Below are positions 1 to 64,000 of a DNA stretch of 64,000 nucleotides, piece after piece (position 1 is the stretch's first letter; each line of letters begins with the position of its first letter). The notes below the pieces were generated by a model that had not been told where the DNA came from, searched no databases, and saw only the letters and a program-made list of their open reading frames with translations. The DNA is from Mesostigma viride (taxonomy: Eukaryota; Streptophyta; Mesostigmatophyceae; Mesostigmatales; Mesostigmataceae). The stretch covers positions 413,501-477,500 of the forward strand of contig RPFO01000891.1 of assembly GCA_009746045.1 (NCBI GenBank), in the 5' to 3' direction. The position numbers were made by a program, and so were the translations under genes.

Positions 1-624
1 GATGGATACGAAGATCTTGTATAGGATTCCATGGTTCTGATTGGTTCTCTTCAGGCTAAGGTTGGAGCAAGCTCGACAAGCACGTCGATATCAAGGACGT
101 GGGGTCGCCATTGTTGCTACGTTGGTTTTGATTCACCATGGTATAATAAAGCTTGTCTTTGTTGTCCATCCATAAGAGCCCCTTGGCTATAGACGTCCTT
201 CAGTTCCACAGAGGTCGTCTATACACGAGCTTGTCTTTGTGTCTACAAGGGGTTGTGATTCCCTAAATCACGTGCTGTGGAATCTCCATCTCAACGTTGC
301 TCGGATACTTGAAGTTCTGCGACTCAGGAAAGCAACCCAGGTAAAAGATCTTTCATATTGGACTATGGATGATGTTGATGATCATTTTTAGTCGTTACAC
401 GACTGAGCAGCATGCCATCACAAAAAGTGAGCCGTACCTCGTGTACGTAGACTAGATAGCTAACGGCTAGTAGCAACTTAGTACTACATCCATCAGTGTT
501 CAAAAGACACGACAATAAGTTGCATGGCCATGGAAGCATCCTGATTTCTCACAAGTGATGGTACTTGACCACTTTCAAGAAGCTCCCCTAGTCTAGTGAC
601 TACCGCTTAGGTACCTGTGCCACA

Positions 625-656
625 CCGGAGCACGAGATTAATTAATCAATTAATTA
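625..656 (+). mobile_element. Family-B retroelement tail remnant
   Basis: The sequence GGAGCACGAG followed by TTAAT-type repeats is the last arm of the family-B 3' hairpin and its microsatellite tail, as in the complete copy ending at 43777. Only about 30 bases remain. Confidence 0.5.
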
Positions 657-879
657 CCTGTACCACCCCGGCCTATAGGTGAGGGCCTCCCGCCATGCCA
701 CTTCTATAGCTAGGGGCTCAGCCATGTCTTATATAGTTGGTCGGTGGCACGGCCGCGGATCGCCAACCACGCCGGCCTCAAGTGCCCGGCCGACAAGTAC
801 TTGCAGCCGCAGTCAGTGCTTGATCGAACGCTCACCAAAGGATCGGCGGTACGTCGATCCATTGCGGCCGGCGAGCTTA

Positions 880-930
880 TTAATTAATTAATTAATTAGA
901 CTCGTGCTCCCGTTGGGGAGTCACGGAGCA
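880..930 (-). mobile_element. Family-B retroelement 3' end, truncated
   Basis: On the minus strand this reads GGTGCTCC-type hairpin, GGGAGCACGAG, then (TTAA)n, matching the terminal 50 bases of the complete B element at 41769-43777. It is severely 5'-truncated, as expected of LINE-type reverse transcription. Confidence 0.65.
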
Positions 931-1926
931 TTAACCCCGATGGATGGATGGATGGGTGCAAACAGTCCTACCGGTCTAGTCTATCTACAGGCGAGCTTAT
1001 TGATCTAGATATAGCACTTGGTTGTTTTTAAAAACGGTGCCCAACGTGGCTCGTCCGGGGACCGCCGGCCCGGCCGCCAGACTGACGGCCGGGCCGGAGG
1101 GGCCCGGCCAGCCCAGCTGGAGGCCGCCGGCCCGGGGCCATGAGGCCGGCTCACTGGCCCTCACCGCTATTATGACTAGTCGGTAACCGTTAGTGACTGA
1201 CGGGACCGGGGCGGCCGGCCGAGTCGGCCGGCCGGCCGGCGGGCGCGGCCGGGCGGCGAGGTCCTCTCATGACTGCTCTCAGGCTTCAGTCATGAATCAT
1301 GGCTCAGGCATGTAGGAAGCGCTGACTGACTTCAGCTGCCCGTGGCGGGCTTGTGGAATGTGGATGTCCCGGCCGCGAGGGCATGCGGGACTGAGATGGC
1401 CGCCGGGCGCCGGGCGCGGTTGCCGCGTCCGGCTTGGACAGTAGTCGCGCCGTTGGGACTTGGCACTGTTGGCACGGGGTTGGCACTGTTGGCAGTTGCC
1501 GGACCGCAGACTTCGGCACGACGTGTTGGCAGTGCACCGCCCGCGCCCCGCTCACTGCCCAGCTGTAAAAACCGCCCGGGTTTGCCAGAAGTACTACTGA
1601 CTCCCAAGGCTAGGCTATGTCTGTCGCCTGCAAAATTACCTAGTTAGCGGTCGTCACTAAAGCCTAATTCCTCCATGAATACCTTTATTAGCTGGGATAT
1701 ATCAATTAACTTTGCAAGCTCAATCGAAAACGCTTAACTGGCTTCATATTCTTGGTGTTTGTATTGACGGGAAGTTTTACTTGTGAATTCTTGCATACGA
1801 TAAAACATGGTTTCATCACCACGGAAGTCGAGCATATAGCAGGTTGTCCATTGTCATGCTCAATACGTGATTGAGGGGGCGGCAGCTATCTGCGATTATG
1901 CATGCATGCCGGACTCTGGCGCGATT

Positions 1927-4636
1927 ATGCCAACCAGTGAGCATCCGAAAGCTCGCTTTCGAAAGCGGGCTTTGCTGTCGGATGGCGCCTCTGTCCTGGC
2001 TATTGTCACGGTCATGCTGTTCACAGGTGTCATTTGGTTCCTTACGTCCGAATTGGAAGTACAGCAAGGCTCCACTTACGGCATATCGGATGCTTTCACA
2101 ATTGCCCGCGGTAAGCATGGCATTGTTGTCGTGATTCAGAGTCGCTTTCTCCTCGCGTGCAAGCTTCGAATGCCTTGCCATCCTGTGCCGTCCCAACCAA
2201 TGTGCTGTTCGAAATGGCCACTATGGACTGCCAGACTCTGAACTAACTGCACTAATGCGAAGTTTTCACAGATATGAATGCGCTCCCCGCCACGTTTCTG
2301 GCTGGCCGTTTATACCCTTTGACTTGCTACCGTTGTTTAATTTGTGTGGCACATGGCGATGTGCTTTGTGTGTATATGGGCCGTGTGTGATGTGTGTGGT
2401 GCATGCGGTGTGTGGCCGGGGGGGTGCCGATGATTGGTTGGGGCCGGGCCTGTTTTGCGTGGTTCTTCTCCCAGGCTATCATCGCGCGCTCGCCCGCACC
2501 GTGCGCCAGCGCGTGTGGACACTGACTCGTCCGTTCGATGCTACCTACGAAGTCGTGGGCACAGCGCCCGTTGACACCCGCGGGTTGAACCCATTGGGTC
2601 AGCGGGCCATTCCTAAGTTCCCTGCCGGTGGCATGCCACCTTTTCAGCCCGCGGGGACGGTTCTATCCAGAAAAGGGATGGCTGGGTCGTGGCCTCTTCG
2701 GCAACCGGTGGCAGACCGGGGCAACGCTCTGCCACATTTGCCGCCGGAAGCCAAGAGCATGCTACCTGTCATGAAGGCTGTGCCTGCTGCTGTTTCTGTG
2801 CAAAACAAGGCAAACACGAGCGCTGGTGCAGCCAGCGGTGGCAGTGGGTCCCCTCCCCCTCCGCCAATCTCCGTCGTTGTCAACAGTAATACTGCCAGCA
2901 AGCAGAAAGGCTCGCCCGTAACAATAAGCCCCAAGGACGGTGGGAGCGCGGGCCCTTTAACCAAGAGCACCGACCAGCCGACTACAACGGGCGCCAAGTC
3001 GCAGCCACCCAGCCAGGTGGACTCCCAGGGTGCAGACGCCCCCAAGGCGACCTCGGTGGTCCCAGTTTCAGTGCAGGCGGCAACAGTCACGGTTGCGTTG
3101 AGTAGCAGTGCCAACTTCATCCTGCCCCACCCATCCTTCATCCGCTTTCATGGGATTCGCTCGTTGCGTCGCAAGCTGCCACCGGACCCGCCACTGCCTC
3201 CCGTCACCGTTGCGGCTAGCAGTCGAGCGGGGGGGGTAGGGAAAGGGAGGGTGGGGGGTCAACCGGTCAAGACTGCGACCGCAGAGACCGTAGAGGCGGT
3301 AATGCTGGCGGATTTAGAGACCCTCATCACCCAGGGTGGCGCATTGAGCCGCACGCCGGCGCGTTCCAGTGGTGGCGAGGTGGAAAGCGCAGATGTCAGC
3401 GTGGCCATGGGCAAGGGAGTCCAAGAGGGGGGAAAAGAGGACAAGGGGGAGGATGTTGACGGCGATAATGATGATGGTACTGATGATAATGGTGGGGATG
3501 GAGGTAGGGACACGGAGGGCGGCTCGCTTGAGCTTCACATCAGCGATGATGGTCCCGAGGACATACCCGAGCGGGCCTCCCATGCTGCCCCCGCCGCCGA
3601 TACAAATACCAAGGACAAGGACAAGGACAAGGACAAGGACAAGGACAAGGACAAGAAGACCGGGTCAGGCTCCTTCGGGACCTCTCAAGCCACCAGCCGG
3701 CCCAGCAGTCCCCCAGGCAAGCCAGCCGCGGCCAATGTTAATTCGGCGTCGACTCCCCCCAAGCGTGCAGGTGGTACTGGCAAGTCGTCCCCCTCGCTTT
3801 CGCCAACGAAAAATCCCCCGTCGTCATCATCAACGCCCTCCCAGGGCGAGGTGTTCCACCTGGGCGATAAAGTCGACTCGCTGCTGAGGGAACCGCTGGA
3901 CGTGGTCCTGAACAAGCTGTTGTTCGAGATGAATGGGAGCATTTCTTGCGGCCGTCACCAGATCATGGCGTTCCGCGACTACCAGGAGCTGCTCGAGACG
4001 GAGCCTGGGCTGATGGACGTGATCCCTGACAGGGACGTGCTGGGGCCGCTGCTGCCGCCCGAGGAGTCCTCACGTGCGCTCGGGAGCTGCGCGGTCGTTG
4101 GGAATAGCGGCGTGCTCTTGGAGCGGGCGTATGGGGAGGAGATCGATGGGCACGACACGGTGATTCGGTTCAACGCGGCGCCGACAAAGGGGTACGAGAA
4201 GGGGGTCGGGAGCAAGACGAGTATACGGATTCAGAATGTGGATAATTTGGGATGGCGGGAGGGCAAGCAGGACCAGATGCTGGTGTTCACGGCACGGGAC
4301 AAGAAGGATGTGAAGAAGTTTGTGGTGCATCGGAAGAAGTACATGACGCGGCCGCAGTATGTGTTTAACCCCGAATGGTGGTGCCACGTGTGGAACTGGG
4401 TGGAGCATCGCAAGCTCAAGCCCAGCACAGGGTTGGCAGGTGTGGTGCTGGCGATCCGGCTGTGCCGGTCGGTGGACTTGTATGGCTTCAGCCACAATTC
4501 GACCGAGTTCCATTACTATAATCATTTGCCGGAGAAGGTCACACACGAGGAGGTGTATAAGTACCATCCTCTGGTTGAGGAGGCGTCGGTGTATGGTGAC
4601 TTGCAAGCTCTAGGACACCTCAAAATACGTAGCTGA
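1927..4636 (+). CDS. GT29 (sialyltransferase-like) glycosyltransferase, type II membrane protein
   Basis: Predicted Golgi glycosyltransferase of CAZy family GT29. Model: exons 1927-2110 and 2475-4636, 781 aa. The donor GTAAGC and acceptor CTCCCAG join in phase (G|GC, Gly62). Exon 1 gives a short basic tail and one membrane anchor (about residues 21-42, LAIVTVMLFTGVIWFL), typical of type II Golgi enzymes. A long Ser/Pro/acidic low-complexity stem follows, with a KD-dipeptide run near 440-456. The C-terminal catalytic domain carries sialylmotif L (about 598-645, CAVVGNSGVLL then EIDGHDTVIRFN), motif S (about 711-735, PSTGL...YGFS), motif III (HYY, about 741) and a C-terminal H-x4-E (about 758). 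I chose the ATG at 1927 over 1867 because it puts basic residues directly before the anchor. GT29 genes are common in algae and plants, often without proven sialic acid use, so the donor sugar is unknown. Confidence 0.85.
2111..2474 (+). other. Intron 1 of the GT29 gene
   Basis: Bounded by GTAAGC and a pyrimidine-rich CTTCTCCCAG. The reading frame of exon 2 stays open upstream through the intron, which would give a 793-aa reading from 2255 without a membrane anchor. Joining to the anchor-encoding exon is phase-perfect and makes better biological sense. Confidence 0.75.
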
Positions 4637-4778
4637 GAGATTGAATGGGGTCAGAGTGATAGTATAGATATCCTAGTGATCGATGCATGTATCTTGAAAG
4701 CAATTTATGTGAATTAATTTATGCCGGGCAGTCTACTTCCTGTGCACATCCATGCTTTGCGCCTATAGCTGCATTACA

Positions 4779-4912
4779 CGCGCTCCCGTTGGGGAGTTGC
4801 GGAGCACAATAATACAGAGTTAAAGTGCTTCAACCCTGTATGTTGCATTCTGGGAAGGGGGCAGAGACACCAGACTTCCCTCATGCCCGGAGGCAAGCCA
4901 CGCACATAGCTG
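4779..4912 (-). mobile_element. Divergent family-B retroelement tail
   Basis: Minus-strand match to the last 130 bases of family B: the GGCATG-AAGGAG region, TCTCTGCCC, CAGGGATTAAAAGCAC and the terminal hairpin (GCTCCCGTTGGGGAG seen on the plus strand). It is more diverged than the other copies, so it is probably an older insertion. It lies just past the GT29 3' end. Confidence 0.6.
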
Positions 4913-5116
4913 ATGACATCGTGCGGCAAGATTGTGACGTTATTATTAAATGAGACAACTATGTTACTTTGGACGTTACTGTGCATGCATGTCTGAAGTC
5001 ACTGTCGGTTTGACAACGTACTAATTGTTCGGGATGGTGGCTGAGACGTGCGCACATGTGGCATCGTACTAGCTGGCCAGCCGACCAGTTGCAATGCAGC
5101 TGCATGCATCTATATG

Positions 5117-5325
5117 CTAAGTAAGTAAGTGGATATGCACTGAAGGCATGCCACGGAGTGTATCATGTGTATACGTCCCGATGAGGTACTTTTCTACGCG
5201 GATACTTCACCCACGAAGGCAAGTGGCGCGAGCTACTCACCGGCCCAGGCCTGGAGTCGCAGAAAGCAACTCCGAACTATCCAAGACAACTGTACGCTTG
5301 GCCATGATGACAGGTTATGATATGC
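5117..5325 (-). mobile_element. 5'-truncated LINE 3' end (family D)
   Basis: Read on the minus strand it encodes the last residues of an ORF (VIMAKRTVVLDSS...) and a 3' UTR ending in ACTCCGTGGCATGCC and an ACTT-type tail. It aligns with the plus-strand copy at about 34940-35150, with which it shares coding end, UTR and tail. This is a 5'-truncated retroposon. Confidence 0.6.
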
Positions 5326-5340
5326 CACGAGCCACGATAT

Positions 5341-7163
5341 CGAGGTAGCCATGGCTGACGGCGGAGCTCATAACTTTCACGTTTGGGCACCAAATTCGGC
5401 CGTGAATATCACTATCGCTTCGTCTTTCTAAGACGCACACGCTGATCATATATTTTTCCGAACCTAAAACGCAATATTATGACAAGCAAACGCTTGACTA
5501 CGCAACGCAGCCTGGCGGCTGCGTTGAGCCAAGAAAATTCGCCTGCAGCTCCGGCATGTACTAGTTCCGCGCCCGGCCCGCCATGCATGCAGGCAGCGAG
5601 GCCATGCACTACTCAAGCGTTGGTAGTGCACTAGCTCGGCTCCTGCGGCCTGGCCATCAGCATCGCCTGATCCTAAACGCAGTCGCCCAGCCGACAAAAC
5701 AGGAGGGTTTTCGCGCCCCACAGAACCGCGCTTTCGGCCCCAACCTTTCGATCAAGGTCGACGATCACGACTGGACCAACATGTACCCGGCAACTGCCCT
5801 GCATTGCCTCTTCTTCGGGGACTACGCTCGCTTTACGTCCTGGGCCTCCATCTCCACGACATCAATCGCCTCATCACCCCGCACGGGAATTGGTTTAACC
5901 CCGACGCTCTGCTCCACGGGTGCGCCCACCCCCAATTAACTCCAGCACATGACCATTCTCAACTCCCTTCTCATGCGCTCTGATATGGCGAGATCTGGGC
6001 TCACATCCATCTCCGCCCCCACCCTCCGTTCCATCCTTACGGAAGCCTTCCAGCAGCACGTGACCCCCCTTGCTGCCGATGTGGCAGCAATGGGAGGCAC
6101 GCTGGCTACTGAGCTCCCTCACCTTTCCACCACCGTCGCCTGAGCCACCTCCACTGCCAGTTCCGCCTGAGTCCACTGCCGACATAAGTAAGTAAGTAAG
6201 TAAGTACTTGCGTGTCATGCGCAAAGGCATGCCACGGAGTACTATGCTCATCTCATTAGAAAAATAATTACACAAAAGTTTAAACAAATATCGTCTGCAT
6301 CATCCCCCAACCGTTAAGCACTAGATGGGGATGTAATCCTCATCCGAGCTGTCCTCTACTGTAATGGCAGACGAGGCGGTAGTGTAGCGGCTATCCTCAG
6401 GACTGCCGACATCAAGGCCCAGCAGCTCCACGACCTCGACCAGCGCCTCCAAGCCACCGCCACCGCCTTTGAGTGCTTGCACGACACCGCCGGCCTCACC
6501 GCCCAGGCGGTGAATTAAGGACATCGCTGCCCAGCCGGCATCTGCTGGCCCGGCCAGCGATGCTCCCTCCACCTGGGCGGATTTGCTTAAGCACCACACC
6601 ACCTCCACCACCTCCACCATCGCCGGCGGCACAGCTTAAGCAACAAGCACTCGACCTTCGTGAGGAGGCTGACATCACCCAGCGCAGCCACAATGTCATC
6701 GTCAAGTGCTCACTTCGACCAGCCGGCAGACGAGACCTCGACGCCTCTTCTCACGACATTTAAGCGCGACATTCTTGCCCCCATGCATGCAGCTCACTGG
6801 TGAGCTGCGGATGTCGGCTGTCCGCCTCCCCCGCGTGCGGGGTAAGGCTGGCCCGGCACCCGTGCTCCTTACCTTTAAGTTCATGGCGGACAAGCTGTCG
6901 TTCCTTAAATGCCGCATGTAGCTCTCGCGGACTCGCTTCACGCTGGATCGACGACGACTTGACCCTCAGTGGTCCAGCAACAGCGGCGACGCGAGCTATG
7001 GCCGACCTACCTTCAGCTCCAGCAGAGCCGGCAGGGGGGAAGCCGGTATAAGTTGGAGGGGGGCGGTCATCCACGTTGACCACAAGCCCTGGCAGGCACC
7101 TCCTGCCACCTCAGACTAGGGAATATATATACCAGTAGTGTAGATTAGTCAGGCTTAGCCTAG
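5341..7163 (+). pseudogene. Family-A ORF1 retroelement, decayed copy (A1)
   Basis: Contains the family-A 5' UTR (from GAGGTAGCCATGGCTGACGG), an ORF1 start at 5478 (MTSKR...TQRSLAAAL) and C-terminal coding sequence to about 7118, followed by the start of the family-A 3' UTR. Frameshifts and stops are scattered through it. It is interrupted at 6186-6401 by a LINE fragment with an 11-bp TSD. The ORF1 product resembles L1 ORF1p: an N-terminal disordered part, a coiled coil and an RRM-like nucleic-acid-binding end. At about 5855 it preserves the empty site (CGCCTCATCACCCC) for the CACTA-like insertion found in copy A3. Confidence 0.7.
6186..6401 (-). mobile_element. 5'-truncated LINE 3' end (family C) with TSD
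   Basis: Minus strand: codons for the ORF end PEDSRYTTASSAITVEDSSD then DYIPI and stop, a 110-base 3' UTR, ACTCCGTGGCATGCC and an ACTT-repeat tail. The insertion is flanked by an 11-bp direct repeat, ACTGCCGACAT, at 6175-6185 and 6402-6412, inside the family-A ORF1. It is a clean example of target-primed reverse transcription with 5' truncation. A second copy is at 7164-7727. Confidence 0.85.
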
Positions 7164-7727
7164 CTGACAAGGAGAAATGGGCTGCCATCTGCGATAAGCA
7201 CCTTCCTGCATGAGGGGTATCAAGGAGACAACCAGCGCAGGCCAGAAATCGGGAGAATCCGGACCATGGTAGCTTGATCCTGCCGTTATCTCGTCCGCGT
7301 GTTCGAGTCGTTCAGGATGATGTTCAGATGAATGGTGATGGAAATGTGTATCCTTGTGCATTGAAATTATGGCTGGCTTATGTGTAGAGCGACTAGATGA
7401 CCTAGACGGTGGGGCCGGAAACAGCATGCTTGATCAGGGCGTGTGTTTCGAGCCTTCCTGAGGGGTATGCTCCTGTTTTCTCCCCACGGGCCCCGCGGCC
7501 CGTTGCTAGCCAGGGTAGAAGTCCGCAGATGGAGGTTATTGATCCTGAGGATAGCCGCTACTCTACCGCCTCGTCTGCCATTACAGTAGAGGACAGCTCG
7601 GATGGGGATTACATCCCCATCTAGTGCTTAACGGTTGGGGGATGATGCAGACGATATTTGTTTAAACTTTTGTGTAATTATTTTTCTACATTTGAGATTA
7701 GCATAGTACTCCGTGGCATGCGAAATC
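7164..7727 (+). mobile_element. LINE family C, ORF2 C-terminus and 3' UTR
   Basis: Begins with DKEKWAAICDKHLP, which matches the extreme C-terminal region of the complete LINE ORF2 here (DKERWKKIVKAH, about 18090-18125). It ends with PEDSRYSTASSAITVEDSSD then GDYIPI and stop at 7624, a 3' UTR and the truncated tail ACTCCGTGGCATGC. The reading frame between these points is broken. It identifies family C as an ORF2-bearing LINE with an acidic C-terminal extension. Confidence 0.6.
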
Positions 7728-7728
7728 C

Positions 7729-8517
7729 TTGATCGCATGGGCCTTACTGGTGAGATCGAGCTGGCCGCCCACCGCCTTCCCCGCGCGCGGGGTAAGGCAG
7801 GGCCGCCCCCGCTCCTTCTCACCTTTAAGACCCCGGCGGACAAGATTTCTTTTCTCAGACGCCGCAAGCGGCTCGAGAAGACTCTCTTCACCCTTGATGA
7901 CGACCTGACCCTGGCGCAGCAACAACGGCGACGGGAGCTATGGCCGACCTACCTCCAGCTCCGGCAGACCAAGGCGGGCCAGCCGGTGTACTGGAAGGGG
8001 GCGGCCATCTACGTCGGCCACAAGCCCTGGCAGGCGACCCCCGCGGCCCCAGCGACTCCAGACGCCCCAGCTTAGGGGAATACAGCAGTAGTAGTGTAGA
8101 ATAGATAGACCGTGGCCATGTACATGTACGCCTCCTAGAGGCACTATCCCAGCTAAGCCACGCGCTTTATTTAATCATGTACATGTGTGCCTATGATGAG
8201 CCACACTCCAGATGATGCCTAGCTTTATTTAGTTATGCTATGCCATGCAGAGAGATGCTCTCTGTAGAGAAGCCATGTCCTAGCTCTTGTATAGCCATGA
8301 TGATCTTCCCCACCTATGACAGGCTCCCCTTCGCTGGGTGTTGCCTGAAACTCTGGGTGGTGCAGGTGCCCTAGTGCACCAAGAGCAAGTGTTGTTTACA
8401 TTCCCACCCTTGCAGGAAGTAGCTTAGAATGTATGATAGGCCATATGCCCCTTCTCTGGGCTATGTGCTACATATACTCCCAACGGAGTTATGTTACAAT
8501 TCAATTCAATTCAATTC
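7729..8517 (+). mobile_element. Family-A ORF1 retroelement, 3' half (A2)
   Basis: An intact C-terminal ORF1 segment (to TAG at 8073-8075, about 115 residues, including LDDDLTLAQQQRRRELWPTY) followed by a complete family-A 3' UTR. The UTR ends in the terminal stem-loop at 8470-8494 and an (AATTC)n tail at 8496-8517. The 5' part is missing. The UTR is the best reference for family A here. Confidence 0.8.
8470..8494 (+). promoter_or_regulatory. Family-A 3'-terminal stem-loop
   Basis: Outer stem ACATA with TATGT, a bulged T, inner stem ACTCC with GGAGT and a CAAC tetraloop, directly followed by the AATTC tandem tail. The same fold with compensatory changes ends the complete LINE at 18269-18293. 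Likely the structure recognised by the LINE reverse transcriptase. Confidence 0.6.
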
Positions 8518-8673
<156 letters not shown>

Positions 8674-8867
8674 TTGCTGGGATCTGGTGAGGCACCGGCG
8701 ATGTTGGAGTATGGGTCAGGAGTTTGATTTTTCAGCGCCCATGGTGCCCGCGCCCGGGGGTCTCCCATCTAACAGGGTCTAAAGCCTCGTGCCCAGCTTA
8801 CACGGGTCTTATTGCACCCACAGAACTTGCCGGATCGTCTATCGTGTCCGATTGCTGCTGCATGTGG
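8674..8867. other. Filler with a family-B UTR fragment
   Basis: No gene. Bases from about 8787 (CACGGGTCTTATTGCACCCACAG and following) are a scrambled piece of the family-B 3' UTR lying directly upstream of the next B copy. Confidence 0.5.
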
Positions 8868-10415
8868 CAGGACCTCCAGAAGCCCAAGGTGTACTGGAGG
8901 GGCGGGGACCTGATGATCAACCACAAGATGTGGACGCCCCCCGCGGGCTAGACTAGCTAACTGATAGCCCTAGCTTGTGTCCATTGGTAGGCACTGCCGC
9001 CATGGCAGCCATGCTTAGAACGTCTGCCTAGCCGTGCCAACATACCTAGTCACGTGCACCGCTAACGCACGGTACACAACCAGCCATGTAGCCTTAGCTT
9101 AGTCCTTGTTGTACAGCCATGCTACGTCTTGGCTATGATCAGTTTACTCGCCCACGTTCCTTGTTATGCCATGCTCACATGGGTCTTATTGCACCCACAG
9201 ATTGCCGGATCGTTAGCGTGTCCGTTTAGCTAACGTGCCCGAATGCAGCTGTGGCACGCCTTTGGCATGAAGGAGACTGGGGGTGTCACGTCCGTGATCA
9301 TTTACGTCCGTGCACTCAAGAAGTTACGCGATTGCCGTAATCGGAATCGTTACGTCCGACGTTTGGTTGGTTCCGATTCAGTATAGGCCGCAGGCTTTGT
9401 TCCTTGGGCCGGTGTGGAGCGCCGCGCCGGAAAGACCTGAATTTCTAGAGTGACAGTCTTAGGTGACCTGACTTAGGTTTAGGCGCAAGACTTTGGGGCG
9501 CAAAGCCTTGGTGGCTTGCGCAATATTCCGGTGCGTGACATTTGGCAGTTACGAATCTTTTGTATTGTCCAGACGGAATGATGTTCAGTCCATCGGACAA
9601 AGTTAGATACGCAGATCGTAGTGTGCGGTGTGCTGGCTCGCACGTGGCTGTCGAACAGACTTGCTAAGCATTTTGCTGGCAGTCTAACTGCACGTCAGGC
9701 GGCTTGCTGGCAAATGCGACAGCGCATGGATGCCGGGATTTTTGGAGGTATTTAGGAGCACGGCAGCGGCCATGGTGGTCGTTGTTCGCTCGTTACTCTC
9801 CCTCACAACTTGGTGTTGTCGTCAAGGGGTTTAATAGTGGAACAATCCGGAGCAGCCCCCGAGAGTGGTTGCAATGAGTAATTGTCATGAGATTGGTTGA
9901 CGGAAGTGATAACTGTTTGGTTTCGTCAAGATGATGTGTGTATTGTGGGCGAGACTCGGGAAGGAACCCGGTCGTCGTTGGCCAGTGAGCCATAGCTGGG
10001 GTAAGCGGGATAGGTAGACAGGATAGGGGGCGCTAAAGGACACTGCCAGCCGTAAGCCAAGCGGAGCAGTGTGGCGTCACCCGAGGCCTGCTAGGTTATC
10101 AAGAACCGCTTAGCCTTATTTGGACAGTGACGCACAAGTACGACATTATACGACTAGACAACACTTGTATTCTTGTCGATGTCTTTTGAAATTAAATGTG
10201 AATGGTTTGGTTGCTTTCCAAATATATAAAGCATCATGGTTTTATTCTACACCTGGCTGGCTACGGAATTGCCTGTCATGAGGTCGGCGGCCAAGTATGT
10301 CCGTGACCTGCATCTCACACTGGATTTTAACGAGCGAACAACCCTTGGCGGGTTCAGTTCGGCCAGCCCGAGCCGGAGGTATACCCAAGGTGCTTGCAGG
10401 GACGAGCACTTGGAA

Positions 10416-10545
10416 GAGGATTAAGCTTATCCTGTAAAAAGCTATGAAGAGGATTAGGCTTATCCTTGAAAAAGCCATGAAGAGGATTATGCTTATCCTT
10501 GAAAAAGCACTGAAGAGGTTATTGCTTAGCCTATTTGAAAAGCAT
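10416..10545 (+). repeat. 33-bp tandem repeat, about four copies
   Basis: Units start GAAGAGGATTA and run through GCTTATCCTTGAAAAAGC. Each unit contains GGATTAxGCTTATCC, so every copy can form a small hairpin. Absent from unit 2. Confidence 0.7.
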
Positions 10546-10666
10546 GTGTGGCCCTGTCGTGGGAATTTTTTTTCCCTTTGTGATCCTCTTTTTGACTTTT
10601 TGGCTCTTCATTTTTTCGAGCTAAAAAGTGGGGGGGAATATAGTGGATCACACACAAGAGTACTCT

Positions 10667-11253
10667 CACTACATTTCGCCGCCTAGGACACCTTTTTTAG
10701 CGGGGAATGTGGGTCGGTCAAGTAGGGGAAAACGGTGGCAGGTCTCCGAGCGTCAGATACTTGGAAATTTCGTTACGTTCGTATCGAGAGTAGATTTCTG
10801 ACAATTTTCCTCGTTCGGACAGAGCCACAGTGAATATCAGCATCCGTCCAGTACCAAAGCATGGACCTAGCAGAAATTCCGTCAGACATCTCGGAAGTAG
10901 CAATTTTTAGTATCGAGCGCACTTGCGCTAGTGTTCAGTACGAATTCGGCCTCCGTCAGGTCAGCAAGCGGCGTGGGAATATACTGAACTGAACAAAACG
11001 GTGGACTGTACTAAGAAATTCGTACTCAAATTTCGTCATCGGAATCGGAGGGAAATCTTCGACCAAGGACTAGAGATTTCATCAAATTTTCAGAACTGGC
11101 CAATTGATGCCAAATGGCGCGATTCTAGATAACAAGTGTTGCTTTACTGGTATCCGACGGTGCCGAACTTCGAAATTGAATTTGTAACCCCCGCCGTATT
11201 GACGGAACCACATTCTCGCATAAATTGGGTTTCCGCGGTGGCGAAATGTAGTG
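10667..11253 (-). mobile_element. Non-autonomous CACTA-like element, 587 bp (copy 1)
   Basis: Terminal inverted repeats CACTACATTTCGCC at 10667-10680 and 11240-11253, a CACTA start and TAGTG end as in the CMC/En-Spm superfamily. The flanks are ...GTACTCT and CTATTGC. The unoccupied sequence in unit 2 (about 13347-13365) reads GTACTCTATTGC, so insertion duplicated CT. A copy of identical length lies in opposite orientation at 36227-36813, and the short frame it contains (61 codons) translates identically in both. No transposase is encoded. Confidence 0.85.
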
Positions 11254-12327
11254 CTATTGCTATGGATATGCCTTCCAAGTGATAGGCTAGGATATAATGG
11301 CACGCAAACGCGACAGCTGTCACGTCCGTGATCATTTACGTCCGTGCACTCAAGAAGTTACGCGGTTGCCGTAATCGGAATCGTTACCGACGTTTGGTTG
11401 GTTCCGATTCAGTAGGCCGCAGGCTTTGTTCCTTGGGCCGGTGTGGAGCGCCGCGCCGGAAAGGCCTGAATTTCTAGAGTGACAGTCTTAGGTGACCTGA
11501 CTTAGGTTTAGGCGCAAGACTTTGGGGCGCAAAGCCTTGGTGGCTTGCGCAATATTCCGGTGCGTGACATTTGGCAGTTACGAATCTTTTGTATTGTCCA
11601 GACGGAATGATGTTCAGTCCATCGGACAAAGCTAGATACGCAGATCGTAGTGTGCGGTGTGCTGGCTCGCACGTGGGTGTCGAACAGACTTGCTCTGCAT
11701 TTTGCTGGCAGTCTAACTGCACGTCAGGCGGCTTGCTGGCAAATGCGACAGCGCATGGATGCCGGGATTTTTGGAGGTATTTAGGAGCACGGCAGCGGCC
11801 ATGGTGGTCGTTGTTCGCTCGTTACTCTCCCTCACAACTTGGTGTTGTCGTCAAGGGGTTTAATAGTGGAACAATCCGGAGCAGCCCCCGAGAGTGGTTG
11901 CAATGAGTAATTGTCATGAGATTGGTTGACGGAAGTGATAACTGTTTGGTTTCGTCAAGATGATGTGTGTATTGTGGGCGAGACTCGGGAAGGAACCCGG
12001 TCGTCGTTGGCCAGTGAGCCATAGCTGGGGTAAGCGGGATAGGTAGACAGGATAGGGGGCGCTAAAGGACACTGCCAGCCGTAAGCCAAGCGGAGCAGTG
12101 TGGCGTCACCCGAGGCCTGCTAGGTTATCAAGAACCGCTTAGCCTTATTTGGACAGTGACGCACAAGTACGACATTATACGACTAGACAACACTTGTATT
12201 CTTGTCGATGTCTTTTGAAATTAAATGTGAATGGTTTGGTTGCTTTCCAAATATATAAAGCATCATGGTTTTATTCTACACCTGGCTGGCTACGGAATTG
12301 CCTGTCATGAGGTCGGCGGCCAAGTAT

Positions 12328-13266
12328 TCTGATCAGACACTCCGCAAAGGTGAAAACCTTTGCGTTCAGTGCCAGGCCGCGGAAAACGCGGAAAACGCGA
12401 TCTGCAAATGAATCCGACCGGAATCGAACTGGGGACCTCTCGCACCAATTTTGCTGACTATAGGACGGACGTCTCCGGATACCATGGCATCGCCAACTTA
12501 CACCTACAGTCATCCGCAAAAGTTCTCCTGTCCGGGGAGTGATGCAAGCCTTTCGGATTTGGTACTAGATAAATCACTCGAGATCTGTGTGTAGGAGTAC
12601 TACACACGTGTCTGCACGCGAGACTTGTTCAGTCTCGCACCGTGAGACGGGCTGAACACGGCTGAATCCTTCTGTTTAGTAGAAGGGGGCGTAGCCGGTA
12701 CTATCGAAATCAGCCAAGCGTATATTCTGATCAGACACTCCGCAAAGGTGAAAACCTTTGCGTTCAGTGCCAGGCCGCGGAAAACGCGGAAAACGCGATC
12801 TGCAAATGAATCCGACCGGAATCGAACTGGGGACCTCTCGCACCAATTTTGCTGACTATAGGACGGACGTCTCCGGATACCATGGCATCGCCAACTTACA
12901 CCTACAGTCATCCGCAAAAGTTCTCCTGTCCGGGGAGTGATGCAAGCCTTTCGGATTTGGTACTAGATAAATCACTCGAGATCTGTGTGTAGGAGTACTA
13001 CACACGTGTCTGCACGCGAGACTTGTTCAGTCTCGCACCGTGAGACGGGCTGAACACGGCTGAATCCTTCTGTTTAGTAGAAGGGGGCGTAGCCGGTACT
13101 ATCGAAATCAGCCAAGCGTATATTCTGATCAGACACTCCGCAAAGGTGAAAACCTTTGCGTTCAGTGCCAGGCCGCGGAAAACGCGGAAAACGCGATCTG
13201 CAAATGAATCCGACCGGAATCGAACTGGGGACCTCTCGCACCAATTTTGCTGACTATAGGACGGAC
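12328..13266 (-). mobile_element. tRNA-headed SINE-like array, 398-bp period
   Basis: Two complete 398-bp units (12328-12725, 12726-13123) and a 143-bp partial unit (13124-13266), flanked by the 9-bp repeat GCCAAGTAT (12319-12327, 13267-13275). On the minus strand the 143-bp module starts GTCCGTCCTATAGTCAGC and contains a B-box-like GTTCGATTCC and an A-box-like TAGTC...TTGG. The ends TCCGTCC and GGTCGGA can pair as an acceptor stem, but there is no normal anticodon arm. The array reads as SINE, 255-bp spacer, SINE, spacer, SINE. Short open frames repeated in each unit are by-products. Confidence 0.65.
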
Positions 13267-13467
13267 GCCAAGTATGTCCGTGACCTGCATCTCACACTGG
13301 ATTTTAACGAGCGAACAAAATATAGTGGATCACACACAAGAGTACTCTATTGCTATGGATATGCCTTCCAAGTGATAGGCTAGGATATAATGGCACGTGA
13401 GCCGACCACGCACGTGAGCCGTGCGCCTGCGCCCCCTGCCATCGTCTAGGTGCTATTAAACGTAGCC

Positions 13468-14643
13468 ATGGAGGCCCCCGCATCGTCTTCAGTTCTTGCT
13501 GCCGAGTCTCTCGAGGACAAACTTGCTGCAAACAAAATCGCCACCGACATTGCCGCGGCCAAGAAAGCCGCTAACAAGCGCACCAAGACTTCGGCAGCGA
13601 CTTCGGAAGCAACTCCGATAGCGGTTGAAACCTCCTTGCCGGACTCCATTTCTTCCTCATTCTACATGCCAGTCGCACGTTTGAGCCTGGACGACATCGC
13701 TGCCTTCCTTGGCTTCAGCGACGCCGAGGTGCGACGCGTGCTGCAGCTCCGCTACGAACACAACGCCCCGATTCGCCACCCTCGCACCGGCCAGGTTATG
13801 GACGCTCCTTCGGATACCATTGATGCTTTGGAGCCCAAGGATTGCCGTCTTGCATGTCTTATTTCGTGCTGCTCTGAACTTGTCGAGCTGCCGGCGACAC
13901 CCATCGCCAGGCCAGCCCCCGCGACCGACACTACCGTGCCGCTGCAGGACCTCGCACAGTCTTTTACGACCGTGCAGGGCGACATTAAGGTCCTGAAGGA
14001 GACGATGCTGGAGCTGAAGAAAGCCATGGCAGCCCCTGCCAAAACTACCACGTTTGCCGATGTCACCGGCAAGCAATTGACCACCATTGTTCAACAGGCG
14101 GCCAAGTCTGCAGCTACCGCTGCGGTCACCCAGAATGCAGTGCAGCAACGCCAACGCAATATGGTAATCAAAGGCTTCCAGAAAGGCGCGGCAGCACAGG
14201 AGACAGCACACTCACTTGCCGAGGAGCTGCGCGGCCCAGCGTTTCTGGGGAAGCTGCAGCTCCAGAACCGTGTTGCCATTGAACGTGCCATTCGGCTGCC
14301 AGGCCCTCTGGGCCTGGTCGTCGTCACCATGGCCTCCATGCACGACAAACGCCTCGTGCTGGGAGCACGTCGTCTGCTCCAACGCGATGACTTCAGCCTC
14401 GACGAGGACTACACGACGGCTCAACTGAAGGCGAGGAGCGCGGTGTGGAACAGCACCATCGTCCAGGAGACCAAGAAGCAAGAGACCAAGGGTAAGCGCA
14501 TTAAGTTGCGTCTGCTTCAGGATGGCTCCTTTGCAGCATTCTTTGATGGGCACAGGATTACAGGTGTTCCGCTTAACACCCCCGGAGCGGAGTCTCGTCA
14601 GGCGTCTAGCCAGAAGGGTGCTGCCTCTGTTGGTAGACAGTAG
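13468..14643 (+). CDS. LINE ORF1 protein, L1-ORF1p-like
   Basis: 391 aa, intact. RNA-binding chaperone-type protein expected to coat the element RNA. The ATG at 13468 (GTAGCCATGG, good context) is preferred. Layout: an Ala/Lys/Ser-rich N-terminus, a conserved block near 65-150 (LDDIAAFLGFSDAEVRRVLQ), a helical coiled-coil-like stretch near 165-225 (DIKVLKETMLELKKAM), then an RRM-like fold starting at RNMVIKGFQKG (about 230) with AIERAIRLPG, followed by a C-terminal domain with LDEDYTTAQLKARSAVW near 310-330. These last blocks correspond in order to the RRM and CTD of L1 ORF1p and to the end of the family A/B ORF1 proteins (LDDDLTxAQQQxRRxLW). Assignment rests on motif order, not on a search. 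Confidence 0.75.
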   Translation: MEAPASSSVLAAESLEDKLAANKIATDIAAAKKAANKRTKTSAATSEATPIAVETSLPDSISSSFYMPVARLSLDDIAAFLGFSDAEVRRVLQLRYEHNAPIRHPRTGQVMDAPSDTIDALEPKDCRLACLISCCSELVELPATPIARPAPATDTTVPLQDLAQSFTTVQGDIKVLKETMLELKKAMAAPAKTTTFADVTGKQLTTIVQQAAKSAATAAVTQNAVQQRQRNMVIKGFQKGAAAQETAHSLAEELRGPAFLGKLQLQNRVAIERAIRLPGPLGLVVVTMASMHDKRLVLGARRLLQRDDFSLDEDYTTAQLKARSAVWNSTIVQETKKQETKGKRIKLRLLQDGSFAAFFDGHRITGVPLNTPGAESRQASSQKGAASVGRQ

Positions 14644-14717
14644 GTAGACAACCTTCCTCGTCGGCTCGCGGCTAACAGGCTTCGGGGACAGCCTCTAAAT
14701 AGTCCCGTTCCACTACC

Positions 14718-17700
14718 ATGCATCGACCTAACAGTCGACTGAGACACATGGTGGTGCCGGTATCTCGGGCCAGAACGACAGCTCTCAGCAGCAAGATTAG
14801 CAACACCCAACGCATGCTAGATTTCCTACGCCTCTGCGTTGCGCAAGCATCCCCGAATACCCAGAGCAGGCGGCAGGCTCGCATCCTACGCTTGCAGGAC
14901 AAAATAAATGCGATGAAAAGCACTATTTCTACCGCTTCCCTTCCCCCCTCCGTTTCACCCCCACCTCCACCCCCCGCCGCACCCACCCCCATCACCCATC
15001 GTCGTCCTCCCCTGGTGGGCCAGCAGGCATCCTTGGCCCTTGCCACTTTTAACACCCGCACATTGCTAGATGACGACCATAGCTGCCGGGTAGAGGAGCT
15101 AGTCGCATTCTGCATTGAGCATCGTGTGTCTATATTAGGCGTCCAGGAACACCGCCGCACGGTGCCACTTGGCATGGTGAGCACTGATCGCTTGGCGGGT
15201 GGCTGGCGGTTTTTCTTCGCTGGCAGCGGTACGTCTGGCCAAGGTGGTGTTGGTCTTTTGTGTTCGCCGCTGGCAGTTGCTAGCCTCAGCACGCTTAAGT
15301 TTCTAACGCCACGCCTTATGGTAGCACACTTCACCTCCGTCGAGGGGCGGTCTAAACACCACCTCACGGTGGGGGTGGGCTACGCACCCCATAGTGGTCT
15401 ACCTGCGTTGGAACGCCAGAAGTTCTTCGAGGACTTGCATAGCCTTGAGGGGGCCACCCCGGCCCGCCACTTTTTGGTTATGCTGCTAGACGCCAATGCC
15501 ACGCTCCCCGTGGGTACTGCTGGCAGTCGCTTTGCGCCTGCTGACACTGCTGCTAATGACAACACTCCCCTGTTTTCTGCCTTTTTGCGGGATAGCGGGA
15601 TGGTTGCTGTCAACTGCCACTTCCAACGTCCCTCCCAGGACTTGGTCACTTTTCGTGGCCCTAACGGCCGTCAGGCCTGTCTGGACTACGTGGTGGTACG
15701 GCAGCCCAGGTGTACCTCGGTTCTGGACACCCGAGTGTTTGACACGCCCACGGTGTGCTCTGACCACCGGTTGGTGCGCGCGACCCTTCGGCTCCGGTTC
15801 CACGTCCCCGCGCGCCGCGCCCCAGTGGTCCGCCCTGACTGGTCTGCTCTACGTCCGGTCAAGGGAGATCCTGAGGACTGGACGGACGCCGAGCACGAGC
15901 GGAACTGGTGCCGACGGAAGTACCTGTCGGCACTGGACGCCCGGGCGGACGTCGACGAGCTGGACAAGGGTGCCCCCAACGCAGCCATTTTTGCGGGCTT
16001 TGCGGCCCGTGCCCCGTTGCTGGCGGCCCGGCACCTGCCGGTCATGCCCCGCCGCCGCCCCGGCCCGCTCTACCGCCAGGACCCCAAGGTCTTGGCCGCC
16101 CGGCACCGCCTCAAGCGTAACCGGGACCCGCTGCAGAAACCATTGCTCAAGGCCGCCCTTGTGGAGGCCTACGAGCATGCTCAGGACGCGGAGGCGGCCC
16201 AGTGCATCGCGGATGCCAAGGCCTGCCAGGCTCGCAACCAGGGCAAGGACATGTGGTACCACCTCGACCGGCTCGGCGGCCGGCGGCAGCGCACCCCGGT
16301 GGAGCACACGGGGGACGGCACGGCGCCGGTAAGCCTTGACCGCTGGTTGGCCCACAATGTTTCCTTGACCGGTGGGGCTCGCGCCCCCCCCCGCCGCTTC
16401 ACCCCGAGACGGCCGCCCGCCTCGGGGTCGCCGGACCCCCGCCGCCGCCAGCGCCCCCCTCCTCGGCCGCGGACTACCAAGTCCCCGCCTTGAAGGAGGG
16501 CTGCCTTGCCACCAACGACGTCGTCCACCCCTTCACTTTGGAGGAATTGGACGGCGCCCTTGCTCGCCTGCGGTACGATGCGGCGGTCGGGGCCGACCAC
16601 CTTTCTGCTGAGCTGCTGAAGACCCCTGATCTGGCGGTTAGGGATCTTCTGCTGGCGTTCTGCAACCGTGTCCTGCTCTCTGACGAGCCTCCGCCTGCTG
16701 AGTGGCAGACGGCCATCCGCGTCATGCTGTACAAGAAGGGCTCTGCTGCTGACCCCGGTAACTACCGGGGTGTCTGCCTCCAGAGCGCCGCGCTGAAGGT
16801 CTTCATGCGCATGATGCTGCACAGGCTCCGCGCCGCGCTGGACCCACACCTGGGTGAGTCTCAGATGGGTTTCCGTAGTGGTCGTAACACTGTCATGGCT
16901 GTGTTTGTCGCGCGCCGGTTGATGGAGGAGGTGCGTCGCCTTCCCCCTGACAGTTTGCCGCTGGTCCTCATTTTTGTTGACTATATCAAGGCCTTTGACA
17001 CGGTCCTCTGGGAGGCTCTTTGGGCCATCCTAGCTCTGGACCGCGTGCCACCAGCGTTTATTGCTGCCATTCGCCGACTGTATGAGGGCTCACAGGCAGT
17101 AGTGCGGACTGCGGAAGGCACCACCCCACCATTCCCCCTTCACCACGGGGTGTGGCAAGGTTGTGTCCTGTCTCCATACCTGTTCATTATTGTCGTGGAC
17201 CACGTCATGCGCCAGGCACGTGCGCGCTTTACTGCTCTTAAGGGGTTCGAGCCAGGCTTGGACATCCTTAACGAGCGTGGGCACGGCGGGGTTAGCACGG
17301 GTTACCGCCTGGCTGACCTGATTTACGCGGACGACACCACCCTCATCGCGCGCCCCGAGCACATTCAGACCTGGCTGGACTGTCTGGGCCTGGAGGCGAG
17401 GGCGGTGGGGTTGGAGATTAGTGTCAAAACTGAGGCGATGGTGATTGGGGCCTCCAGTCGCCCACCGCTGCCGCGCCTGCTAGACGGGACGGAGGTCCCA
17501 CTCCGCGACCGCTTCAAGCTGTTGGGGAGTTGGCTTCCGGACACTGCCGACGATGTGGACACCCGCATCGGCCTTTCCTGGGCCAAGCTCCGTTCGCTCA
17601 ACACCTACTGGCGCTCCAAGGGCCTGGACGAGCACCGCAAGCGCATGCTCTTCAAGGTCCTCGTCCTCACGGTGCTCACGTATGGCGCCGAGGCATGGAC

Positions 17701-18187
17701 ACTCACGGCAACACTGGCAGCCAAGCTAGACGGCACGGTAACCCGGATGCTCCGACAGGTCCTGAATGTCGGGTTTTCTCAGCGTAGGTCCTTAGAGTCT
17801 TTGTATCACGGTATGCCGCGTATTTCGGACGAGATTAGACAGCGTAGGATAGCATTTGTAGGACATCTTGCTCGCACCAGCCAGGTCGACACCGCCCTTG
17901 GTCTGGCCGGTCCCCAGCGGCTCGGCCAACCGGGGCGGCACATTTTGACCTGGCCTGGCCCCAAGAACATTCCTAAAAAGGTAGGGAAACATGCCATGAC
18001 CTATACCCAGATGTTGCTGGACGACCTAGTGGTCCCAGCCCAGTTTGAGTACCGCATCCACTCTCTCTCCCGTCTTTGGACTGCCATGCAGGACAAGGAG
18101 CGGTGGAAGAAGATTGTCAAGGCACACACGCCCGACCCTGTGGGCAAGCCACCTCCCCCCAAGCGGAGGAGGCGTTTTGATGAGTAG
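14718..18187 (+). pseudogene. LINE ORF2: APE endonuclease plus reverse transcriptase, one frameshift
   Basis: Encodes the target-nicking and copying enzyme. The first part (14718 to about 16385) holds an apurinic-type endonuclease: LATFNTRTL, ILGVQEHRR, VMLLDANATL, and the catalytic SDH in CSDHRLVRATL. The second (about 16395-18187) holds the reverse transcriptase: AEWQTAIRVMLYKKG, GNYRGVCLQSAALKV, LIFVDYIKAFDTV, GVWQGCVLSPYLF and the active site LIYADDTTLIA. A thumb/C-terminal region follows with TYGAEAWTL and RRIAFVGHLAR. The frames differ across a C10 run at about 16386-16395, and the shifted frame reads smoothly into HPETAARLGVAG before the downstream ORF. There is no RNase H domain. A one- or two-base change in this homopolymer would make it a single ORF, so it may be a sequencing error or one inactivating mutation. 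Clade not assigned. Confidence 0.85.
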
Positions 18188-18268
18188 TGTAGTTAGGCTT
18201 TTCTAGATAGAGTTAGGATAGTTCGATCACGCGGCTTCCTCCACCCCATCCATCATGAAATATGTGCT

Positions 18269-18293
18269 ACATGACCTCCCCACGGAGGCATGT
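18269..18293 (+). promoter_or_regulatory. LINE 3'-terminal stem-loop
   Basis: Outer stem ACATG with CATGT, a bulged A, inner stem CCTCC with GGAGG, loop CCAC, followed by AATTT repeats. Relative to family A (8470-8494) both stems carry paired substitutions (A-T to G-C, A-T to C-G), which supports a selected RNA structure. Confidence 0.65.
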
Positions 18294-18480
18294 TATAATT
18301 TAATTTAATTTTTTAATAATGGCACGCAAACGCGACAGGGGTCTCTGCCCTTTCTCCTGTTGTGTGCACACACACAGGGAGTAAAAGCACTTCGGTGCTC
18401 CGGACGCGACTCCCCAACGGGAGCACGAGTTTAATTAATTAATTAATTAATTAATTAATTAATTAATTAATTAATTATTG

Positions 18481-18690
18481 TGGCATGCCTCTGGCATGAA
18501 GGAGAAAGGGGGTCTCTGCCCTTTCTCCTGTTGTGCACACACAGGGATTAAAAGCACAACGTGGGAGCACGTGTTTATTTAAATAATTAATTAATTTCTT
18601 CCTGTTGTGCACATACAGGGATTAAAAGCACTAGCTCCGGTGCTCCGTTACTCCCGGCCCAACGAGAGCACGAGTTAAATTAATTAATGA
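18481..18690 (+). mobile_element. Two truncated family-B tails in tandem
   Basis: 18481-18596 and 18597-18690 each repeat the terminal family-B segment (TCTCTGCCCTTTCTCCTG..., CAGGGATTAAAAGCAC, hairpin, TTAA tail) behind the tail of B1. The hairpin of the first is damaged. Successive insertions into TTAA tails are the simplest explanation. Confidence 0.65.
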
Positions 18691-18780
18691 CTTGATTGAT
18701 TAGTTGAAACCATGATTCGGATTCGATACGTACACCCTAGAAAGCTTGCACTGCACTGCACATTTGTCGCTCATTCAATC

Positions 18781-18925
18781 ACTGGCTTCAAATTTCAAAA
18801 GAGGGCGGGGGCAATGCGGGGGCTGAGATGAAATAAGAGGTACCTTGAAATTAAATGAGAGGCGTGCCTCTTATTTAATTTCTCAGGCCCCGCCCTCAGA
18901 GAATTTGAAATTTGAAATTGGACTC
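18781..18925. repeat. Foldback (inverted repeat) element
   Basis: Left arm TTCAAATTTCAAA...GGGCGGGG...GAAATAAGAGG is mirrored by CCTCTTATTTAATTTC...CCCCGCCC...TTTGAAATTTGAA about 20 bases later. A long imperfect hairpin of about 60-base arms, possibly a foldback-type miniature element, lies 0.5 kb past the carboxylase stop codon. Confidence 0.6.
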
Positions 18926-19479
18926 GAGTGAATCGGTATAAAACTGACTTCGATTCAATTGATGGCATGTAAGCAAATTTTATTCGGTTATCTAGGACGA
19001 TCCGTGAATTTACACTAGACCGCTACAAAATGGTACGAATAACGCTGCTAACTTGGGCAAACAGTGCAGTCAAAACATTTTTTGGGTGGGGGGATACAAT
19101 GGGAAAATCATTTGTACAGTGGTGCGCACAATGAACAGTACAATCTGTGGCCCATCATTGAGCCCTACGGCACCAAAAGCCCCATCAGGGGGTGGCGAAA
19201 GCAGCTACATTTGAATGGGGGAGGCTGAAATTGACGACCGTGTTTTACGTACAGGGGAAAGCCCCCACTATCTAGAGGACACAGGCATGCCCGTCCTTCC
19301 ACATTTGGCCCCGCCTCTCCCCACCGCAGGCATTGCGGCACAAACAAAACACTCGCTACCACCCGAGCAGCCACGCCACATCGGCCAGTCATCCCCCCTG
19401 ACCCCACCGGGGGAGCTGCTCGCGGTGCCTGAAAAACGGATTCCTTATTCCTTAACACCTCACTTCCCCAGCCTCCTTT

Positions 19480-22400
19480 CTAACGGCGCTTGAGCACGGC
19501 GGCGCGGCGCGCCTCCTCGCGGCGGATGCCTCTCTCAATCGCATCGACCAAGTACGGCCGCAGGTCGGCCGCCTTGATGATCTTGTCCACGCTGCCAACC
19601 TCCTTGGCGCGGTACACGTTGTGGACGGTGTCGAACTCGGTCGCCACCTCACCCATCTTCTCAGCGTTCACCTCCTCCTTGAGCTCGGCGAGCCGCGAGC
19701 GCAGGGACCCCTTGGCGGAGGCGGGAGCGGCCTCGATCTCGGCCATGAGCGCCGTCACGCGTGCGTCCTTCTCCACGCGGCGCTTGACCTCCTGCGTGAA
19801 AACGACGGCTGCGGCGGGTGCGCCGCCGATAACGGACGCGTGCGAGCCCTCGACCGCACTCACCTCCATGTCGTCGTTCAGCGTCTTGGAGAAGACCACA
19901 AACGCACCGCCGTGGTACCGCGAGATGACCGTGAAGATGATCGGGCCCTTGAAGTTGACGACGGCGCGGCCGATCTCCGCGCCAAACTCGAGCTGCACGT
20001 TGCGCATCGACTCGGGTGAGCCGTCAAACCCAGACAGGTTGGCCAGGATGACCAGCGGGCGCCCGCCGCTCGTCGCGTTGATGGCGCGCGCGAGCTTCTT
20101 GGACGACTGCGGGAACAGTGTGCCCGCGGTCCAGACATCGGGGCCGTAAGAGGGGACAAACCCGAACCGGCGCAGCGGCTGCGACTCGATGCCCAGCATG
20201 GTCACCGGGTACCCACCGATCACGGCGTCCCACACGACGGCGATCTCGGCGTCCTCCATCCCGTACCAGCGTTCCATGGTCGCGTGGTCGCCGTCGCACA
20301 CCGACTGCATGACCTTGCGGATCTTGAACGTCTTCTTGCGGCCCTTGTTCTCGGTCTCGGACAGCACGCCGCCGACCGTCTCGAACTCCACGCCGTGCGG
20401 GAACGGGCGGATGTCGCGCGTGATCGGGTCGGTCGTGAGCGCGCGGCGTGGGAAGCGCTCCCCGGGCGACACGTACGCGTAGTTGTAGTGCATGAGCAGG
20501 AGCGAGCACGCGTTGGCGAGGTCCGCAGCAAAGTACTGCGCCTGGCCGTTGGGCCCCATGATGCGCTCGTACCCGCCGATGCCCTCGTTGTCCTCGGCCG
20601 ACACACCACCGGAGAACTCAAGCGCGCGCTTGCCCGTGAGTACCATGGAGCTGTTGGGTGTCATGATAAGGATGCCCTTGGTGTGCATGAGCATGGTCGC
20701 CTCAGCGTTCCAGTAGGGCTGGGCGCCCACGTTGATGCCCGCGACGACGATGTTCACCTCAAACCCGTCCTGCGTGAAGTTGATGATGCGGCGCAGCACC
20801 CGCGCGATCCAGTCCATGTTCTCCGTCCCCGAGTCCATGGCGATCAGCGCGCCGGCCGAGCACGCAAACCATTCTACTGGCACCTGCATCGACTCAGCGA
20901 GGTCGAACGCGCCCAGGATGCGGCGGCACTCAGCCTCCGACAGGGACCCCATCGCGCGGGATGGGTCGCCGAGGAGGATCACGCGCTGCATTCCCTCGGG
21001 ATAGCGATCGCTGTAGTTCTTGATCACGCCGATGATGATGTTGGCGCTATTCTCTCCCATCGGCCGGTTGACCGGGACCAGCTGGTTGCGGTGGGGGTCC
21101 GCGAGGTCATACTCAATGAAGTCGCCCGAGCGTGACTCGAGCATGCCGGCCACCTTGGCGTTGCACAGGATCTTGATCAGCTCGTACGGGTACGTCAGCC
21201 CGCGCCGGTGCAGCTGGACCACCTTGCGCGTGTAGTTGGTGAGCGGGAGGAGGGGCGCGACCGAGGGCGACCGCATCACGATGCGCGCGTTGCCGCCCAT
21301 GTCCTGCATCTCCAGCACCTTGTCCTCCAGGAGCCCGCTCCCGTCGGCCGCGGGCGTGCGCACCGAGACGGCCACCTTCTCAAGGCCGAACCCGTGGATC
21401 TCGTTGGACAGGTCGCGCAGGAACATGGCAAAGTCCTTGAGCGGCATGTCGAGCGTGGGCCACACGTACAGCAGGATACGGTTCCAGTAGTACTTGTTGC
21501 GTGCGGGGCGCTCGTTCTGCGCACGGCGGATCGCGGCAAGCGACTCCATGAGGATGCGCTCGAGCGAGGGGAGGCGGATGTGGCCCGCCTCGGTGGCGGG
21601 GGCCGGGGAGAGATCGCGCACGGACGCCAGCACAAAGAGGCGCTCGTCCTTGGGGTTCTCCTTGGAGATGCCCTTGTAGAGGACCATGTCGCCGCCGGAC
21701 ACAGTGGTGGGCAGCTCGCTCAGCGTGAAGTTTTCCAGCCGCCAGATCTCCATGCGCTTGGCGTTCATCGGGTGCAGCCCACGGTGCAGCACCTTCCCGT
21801 ACGGCGTGTTGAACCAGTAGCCCATGTTCTCCGGGTGCTCCTCGCGCAGCTCACCGCGGCTGTTGCGGCTGCAAGAATTAACAGGGCCGGGGGTACACAT
21901 TTTTGTTTGTGCCAGGAATGGGCGGGGACGATGCACCAAGAACAGGCCGGGGTCGTGTGAGAGATAAGATGGGACACAGGGGTGGCCAAGGTCAATGGAG
22001 TGACTAACACAAAACGGGGTCTAAATATTCAAAAAAAAAAAAGAAAAAAGGGGTGACTTTGGACAAATGCAGACAAGGACTTGCAACTTCCCTAGGACAC
22101 CAACGGCAACAGAAACATCCGGCCTCATTAGGAAAAACCGCGCAGTGTAAACTGCAGCAGAAGGAACGGGAATAACCATGGGAGCAGGGGAACTGGCAAA
22201 AAAGGACAGAAAGGGACCATTGGTTTGGTGCCACCGACAAAACACCCCACACACGCCGCATTTGTCCCTAACATGCTGCATAACCATAATACACCTTAGC
22301 CTAATGCTATCTATCGGTACGTACAGTGCAACCAAGCGCGACGACATAGCACAGCACGCTGCCATCAGCGCCAGATAATGCTGCTTACCGGTACGTGTAG

Positions 22401-24535
22401 TGCTCGTCAGCAGTGAGCCCGACGGCCATCTGGCCACCGGAGACGACGACCACGATGCGCTTCAGGTTAGCCGGCATGGGCACCTTGGCGAGGACCTCGT
22501 CAATCTCCTTCATGGTCACGTCCGCAGGCGGGCGCTCGTTGGTCATGACGCGGTAGGCATAGAAGTCGAGCACGATGGTCGACCCCTCGGGCGCGCGCTG
22601 CATGAGCACGCCCGCCTCGCGGAGCGCGAGCTCTAGCTCCCCGTACTTGATGAACATGGCGACGACAAAGATGGTCGACGTGTCGCCACGGTAGTCGTTC
22701 TTGTAGTCAAACGTCACGTACGGGTGCTGGTCCATGATGCCCGTCTTGAGCGAGCGCAGCTTGCGGATCTTGTAGTAGCGCTCGGTCATCACGCGCAGCA
22801 TGAGCGTCTGTGCAGGCTTGTCCGCGCGGATGCAGCGTTCCGTGAGCGCCGATTGGAGCGGCTGGGGGATCTCCGCCAGCGTCTCCACGTAGTCGTCGAC
22901 GTGGGGTCCCGTCGGGTCGGCCATCAACACGTCCAGCAGCGACTGCACCTGCTCGGTCGTGCGCTGGCGGAGGCCGTCCAGGAACGGCTGGTCGCACATG
23001 CGGTAGCGGAGCTCCACCCCGATCTCAAAGATGCTGGGGTAGCGGTTCCGCGACTCTTGCACCACGCGGTCGAGCAGCTCGCGGTACGAGGGGGGGCACG
23101 CAGCCGTGGCGTCTAGCACGCTGCGCGGCGTGCTGATGCTGGCGACCTGGGCCTCCAGGAGGGACAAGATGGGCTCGCTCCGGTTGGACAGGAAGCTGTG
23201 CGCGGTGAAGATGCGGAAGAGGGCCTCCTCCAGTTGGGGGGAGACCTTGAGAGAGGTCACGCCGTAGTGGCCCACAGTGGCCTTGAGGCGGTTCAGGAAC
23301 CTGGGGGGTGGGGGGGTGGGAGGGTTTGTGTGTGGGCGGATAAGTTCGTGGCAGGGCACACAAGATGAAGATGAAACAAGAGAGGGCGACCAAGGGGGAG
23401 CAGGCGCAGAGCAGTCAGAGACTATTCGTATCTCATGACTGGCACAGTGGGGCCTGGTGGCATAGGACTTACGACTGCAAAGACTGCATAGGGACAGTGT
23501 CCCAATCATCTGATTTTGACCATAAGTGGATGGCCTGGCAACGTTTCCACATTCCCTGGATGTGCGTCCAAGACAGCAATTGAGACGACATGCGAGGCGA
23601 CAAGGAGGGGGATTGGGTAATGGAGGCAAATGGCACGCATGCAACAAGGCACATACAGAGATAGTCTAAACAAAGGCAGGAAACAAGGTAATCACTACTT
23701 GAACAATGGCAGCCAAGCGCGCTGCAAACTTGCAGGCATCGTTAACGATATACAAACAGAAAACAACGAACACTAGGAGAACGGCAGCCCAGCGTGCATG
23801 CTCACTTGTCGGGCAGGTCGGAGCTATCCGGGTCGAGCGTCCGCAGGTACTTGAACATCCAGTCCTCCGCCGTGCGCCGGTCCTGCTCCATGTTGATGCC
23901 CTCGCCCGCCGTGGTGACGTCGCTGGTGGTCAGGTCGCCCGTGACCGCGCGCTGGAAGAGCGAGATCACGTCCAGGAACGACGCCAGGATGGTGTCCACC
24001 TTAGTGTCGCGGTCCTTGCCGATCTGGGGGCTGATTGACATGACCTCGTTGGGCAGAATGTCGTACCCGAGCACATACCGGTGCAGCTTGGTGATCAGCG
24101 CCTCGTACGACGTGTCCTTGGGCTTGGACAGCGGCGTGAAGTCGATGCGGGAGCCCTTGACGGCCTGCGCGGCCGACTCGTCCGCCTGCGGCTCGATGAC
24201 CACCAGGGGGTCCCCCGCAGCGATCTGGACATTGTTCTGGACCATGACCTTGCGCACCGTGCCCGCATAGTCCGCGTTCACGGACAGCTCCATCTTCATG
24301 GCCTCGAGCACGGCGAGGCGCTGGCCGACCACGATCGTCTCACCTTCCTTGACCAGGACCTTGACGACGACACCGGGAGCGGGTGCGCGCACGGCACCGC
24401 CCTGGTCGGCCGAGACCTTGTGGGAGATGCCGTCCACCTCCACCAGGCAGGTCAGGCCCTGTGGGTACACGTCGGTGTCGTGCGTAGTCAGGCATATGTA
24501 TCATGGGTAGGAGCCAGGTTATTGTGCGGCGCAAA

Positions 24536-24618
<83 letters not shown>

Positions 24619-27151
24619 AAAACCCTCATCCGCAATGCATAGAACCCAAGTATGCCCTCATCTAAAGGGCTCAGGCACAGCAAGAATATGTCGTGCATAA
24701 TCAACTGACTTTAACACCAATCAACGGACTAAACAAGCGCAATATGAGAAGTTAGGTCAATGCTTTAGCAGCGAACCCTCAGACAGAGCAACCAAACAAC
24801 TCTAGTAAGGCCACGCACACGCACTTTCAGGACACTGCCGCACACATCAGTGCCAAGCCATCAGCCAGGCCAAGACCCCCACCCCAAAAGAACAACAAAA
24901 ACAAAAACTGCAAGGTAAGGGAAAACCAAAGACGTTGGAGAAGAGGAATGCACATTTTGAAAACTGAGGTACGTCACGCCAAGCTTGATATCAGTCTTCA
25001 TCTACAGTTTCCATGTACGGACGTCAGCAAACACGCATGCCTGCGGATCAGCATAGAGCATATTGTGCCTCTTGGCCAGCCCAGCGCAACACACACCGTG
25101 CCCACCCATCCACCCACCTGCATGATGGCCATGGTGCGGTACCGCGCCCCGCCGATGAGCAGCTTGTACCCGGCGCGGCCCAAGTTCTCCACGTCCACTG
25201 CGACCGTGCGCTCGTCCACTGTGATCTCATAGTTGGTCAGCCCGACCTGGCGCACCTTCATCTCATACGTCTCCCCCTGGTACGCAAACTGGACCGTCTG
25301 GCCGACCTTCTCATTGACCGCAGGGCGCCCACGCGCGGCCGAGGTAAAGAACCGCTTCTTGGCCAGCTCCTTCTCCTTGTTGTACATGACGATGGCCGCC
25401 TGGAGGAGCGCCACGTCGCCGCGCGTCGCGCCGGAGATCTTCTCGCCACGCCCGTACAGCTTGTCGAGCCACGTGTTGTCGTGGTTGCTGCTCTGGACCT
25501 CCGGCGTCTCCAGCAGCTGCATTAGGAACGCCTTGTTCGTCTGGCCGCCGGCCACCGAGACGGACGTCTCCAAAAGAGCACGGCGGAGGCGAGCCAGCGC
25601 CTCCTGCCTCGTGTTCCCCTTGGCAAGGATCTTTGCCACCATGGAGTCAAACTCGGGCGCAATGACGTCACCCTCCTCCACACCCGTGTCGCAGCGGATG
25701 CCGGGGCCCGTGGGAACGCGGAACAGGTCGATCTTGCCCGGCGACGGCGCAAAGCTGTTGTCAGGGTCCTCGGCATTCAGGCGGACCTCGATCGCCCAGC
25801 CCTGCATGGGGGGGGGACCGGCCGGGTCCAGCCGCCCACCGGACGCGATGTGGAGCTGTGTCTTGACCAGGTCCACGCCCGTGTTGAGCTCGGTGACCGT
25901 GTGCTCGACCTGGAGACGAGAGTTCACCTCCATGAACCAGAACTCTTTGGTTACCTGGTCAAACAGGAACTCTACCGTGCCCGCGTTGCAGTAGCCTGAG
26001 GCAAGGCCGAGCCGGATGGCCGCCTCGCGCACCGCCTTGTCCTGCTCGTCGTTCAGGCAGGGGCAGGGGCCCTCCTCGATGATCTTCTGGTTGCGGCGCT
26101 GGACGGAGCAGTCCCGAGTACCGAGCGCCCACACGGTCCCGTAGCCGTCGGAGACCATCTGCACCTCGATGTGCCGCGCCTGCTGGACCATGCGCTCCAT
26201 GAAGACACGGTCGTCGCCAAACCCCTTGAGCGACTCGGCCTGGCAGTCCTCCAGCTGGGTCTTGAGCTCGTCCGGGTTCATGACCTTGCGGATACCGCGG
26301 CCACCACCACCGGCCGACGCCTTGATCATGAGAGGGTAGCCGATGCGCTCGCCGGCTGCGTGGGCCTCTTCTAGCGTCCGCACCGCGCCCTCGCTCCAGG
26401 GCACTGTGGGCACCTTGGCCTTGATGGCCATCTCCTTGGACGCAATCTTGTCGCCGACTAGGCGCATCGTGTGGCCGCTCGGGCCGATGAAGACGATGCC
26501 CATGCTCGTGCACAGGTCCGCGAATTCGGCGTGCTCGGAAACGAAGCCCCAGCCGGGCCACACGGCGTCGGCGCCGGACTCGCGCAGGGCCTTCTCGAGG
26601 CCGGCGTAGTCCAGATACGCGGACTTGCGCTCCCCTTTGCTGGTGGTCACGAAGGCACCGCCCAGGGAGTAAGCCTCGTCGGCTTCGCGCACGAACAGGG
26701 CGGTCTTGTCGGGCTCGGTGTAGAGAGCGATTGTCTTAATATGGGTCCCGTTCTCCGCATTGTACTCGCGGACGGCGTGAATGCATCGCATTGCCGGCTC
26801 GCCACGGTTTACGATTGCCAGCCGTTTGAATTTCTGGCGGAGGAGCTCTGGGACTCCATCGACGTCCCCCGTAGAAATTGTTTGCGCCGGGGCGGAAACA
26901 GCACATCGCGCCCGCAACAACCCTCCGCGCTGTGGCCCGCCAATGGGCGGCAAAGCATGCGCCAACATGGCACGTTGCACCGGCATAATACTCCCATGCA
27001 CACTCTCTCCCCTGCGCCACGAACACGCATGGCGCAGAGCGGAAGACCTAGGCAGACGACGCGCATTGTTGCGCCTAGACGTGGTCTCCCCGGCGGGAGT
27101 GACGGCACAAAGTTGGGAAAGAGATGCCGCGTGCAGCATGGCGAGCGCCAT
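19480..27151 (-). CDS. Single-chain biotin-dependent acyl-CoA (acetyl-CoA) carboxylase, plastid-targeted type
   Basis: Catalyses ATP-dependent carboxylation of an acyl-CoA, most likely acetyl-CoA to malonyl-CoA for fatty-acid synthesis. Exons 27151-25118, 24458-23806, 23300-22389, 21868-19480 give 1995 aa, and every junction is GT-AG and in phase. Residues 1-95 are Arg/Ser/Ala-rich, like a plastid transit peptide. Biotin carboxylase follows: NRGEPAMR (about 115), glycine-rich ATP loop KASAGGGGRGIRKV (about 276), EVNSRLQVEH (about 405). The biotin site VLEAMKMELS is near 731. A central region runs to about 1200, then the carboxyltransferase (GINVGAQPYWNAEATM, SGGVSAEDNEG, LANLSGFDGSPESM, YHGGAFVVFS). 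Eukaryotic ACCases usually have ANNGIAA and EVMKM and exceed 2200 aa. The motifs here look like bacterial multidomain carboxylases, so the acyl substrate and origin are less certain than the reaction type. Confidence 0.9.
24539..24616. repeat. (GA)n microsatellite in carboxylase intron 1
   Basis: About 76 bases of uninterrupted GA on the plus strand (CT on the coding strand), inside the 659-bp intron 24459-25117. It lies about 80 bases upstream of the exon 2 acceptor on the transcribed strand. Open ER/LS frames across it are artefacts. Confidence 0.9.
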
Positions 27152-28452
27152 GTTTTAGCTAACTACCTTTTATGACGCCTTTCTAAACGCGCTCGACGGG
27201 GATCAAATTCAAAGCAATCTGATTAACAATGCTCCCACCATGACCCGGCGAGGGAGACGTCGCCGTCGGGCGTTTGGGAGCAGCTTGCCCGCGAGCAGCG
27301 TAGAGAGGCTTTGATTGAACGAGATGAGGTTCTGATGGCGAGTCCGAAGCGTGAAGCGGATGAAGAAGATGAGTCAGCAAAAGCGCAGGATGCACCGATC
27401 TGGGCGGCGCGCGCCTTTCCCGACAACTCATTCTCTGATCCAGAATGGCTGGTGCTCGCTCAAGATACGCCAGCTCTTGGTTCGTGCGTTGCCACGTGTT
27501 TGGCACTCTGTCCCCTTGCAAGAAAAAGCGAATGGCGTTTGGGCACAGCTTTGCCGGAACGCACGGCCACAGCTGGAACTGGGGGGGATTCCAGTTAGTA
27601 CAGGATCCGCATAGACTGTGGGCTTCTCAACCGGCAATTTAGAAAATGGTTACGAGGACCGAACATGAAGTTACAGGTTGATGGGCATCGGTAAAGAAAA
27701 CTGGGAGGAACTGAGGTCTGACGGGTGACAAGACACGCCAATTTGTGATTTAGTAAACTCAATTGTGATTTGTGCCCGGCGACATCCGTTGCTTCCTAAC
27801 TGTTTCCCTCTAGAGCTTGGTTCAGTTATCAGTTGGAACGACCTCTACAGTAGCAGTGTTTTCATTCATCAAATCATGATGCCGAGCAAGATGCCGGCGG
27901 CGGGCGTAACTGGATTTTCGGGAGACGTAACTTAAACTGAAACGTAACTGGGGGGAACGGGGTCTCCGACTCCGTGGGAACTTATCATGTCAGGCGCGGC
28001 GTCACGCGTGGCTCAGTGTCAGGTGGTAAAGCTGCGGGTCACACCTGACTAAGTACAGTACTTCTAGTTCTGACAGTCCGCCTCGCGCCGCAAGTAACGT
28101 TGCAGATGACAGCACGGGCCCTTGGAGGCGATTATTTGAAAAATACCTGGCCATTGGTATGGGAGCGACGCGACGGACTCCTCGGTAGGCGGGATGCCGG
28201 GCAGCGCATTTTCAAGTTGGCGGAGACAGCCTACGCATTAATTTTGCCACGGAAGCACGTCATGCAATACAACTCAACCAGGGGCAACAGCGCTGTGTGG
28301 ATTAGCCTGGTTTCGTGGCGGTCGGAGTGTGGCAATGGTGAAATATCCATTACTTGTATCTGAGGGTTGTCTCCTTGGTGTCACTGGGCGGGTGGCGATT
28401 GTAGCAGCAAACACGTAATGGTAGCTGCCGCCCAACGCTTGCCGCATTAGAT
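27152..28452. promoter_or_regulatory. Divergent intergenic region between carboxylase and GT29-like gene
   Basis: 1.3 kb between two head-to-head genes, so it should contain both promoters. Small frames at 27183-27642 overlap on both strands and lack recognisable features. I see no TATA box or repeat. The pieces near 27900-28060 are non-coding. Confidence 0.4.
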
Positions 28453-31400
28453 ATGGCGGACCAGGCGGGGCCCGGTGGCTCGGATGGCTCGGCTCCTAAG
28501 ATTAAACTGTTCACGTCCGCTGTATTTAGAAAGCCCACGAGCTCTTCTGGTTCGGACGCCGCCGCAACGCAAGCAAAACAAGCCGAAGCCAGCGCGAAAC
28601 CTACATTAGCAGACCTTAGACGGAAGGTACAGCCGGCAAGTGGTTACGCAACTCTGCCATCCGAGGGGAAAACTCCGCCGGCAGAGTTGACGACAGAAAC
28701 GGATGTTGCCCTTCCCGTTTCAACTAGGGGAGTTCGACCTGCCATTGTACGTATGATGAGCGCTTGCCATGCGTTGTAACAAGCAATAGCGGCTTTCTCA
28801 GCTACGTTGTTAATGTGAAATTGCCGGCGCTCTTATATTTGGTTCAAAACATCGATCGCATTCATGTTGCACTTGATAGGGGCAGCAGCCTGCTAAACAT
28901 ATCGAACTGGATAGATGTGTGGGAAACATGCCTGGCATGTCTTATATCCTGCCCACCCACCCGGTTCCCCCTACCCCACAACCACCTCCTCCACTTTGCA
29001 CACCTCCTCCACTTCGAAAAACATTGGACTCCATATTTTCGTTCAGGGATCTGATGAAGCTAGCTTTTCTTCTGGCATCAAAGCGCGGCTGCAGTCCAGC
29101 CAACCCCCTGCAAGTGGTGCGTCCGCCGCTGGCACCACCGGCAGTACCCCTGCAGCTGCACCTGTCACGCAAGGCCGGGCCGATTTACTGGCCCGCCTGG
29201 CGGCCACCAAGGCCAGCCGACAAAGCGGAGTGGCTGCCAAGCCGCTGGACGGCACGCCCAGCCTGACCGCCGCTCGGCAAGAGAGGCTGGCAACCGCGGT
29301 GGCCACTGTTGGGAGGGATGAGGGGCGGGATGCCACGGGGGCAAGTAGCATTGTCAAGGTGGGCAGCAGCTCGACCCAGAAGCCAAGCTTGTCCGGCAGG
29401 AGCAGAGGGGTGTCCTCCTCGGCCGATAACTACAATAACGGCAAACCAGATGCCAAAGGCGCGCGGGACCTGCCGGATGGTTCCCCTAAGAGCAAGGCGC
29501 CCAAGGGAGTCCCTGCCCCGGATCGGTCGCGGGTGTGGCGCGGCGTCATTGCACTCTTCCTGTTTGCGGCCGTGGGCGGCTTCCTGTGGTTCCTCATCCA
29601 CCTGCGGGCCAAGACGCTGCACCAGTTGAAGCCGCCAGGTGTGCCTGCGATGCCACTTGGGCAGGAGCAGGAGCTGGGGAAGGGGAAGGGGAAGGGGAAG
29701 GGGAAGGGGAAGGGGAAGGGGAAGGGGAAGGGGAAGGGGAAGGGGAAGGGGAAGGGGAAGGGGAAGGGGAAGGGGAAGGGGAAGGGGAAGGGGAAGGGGA
29801 AAGGCAGGGCAGGGGCGTGCCCGTGGATGTGGGCATGGGCGTGGATGTTGGCACGGGCGCAAGCGCGGGCACAGGCGCGGGGGGGGGGGGGGGGGGGGGG
29901 GGCATGAGGCTAAATGTTTGCTTTGTGAAACGTTCTGACCTGTCGGTGGTCTGTTTATTACCGTCAAGGTTGATGTCTCCGCTGTTTCTTGCCTTCATAC
30001 TAGTATGTCACAAACTTCTACAAATTGTCTTTACTTCCTGGCTATTGCAGGCATTCCCAAGTACTGTTTTTTTTTTAACGAAAAATATCTGCCTGCTGTT
30101 CCGTCATCCTCATCGTCCTGCAAACTGTCCTCCATAAATTCACACATACTGCCCTTCCTCTTCCTCTCTCTTTTGCCATTATGGCCCCCTTTCATTTCCT
30201 GACACACCCAGCCATTTCTGCCATTTTTACGTTCTCCTGCCTTCTTCCATTCTGGCCAATGTCATATACATATGAACATGACCTATTTCCACTCAACCCC
30301 CCAGCTCTTCCGACCTCTTTTTTAGCGTATGCGTGCACATGCCTGTGCATGTGTGCCGGTAGACTTGCATGATGACATGCCCACTGCCACTAACATACCA
30401 GGAGACAAATATGGCACTGATTCCATTTACATATCCGCCCAGTCACCCGTCCAGCTGTCCGTCTGACAAACGAACCGGACTGCCCAGCAGCCAGGCAATC
30501 AGGCAGTCTGGGATGTAACCAAGCAAGCAAGCTGGTGACTAATCAACCCACCAACCAACTCATCAACCAATCACAAACCAACCAACCAATATTTCACGCA
30601 TGTGGCATCGAATGGCCCATCCATCACTTCGTGTCGGACCAGCCGTCTGATGAGGAGTGCATGGGGAGTAGGGATCATGTCATGCTAATGAAAGCGTGGG
30701 AAGATGGTGGCGTCATAAGCTGACATCCGTTTCCCGTCATGCATGTCCTGCGCTTGCCACGTCACAGAGTCGGTGCTCAAGGCCGCTAGTGCGTTGGACG
30801 GCGGGCCTTCCCTGAGTGTGATTTCTGCGTATGCAGGTGTGCTGGCGGACATATACACCCTCCGCATTGTTAGTTTTAATTCAGTTCAGCCGAAAGGCCC
30901 TTCTGGATTCGATAATTACGTTTTATTGGTTGAAAGTACTACAGGGCCCGCCCATTTAATAAATTTCTTGTTTGTTTGTTTGTTTGTTTGTTTGTTTGTT
31001 TGTTTGTTTGTTTGTTTGTTTGTTTGTTTGTTTGTTTGTTTGTTTGTTTGTTTGTTTGTTTGTTTGTTTGTTTGTTTGTTTGTTTGTTTGTTTGTTTGTT
31101 TGTTTGTTTGTTTGTTTGTTTGTTTGTTTGTTTGTTTGTTTGTTTGTTTGTTTGTTTGTTTGTTTGTTTGTTTATTTGTTTGTTTGTTTGGTTGTTTTTT
31201 TTTTTTTTTCCCCGAACAACCGTTGAACTAACTGCGTGATTTAATAATTCTTTGTTTGTTTGGTATCACCCAGCCGGCAGCACTGTCGTTACCGCCAGCA
31301 AAGTACATTTGTCAGCCAAAGATTTTATATTTCTTTGTTTGTTGCCGTCACTGAAGCACATCTGTCCGCCAAATATAATTTATTTACATCTTCTTTGTTT

Positions 31401-34400
31401 GGTTGGTTGCTAGAAGACAGGGGTGCACCCTCGGGAATCAATTATTTGCATGCATCTTGTTTTATTTAGCGTTTTTTTCAGGTGGTGACAGTCCAGGAAT
31501 AATAATTATAATTACAACGAACAATGCGGACGGTGTATACTAAATACCCCCACCAAGTCGGTTGCTTTGTCTGCACATGCTGCAACGCCGGTGCATGTCA
31601 TGTCCCACAGCTGGATGCGCTAGCATGTACCACGCGCCTGATAGAACAGGGTAGCATGGTGGAGCCCATGAGGGCGAACTGTCATTGACAATTGAGAGCA
31701 CTTGTCAGTGGCATAGTTACCGCAACAGGTGTTGCCAGGGATTCCAGAAGTGCCAGGGGTTCCAGGGATGGGAGCTATTCTAGAAAGTGCTTGACAAATG
31801 GGTTTTGTGAGCAGGAATGGCTTTCTGCCATCTCTGGCGGTTGCCGCATGTAAGTCAGCATATAGGAGATTTGCGTCTGTCTCTAACATGGCTTCATGGT
31901 GTGCCCTTGAAGCTTTAGACCCCTTTAAATTTGCAGCAGGATGTACGTGTCTATGAGATTCTAGTCCTGCTAAGGTCTAAGTAACTTTTACTGGAGAACA
32001 TAACAGGTGTTGTCCCCGCTGCCCTGTGTATGCTCGTTGGCATGTTTTGACAATAATTCCTCGTACTGGGAAATTAGTGGTCTAAGATAGTTTGTTGGTG
32101 GCTCAGATTGTTAGTCAAGTTGTGGTTTCATGTTGATTTCGAGGGGACGGCAGTCATTGTTAGCGTGGAAGCATGGCTTGGCTCGGAAGGACCATTCCTT
32201 GCTTGTCGCACCTACTCGTGCACCTGCAGCGCTATATGCAGCTTGGCCTGCATCTAGCATTTCTTAGTTTCTGCACACGCTTGCCCCTTCTCCCACGGGG
32301 CAAGTTAGTTTGCTGGACTACACATCACGGCATAACTGAACAGGCTACCCCCCCCCATTACCTCCCCTGTTCGCCACATGCACTTGCACCACGTCGCCCT
32401 TCTGCAGATCCAGAACGGGTATCTTCACCCACGCCCAGCGAACAGAAGGCAGACACCAGGGACTCCCGTTTGAATGAGCCATCGGAGACATCCGCCTTGA
32501 CCCCGGCGGACCGGCGCAAGGCGAGGAGAGCGGAGCTCGCGGCTGCGAAAGCGGCCGCAGCTGCGGCTGCAAAAACCACCACTCCCAGCACGCCTGCTGC
32601 CAGCGCTACGACGGCAAGCAGTCCTGCTCCTGATCCCGCCGCCACCAGCACGCCTGCCGCGGCAACGTCTGGCATTGAGGAGCTACCGTTCCTAGCAGGC
32701 CCGGAGGAGGATGGCAGGGATGCCGCCCCATTGTCCGCAAGCAAGACACCAGCGGCACCCAAGCCCCAACCCGCCAGCAACGCTCCCAAGCAGGCTTTGG
32801 AGGGGGAGGGACGGAGGCGGCGGGGCTCTCCCGAGAGCACCCCTTCCCCAGCCCTGACCCTCCAAATGCCCACCAACTCGGTCCCTCCCTCGTGCGGCAT
32901 CGCCGAGCTCCGTGACAGCCTCAGGGCCGCGGGCGCGAGCCCTGCCCCTCCTGCCCGCCGCAGGCTCCTGTCCAAGAAGTCCAAGCACGGGGTGGACGTG
33001 GTTCAGGGCGATGTGGGCATGCTGGCCCACCCGGCGTGGATGGACCTCGTGAAGGCATCTGCCCCCGACACGAGCGGGTCAAACACGGGGGCGAAGGGGG
33101 CCAAGTCAGCCCCTTCCCCGGCCAAGGGTGCCCCCGCGGGCGCCGGATCTAGTGCACCTGGCTCGGGCGCAGTTGACGCCAAGAAGAGCACGTACACGGC
33201 GGACCAACGCAAGGCTGCTGCCGCCGCCACCGCGGCCGCGTTCCGCCAGCGCGCGTTTGAGACGTTGCGGCAGAGAGCACACGAGGCGCGCGCGTCGCAG
33301 TCCAAGGACGCGGGCGCGGTGATGGGCGTTGTTGCACAGAGGAGCTTTGTGGAGGCGGGGGCGGGGGGCGCCTCCAGCAAGCAAGCGGCAAGTCAGGAGC
33401 CTGTAAAGAGTGACCCACCAGCGCCAGCGCCAGCAGTAGTGCCCACGGCGGCGGCCACGCCGAGTGCTACGGCAGCTGCTGCCAAGCCCAAGACCGACCC
33501 GGTCACGATCAACACTGCGGAGCTGTATGGTGAGGAGGAGGAGGAGGAGGAGGCGAGCAGTATCCCCGTGTCCAAGGTGTCGCTCTTTGCGCCGCCGCTC
33601 GAGTCCAGCCCCGTGGCGGTGACCATGACCAACCAGCCCAAGGCGGCGGAGGCCCCTTCGATGATGGAGCGTGCCGCCAAGAAGATCGCCGAGATGAAGG
33701 AGCGCCGCGCACAACTGGCTGCGGGCAAGGCGGCGACCCCTGCGGCCGCCAGCAGTGTCGACAAGGGGCCGAGCAAGGACGGGGGTGGCCCGCAAAAGGT
33801 CGCCCCGTTTAAGCAAGGGCACGGGTTCAAGGTCTCACTGGATGACGAGAAGACGGCAGGGGCGGTCTGGAGGCTCCTGCTCGGAAAGCCGGGCCAGGGC
33901 CCCTTTGGATGCCAGGAGTCCGGCCCCGCGTGCGGCCCGGATGGCGACCGTTTCGGCCTCAAGTTGTCCAACAAGAAGGCAGCCATGGGCGCGTGCGCCG
34001 TGGTCGCTCCAGGCCCTGTGACGACTAAAGCGACCGAGAACAAGTACGGCTCGTTGATCGATGCGCACCGGACGGTGGTGAGGATCGGCCAGGGGCCCCT
34101 GGAGGGCGCCGAGGATGCGGTCGGCCGGCGGACCACCGTGGTGGTCGTGCGCCCGTGGGTGCGCCCGGGGGGCAGGACGCTGGGTGATGTGTGGGAGCTG
34201 TCAGCGACGGCCGCGCTGCCGACCGCGACGCCAAGTGGCGGCCCGCCCAAGATCAAGCGGCTCCCGCGGCCCATGCAGTTCTATTGGGCAGCCGGGAGGA
34301 TCCTGGAGAATGGTGAGCGGGACACGGCTGCTCCTGCGATTCCCCCCGTCGGTCGCCACCCCAGCACGCGCCCGTATGTGACCAGCAGTGCGCTCTCAAA

Positions 34401-34698
34401 CACGACGGCCGCGGCGGACCTCTACGCGGTGCTCGACAAGTTTGTCGTGTACAAGGGTCCCAAGGGGGAGCCGCTCGAGCCCTCGGTCGGCCTCCAGGTG
34501 GTCGTCACGCTGTTGCACTCAGGCCTGTGTGAGCGCATCAGCCTGTTCGGGTTCACACTCGACGGCGTGGGCCACTTTTTTGACGACAGTCTAGGGTATA
34601 GGACGGGCGGTGGCCTGTCGCAGCGCCACGTGGCGGGGCTGGAGAAGTATGTGTACAGCGTGGCGATGGCCAACGGCTTGCTGTGCATGTATGATTAG
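28453..34698 (+). CDS. Divergent GT29 (sialyltransferase-like) type II membrane protein
   Basis: Predicted glycosyltransferase-like protein of 1058 aa. Exons 28453-28746, 29047-29638, 32408-34698 join in phase (donors GTACGT and GTGTGC, acceptors TTCGTTCAG and TTCTGCAG, junction G|AT gives Asp). A long N-terminal region precedes a single membrane segment at about 261-283 ([18 protein letters not shown]). About 500 residues of Ala/Pro/Ser/Lys low complexity follow, then a C-terminal domain. The domain keeps the skeleton of sialylmotif L (about 822-870: [10 protein letters not shown]...IDAHRTVVR...VGRRTT), motif S (about 983: [10 protein letters not shown]...LFGF), a HFF in place of HYY, and a final H-x4-E (HVAGLE). 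Several usually conserved residues of motif L (the GNSG segment, RFN) are altered, so catalysis may be lost or changed. It is a distant paralogue of the gene at 1927-4636. Confidence 0.75.
29676..29802 (+). repeat. (GGGGAA)n hexamer array
   Basis: About 21 copies of GGGGAA on the plus strand, G-quadruplex-prone, at the start of intron 2. Followed by poly-G. Confidence 0.9.
29879..29902 (+). repeat. Poly-G run, about 24 bases
   Basis: Uninterrupted G run after GCGC. Its exact length in the assembly should be treated with caution. Confidence 0.85.
30967..31190 (+). repeat. (TTTG)n tetranucleotide array
   Basis: About 220 bases of TTTG with one TTTA variant near 31171, ending in a poly-T tract. 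The repeat yields VCLFVCLF frames that are not genes. Confidence 0.95.
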
Positions 34699-34939
34699 GG
34701 GAGGGAACACAAGTATATATCCTCCCTGGCGGAGGCCCCACCAATAAGCACCAGGGGGCTCCAGGTGCGTGCTGCCCGCTGTGTGAGGCCGGATTGCTAG
34801 TGAGAACACCGTGCCAGTCATACCATGGTCCCAGACATGTCACTATCAATATGGGCGGCAAACATGGTGAACCCTGGGTATGCCCCTAAAAACCCTCGGG
34901 CTCCGGGAAAAGCCTTGATATTCTGCTGGGCTATCGGGG

Positions 34940-35150
34940 GTTAGCATGCAACCTACCCCCACACCCGTCATCATGGCCGAGCGTACAGTCGTCTTGGATA
35001 GTCCGGATGACGCGGAGTTGCTATCTGCGACTCCAGACCTGGGCGAGTGAGTTGCGCCACTTGCCTTCGCGGGTGAAGGATCCGCGTAGAAAAGTACCTC
35101 ATCGAGTACTCCGTGGCATGCCTTCAGTGGATGCTCACGCACTTACATGG
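34940..35150 (+). mobile_element. 5'-truncated LINE 3' end (family D)
   Basis: Encodes the ORF end VIMAERTVVLDSPDDAELLS and ATPDLGE before TGA, then a 3' UTR ending ACTCCGTGGCATGCC and a CACTTAC tail. It is the plus-strand counterpart of 5117-5325. It lies 0.25 kb past the GT29-like stop codon. Confidence 0.6.
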
Positions 35151-35640
35151 TAACTCTGCCCTTGTATTACTATGCATAAAGCTGGGGCATGCCTAGGAAT
35201 GTGAGTTTCATGCTTTTTAGAGGAGGATACTTCCGTTTGCCTTTTTTTTTTTTTAACGTCCTGGTCCACAACTTCTGGCCAGCCAAGTAGAAAAGTTGGA
35301 TAGGCATGCTGTCTTTTAGGCATCTCTGCAACCTGTTATTGTGACACAGCTTGGACATGGATGTTGTTGCGTACGTGGGCACCGCAGGAATGCCTGTCCA
35401 ACAGGAGCTTCCGCTGGTTGTCTTATCAATATAATTTGAATGTTCAAGCATTATAACCATGTGTTGGTGATTCCTCATGCATACAAATGGTAGGAGTGGG
35501 ATCTCAGCAGCCCTGCTTACAACTGTCCAGACACTGCCCCAAACAATATTTCGCAACCCCATGATTGACCCCATATCTCCGCAGCCCGCCCACTTCCTTA
35601 AGGGAACTGTTCTGGCTTAACCCCGCAGCCATCCGGCCCG
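35151..35640. other. No recognised feature
   Basis: Includes an 11-base poly-T near 35244. Minus-strand short frames show no recognisable domain. Confidence 0.4.
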
Positions 35641-36842
35641 GCGACGAGATAGCCATGGGGACCACTGTTGTCTCACTTAATATTTAACTTCCACGTTTAA
35701 TTTGCCGTGCATATCACAATCGCTTCGTCTTTCTGAGCCGCACACGCTGATATACTTTCCCGAAGCTATTACGCAATATTATGGCCCGAGCAAATGCACC
35801 ACGACGCAGCGCAGCCTGGCGGCTGTGCTGAGCCCTGAAACTACGCCTCCCGGCCCAGAAGCTGAAGGCAGCGATGCCACTAATCAATCCTTAGTTGTTT
35901 ACTCGATCGAGGCTCCTCCTGCGGCCTCGCCGCATGAGCCCAAGTGCATTCGTCTCACAAATAACCGCACTAGCTGGACATCGGTTTCACGCCTTTACCA
36001 TCGAAGACATTGCTTGGCACATCCCGGGGATCGTCACCCCGGGAGCTGCCATGCATGACCTGCATCTTCGCCGGGGCCTACACCTCGCTTTTGGAACGTA
36101 CTGTGCATTCATCTCCACCATGCTCTGACCTCCGCCATAAGCAGGACCCCCAGAAGCCCAAGGTGTACTGGAGGGGCGGGGACCTGATGATCAACCACAA
36201 GATGTGGACGCCCCCTAGCGGGCTAGCACTACATTTCGCCACCGCGGAAACCCAATTTATGCGAGAATGTGGTTCCGTCAATACGGCGGGGGTTACAAAT
36301 TCAATTTCGAAGTTCGGCACCGTCGGATACCAGTAAAGCAACACTTGTTATCTAGAATCGCGCCATTTGGCATCAATTGGCCAGTTCTGAAAATTTGATG
36401 AAATCTCTAGTCCTTGGTCGAAGATTTCCCTCCGATTCCGATGACGAAATTTGAGTACGAATTTCTTAGTACAGTCCACCGTTTTGTTCAGTTCAGTATA
36501 TTCCCACGCCGCTTGCTGACCTGACGGAGGCCGAATTCGTACTGAACACTAGCGCAAGTGCGCTCGATACTAAAAATTGCTACTTCCGAGATGTCTGACG
36601 GAATTTCTGCTAGGTCCATGCTTTGGTACTGGACGGATGCTGATATTCACTGTGGCTCTGTCCGAACGAGGAAAATTGTCAGAAATCTACTCTCGATACG
36701 AACGTAACGAAATTTCCAAGTATCTGACGCTCGGAGACCTGCCACCGTTTTCCCCTACTTGACCGACCCACATTCCCCGCTAAAAAAGGTGTCCTAGGCG
36801 GCGAAATGTAGTGTAGAATAGCAATAGCCCTAGCTTGTAACC
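35641..36842 (+). pseudogene. Chimeric A/B ORF1 copy (A4), split by a CACTA-like element
   Basis: 35650-36126 is family-A 5' UTR and decayed ORF1 N-terminus (ACGCAGCGCAGCCTGGCGGC). At 36127 it switches abruptly to family-B ORF1 C-terminal codons (KQDPQKPKVYWRGG...KMWTP) and the B stop codon. The stop and 3' UTR are separated by the CACTA-like insertion at 36227-36813. The first bases of the B 3' UTR follow at 36814-36842, where element A3 inserted. The switch suggests template jumping or an internal deletion after nested insertion. Confidence 0.65.
36227..36813 (+). mobile_element. Non-autonomous CACTA-like element, 587 bp (copy 2)
   Basis: Same length as copy 1 (10667-11253), in inverted orientation, with the same 14-bp termini CACTACATTTCGCC. 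Inserted in the stop-codon region of an ORF1 copy. The empty site in B5 (GCGGGCTAGAATAGC, 43348-43362) shows a TAG duplication here. Confidence 0.85.
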
Positions 36843-37011
36843 TAGCTTGTAATCCATCCATCCATGCGAAATTCCGGCCACGAGGTAGCCATGGCTGTCG
36901 GAGCTCATAACTTTCACGTTTGAGCACCGAATTTAGCCGTGAATATCACTATCGCTTCGTCTTTCTAAGACGCACATGCTGATATAATTTTCCGAATCTA
37001 AAACGCAATAT

Positions 37012-38859
37012 ATGGCGAACAAACGCGCCCCGACGCAACGCAGCCTGGCGGCCGCGCTCGGCAATGACAATACGTCTGCAGCTCCGGCTGCAGCTTCGCC
37101 ATCAGGTCCGGCAGGCGGCGATGACACTAGTCGTGCACTGGTGGTCGTCCCGCAACCCCCCGGGCTTAACGCCTCGCCATCTGCATCGCCTGACCCCAAG
37201 CGCACCCGCCCAGCCGACGACACAGGAGGGTCTTCACGCCCCCAATACACAGAACCGAGCTTTCGTCCCCGGCCTTTCAAGGTCGCAGATTACGACTGGG
37301 CCACCATTTCTCCGACCGATGCTATGCGCTGCATCTTCTTCGGGGATTACGCTTCGCTTAACGACCTGTGCCTCCATCTCTACTCCACCAATCGCCTCCA
37401 CTACAATACGCTTCCGCGGACACCTTTTTCAGCGGGGAAAGTGCCCTCGGGCTTCCGGGGCAAATTCAGCAAGCGCTGCGGAACTTAGATACTAAAATTT
37501 CGTTTTTGGTTCGTACCGTACAGCCAATCATTTTGCGCCCGGATCAAATTGTGATCTGGTCACTGAACACGAAAATTTCAGCGGAACGTACGAAACACCA
37601 ACGCAACTAGAGAAAATTTTCAGTGACGAAACTGTAGTACCGTGTACCCAAGCAAAATGTAGTAGGACTTCGCGAAATTCACGTTCGGAATTTTTCCCGC
37701 AAGATTCCCCCGCAAGATTCCCCCGCATGATTCCCCCCGCTAGGTTCAGGCTCCAGTCGATGCTCGCCAAATGGCGCAAAAAAAGAAACATATGTTAAAA
37801 TCAACGGTGCGAATCCTCGTTACCGCTCGGGTAACATTCTCACTCATTTCGCGTCTCCTACGAACCGTATTGTAGTGTCCTCGCCCCGGACGGCAGCCGC
37901 TGGGCCAACATCTACGGGCTGATCGGCAGCTTCCGCCCCCATCTCCGGCAGCACGCCATCCTCAACTCCCTTCTCCAGCGCTCTGACGCCGAGATCTGGG
38001 CTTCACCCCTTTCCGTCCCCACCCTCCGCTCCATCCTCACGGAAGCCTTTCAGCAGCACGTGACCCCCCTTGCTGCCGACATAGCAGCAATCGGCGGCAC
38101 GCTGACTGCTGAACTTCCTCACATTTCCACCGCCGCCGCCTCCACCTCCACTGCCATTTCCGCCTCCACTGCCGACATCAAAGCCCAGCTCCTCGACCTC
38201 GACCAACGCCTTCAAGCCACCGTCAACGCCCTTGAGAGCTTGCATGACACCGCCGGCCTCACCGCCCAGGCGGTGAAGGACATCGCCGCGCCCAGCCGGC
38301 GCCTGCTGGCTCGGCCGGCGATGCTCCCTCCACCTGGGCGGACTTGCTTAAGCAGCACACCACCTCCACCACCTCCACCATCTCGGCACAACTCAAGCAA
38401 CAAGCCCTCGACCTTCGCGAGGAAGCCGACATCGCCCGGCGCAGCCACAATGTCATCGTCAAGCACTTCGACCAGCCGGCAGGTGAGACCTCCACGAGCC
38501 TTCTTGAGGCATTTAAGCGCGCCATTCTTGCCCCCATGTTACTCACTGGTGAGCTGGACATGTCGGCTGTCCGCCTCCCCCGCGCGCGGGGGAAGGCTGG
38601 CCCGGCACCCGTGCTCCTCACCTTTAAGTACATGGCGGACAAGCTGGCGTTCCTTAAATGCCGCAAGAAGCTCTCGGAGACTCGCTTCACGCTGGACGAC
38701 GACTTGACCCTGGCCCAGCAACAGCGGCGACGCGAGCTATGGCCGACCTACCTTCAGCTCCGGCAGAGCGCAAGGGGGAAGCCGGTATACTGGAGGGGGG
38801 CGGTCATCCACGTTGACCACAAGCCCTGGCCTGAGCCCCCTCCTGCCACCTCAGACTAG
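37012..38859 (+). pseudogene. Family-A ORF1 (L1-ORF1p-like), two lesions
   Basis: Starts MANKRAPTQRSLAAALGNDN and ends at TAG 38857-38859. Without the insertion at 37399-37877 the frame reads through (TNRLLAPDGSRWANIYGLIG). A single frameshift near 38290-38340 separates the coiled-coil region (LLDLDQRLQATVNALESLHD) from the RRM-like and C-terminal part (RRSHNVIVKHF, MSAVRLPRARGKA, FTLDDDLTLAQQQRRRELW). Expected role is RNA binding for retrotransposition. About 450 residues if repaired, like the intact family-B protein. Confidence 0.75.
37399..37877 (+). mobile_element. Second CACTA-like family, 479 bp, inside ORF1
   Basis: Ends CACTACAATACG and CGTATTGTAGTG, different from the 587-bp family but also CACTA-type, and both share an internal GGACACCTTTTT-AGCGGGG block near the left end. 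Flanking TC is duplicated. The decayed copy A1 (about 5850-5865) provides the empty-site alignment. No coding capacity for a transposase. Confidence 0.8.
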
Positions 38860-39330
38860 GAATATATATACCAGTAGTGTAGATTAGTGAAGGCTTAGTT
38901 AGCCTAGCATGTGGCCCCCGCGCATGTGCGCCCATAATGGCCCCCATGGATGATGCCTTCAACATTTAGCCGATGCTTTGTCTATAATGGGACCCCCATG
39001 GATGTTGCATTAAGAATTTAGCCATGCTATGCCATGCAGAGAGATGCTCTCTGTCGAGAAGCCATGCCCTAGCTCTTGTATAGCCATGATGATCTTCCCC
39101 CACATGACATACTCCCCCTTAGCTGGGCATAGTGTGAAGATCATGAGGGTGCCGGTGCCCTTGAGGCCCCTAGAGCAAGTGCTGCTTACATTCCACTCTT
39201 GCAGGAAGTAGCCTAGAATGTATTAAAAGCCATATGCCCCTTCTCAGGGATATGTATGTGCTACATTGACTCCCAACGGAGTGATGTTGATAATTAATTA
39301 ATTAATTAATTAATTAATTAGCTTGTAACC

Positions 39331-39786
39331 AGGGCATGCCCAACGGGAGCACGAGTCTAATTAATTAATTAATTAATTAATTGTAACCATTGGCGATCAC
39401 TGCCGCTAAGGCAGCCATGCCTAGATCGAATGTTTGCCTAGCTGTGCCAACACACCTAGTCACGTGCCGCCAACGCACAGTACACAACCAGCCATAGCCT
39501 TAGCCTAGTCCTAGTACAGCCATGCTACGCCCTGGCTATGTTCAGATAACTTGCCCACGCTCCTTGCTATGATATGCATGCTCACATGGGTCTTATTGCA
39601 CCCACAGACTGCCGGATCGTTAGCGTGTCCGTTTAGCTAGCGCGCCCGAATGCAGCTGTGGCATGCCTTTGGCATGAAGGAGACTGGGGGTCTCTGCCCT
39701 TTCTCCTGTAGTGCACACACAGGGATTAAAAGCACTTCGGTGCTCCGTGACTCCCCAACGGGAGCACGAGTTTAATTAATTAATTA
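39331..39786 (+). mobile_element. Family-B tail fragments (B4)
   Basis: 39331-39382 is the shortened B tail interrupted by A3, with its TTAA run. 39383-39786 is a further B 3' UTR (GTAACCATTGGCGATCACTG...) ending in the standard hairpin and TTAA tail. Confidence 0.7.
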
Positions 39787-39850
39787 GTGCTCTGACCACC
39801 GGTTGGTGTGTGCGACCATTCGGCTCCAGTTCCAGGCCCCCAAGCGCCAA
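39787..39850 (+). pseudogene. Fragment of LINE ORF2 endonuclease
   Basis: About 60 bases match 15758-15820 of the complete LINE, the segment encoding CSDHRLVRATLRL around the catalytic SDH. It sits between a B tail and the 5' UTR of family-A copy A5. It is the only ORF2 piece found next to an ORF1-only element. Confidence 0.65.
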
Positions 39851-40163
39851 GCGGGCCACGCGGTAGCCATGGAGCTGACGGCGGAGCTCATAACTTTCAC
39901 GTTTGGGCACCAATTAAATTCGGCCGTGAATATCACAATCGCTTCACGTCTTTCTAAGATGCACACACTGATATAACTTTCCGAAGCTATATTACGCAAT
40001 ATATGACGAGCAAACGCTCATCTACGCAACGCAGCCTGGCGGCTGCGCCGTAAGCCCTGAAAATACGTCAGCAGCTCCGACTGGCAGCTCCGACTGCAGC
40101 TCTGGCTGCAGCTTCGCCCTCAGGTCCGGAAGGCAGCGGTGACACTAGTGGCGCACTGGTGCA

Positions 40164-40239
40164 TTCTGATTTGGCACGCCGCAAAGGTGAAAACCATTTG
40201 CGTTCAGTGCCGGTCCGCGGAGAACGCGGAAAAATGGTT
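40164..40239 (-). mobile_element. Truncated SINE-like insertion with TSD
   Basis: 76 bases homologous to the body of the 143-bp module at 13124-13266 (CCGCAAAGGTGAAAACC, TTGCGTTCAGTGCC, GCGGAxAACGCGGAAAA), lacking the tRNA-like head. Flanked by CTGGTGCA at 40156-40163 and 40240-40247. Confirms that the module is a mobile unit. Confidence 0.75.
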
Positions 40240-40354
40240 CTGGTGCATGGTTGCCCCGCCCCCCGGGCTTGCCTCGCCATATGTATCCGGCCTGAGCCCA
40301 AGCGCAGTCGCCCTGCCGAGCCGCACTGGGACGAGATCGCCTTTGACACCACTG

Positions 40355-40400
40355 CACCTGGCTAGTACTGGACTCGAACCCCGCGGGAGCCTTAAGAAGA
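40355..40400 (-). other. tRNA-like B-box fragment
   Basis: The minus strand reads GGGGTTCGAGTCCAGTACTAGCC, with GGTTCGAGTCC matching the B-box/T-arm consensus. Too short for a tRNA gene. Possibly the head of another SINE inserted in A5. Confidence 0.35.
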
Positions 40401-41516
40401 CGTGTTTTTCGGCACGCACGCCTCGCCGGTAGCCCTGTGCTCGCACTTCATATCCCACAACCGCGGCCGCTGGCCAAACGGCCTTCCTTGCACCGCCGAG
40501 GATCTCCAGATTATTCCCCTGCATGGCATGAAACGCCCCCGGCTCCAGCGCTTCGCCCTCTGCTCCCTCCTCGGGCGCTCCGAAGCCGAGATCTGCCCCC
40601 CCCCTCCCACCGTCGCGACAGAAACCATCGTCCGCACCCTCCTTTAAGGAAAGCTTTCGAGCAGCACGTGACCCGGCCCCTTGCTGCAGTCATGTGGCGG
40701 CAATTGGCGGCACGCTGGCTGCATGCTGAGCTCCCTCACCTTAACTGGCACCACCGTCGCCTCCACCTCCACCCTCCTCGCCTCCACTGACCTCCACAGT
40801 CTGCAACCTCCACCTCCACCGCCGCCCTCAAGGCCCACTGCTCCTCGACATCGACCAGCGCCTCAAGGACACTCCGCCGCCATCGCGCCCTCGAGTGCAT
40901 GCAAAACACCGCCGGCATCACCGCGCCCAGGCGGTGAAGGACATTGCCGCCAAGCCAGCCCCCGCTGGCCCAGGCGGCGACGCCCCTCCCACCCAGACCT
41001 GCATGGGCGCGGCCCTGCTCATGCAAGCACCACACCACCTCCACCACCTCCACCATCGCGGCACAGCTCAAGCAACAAGCCGACTGACATGTACGCTATA
41101 CTACAGGCCCTATACCAGCTGATGCCTTAGCATTATTTAGTCATGTACATGTGTGCCTATGATGTGCCACACACCAGATGATGCCTAGCTTTATTTAGTT
41201 ATGCTGTGCCCAGCAGCCCCCATGCAGGGCTGCTGATCGAGAAGCCATGCCGGCTACCTAGCCTTTGTATAGCCATGCTGATCATCCCCCACTATGCCAG
41301 CGCCTTTCGGTAGGTGCTAGGATACATAGTGGTGTGCAGGTGCACTTTAATTAATTGTGCATCCAGAGCAGGTGTAGTTCATACACCCTACCCTTGCAGG
41401 AAGTAGCCCAGAGTGTATTAAAAGCCACATGCCCCTTCTCAGGGATATGTGCTGCATATACTCCCAACGGCCGGAGTTATGTTCACATTCAATTCAATTC
41501 AATTCAATTCAACCAG

Positions 41517-41768
41517 GCCGGGTAGACACATCACGTGGCCCTCCCGCAGGACTGCGCCCAGCTCAGCCTGGCCGGCACTGCCTCCTCACGCGTGGGCCGG
41601 GCCCCGCAATGCCAGCCAGGCGCCGCAAGGCCCGCACCTTCAAAGAACAGCTAGTAGAGGACATGGGGGGGCTAGGGCTGTCCGTGATTTGGAACAAGAT
41701 GATGGACAAGGCCAAGTGGGCCCAGCAGGCCACCGGCAGAGGACAACGAACCCCCTATAACATGGGGA
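41517..41768 (+). other. Unassigned short ORF between two retroelements
   Basis: An ATG at 41609 opens 64 codons (MPARRRKARTFKEQL..., ending near 41803) that run into the next element. The product is basic, with no recognised domain. It may be the debris of another element. 41757-41768 is the 12-bp target repeat of B5. Confidence 0.3.
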
Positions 41769-43777
41769 CCCAACCCCCTGCCTTACTGCCTGGCAAAGGT
41801 TAAAGGTTCCACGCGAAAATGGCTGACGGCGGTATGGCTGACGGCGGAGTTCAGATCTTTTGCGTCTGAGCCCCAAATTCGGTCAGACCACTTGCATTCG
41901 ATGCGCCTTTCTAAGACGCACTTGCCAGTATAAACGGTTACGGCTGCCACGCAGTATAGACAAAGTTACGCACGTGACCAGCTATGACGACTACCAAAGC
42001 AAAACGAGGGCTGGAAAAGGAGCTGGCACAGCTTCCCAGCGCCCAGCCCAACCCTCTCGCCCTCGCCATTGTTCAGCCGCCAGGCTTACCCGCCAAACCC
42101 TCGCCAAGCGCCTCGCCTGAGCCCAAGAAACCATGCCACGATCGCCACAAATGGAGCAAATTCTTGCCCGGCGACGGAATGTTCTCCCTCCTCGAGTGGC
42201 AGCAGCTGTCGCCGCAGGAAGTCGTCGAAGTTCTCCAGTTCCTCACACAGGAGCGGAAGCTCTTTGTGCCCTGGAGAGGGAGGGCGGCTATCGACTACCG
42301 CGACACGTCCTGGCTCTACACCTGTGCCGAATCCCGCCAACGCGAGTCTATCTTGACCAGCTACTACCAGCGCAGCTTCGGCGCCATCCACAGAGAACTT
42401 TGGAACGCACTCAACGCCCCAGCCCCCGCACAGCCGGCAGCCCCATCGGCTTCCTCCCTCTGCAAGGATGACATCCGCGCAGTGCTGGAGGAGCACGTGA
42501 CCTGGCCGCTGGCCGAGAAGATGACCTCGCTGAACACCACGCTCAACACGGTCGAGGCCCGGGTCTCCAACGTGGAAACCAAGGTCGTCCACAAGCTACA
42601 ACCACAGTTCACGGCGCTACACACCGCGGCGCAGGCTTCGGAAACGCATGCTGCACTTGTCTCTCGCCTTAACCAGGTGGAAGGCAAGTGCGGCGTGCTC
42701 ATGAAGAAGCTTGAGGCCATCACCGCCCACACCGAGGCCCTGGCCACACAGGTCCCAAAGCTAGCGGAGCAGACGGCCACCATTGCCTCCCAGCCACCCC
42801 GGCAGGATGCTGGTGACCTCCCGCTCTCCTACGCGGACCTGCTGCGGACAGCGACCGCCTCCACCACCGACGCCATCGCCACGAAGCTCCAGGAGCTGGA
42901 GGACCACCGCCAGGCCCAGCAACGGGAGGTCACCGATCGCGCTCGCCGCGAGTGCCGAGTGGTGCTACGTCGCTTCCCCCAGAAGCCAGGTGAGACGTCA
43001 ACCTCCCTTGCTGACGAGATCAAGAAACAGCTTCTTACCCTCATGGGCCTGGTAGGTGAGGTAGAACTGCGTGGGTGCCACCGCCTTCCCCACTCACGGG
43101 ACAAGGCGGCCACCCCACCAGTCCTGCTCACCTTCATCTCCCCTGAGGATAAGCAGCGGTTCCTCTCTCGTCGCAAGCGGTTGCACGACCTCACCTGGAC
43201 GCTGGATGACGACCTAACCCCCGCTCAGCAACAGCAGCGACGCGACCTGTGGCCGGAATACCTCCGCCATAAGCAGGACCCCCAGAAGCCCAAGGTGTAC
43301 TGGAGGGGCGGGGACCTGATGATCAACCACAAGATGTGGACGCCCCCAGCGGGCTAGAATAGCAATAGCCCTAGCTTGTAACCATTGGAGTCACTGTCGC
43401 TAAGGCAGCCATGCCTAGAATGTTTGCCTAGCTGTGCCAACAAACCTAGTCACGTGCCGCCAACGCACGGTACACAACCAGCCATAGCCTTAGCCTAGTT
43501 CTAGTACAGCCATGCTACGCCCTGGCTATGTTCAGATTACTTGCCCACGCTCCTTGCTATGACATGCTCACATGGGTCTTATTGCACCCACAGTTTGCCG
43601 GATCGTTAGCCTGTCCTTTTAGCTAGCCGCGCCCGATTGCAGCTGTGGCATGCCTTTGGCATGAAGGAGACTGGGGGTCTCTGCCCTTTCTCCTGTAGTG
43701 CACACACAGGGATTAAAAGCACTTCGGTGCTCCGTGACTCCCCAACGGGAGCACGAGTTTAATTAATTAATTAATTA
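41769..43777 (+). mobile_element. Complete family-B ORF1-only retroelement (B5)
   Basis: 2009 bp between perfect 12-bp repeats ATAACATGGGGA (41757-41768, 43778-43789). A 215-base 5' UTR shares a GGCTGACGGCGGAG block and a TTTCTAAGACGCAC block with family A. Then come one intact ORF1, a 400-base 3' UTR, the terminal hairpin and (TTAA)n. No ORF2. Best reference copy of the family. Confidence 0.9.
41984..43357 (+). CDS. Family-B ORF1 protein, intact, L1-ORF1p-like
   Basis: 457 aa, full-length, no lesion. Probably an RNA-binding, trimerising chaperone of the element RNA. The N-terminus (about 1-60) is Lys/Pro-rich. A conserved block of unknown fold follows (about 60-150, LEWQQLSPQEVVEVLQFLTQ), then a Pro/Ala linker. 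Heptad-type helices run at about 165-300 (VEARVSNVETKVV, LVSRLNQVEGKCGVLMKKLE). The RRM-like domain starts at about 325 (RRECRVVLRRFPQKPGETS, then GCHRLPHSRDKA, PVLLTFISPEDKQRFL). A C-terminal domain ends the protein (LDDDLTPAQQQQRRDLW, KVYWRGGDLMINHKMW). The order matches L1 ORF1p. Start context GACCAGCTATGACG; no upstream in-frame alternative. Confidence 0.8.
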   Translation: MTTTKAKRGLEKELAQLPSAQPNPLALAIVQPPGLPAKPSPSASPEPKKPCHDRHKWSKFLPGDGMFSLLEWQQLSPQEVVEVLQFLTQERKLFVPWRGRAAIDYRDTSWLYTCAESRQRESILTSYYQRSFGAIHRELWNALNAPAPAQPAAPSASSLCKDDIRAVLEEHVTWPLAEKMTSLNTTLNTVEARVSNVETKVVHKLQPQFTALHTAAQASETHAALVSRLNQVEGKCGVLMKKLEAITAHTEALATQVPKLAEQTATIASQPPRQDAGDLPLSYADLLRTATASTTDAIATKLQELEDHRQAQQREVTDRARRECRVVLRRFPQKPGETSTSLADEIKKQLLTLMGLVGEVELRGCHRLPHSRDKAATPPVLLTFISPEDKQRFLSRRKRLHDLTWTLDDDLTPAQQQQRRDLWPEYLRHKQDPQKPKVYWRGGDLMINHKMWTPPAG

Positions 43778-43789
43778 ATAACATGGGGA

Positions 43790-44032
43790 AGCCTATTATA
43801 ACATGGGGAAGCGCCGGCCCGCGTGTTTGCAAACGCGGGAAGCACGCTATAGACAAGACCCGTATAGGGTAGAGGGCACGTACATAGATATTAATTAATT
43901 AATTAATTAATTAATTAATTAATTAATTAATTAATTAATTAGGAACATAACTCCGTTGCAGGAGTATATGTAGCACATAGCCCTGCTAGATAGACCGTGG
44001 CCATGTACATGTACGCCTCCTACAGGCACTAT
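43790..44032. other. Junction region: AT repeats, minus-strand A tail, plus-strand A UTR
   Basis: Holds a second copy of the B5 target sequence (ATAACATGGGGAAGC), a GC-rich palindrome (CCCGCGTGTTTGCAAACGCGGG), (TTAA)n at about 43893-43940 and a minus-strand family-A stem-loop (43945-43971). From about 43976 there is a plus-strand family-A 3' UTR that continues at 61105 after the nested insertions. Confidence 0.6.
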
Positions 44033-45149
44033 TAATTAATTAATTAAACTCGTGCTCCCGTTGGGGAGTCACGGAGCACCGAAGTGCTTTTAATCCCTGT
44101 GTGTGCACTACAGGAGAAAGGGCAGAGACCCCCAGTCTCCTTCATGCCAAAGGCATGCCACAGCTGCAATCGGGCGCGGCTAGCTAAAAGGACAGGCTAA
44201 CGATCCGGCAAACTGTGGGTGCAATAAGACCCATGTGAGCATATCATAGCAAGGAGCGTGGGCAAGTAATCTGAACATAGCCAGGGCGTAGCATGGCTGT
44301 ACTAGAACTAGGCTAAGGCTATGGCTGGTTGTGTACCGTGCGTTGGCGGCACGTGACTAGGTGTGTTGGCACAGCTAGGCAAACATTCTAGGCATGGCTG
44401 CCTTAGCGACAGTGACTCCAATGGTTACAAGCTCAGTAGGGCTATTGCTATTCTAGCCCGCTGGGGGCGTCCACATCTTGTGGTTGATCATCAGGTCCCC
44501 GCCCCTCCAGTACACCTTGGGCTTCTGGGGGTCCTGCTTATGGCGGAGGTATTCCGGCCACACGGGTCGCGTCGCTGCTGTTGCTGAGCGGGGGTTAGGT
44601 CGTCATCCAGCGTCCAGGTGAGGTCGTGCAACCGCTTGCGACGAGAGAGGAACCGCTGCTTAATAATCCTCAGGGGAGATGAAGGTGAGCAGGACTGCAT
44701 GATGGGGTGGCCGCCTTGTCCCATGAGTGGGGAAGGCGGTGGCACCCACGCAGTTCTACCTCACCTACCAGGCCCATGAGGGTAAGAAGCTGGTTCTTGA
44801 TCTCGTCAGCAAGGGAGGTTGACGTCTCACCTGGCTTCTGGGGGAAGCGACGTAGCACCACTCGGCACTCGCGGCGAGCGCGATCGGTGACCTCCCGTTG
44901 CTGGGCCTGGCGGTGGTCCTCCAGCTCCTGGAGCTTCGTGGCGATGGCGTCGGTGGTGGAGGCGGTCGCTGACCGCAGCAGGTCCGCGTAGGAGAGCGGG
45001 AGGTCACCAGCATCCTGCCGGGGTGGCTGGGAGGCAATGGTGGCCGTCTGCTCCGCTAGCTTTGGGACCTGTCAGTGGCCAGGGCCTCGGTGTGGGCGGT
45101 GATGGCCTCAAGCTTCTTCATGAGCACGCCGCACTTGCCTTCCACCTGG

Positions 45150-45182
45150 AGGGGATTCATAAGTGTTTGCTCAATTTCATAA
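45150..45182 (+). repeat. Left terminal inverted repeat of the 15.2-kb element
   Basis: Starts AGGGGATTCATA and includes GTGTTTGCTCAATTTCA. Pairs with 60360-60392, mismatching at two positions. Confidence 0.9.
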
Positions 45183-45255
45183 ATTTTACTCAATTTTTCC
45201 ACATGTGATTAAATCCTTATATTTGTCAATAAAGCAGGGGTCATCCAGCCTTCAG

Positions 45256-47158
45256 ACCATGAAAATAGACCACCCACAAAAATTGGGCTCATTCTGAGCT
45301 CAAATGGTGACATGTGACAGCATACATGTGCAGTTTTTCGTCATTTTCCCCCTTTTCTTACATGAAACAAATATGAATAGTGAACAAATGAACTCATATC
45401 AGGCTGGATTCTTGCAGGCAGCATTTATACCATGAAAATAGACCACCCACAAAAATTGGGCTCATTCTGAGCTCAAATGGTGACATGTGACAGCATACAT
45501 GTGCAGTTTTTCGTCATTTCCCCCCTTTTCTTACATGAAACAAATATGAACAGTGAACAAATGAACTCGTATCAGGCTGGGTTCTTGCAGGCAGCATCTA
45601 TACCATGAAAATAGACCACCCACAAAAATTGGGCTCATTCTGAGCTCAAATGGTGACATGTGACCGCATACATGTGCAGTTTTTCGTCATTTTCCCCCTT
45701 TTCTTACATGCAACAAATATGAATAGTGAACAAATGAACTCATATCAGGCTGGATTCTTGCAGGCAGCATCTAGACCATGAAAATAGACCACCCACAAAA
45801 ATTGGGCTCATTCTGAGCTCAAATGGTGACATGTGACAGCATACATGTGCAGTTTTTCGTCATTTTCCCCCTTTTCTTACATGAAACAAATATGAACAGT
45901 GAACAAATGAACTCATATCAGGCTGGGTTCTTGCAGGCAGCATCTAGACCATGAAAATAGACCTCCCTCAAAAATTGGGCTCATTCTGAGCTCAAATGGT
46001 GACATTTGACCGCATACATGTGCAGTTTTTCGTCATTTTCCCCCTTTTCTTACATGAAACAAATATGAATAGTGAACAAATGAACTCATATCAGGCTGGA
46101 TTCTTGCAGGCAGCATCTAGACCATGAAAATAGACCACCCACAAAAATTGGGCTCATTCTGAGCTCAAATGGTGACATGTGACAGCATACATGTGCAGTT
46201 TTTCGTCATTTTCCCCCTTTTCTTACATGAAACAAATATGAACAGTGAACAAATGAACTCATATCAGGCTGGGTTCTTGCAGGCAGCATCTAGACCATGA
46301 AAATAGACCACCCACAAAAATTGGGCTCATTCTGAGCTCAAATGGTGACATTTGACCGCATACATGTGCAGTTTTTCGTCATTTTCCCCCTTTTCTTACA
46401 TGAAACAAATATGAATAGTGGACAAATGAACTCATATCAGGCTGGATTCTTGCAGGCAGCATGTAGACCATGAAAATAGACCACCCACAAAAATTGGGCT
46501 CATTCTGAGCTCAAATGGTGACATGTGACAGCATACATGTGCAGTTTTTCGTCATTTTCCCCCTTTTCTTACATGCAACAAATATGAATAGTGGACAAAT
46601 GAACTCATTTCAGGCTGGATTCTTGCAGGCAGCATTTATACCATGAAAATAGACCACCCACGAAAATTGGGCTCATTCTGAGCTCAAATGGTGACATGTG
46701 ACAGCATACATGTGCAGTTTTTCGTCATTTTCCCCCTTTTCTTACATGAAACAAATATGAATAGTGAACAAATGAACTCATATCAGGCTGGATTCTTGCA
46801 GGCAGCATTTATACCATGAAAATAGACCACCCACGAAAATTGGGCTCATTTTGAGCTCAAATGGTGACATGTGACAGCATACATGTGCAGTTTTTCGTCA
46901 TTTTCCCCCTTTTCTTACATGAAACAAATATGAATAGTGAACAAATGAACTCATTTCAGGCTGGATTCTTGCAGGCAGCATCTAGACCATGAAAATAGAC
47001 CACCCACAAAAATTGGGCTCATTCTGAGCTCAAATGGTGACATGTGACAGCATACATTTGCAGTTTTTCGTCATTTTCTCGGTTAACTTACATGAAACAA
47101 ATATGAATAGTGAACAAATGAACTCATATCAAGTTGGATTCTTGCAGGCAGCATTTAG
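45256..47158 (+). repeat. 173-bp satellite array, 11 copies (left arm)
   Basis: Unit starts are spaced exactly 173 bases apart (45256, 45429, 45602, 45775, 45948, 46121, 46294, 46467, 46640, 46813, 46986). Each unit contains ATGAAAATAGACCACCCAC, GAGCTCAAATGGTGACATG, a pyrimidine run before CTTACATGAAACAAATATG, and AGGCTGGATTCTTGCAGGC. Units differ by only a few substitutions, and alternating variants (ACATGTGACAG vs ACATTTGACCG) suggest higher-order turnover. The last unit degrades. Confidence 0.95.
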
Positions 47159-47411
47159 AAAATGCACATTGCCAGCTTTTACGTCATATCCCATTGAAAA
47201 AAAATAGATGAGCCATGAGCCATGAAACCTGTTCACCCAAATATGGTTTTATCCCATTTGATATATGTTCTACCAATTGTAAGGACATGTAATAAACCTA
47301 TGAACCAAGGTCATAAGACACGGAATGTGTTGATCACAAGGCTGCTAGCCGCAAAGCATGCACCGAGAAGGTAGGGCAGCCATGAAAAATTAAAAGCCAC
47401 ATGCGGCAAGG

Positions 47412-47693
47412 CTAGTCATCAGAGTCTGAATCAGGAATGATGGGAGGCCGGCGCTTGTGGCGCGGGGTGGCCTTGGCTTGCTTCATTGCCGTGGAACGCT
47501 GGGCGACCTGCTTGCGAATGCACTCAGTAATGTCCGCCTTCCCTCGCGCAATGCTCGCAGGTGGAAGATTTGGCAACTGCACACCGGGGCATGCGCAAAG
47601 CGCAGCCTGCACCTCATCAAATCCCACTATTTCATCGTCGCCATCGGAGTATAGCAGATGGGCCATGTCGTGCTCCTTACTAAAGGCCGTCAC
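47412..47693 (-). CDS. Small acidic-tailed ORF in the left arm, unknown function
   Basis: 93 codons on the minus strand, beginning MTAFSKEHDMAHLLYSDGDD and ending RRPPIIPDSDSDD. The sequence CGTGACGGCCTTTAG directly inside the start could be a splice acceptor, so this may be a last exon. Basic centre, acidic end; no domain recognised. Lies between the satellite array and the 210-bp repeat. Confidence 0.3.
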   Translation of the reverse strand: MTAFSKEHDMAHLLYSDGDDEIVGFDEVQAALCACPGVQLPNLPPASIARGKADITECIRKQVAQRSTAMKQAKATPRHKRRPPIIPDSDSDD

Positions 47694-47798
47694 GAGCGAT
47701 TATTCTAGCTCCGCAAAATTATTGCAATCAGCCAATTTGATCGAATTCACCATCGTCTCGCTCGGGGTTGGCACGCCTCTCCCAATGATGCCTGAGCT

Positions 47799-48008
47799 GG
47801 AAGCGCATAATTTGGCTCTGATGACACAAACTCTAGTGCGGGGGTGAGTGCGGGGTTCCGGGACACCACCGCACTAAGTCCGACGCGCCTGCCCAGGCCA
47901 CGCCGCGCCGGACCGGCACACGAGTTACGCGGGAAAAAAGGGCCTGCCGCGCCAATTACTGTAGGACTTGGCTAATTTCTTTGTTGACTACAAGCGCAGT
48001 CAAGGATG
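47799..48008 (+). repeat. Inner 210-bp inverted repeat, left copy
   Basis: Reverse complement of 56177-56386 with no difference that I can see over 210 bases, while the surrounding arms differ. Contains GC-rich DNA (GCCACGCCGCGCCGGACC). It may be the terminal repeat of a second, nested 8.6-kb element or an arm feature kept identical by gene conversion. No target duplication is evident next to it. Confidence 0.9.
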
Positions 48009-48191
48009 ATAAAACGTAGCAATGGCGGACATGTTAGGGTGATGCTCGGCTTAGGGACAGTGGACATGTTTGAGTGATTGCTCGCCAGACTCGAGCTCGC
48101 TGGCATACACGTCCGTGGCACCCTCGGCATTTAGCTGGGTTGACGCAAATCCTTGTACTGTTTACTGGTGTGTGCGATAATAAAGGAATGG

Positions 48192-48455
48192 TTATGCACG
48201 ACATCTAAATGCGAATATCACACAAAAACTGGTTCCTGGAATTCTCGCGAGCTGCGCGGTGTATGACTGGCGCTTTCCGTTTTTAATTTGCTTCTCGCCT
48301 TTTGTGCTCCAAACAGGGGGGTCGTTTACATCCACTGCAACAAAGTGCTCGTGACCTCCAGCTTTCATGGCCCGGCCCTGCCTTTGCTGCTTGACCAGCA
48401 CCAGACAGGGTGTGCTGGTGGCCATCCTCGCAATTTTTCTAGCGGTCAGCGGCAT
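48192..48455 (-). other. Minus-strand ORF opposite a candidate plus-strand exon
   Basis: 87 codons including GGHEHFVAVDVNDPPVWSTKG, ending at TAA in 48192-48194, preceded on the minus strand by CCGCTAG, a possible acceptor. It overlaps a plus-strand candidate exon (about 48312-48475, acceptor CCAAACAG, donor GTAAGG). Only one of the two is likely to be real, and I cannot decide which. Confidence 0.25.
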
Positions 48456-48886
48456 CGTGTGGGTCTGTGCCTTAGGTAAGGCGTTAAGCCCTTATTCCAG
48501 TTTCTGTCCAAATGGCACATCATATTAACTGTACTTGCTTCGTCTTGCGCATGCGGACCCCCCCCTTGTTAATGATGCGTTGTCCTGACATTAGCTTCGC
48601 ATGTGCATTAATGGGACGTGTTCCCGATGTGCATATTTCGGCCCATTATTACTTCAACATACAATTTCATGGCGATATTAACTATATGAATTAAATGCAT
48701 TTCCTCTTTCCTTAATCCTTCTAGTTATACCCTTTTTTCATGTTTGGTTGGTGGTTATCCATGTAGGGCATGTGGCGGTGCAAGAGCGCGCGCGGGTGCC
48801 TGCGAAGTTTTCAGTTGTCGCGCCTATCAACCCAGGTAAGCAAGGAGTAGAGGGAAAGACTAAGAATATATTTTCTGAATTTCTAG

Positions 48887-51800
48887 GTCATAGTTGTCCT
48901 TTTGCACGAGATGGAAGCGTTATGCCATGGGGCTTTATGGTTGGGTAATAGCCCTCCTGAGAACGGCTTGCTCTGCAACTTTGTTGGTATGTTCATACCT
49001 TGTCACGCGGCAATGTGGTGCAGATCTTCATGCATCCACATGGTGGATCACCTTGGCGTTATTGGCACTACATGTTGGTCTGAGGTAAGGAATCCATGCT
49101 ACCCTAAAACGACTAATGCACTGAATGCTCCTCTTTCAGTTTCCAGCGGAATACACAATGATGAGTTGTTTCAGATACTTCTTGGCGCCACGTGCGGCAC
49201 GCGGTGGGCCTAGCCTATTGGGATCTAGCGGAAGCTATTCTTAAGTTAGGGTTTATTTTTGGAGTTATATTGGCAGCCCCATGCAGCTATGCCTAGACTT
49301 GCTTGGCCATTTTGAGGTGCGATCGAGGTAGTTCATAACTTCTTTCTTCGCTGCCCTTTTTCCTTTTGCGCGTTGCTGAGCAGGGATATGCCGAGGTGCT
49401 CTCCTTATGTCCATGTCTGCATTTGGCACAAGGCACAATGCATCGCTCCAAAACGGCAGTCAGTTCGGCGACCCAGGCATCGCGGTATTGTTCGCCGCCT
49501 TCTCGCTCGGCGTAAAGCGGTGCGGCAACGCAAGCATCCTTCCTCACAGCGCGGGGAAAGCATCCCTCCCCCTCCCCCGCCACCTTCCCCGCAAAGGGAA
49601 ATAGTGTGGCATATGATACGTTTCGTACGCAGACTATACATCATACGCAGCTTTGCCGTACGGATGTTAAACGTATGCCTACGGATACGCGTACTCTTGC
49701 GTATTACGTACTCTCACGTATTATCTTTCTCTGCTTCCCCGCCACCCCCACCGCCACCGCCACCGCCACCGCCACCGCCACCGCCACCGCCACCGCCACC
49801 TTCTCCGCCACCTTCTCCGCCACTTTCTCCGCCACCTTCCCATGTTGGAGCACCTCCACCTGCGGCAGCGCCGGCACCGATTGGTCAGCACGGCGGACAA
49901 CCGTTTTCCAACGTACGTTGCCCTTCCATGTCGTTATCTCATTTTCCCGTTCGAACTCGCTCATGCTTGGTAGCGACATGGTCTGGAATGTTCTTGTTGT
50001 AAGCATCTTTCCATGATAATGGAGTTATTTGCATATAAGGCAGTTAGTGAGCTTCATAATGGCAACTTATGTTTATGGCGTCCCCAGCTAATTGCACCCA
50101 CCAAATCCATGACTATGTTGTAACTTGTAATTAGTTTCTGAACATCGTGTTTAATTTCTTATGTTGCTGACCCAAAACAGGGAAGTTCAAGACAAAATCC
50201 AACACCAGTGCCCAGTTGTGAAGGCACAAACAAGGCAACCAGGAAAAGGAAGGCCTCCTACAAGTGTGCTCGCAGAGGTATTTCTGGGAGGCGCTGCTGT
50301 GACAACACGGGCACCCATCCGGACAATCCACTTGTGGCCGGCCTTGAACCACTTCAATTCGTTGGCTCTCATTTATACTGCACGGGGTGCGCGGATGCTG
50401 TACGCTCCAAGAAAAGGTACGCTTGGGTATGCGCGTGTTGTTTTTACTCTACATGTCATCAATACATTGAACAACCTTTTTCTGATTTGCGTCGTTTATC
50501 AAGCACGGTCTCTTAGTTGCCTTAGCTTTCATGGTGTTCACCAAGGCCATATCAAATATTGTAGTAGTGCATAATGTAACTCTTTTGGCTGAATGTTCTT
50601 TGGGTTTTGTTGATTGGCCTGTGATTGGTCTTTATGGCCTGCTAGTTTTGGTTTACGGTATGGTTTTGCTTGGAAATAGATTTTTATTCTACAGAAGCCT
50701 TATTGCAGCGTTTATGGTAGATGAGCCCGTTTGGCAGCCCTATGCCGGGCGTAATCTTATCTTAACCTCGTGGCTTGTCCTTTCCTACTAGCACATTACT
50801 GACAAGCCACACACAACATGGGGTCGCAAGAAAACCTTAGCATAGCGCTCCATGGGGTGTTCATGGCAAGCCCAATGCGTGGTGGCTAAATGTTTAACCT
50901 TACTCGGGGGCTCGGCGTGCCATGCTTCCAAGTTCGTTGTCTCTTTTCATTAATATAACTCTCCCCATTTGTTACCCATTTGTCCCGCATTGTCTTACAT
51001 GAATGCTTTGTACTTTGCTGTATTCCGTGTTTGTGGCGTTTCAATATCGAGCAGCACCTTGAGCACTACGGAGATTAACCAATTTATTGACGCCCTGAAG
51101 CCTTACCCCAATGTTGACTGCGGTCAAATATATGAGACCCCCAAGCTCGCTAATCAGGCGCTCGACAAAGCCAACAAGCAAGAGCTCAAGAATGGGCCCC
51201 TAAATTTTCACGACCTCAACTGGGTGTTGGTGTTTTGCGATAAAGGTCCAAAGCAAAGGGTCCTTTTGCGATCTAGCTTACCAACCAACAGAACCGCTGA
51301 CTATTTGAGCGGCGAGGGCGAAAGGGCAAACTGCAAGCCTCGTTGTAGACGAAACGAGAGCAATGCACAAAAGACATCAAAAGCTTGCGCCCCGCCTTCG
51401 GACGCCCCACTGGATGCCGCCCCGGCTGCCGTGCCCTGCGCCCCGGCTGCCGTGCCCTCCGCCCCGGCTGCCGTGCCCTGCGCCCCGGCTGCCGTGCCCT
51501 CCGCCCCGGCTGCCGTGCCCTGCGCCCCGGCTGCCGTGCCATGCGCCCCGGCTGCCGTGCCCTCCGCCCCGGCTGCCGTGCCCTGCGCCCCGGCTGCCGT
51601 GCCCTCCGCCCCGGCTGCGGTGCCCTCCGCCCCGGCTGCGGCGCCCTCCGCCCCGGCTGCCGTGCCCTGCGCCCCGGCTGCTGTGCCCTCCGCCCTGGCT
51701 GCGGTGCCCTGCGCCCCGGCTGCTGTGCCCTCCGCCCCGGCTGCTGTGCCCTCCGCCCCGGCTGCCGTGCCCTGCGCCCCGGCTGCCGTGCCCTGCGCCC

Positions 51801-52477
51801 CGGCTGCCGTGCCCTGCGCCCCGGCTGCCGTGCCCTGCGCCCCGGCTGCCGTGCCCTCCGCCCCGGCTGCCGTGCCCTGCGCCCCGGCTGCGGTGCCCTC
51901 CGCCCCGGCTGCGGTGCCCTCCGCCCCGGCTGCGGTGCCCTCCGCCCCGGCTGCCGTGCCCTGCGCCCCGGCTGCCGTGCCCTGCGCCCCGGCTGCCGTG
52001 CCCTGCGCCCCGGCTGCCGTGCCCTCCGCCCCGGCTGCGGTGCCCTCCGCCCCGGCTGCGGCGCCCTCCGCCCCGGCTGCCGTGCCCTGCGCCCCGGCTG
52101 CTGTGCCCTCCGCCCTGGCTGCGGTGCCCTGCGCCCCGGCTGCTGTGCCCTCCGCCCCGGCTGCTGTGCCCTCCGCCCCGGCTGCCGTGCCCTGCGCCCC
52201 GGCTGCCGTGCCCTGCGCCCCGGCTGCCGTGCCCTGCGCCCCGGCTGCCGTGCCCTGCGCCCCGGCTGCCGTGCCCTCCGCCCCGGCTGCCGTGCCCTGC
52301 GCCCCGGCTGCGGTGCCCTCCGCCCCGGCTGCGGTGCCCTCCGCCCCGGCTGCGGTGCCCTCCGCCCCGGCTGCCGTGCCCTGCGCCCCGGCTGCGGTGC
52401 CCTCCGCCCCGCGGGGTGCATCATCAACATTAGCTGCCGGACAAGAAGTGCAGGAGGATGATCCGGACAGCGATTCA

Positions 52478-52557
<80 letters not shown>

Positions 52558-54067
52558 CGACTGCCCGACTGCCCGACGGCCCGACGGCCCGACTGCCCGA
52601 CTGTCCGACTGCCCGACTGCCCGACTGCCCGACTGCCCGACTGCCCGACTGCCCGACTGCCCAACTGCCCGACTGCCCGACTGCCGACTGCCCGACTGCC
52701 CGACTGCCCGACTGCCCAACTGCCCGACTTCCCGACTGCCCGACTGCCCGACTGCCCGACTGCCCGACTGCCCGACTGCCCGACTGCCCGACTGTCCGAC
52801 TGCCCGACTGCCCGACTGCCCGACTGCCCAACTGCCCGACTTCCCGACTGCCCGACTGCCCGACTGCCCGACTGCCCGACTGCCCGACTGTCCGACTGCC
52901 CGACTGCCCGACTGCCCGACTTCCCGACTGCCCGACTTCCCGACTGCCCGACTGCCCGACTGCCCGACTGCCCGACTGCCGGACTGCCCGACTGCCCGAC
53001 TGCCGGACTGCCCGACTGCCCGACTGCCGGGCTGCCCGACTGCCCGACTGCCGGACTGCCCGACTGTCCGACTGCCCGACTGCCCGACTGCCCGACTGCC
53101 CGACTGCCCGACTGCCCGACTGCCCGACTGCCCGACTGCCCGACTGCCCGACTGCCCGACTGCCCGACTGCCCGACTGCCCGACTGCCCGACTGCCCGAC
53201 TGCCCGACTGCCCGACTGCCCGACTGCCCGACTGCCCGACTGCCCGACTGCCCGACTGCCCGACTGCCCGACTTCCCGACTGCCCGACTGCCCGACTGCC
53301 CGACTGCCCGACTGCCGGACTGCCCGACTGCCCGACTGCCGGACTGCCCGACTGCCCGACTGCCGGGCTGCCCGACTGCCCGACTGCCGGACTGCCCGAC
53401 TGTCCGACTGCCCGACTGCCCGACTGCCCGACTGCCCGACTGCCCGACTGCCCGACTGCCCGACTGCCCGACTGCCCGACTGCCCGACTGCCCGACTGCC
53501 CGACTGCCCGACTGCCCGACTGCCCGACTGCCCGACTGCCCGACTGCCCGACTGCCCGACTGCCCGACTGCCCGACTGCCCGACTGCCCGACTGCCCGAC
53601 TGCCCGACTGCCCGACTTCCCGACTGCCCGACTGCCCGACTGCCCAACTGCCCGACTGCCCGACTGCCAACCTAACGAACTCCCTCTCACTGCGTCTCTC
53701 TCTGCTGGGCTTCCTTTTCCCTTTTTCTCCCCCGTTATTGTATTGTGGTTGTGCATGTGCATGTAATGCCCATATGTACGCAAATAGAAAAAGAGATTCC
53801 TGAAGTTTTTCATCCATAGCTTGTCACGAATCATTGTTTGTGTGTGGTTGAGTCCAGGGTTCTAAACTCAGTGCTTGTCTATTTGCTCTTAATGCAGGAG
53901 GTGGTGACCGAGCTTTCGGCATGAAGATTCCAAGACTACCCTCATATTGGAGCATTATCAGCTGGCAGCTGCAAATGCCCAAGGGCTGCAATGGATGGAG
54001 CTCTCGAGTTGAAGGGCCCATTATCATAAAGGCCTGCCTTCACGTTGGCCATGTTACACAGTCATGA
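48887..54067 (+). CDS. Spliced gene inside the 15.2-kb element, unknown function
   Basis: Candidate exons 48887-48944, 49024-49084 and from 49140 join in phase ([51 protein letters not shown]). Further on, an exon ending at 49912 (Pro-rich, donor GTACGT), exon 50181-50416 and an exon from 51055 also join in phase. Exon 50181-50416 is basic with Cys/His pairs ([28 protein letters not shown]) that could bind zinc. The next exon encodes [20 protein letters not shown] and then runs open for 2.7 kb through repeats. A terminal exon 53898-54067 (acceptor TTAATGCAG) encodes [20 protein letters not shown]... to TGA, followed by AATAAA at 54070. The connection between the first and second exon groups and the 3' end of the repeat exon are unresolved. 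No transposase or known domain recognised. Confidence 0.4.
49742..49830 (+). repeat. (CCGCCA)n-type tract
   Basis: Hexamer repeat encoding poly-Pro on the plus strand, or a pyrimidine-rich intron tract. About 15 units. Confidence 0.8.
51415..52412 (+). repeat. 21-bp minisatellite (CAPAAVP repeat), 47 units
   Basis: Units of GCCCCGGCTGCCGTGCCCTGC with TCC/TGC and GCC/GCG/GCT variants, encoding a 7-residue repeat in frame with the preceding exon. Variant markers (GCCCTGGCTGCGG at about 51690 and 52110) show a 420-bp higher-order period of 20 units. All six frames remain partly open. Confidence 0.95.
52477..52558 (+). repeat. (ACGC)n microsatellite
   Basis: About 20 uninterrupted ACGC units joining the 21-bp and 8-bp minisatellites. 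Confidence 0.95.
52559..53668 (+). repeat. 8-bp minisatellite (CTGCCCGA)n, about 138 units
   Basis: Near-perfect octamers. Variant octamers (GCCGGA, GCCGGG, TGTCCG, TTCCCG, CCCAAC) mark a 336-bp higher-order duplication (for example the marker block at 52978-53064 and 53314-53401). Because 8 bases shift frame each unit and no unit contains a stop, long frames ([16 protein letters not shown]) appear on both strands and should not be called genes. Confidence 0.95.
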
Positions 54068-54070
54068 ATG

Positions 54071-56176
54071 AATAAATTAATAAACACGTAGACAGCGTCA
54101 GCATATTTCCTGATGGAATGGGGAAGGGGGGATGGGGACAGTCATAAGCTAGCCGCAGTGGTGCAGTATCATGTGTCTTATATGCATACTGCTATAAAAC
54201 TGGGCACCTTGAAAATTTTCCTCGTGGGCTAGCTAGGATCCATGCGACAACTGGATGATTGTGAGGTTCTTCAACATCTACCTGGTCAGTAATAAAGTTG
54301 CAGTAGTAAGTAAAGTTGCAGGTGGCCGGCCAACACAAGGTATGCGTTGCTAACATTCAACACATGCATGCGTCTGCTGATTTAATAATGCATACCGATG
54401 CTGGTTGACCTTGATAGCTAATTTATTGGCGGATCCACACGTCACGTTGCCGTAAGTAATAATCATAAGATGTCATGATTGACTGCGTCAACGAGCATAC
54501 ATCCCCATTGGAATGGTTGAGCAATGAGCCCCGACCAAATTATCAGTCAAACCTTAATTTGGGTTGAAAGAGCGTCAAACACATTCTTGATTGTCCAAAT
54601 TCTTACTATATGATCTGACGTGCATCCATCCTCACAATGCCAATGGCCGCTATCTCATGGATGACAGGAACATGTTTCCTGCTCTAAAATTAAATTAAAT
54701 AAATTATAGCATGCCTCGGTGGGGTGGGCATGTAGCACCTAGAGTGCTTTCCAGTCCCTGTAAGTTGCACAGTGGGAAAGGGGCAAAGACACCTGCGTCC
54801 TCACTCATGCCCGAAGGCAGGCCACAGCTGCGTTCAACGCTCGTTGGACTATGGCAAACTGTGGGTGTGCTAAAGCTGAAATATGCGCGAGTATGCTGGT
54901 ATGTTGGCTGCTCTAAGGACCGAGCCACTGATGGCCAGTGGTGGAATCATCTTGCACGTAGTCTAGCTAGCCAACCCCAACACTGTCCCAAGGTACCTAG
55001 CCACAAAGACCCCACTAGCTGCAGGCATGGGTGCCAACAAAGTGTGATTCGGCTAGGATCGGCTCCCAAACATGCGAGCCATACATGTGTGCTTTACATT
55101 TACGCACACACTGACAACCTCAGCCCAGGTCGATCCACGTTGGTTGACATTAGACAACGTATTGACGCTGTAATTACCAAATAAGCAAAAAAGCTCACCA
55201 TGGGCTCAACAATTTTCAGGCACGGCATGTGCACGGCAGTTGCCTGCACCTATTTTACAATGCACGTCAGTGGTAAAAAGCTTGGTACTGTATTTCATTG
55301 ATATTTGTAATGCCATCCTTGCCTGCATGTCCCAAGGGCTACTCCAAAAAAAGAAGAAGCAGTATCAACGACAAGCTTTCTACTTTAGGACACAAGGATC
55401 CCTATACAAACACTCATACAAGAACAAACCCAGCATTCAACAAACCCATCACCAAATGATACAGTGGTCAGTCACACTCTGCAACACTAAACTTGAAGGA
55501 TACAGCAACACTAGCAACCTACGCAAAATAAGCAAGATACTGTAACAGATACATGTGGTCCAGTTCCCAGATACGGGCTGACAGTTCCGCGAGGGCCGAC
55601 AAGGTGTGCTACCAAGCTTTACGCAGAAAATCAGAAGAGAAAGGCGCGCACGATGACCGCGTCCAGACGCATTTCCCGGTATATCTCTTCAAGGTCTACT
55701 TGGAAACTTGGTAGCGAGGTATGGAGAGGCAATGCATAAAAAGCTCGGAAGCTAACGAGAGAAGGCAGGGTGGGGGGAAGAAGACAGGACGGGACGTTGG
55801 AGGAACGCATGAGACGGAGGGAGGGAGCGAGCAAGGGAGGGAGGGAGGGAGAAAAAAACGAGAGAGGGAAAGATTGCCAGACAAAAGATCGATTCGAAGA
55901 GGAAACTAAGTGTGCCGACATTACTGCGAGTAGAGAAAGCAGAATTTTTATTGCTATGGATCCCAGGGACGTCAAAGACTGTTTGTCTCCTACTTTAGAC
56001 AAATTAGGGTCCGATGATTATACTTTAGAACAACCATGGCATTCTCGTCGCCCAACTTCCCGGCTGCGCAATTGCCAGGCAATAGTCACTACTGCATCAC
56101 AAAGAAACCAGATTTTTGCCACCTTCAAGCGTAAATTGCCAGCACCTTGGCAAAAATAATGCAATGATGCCAATTG
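54071..56176. other. Inner right part of the 15.2-kb element, no supported gene
   Basis: Holds a diverged minus-strand family-B tail at about 54700-54835 (GTGCTTTCCAGTCCCTGTAAG, CATGCCCGAAGGCAGGCCAC), a GGGA/GAGA-rich tract at 55800-55870 and an ORF ending at 56159 (MDPRDVKDCLSPTLDKLGSD...) with no recognised domain. AT-richer than the host genes. Confidence 0.45.
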
Positions 56177-56386
56177 CATCCTTGACTGCGCTTGTAGTCA
56201 ACAAAGAAATTAGCCAAGTCCTACAGTAATTGGCGCGGCAGGCCCTTTTTTCCCGCGTAACTCGTGTGCCGGTCCGGCGCGGCGTGGCCTGGGCAGGCGC
56301 GTCGGACTTAGTGCGGTGGTGTCCCGGAACCCCGCACTCACCCCCGCACTAGAGTTTGTGTCATCAGAGCCAAATTATGCGCTTCC
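56177..56386 (-). repeat. Inner 210-bp inverted repeat, right copy
   Basis: Partner of 47799-48008. Same length and apparently identical. Confidence 0.9.
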
Positions 56387-56429
56387 CCTCTCCTGCCTCT
56401 TTTGTGGCTCGATCTTCCACCGACTCAGC

Positions 56430-57115
56430 GCGGCGTATGAAAGTTCCATTCATGCAGAATTCATTCACCGACCCCCAACACTGACCGTACAGCCAGAACA
56501 TACGAAAAGGTCTTGCATTCTCAATGAAAATGGGCTGTAACGGCATTCCATTGAGAATTCCATTCAGAACTCATTCACCGACCCCCAACACTGACCGTAC
56601 AGCCTGAATTGGGCTGAACATGCGAAAAGGACTTGCATTCTCAATGAAAATGGGCTGTTGCGGCATTCCATTGAGAATTCCATTGAGAACTCATTCACCG
56701 ACCCCCAACACTGACCGTACAGCCTGAACTGGGCTGAACATGCGAAAAGGACTTGCATTCTCAATGAAAATGGGCTGTTGCGGCATTCCATTGAGAATTC
56801 CATTGAGAACTCATTCAACGACCCCCAACACTGACCGTACAGCCTGAACTGGGCTGAACATGCAAAAAGGTCTTGCATTCTCAATGAAAATGGGCTGTTG
56901 CGGCATTCCATTGAGAATTCCATTGAGAACCCATTCACCGACCCCCAACACTGACCGTACAGCCTGAACTGGGCTGAACATGCGAAAAGGACTTGCATTC
57001 TCAATGAAAATGGGCTGTTGCGGCATTCCATTGAGAATTCCATTGAGAACCCATGCACCGACCCCCAACACTGACCGTACAACCTGAACTGGGCTGAACA
57101 TGCGAGAAACGAAGG
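56430..57115 (+). repeat. 120-bp tandem repeat, 5.7 copies
   Basis: Unit contains CATTCACCGACCCCCAACAC, TGACCGTACAGCCTGAACTG and TCTCAATGAAAATGGGCTG with an exact 120-base period and few substitutions. The first unit lacks about 9 bases. As 120 is divisible by three, an open minus-strand frame (CSAQFRLYGQCWGSV...) spans it. I regard this as a by-product. Confidence 0.95.
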
Positions 57116-57342
57116 ACCATCCAAAAGTGAAAAAATTCTGATTCAAACAGTCCGCGGTGTTGTCCGAGCCTCGCATGCAAATGGCATTTGAATGAACAAA
57201 GCACAGTGACCGTCGTCTTTGCGCGCGCGCGGCTGCAGGTGCGTACAGCCTGCCAAGCACTACCGGTAATTACTTTGTGCGCGCACGAACAAAACCAACG
57301 TCGCCGGCGATTGTTTACCAAAACGTGCCTGCATAATATGAT

Positions 57343-57987
57343 ATGGCAATGAGTGAAACTGAGAACCAGAGGGCAAAACGCCTGTGTTATGCAAATACTT
57401 TAGGTGTTTGCGTGTTAGATCATGAAGATGGGGCAGATAACCAATGTCAGGGGAGATTGACGTGCAGGTGCTTTGTGTACGTCGAAAATATTGTTCATGA
57501 ACGGATTTTGGCAACGGTGAAGAAATTCTGGAAGCTACGTAGATGGCATGATAGGTCAGTATGCTGTTCGGTTTTACAATTTCTTTTTCCGCCCAGTAGC
57601 TGCGGATATCGCGAGTATGGGTTATGGTACGCTTCTGGGCTAATGGGCGACCCGGGCAACAGAGGGACCTGGGCAGTTAGATGGGTCAAAGAGTCTCCAT
57701 TTTTTCGTCGTGATATCGCAGTCACGCCTGGCGAAAACCACGGCGAGCGCGAGCCATATTTTACTTTTGCCGCAAGGCTGGGTGCTTCCCGGGCGTCACC
57801 GTCCTTTAATATATATTTCTTGAGCTGTTCCGCGCAGCTGGCGGCCTGGGCGCACGTCAAGAACAAGGTTCCGGATGTCATCCGCAACCGCGTCGTTCTA
57901 AATAAGCGTGTCAAGAGTATCGTAGCTTATAACTCCCGCAGACTTTATGATTCCGGTTCTTTTCGATGCCCAACGTCGTGGTTGTGA
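57343..57987 (+). CDS. Uncharacterised 214-codon ORF in the right arm
   Basis: Opens at ATG 57343 (MAMSETENQRAKRLCYANTL) and closes at TGA. It has normal amino-acid diversity and no repeats, with several Cys (DNQCQGRLTCRC), Trp/Arg-rich segments (KKFWKLRRWHDRSV, RGTWAVRWVKESPF) and a helical LSCSAQLAAWAHVKNKVPDV. No domain recognised. The minus-strand overlap at 57495-57914 is weaker. It lies between the 120-bp repeats and the right satellite array, so it may be a second gene of the element or an exon of a larger one. Confidence 0.45.
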   Translation: MAMSETENQRAKRLCYANTLGVCVLDHEDGADNQCQGRLTCRCFVYVENIVHERILATVKKFWKLRRWHDRSVCCSVLQFLFPPSSCGYREYGLWYASGLMGDPGNRGTWAVRWVKESPFFRRDIAVTPGENHGEREPYFTFAARLGASRASPSFNIYFLSCSAQLAAWAHVKNKVPDVIRNRVVLNKRVKSIVAYNSRRLYDSGSFRCPTSWL

Positions 57988-58720
57988 TTACGCCTATGTC
58001 CGGGGAACTTAAAGGAAGTTTGCTGGGTAATGCTTTCTTTTCCCGTGTTGTCACTGAAAAGGTAAACGGCCTTGTGTCGTCAAAACAGCAGCAAGCAGAA
58101 GTCACTGTGCTTAGAATTGCAATGTGGTAGTTTGATTTAAAACATATACTGCCTTGTTGCTGAAAACTTTTTCAAGGCCTGCTGGGATGTTGCCCATATG
58201 TTTCCAACGCTTTAACTCATGTCCAAGTGAGCTAGACTGGCTTGGAAACTTGAGCTTGTCATGCTTACATTGTGCTTGTATTGCTATTTGTGCCTCTTTG
58301 CAGTATCTGCTTTATATATAATTGAAGGCTTCAGCATCATTGTCGAGCACCGTGGTGGCAGCCAAGCCTCCAATAACGATCATGGACCTAACCTTGCCAA
58401 GTATTTGCTTCTTATTATTTCATTCTTTGGACTGAGCTAGCTTTGAGCTAGCTTTACACCTGCTGTTTGGCCTGCACCATGGTCCCTGGCTGCCAGTTAC
58501 ATTTTGTGCCCCCCCCGGCAGGCTGCAGGGTCTAGGATAGCGAGGGTGTAACGTAGTAGACATGTTGTGGGCACCCTGGGTGCATTTTCAGGACCAGCCT
58601 TTACTTTACCTGGCCCTGCCTTCTTTCTGGGCATATTGTTGACTTGAGTGCTTGTTGGTCACTCGCGTAGCGACCCCCCTGCATTCATAAATCGTAAACC
58701 ATTATACAATGAGCATATTT
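57988..58720. other. Right-arm unique DNA, no gene recognised
   Basis: Contains direct repeat GAGCTAGCTTT near 58436-58455 and a C-run near 58509. No supported coding region. Confidence 0.4.
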
Positions 58721-58737
58721 CATGGATGTTAAGCTTG

Positions 58738-60310
58738 CAAGAATCCAGCTTGATATGAGTTCATTTGGTCATGATTCCTATTTGTTTCATGTAAGAAACC
58801 GGTGCAAATGGCGTAAAACTGCATATTCATACTGTCACATGTCACCATTTGAGCTCATAATGAGCCCAATTTTTGTAGGTGGTGTAGTATTATGGTTTAA
58901 ATGTAGCTTGCAAGAATCCAGCTGGATATGAGTTCATTGGTTCATGATTCCTATTTGTTTCATGTAAGAAACCGGTGCAAATGACAAAAGGTTGCATATT
59001 TATACTGTCACATGTCACCATTTGAGCTCATAATGAGCCCAATTTTTGTAGGTGGTCTAGTATTATGGTTTAAATGTAGCTTGCAAGAATCCAGCTCGAT
59101 ATGAGCTCATTTGGTCATGATTCCTATTTATTTCGTGTAAGAAAACGATGAAAATGGCGTAAAACTGCATATTTATACTGTCACATGTCACCATTTGAGC
59201 TCATAATGAGCCCAATTTTTGTAGGTGGTGTAGTATTATGGTTTAAATGTTGCTTGCAAGAATCCTGGCAGCTCGATATGAGTTCATTTGGTCATGATTC
59301 CTATTAGTTTCATGTAAGAAACCGGTGCAAATGACGAAAAGCTGCATATTTACACTGTCACATGTCACCATTTGAGCTCAGAATGAGCCCAATTTTTGTG
59401 GGTGGTCTATTTTCATGGTCTAGATGCTGCTTGCAAGAATCCAGCCTGAAATGAGTTCATTTGTTCACTATTCATATTTGTTTCATGTCAGAAAAGGGGG
59501 AAAATGACGAAAAACTGCACATGTATGCTGTCACATGTCACCATTTGAGCTCAGAATGAGCCCAATTTTTGTGGGTGGTCTATTTTCATGGTCTAGATGC
59601 TGCCTGCAAGAATCCAGCCTGAAATGAGTTCATTTGTCCACTATTCATATTTGTTTCATGTAAGAAAAGGGGGAAAATGACGAAAAAATGCACATGTATG
59701 CTGTCACATGTCACCATTTGAGCTCAGAATGAGCCCAATTTTTGTGGGTGGTCTATTTTCATGGTCTACATGCTGCCTGCAAGAATCCAGCCTGAAATGA
59801 GTTCATTTGTCCACTATTCATATTTGTTTCATGTAAGAAAAGGGGGAAAATGACGAAAAACTGCACATGTATGCTGTCACATGTCACCATTTGAGCTCAG
59901 AATGAGCCCAATTTTTGTGGGTGGTCTATTTGCATGGTCTACATGCTGCCTGCAAGAATCCAGCCTGAAATGAGTTCATTTGTCCACTATTCATATTTGT
60001 TTCATGTAAGAAAAGGGGGAAAATGACGAAAAACTGCACATGTATGCTGTCACATGTCACCATTTGAGCTCAGAATGAGCCCAATTTTTGTGGGTGGTCT
60101 ATTTTCATGGTCTAGATGCTGCCTGCAAGAATCCAGCCTGATATGAGTTCATTTGTTCACTATTCATATTTGTTTCATGTAAGAAAAGGGGGAAAATGAC
60201 GAAAAACTGCACATGTATGCTGTCACATGTCACCATTTGAGCTCAGAATGAGCCCAATTTTCGTGGGTGGTCTATTTTCATGGTCTACATGCTGCCTGCA
60301 ACAGTCCAGC
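58738..60310 (-). repeat. 173-bp satellite array, nine-plus copies (right arm)
   Basis: Reverse-complement form of the left-arm satellite. Starts of CAAGAATCC lie at 58738, 58911, 59084, 59257, 59434, 59607, 59780, 59953 and 60126, 173 bases apart except one 177-base unit with a 4-base insertion. The four inner units are clearly more diverged than the outer five, which nearly match the left arm. The tenth unit is cut at about 60310. Confidence 0.95.
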
Positions 60311-60359
60311 TTTAGGTACCCTCAGATCTGAAAGATTTTTTTTTTACTCATTTGAAGAC

Positions 60360-60392
60360 TTGTGAAATTGAGCAAACACCTATGAATCCCCT
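60360..60392 (-). repeat. Right terminal inverted repeat of the 15.2-kb element
   Basis: Ends TATGAATCCCCT. Pairs with 45150-45182. Followed by the duplicated CCTGG. Confidence 0.9.
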
Positions 60393-61104
60393 CCTGGTGA
60401 AGGCGAGAGACAAGTGCAGCATGCGTTTCCGAAGCCTGCGCCGCGGTGTGTAGCGCCGTGAACTGTGGTTGTAGCTTGTGGACGACCTTGGTTTCCACGT
60501 TGGAGACCCGGGCCTCGACCGTGTTGAGCGTGGTGTTCAGCGAGGTCATCTTCTCGGCCAGCGGCCAGGTCACGTGCTCCTCCAGCACTGCGCGGATGTC
60601 ATCCTTGCAGAGGGAGGAAGCCGATGGGGCTGCCGGCTGTGCGGGGGCTGGGGCGTTGAGTGCGTTCCAAAGTGCTCTGTGGATGTCGCCGGAGCTGCGC
60701 TGGTAGTATAGCTGGTCAAGATAAACAGGCGTTGGCGGGATTCGTCACAGGTGTAGAGCCAGGACGTGTCGCGGTAGTCGATAGCCGCCCCCCCTCTCCA
60801 GGTCACAAAGAGCTTCCGCTCCTGTGTGAGGAACTGGAGAACTTCGACGACTTCCTGCGGCGACAGCTTCTGCCACTCGAGGAGGGAGAACATTCCGTCG
60901 CCGGGCAAGAATTTGCTCCATTTGTGGCGATCGTGGCATGGTTTCTTGGGCTCAGGCGAGGCGCTTGGCGAGGGTTTGGCGGGTAAGCCTGGCGGCCGCT
61001 GAACAATGGCGAGGGCGAGAGGGTTGGGCTGGGCGCTGGGAAGCTGTGCCAGCTCCTTTTCCAGCCCTCGTTTTGCTTTGGTAGTCGTCATAGCTGGTCA
61101 TATA

Positions 61105-61524
61105 ACAGGCACTATACCAGCTGAGCCACGAGCATTATTTAACCATGTACATGTGTGCCTATGATGTGCCACGTACACTCCAGATGATGCCTAGTTTTAT
61201 TTAGTTATGCTGTGCCCATGCAGAGAGCTGCTCTCTGCTGAGATGCCACGCTCTAGTTTTTGTATAGCCATGATGATCTTCCTCCCCCGTGCCAGGATCC
61301 CCCCCTTAGGCGGGTTGAACCTGAGACAGCATGGTGGTGCAGGTGCCCTGGTGCACCTAGAGCAGGGGTAGCGTACATTCCCACCCTAAGTTGCATGAAG
61401 CAGCCTAGAATGTACAGCGGTAAAAGCCATATGCCGGCTTTTAATAAATGGCTTATTATTAAAAGCCTTCTTGAGCAGGGATATGTGCTACATTTACTCC
61501 CAACGGAGTGATGTTGATAATTAA
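61105..61524 (+). mobile_element. Family-A 3' UTR, right half of the split host copy
   Basis: Continues the family-A UTR begun at about 43976 (GCACTATACCAGCTGAGCCACG...). It includes a duplicated AAAAGCC block at about 61430-61470, the stem-loop at 61490-61514 and the start of a TTAA tail, in which the next element inserted. Confidence 0.75.
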
Positions 61525-63244
61525 CTCGTCGTCTGTCCCACTACCTCTGGAGAGGACTGAGTTTTTCTCAGTCCTCTCCTGAGGACCGAGTTTTGAGGTT
61601 CTGTACAAAATTCGCCCCGGTCAGAATGTTTGACAAAAAAATTCTCTCAAAATTTATTCAAATACTACGTGAAAAGATCTTTCTTGGACATATTTTTGGG
61701 ATTTTTTTGGATTTGGTATGAGCGGCTAAATGTACGGTCAAAGTACAGGTGGTAAGGGTACTTTTCCACGTGAAACGCGAGTTCCGGAAATGCACGACCT
61801 AGCCATGGCGGCTCGCGCCCATGCATGCAGTTTACGTTTGCGGACGAGTTAGCCGTCCAAACTCAGGAAATAGATTTTATATGTCATATAGATGATAAAT
61901 CCCAATTTTTAGCTCGCAGGGAAGCGATTTACCCGGTGTCGGCACTGTTCTTGCTGGAAAAAACTGCGATAAGGCAGGTCGACGGAATTGATGACTGCGC
62001 TTGCTTTCCGGCGCAATTTCAATGGCTGATAGGTTTCTTTCTACATTGTAACATGTATTGTATTAGAATAAATTGAGTGGCAGTATAGATTTGATGATTT
62101 CGACCACTCTGTCACGTCATGGTCTATGTGCCGCAAAGTGCCACTTTTGCGGGCACCGCCTGGGCCAAGGTAACGCCAGCCGTGCCAGGTAAAGTCGGAT
62201 TATCGTCGCCTCTTCGTTTCTTGATGTTCTTACATGAGTTTAAGCTTGCCAGGCGTTGTCAGGTTCAAGTCTTGATGCTCTTTCTTGACCGTTGCCTGCC
62301 CCTCTCTAAAACCCCCTTTTCAGATGATGTTAGCAGGCATTTGCCTTAACCCAGTGTAGTTGTGCAGGGTTTTAGGAGCTGTGCAGGTTTAAACACCTTC
62401 ATAGATGTTAGTTATTCTTTTGCTACGTTCATACTGCATGATTGTGTGGCCACAGCCTGCGTCAAGGGTGCTTTCAAGCTTATACGGGTGAGTGAAAAGT
62501 CTTGGTGACAAACCACTGCCATCATGTGCCAGCAACTATGTTGGCCACATCATGGCAAGGCAAAACAGTTATAGCCATATCTATTGTTGTTAGAAACAAT
62601 GGAAAGATGCTTAACCTACCCATTATATTGGTGGTTGACACTTATAACATAACCCTTTGTTGGTAGGTATCCAAGCCCATTCCCTACGTGCATGCATAGG
62701 CTCTCACTACATGATAAGGTATGATACAACTGCAGCATGATGATGCAAGTGTGTTGTCCTGTTACGCTTGAAGGGAAATGAGGTGATTGGGATGGTTGGT
62801 GGCCACGGCGGTGTGTAGTATGACCGCACTTACATGCTAGCAAAGTTAGCAAAAGCCCCATTCCTCTCCTGAGGACTGAGAGTTTTTTAATTGTTTCAGG
62901 CAGTGGCAGTGGCCAAATTGAGCCCAGTTTTTTGCCACGTTTCAAGAACTATATTGTTTACATGCCTATATTTTTCTAACGTGCACCATGATTTGATTAA
63001 ATTTTCCCCACTCGCTCTTATCCCGAAAAATGCAAATTCGCCGAGGGTGTCATATGTCCGAGTAATTTCCAGGTGTTTGGGTCAAGTTTTCACTAACGCA
63101 GCATTTTTTCCAGCAAATTGACATCAAATACACCCTCGATCCACATCAAAACATTTGGGATGGACCCCCCACCTAGTCGCTACACCCGGTTGAAAAAGGT
63201 CAACTCAGTCCTCTTTTGAGGACTGAGTTGGGACAGACGACGAG
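61525..63244. mobile_element. TTAA-flanked inverted-repeat element, 1720 bp
   Basis: Ends CTCGTCGTCTGTCCCA (61525-61540) and its complement at 63229-63244, bounded by TTAA on each side (61521-61524, 63245-63248). Each end carries its own subterminal hairpin: GAGGACTGAG/CTCAGTCCTC at about 61553-61577 and 63204-63227. TTAA targeting fits piggyBac- or Kolobok-type elements, but the target is a TTAA microsatellite, so the duplication is not proof. The inside has a possible 83-codon ORF (61825-62076, MQFTFADELAVQTQEIDFIC) and no recognised transposase. Non-autonomous. Confidence 0.75.
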
Positions 63245-63248
63245 TTAA

Positions 63249-63781
63249 TTAATTAAAATAGCCCTGCTGAGAGGGGGCAGATGAGCCTATAATACATTCT
63301 AAGCTACTTCCTGCAAGGGTGGGAATGTAAACAACACTTGCTCTAGGTGCACTAGGGCACCTGCACCACGGTCCAGAGTCTCGGGCAACACCCAGCTAAG
63401 GGGAGCTCGTCATAGGTGGGGAAGATCAGCACAGCTCTATAAAAGAGCTAGGGCATGGCTTCTCAGCAGGGAGTGACTCCCTGCATGGGCACTGCATAAT
63501 AAATAAAGCTAGGCATCATCTGGAGGGTGGCTCATCATCTAGGCACACATGTACATGTACTAAAAATGCTAGGCCTCAACTGCATGGTATAGTGCCTGTA
63601 ATACGCGGGCATGTAAAAGGCCACTGTCTAACTATTCTACACTACTGCTATTCCCCTAGGCTGGGGCTTCTGGGGTCGCTGGCCGGGCCGCGCGGTGGTC
63701 GAGGAGGTAGCGTGCCAGGGCTTGTGGCCGACGTAGATGGCCGCCCCCTTCCAGTACAGGTGCGAGCCGGGCCGCCTTGGC
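63249..63781 (-). mobile_element. Family-A 3' end, minus strand (A6)
   Basis: Minus-strand family-A UTR (GCAAGGGTGGGAATGTAAAC..., GATGATGAGCC) and the last ORF1 codons (VYWKGAAIYVGHKPW) with the 5' part missing. Together with 61105-61524 it puts two A tails tail-to-tail around the TTAA element. Confidence 0.7.
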
Positions 63782-63858
63782 TAGATGCTTGGTTTCATAA
63801 ATATAGAGTTGGCTTGATGTTGTAGATATAGATTAGACCGGCCGGTAGGATTGCGTGT

Positions 63859-64000
63859 ACCCATCCATCCATCCATCCATCCATCCATCCATCCATCCAT
63901 CCATCCATCCATCCATCCATCCATCCATCCATCCATCCATCCATCCATCCATCCATCCATCCATCCATCCATCCATCCATCCATCCATCCATCATCCATC
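63859..64000 (+). repeat. (CCAT)n microsatellite at the window edge
   Basis: About 130 bases of perfect CCAT that continue to the end of the window. The open WMDG frames on the minus strand are artefacts. Confidence 0.95.

Follow-up and report, generated by a model that had tools for sequence, protein, structure and literature searches.

A recently moved, gene-stripped DNA transposon copy with satellite arms in Mesostigma viride, and DUF7869 as the probable transposase of its family

Mutator-like elements are known to generate target site duplications of 8-11 bp, and Polinton/Maverick elements carry genes for a protein-primed polymerase, an integrase and a capsid and generate duplications of 6 bp; the Harbinger-type DDE domain corresponds to DDE_Tnp_4 in Pfam. 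As set out in PMC12730594, canonical Harbinger elements have a 3-bp duplication and Zisupton/KDZ elements one of 8 bp, and members of the CMCT clade end in most cases in 5'-CA..TG-3', have duplications of 2-5 bp and encode transposases with C(2)C and H(3-4)H between the second D and the last E. The Tetris elements of Drosophila virilis, according to the account in PMC4079207, have terminal inverted repeats (TIRs) around a tandem array of variable length (TIR-220), occur as non-autonomous copies and make 8-10 bp duplications, the length given there as Mutator-like; that account reports no transposase for them and suggests a Mutator affiliation, and it ascribes additional transposase binding sites to the tandem repeats in the TIRs of Galileo.

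The segment described here lies in the window, the whole stretch of 64,000 nucleotides of Mesostigma viride DNA that was analysed, and is a recently moved, gene-stripped DNA transposon copy of this species with a second, unrelated transposon inside it. A sequence-only reading of the window had described a large DNA element with TIRs and satellite arms, lying within a repeat and of a kind that it could not name, and this description stands. The outer element and its site have the following features.

45149..60393, no strand assigned: non-autonomous copy of the outer DNA transposon, 15,245 bp with the nested element counted in, defined by its ends, the empty site and the copy L017
45146..45148, + strand: CTG target site duplication, left copy, 3 bp
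60394..60396, + strand: CTG target site duplication, right copy, 3 bp
45149..45184, + strand: left terminal inverted repeat, GAGGGGATTCATAAGTGTTTGCTCAATTTCATAAAT, 33/36 identical to the reversed right end
60358..60393, - strand: right terminal inverted repeat, compared with the left end
42673..42680, - strand: region of the empty site, within the host repeat's inverted copy, from blastn self comparison with the flanks joined

The termini are GAGGGG..CCCCTC, and the inverted terminal repeats reported from the sequence are borne out over 33 of their first 36 bases, although the true ends lie one base further out on each side than had been proposed. The duplication had been read as the 5-bp CCTGG, but is the 3-bp CTG, since all the copies that were read carry the flanking G and C; the longer form was a false extension through agreeing neighbouring bases. 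The empty site was found where it had been placed, near 42673, and the 459-residue ORF of the host repeat is broken by the outer element in the other copy of the repeat. The earlier reading had staked the element on the existence of a second copy or an empty site; both exist, and the element survives. The second copy, L017, is an insertion-free counterpart of 6,649 bp, which puts the outer element at ~6.65 kb; it is identical to the window's outer element over 2645 + 4007 bp and has its own duplication (CCC) at another site. Because an identical copy lies elsewhere, the outer element in the window moved very recently.

Comparison with L017 also exposes the second transposon.

47799..56386, no strand assigned: nested Mutator-like element, 8.6 kb
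47799..48008, + strand: left-hand TIR (210 bp) of the nested element
56177..56386, - strand: right-hand TIR (210 bp) of the nested element

Relative to L017 the inserted interval is 47794-56386, flanked on either side by CCT as an imperfect duplication, and it is missing both from L017, otherwise identical, and from L012, which has one mismatch. What had been taken for a single 15.2-kb element is thus two nested transposons, and the inner 210-bp inverted repeat that had been noted, whilst real and 100% identical, belongs to the nested element as its TIR, not to the outer one. The idea of a single novel giant element of 15.2 kb, which the contiguity of the assembly between both ends might suggest, is rejected as next to impossible, since the segment agrees with L017 at every base once 47794-56386 is taken out, and this interval belongs to a separate Mutator-like family, the end of which occurs 61+67 times in the genome. 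The nested element shares with Mutator-like elements a long TIR and the presence elsewhere of PF10551 (MULE transposase) between TIR pairs; of the pairs in its family 3/5 show 9-bp duplications, one pair being 54 kb apart. PF10551 has 106 matches in the genome, 26 of them at 58.3-58.7 bits, and the 24 of those 26 on contigs covered by the TIR matches listed divide into 16 within a +/- TIR pair, 7 beside a single listed TIR and 1 without a listed TIR. The nested element differs from Mutator-like elements in that no transposase was recognised among the ORFs scanned in the window copy, the duplication of which is imperfect.

In the 440-Mb genome of Mesostigma viride the terminal 12-mer AGGGGATTCATA occurs 175+178 times, compared with 2+3 for a reversed control, and among the 100 matches listed 58 make 29 adjacent +/- pairs with a spacing of 4.9-18.4 kb. 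An exact 3-bp duplication flanks 29/30 end pairs (the window, 20 copies read whole, selected as end pairs <10 kb apart, and 9 read at their ends) against 12/870 mispaired controls; the exception, C224 (18.4 kb), is without a duplication, and the two C335 copies have the same flanks and represent a single event. Outside this count stand the nested C2:4791261 pair and an 82-bp mini copy, C777, which has neither duplication nor satellite, so that ends can exist without arms.

The arms themselves are satellite arrays.

45254..47159, + strand: left arm, 11 units of the 173-bp satellite (TRF)
58736..60310, - strand: right arm, about 9 units of the 173-bp satellite, inverted (TRF)

TRF gave 11.0 and 9.1 units, in keeping with the inverted 173-bp arms first described from the letters. 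Both inverted arms, that is the long inverted tandem repeats by which foldback elements are recognised structurally, are present in 21/21 whole copies (window included), and each of these 21 also retains parts of one or both of the same two genes. Across 345 units, satellite positions 26-59 are ~100% conserved except for position 41, at 86%, and no satellite was detected outside the element within the window at E 1e-3.

The window copy has lost most of the outer element's genes, and what is left of them, together with a second tandem array, is as follows.

47415..47693, - strand: DUF7869 gene remnant (3' end), matching the C-terminal ORF of L009 at residues 135-227 with 100% identity (tblastn)
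57337..57984, + strand: accessory gene remnant (5' end), with 52% identity to the L026 PHD-like N-terminus over 58 residues
56496..57105, + strand: array of 120-bp units (TRF)

One spliced gene had been proposed across 47.4-58.0 kb; this is discarded, the stretch consisting instead of two outer-element gene remnants with the nested element between them. The fuller copy L009 has two divergent genes, with a 120-bp-like array between their 5' ends. One of the two matches Pfam DUF7869 (PF25273) at E 2.3e-14, with 53.9 bits against a curated cut-off of 26, and the accessory gene of fuller copies encodes a protein with a glutamine-rich tail and a weak resemblance to PHD fingers. The Pfam scan covered ORFs of L009 and L026 with a limit of E 10, HMMER filters removing most weak matches. 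There are 16 matches in the genome at the score of this DUF7869 subfamily, 12 of them with the same 753-residue open frame, and the 3 of those 16 on contigs covered by the end matches listed (C1, C2, C446) all have a AGGGGATTCATA end on either side, in +/- order.

Six DUF7869 proteins of this one genome were aligned, 6/6 of which match the profile, and they share invariant D204, D297 and D336/D338 in the arrangement D-(91-101)-D-38-D (or 40), with a CxxC preceding the first D. DUF7869 is probably the DDE-type transposase of the fuller copies, and its three D would be the catalytic acids. Protein searches returned no relative outside Mesostigma, the sole match being the Mesostigma gene model P0002, for which AlphaFold gave a mean pLDDT of 34 from the single sequence; a PDB sequence search with the DUF7869 protein, a search of viral contigs and a search of phage records with the left arm likewise returned none.

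A second DUF7869 family has a protein 25% identical to the first and other ends (CCCTACC, TIR CCCTACCAGCC...), which were obtained by comparison across copies, a scan of single copies having found none. A 3-bp duplication is present in 10/10 pairs read against 2/90 mispaired, and 13 copies have additional units close to the right end, spaced at 173 bp, with no detectable similarity between this repeat and the 173-bp satellite of the outer element. Further DUF7869 family types are present in the genome (L030, L045, L047, L049). It could be that both families share a mechanism of which another protein is the catalyst, and as a fuller copy contains both genes and the catalytic role of DUF7869 is inferred, the true transposase might be the accessory or an unseen third protein with DUF7869 as a passenger. 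Such a passenger role seems very improbable, given that the sole Pfam match of the accessory pieces in L026 is to PHD fingers, weakly (E 0.1), and that DUF7869 recurs in the second family, which has different ends and likewise makes 3-bp duplications.

Taken as a whole, the locus is with good confidence best explained by a deletion derivative moved in trans, with DUF7869 as catalyst, an accessory protein, a putative satellite platform and a later Mutator-like insertion. The outer element would derive by deletion from a recently active TIR DNA transposon family of Mesostigma viride and may have been mobilised by proteins from fuller copies, L009 being one, in which the PHD-like, glutamine-rich accessory protein is encoded divergently beside the DUF7869 gene. 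The DUF7869 core is a candidate DDD-type catalytic domain that would join DNA with a 3-bp stagger, presumably by a cut-and-paste route, and the Mutator-like element entered the outer copy afterwards. The 173-bp arrays most likely provide tandem putative binding sites for one element protein, and large deletion copies would keep both arms and lose genes because the satellite is, as we propose, a binding platform.

On a broader reading, to which we lean with rather less assurance, DUF7869 represents a superfamily of DDD transposons of eukaryotes that has not been described before and makes 3-bp duplications. Two or more of its families would have been mobile very recently in Mesostigma viride; the tandem arrays close to their ends would be putative docking platforms, and chromatin-reader-like modules, a Tudor-like tail and a PHD-like partner that are both weakly matched, may steer integration. 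The transposase lineage would appear to match none of those described, in a comparison that did not include Repbase. It is possible, though on balance doubtful, that Repbase or unpublished curation already names the family, without a link to the Pfam entry, which would be compatible with the favoured explanation and bears on novelty only. The domain is after all already modelled by Pfam, and some superfamilies appear only as Repbase Reports, Lanisha being the example cited in PMC12730594; Lanisha itself is however put in CMCT in that article, and neither DUF7869 nor PF25273 is mentioned in the literature searched. What is added here is that DUF7869 is tied to elements with defined ends and duplications, so that a Pfam domain of unknown function gains a testable one, and that an early-branching streptophyte yields what is probably a new transposase lineage, as well as a case of satellite DNA multiplying as part of transposon arms; the near-identical copies make binding and excision tests straightforward.

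When the outer element is set against the described systems, Polinton/Maverick can be dismissed, as the duplication is 3 bp and none of its domains were found in the scanned L009 and L026 ORFs, as can Mutator, the duplication not being 8-11 bp. For PIF/Harbinger the 3-bp duplication fits, but the DUF7869 protein has no Harbinger DDE match. Like Zisupton/KDZ the family would have a transposase of a class outside the classical superfamilies, although its 3-bp duplication and the lack of a KDZ match in the Pfam scan exclude that assignment. With CACTA/EnSpm and the CMCT clade it shares a duplication within the 2-5 bp range, subterminal repeats and a transposase accompanied by a second protein, subterminal repeats and a two-gene layout being given as CACTA traits in PMC8978399. 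A divergent CACTA transposon, with DUF7869 as a passenger or as a very divergent CACTA transposase, is nevertheless very improbable: the ends are GAGGGG..CCCCTC or, in the second family, CCCTACC and not CA..TG, no CACTA transposase family was found in the Pfam scan within its limit and filters, and the motif order departs from that of CMCT, with just 38-40 residues between the second and third D of DUF7869 and the CxxC before the first. Duplication length thus agrees with CACTA, whereas ends, motif arrangement and domain do not. The fuller-copy protein belongs to Pfam DUF7869, an entry that carries no assigned function. Finally, the outer element resembles the Tetris foldback elements in its inverted arms of tandem repeats and its non-autonomous copies, and differs from them in that its family has a 3-bp duplication and a DUF7869 protein.

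The end 12-mer of the outer element, the satellite-armed element at window 45149-60393, occurs 175+178 times in the genome of the streptophyte alga Mesostigma viride (440 Mb in 2243 contigs, the window being G000:C1802:413501-477500) against 2+3 times for the reversed control, and among the matches listed 58 of 100 such places form 29 adjacent plus/minus pairs, 4.9-18.4 kb apart. Twenty of these pairs were fetched whole, giving with the window 21 whole copies, and in all 21, the window included, G precedes AGGGG, C follows CCCCT and the next three bases agree on both sides. Nine more pairs were read at their ends only (eight of the 29 and a 32.6-kb pair on contig C108) and eight of them match over 3 bp, so that in total an exact 3-bp duplication is found in 29 of 30 end pairs, the sole exception being the 18.4-kb pair on C224, as compared with 12 of 870 mispaired ends; two copies on C335 have common flanks and are one event. 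In the window it is CTG that is duplicated, and the 5-bp CCTGG duplication that had been proposed from the sequence is this triplet plus neighbouring bases that agree by chance. On the left-hand side the 30 pairs show 24 different triplets, so no triplet is a strong target. An 82-bp mini element with little beyond the two ends (L065, C777:4340716-4340995) is outside the 30 pairs and is without a matching 3-bp duplication (CTG/CAG).

The host of the insertion is a repeat present in the window as two inverted copies, one of them without the insert.
41978-45149 and 60393-61100: host repeat, including a palindrome at 42673-45149 from two head-to-head copies
41978-43357: host-repeat ORF of 459 residues
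The flanks, when joined, equal the empty site except for the extra duplication copy and one adjacent substitution, and the predicted empty site in the inverted repeat copy is borne out by both self-comparison and flank joining. Another copy of the element, L025, contains an ORF 87% identical to the host-repeat ORF over 351 positions. Elsewhere in the window, two ORFs carry sialyltransferase family 29 domains (2135-4636 and 32164-34698), retroelement ORFs at 14703-18187 encode endonuclease and reverse transcriptase domains, and the minus strand has multidomain acetyl-CoA carboxylase ORFs that include biotin carboxylase as well as carboxyl transferase parts (19480-27154).

The second copy sought by the sequence-only reading exists, as the outer element is matched base for base at another site by copy L017 (2645 + 4007 bases, zero differences), and it differs from copy L012 at one position. 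The duplications at these three places are unlike (window CTG, L017 CCC, L012 CGA), which together with the near-identity of sequence shows that they are separate insertions of almost the same molecule. Window 47794-56386 is absent from L017, so the supposed single 15.2-kb element is two, and the 210-bp inverted repeat, whilst perfect in self-comparison as had been described, is not part of the outer element, being the TIR of the inner segment. The inner-segment end with this TIR has 61+67 occurrences (at most two mismatches) against 0, and its family has exact 9-bp duplications in three of five pairs, one pair being 54 kb apart. There are 106 genome matches to PF10551 (MULE transposase), 26 of them at 58.3-58.7 bits; 24 of the 26 are on contigs covered by the TIR list, where 16 lie between a plus/minus TIR pair, seven by a single listed TIR and one by none. 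The inner segment, 47799-56386, is thus a Mutator-like element. In the window copy the duplication is imperfect and no transposase domain was detected in the two ORFs scanned. Long minisatellites lie within it, 21-bp x47 at 51417-52411 and 8-bp x139 at 52558-53668.

Each of the 21 whole copies holds pieces of at least one of two genes, encoding a DUF7869 protein and an accessory protein, and the outer element of the window retains only two remnants.
47415-47693, minus strand: end of the DUF7869 gene
57337-57984, plus strand: start of the accessory gene
Only L009 among the 21 has a complete DUF7869 core, in a plus-strand gene whose 753-residue core ORF matches Pfam DUF7869 (2.3e-14) and is identical to a jgi/Mesvir1 gene model over 95% of its length; the core is preceded by an intron with an AG acceptor, as supported by the gene model P0002. 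After the core comes an ORF whose Tudor-like match is weak (4.8e-4; 20.3 bits, short of the 27.2 cut-off); this ORF may belong to the same protein, as a match in another family (E 0.012) faintly suggests. The accessory gene of L009 is on the minus strand, its 5' end facing that of the DUF7869 gene across an array of 120-bp units; in L026 the accessory gene has a weak PHD match at its start (E 0.1) and a glutamine-rich stretch at its end. There are at least 150 DUF7869 matches in the genome and none in 14 control genomes. Sixteen have the score of the L009 subfamily, with the 753-residue frame open in 12, and L009 and L041 have 3 differences in 2259 bases, all residue-changing. In the highest-scoring subfamily, L030 and L039 have long glycine/alanine/arginine-rich repeat tails in frame with the domain.

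A second family, of L050 type, has a DUF7869 protein 25% identical to that of the L009 family. Twelve other copies start within five bases of a common point, and the terminus CCCTACCAGCCATTT is present at 16+14 places against 0 for the control, for the most part in pairs ~8.9 kb apart. Ten pairs were read, one of 4.2 kb, and all ten have exact 3-bp duplications (mispaired, 2 of 90) adjoining a TIR identical over 32 bases. Near the right end, which was the end examined, further units 77-79% alike are found at a 173-bp spacing in 13 copies, with no detectable similarity to the window satellite. Upstream of the DUF7869 gene of this family at L063:3830-4162 is a 333-bp palindrome, 95% self-complementary, which with the gene start has 99% copies in at least 24 further places without most of the upstream sequence (40 of 612 candidates scored).

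That two DUF7869 families have different ends and an equal duplication length is the strongest evidence that DUF7869 would be the transposase catalyst. In an alignment of six DUF7869 proteins from this one genome D204, D297 and GHTHxDxDQ (D336 and D338) are invariant, with 91-101 residues between the first and second D and exactly 38 (or 40) between the second and third in all six, an acid pattern that looks like that of DDE/D transposases. AlphaFold on P0002 alone gave a pLDDT of 34.

The inverted satellite arms reported in the window are visible in self-comparison, and all 21 whole copies have kept both (4-14 and 4-13 units). Over 345 units, conservation at satellite positions 26-59 reaches or approaches 100% except at position 41 (86%), with values outside them down to 71% in places. 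This conserved core includes the near-palindrome TTGGGCTCA-TTC-TGAGCTCAA, and TTGCTCAA is present in the outer-element TIR, which makes the motif a candidate binding site.

The overall finding of the sequence-only reading is thus real, save for the duplication length and the nesting, and extends beyond its claim to what is probably a new transposase lineage, novelty here being relative to the literature and to sequence searches without Repbase. A literature search found no paper mentioning DUF7869, PF25273 or the InterPro number, which we take, perhaps wrongly, to be IPR057191. Mesostigma viride has been described as rich in transposable elements, with a repeat library classified using Repbase and REPET, in passages that do not describe the outer element (PMC6947507). 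Elements of the CMCT clade mostly have CA..TG ends, make duplications of 2-5 bp and carry C(2)C/H(3-4)H motifs beyond the second D (PMC12730594); the outer element has a duplication within that range but neither the ends nor the motifs, and its 3 bp differ from the 8 bp of KDZ (Zisupton) elements (PMC12730594). A captured satellite has been reported close to the 3' end of CACTA elements (PMC8978399), and the TIRs of Galileo contain internal tandem repeats that hold additional transposase binding sites, a precedent for satellite arms as binding sites (PMC4079207).
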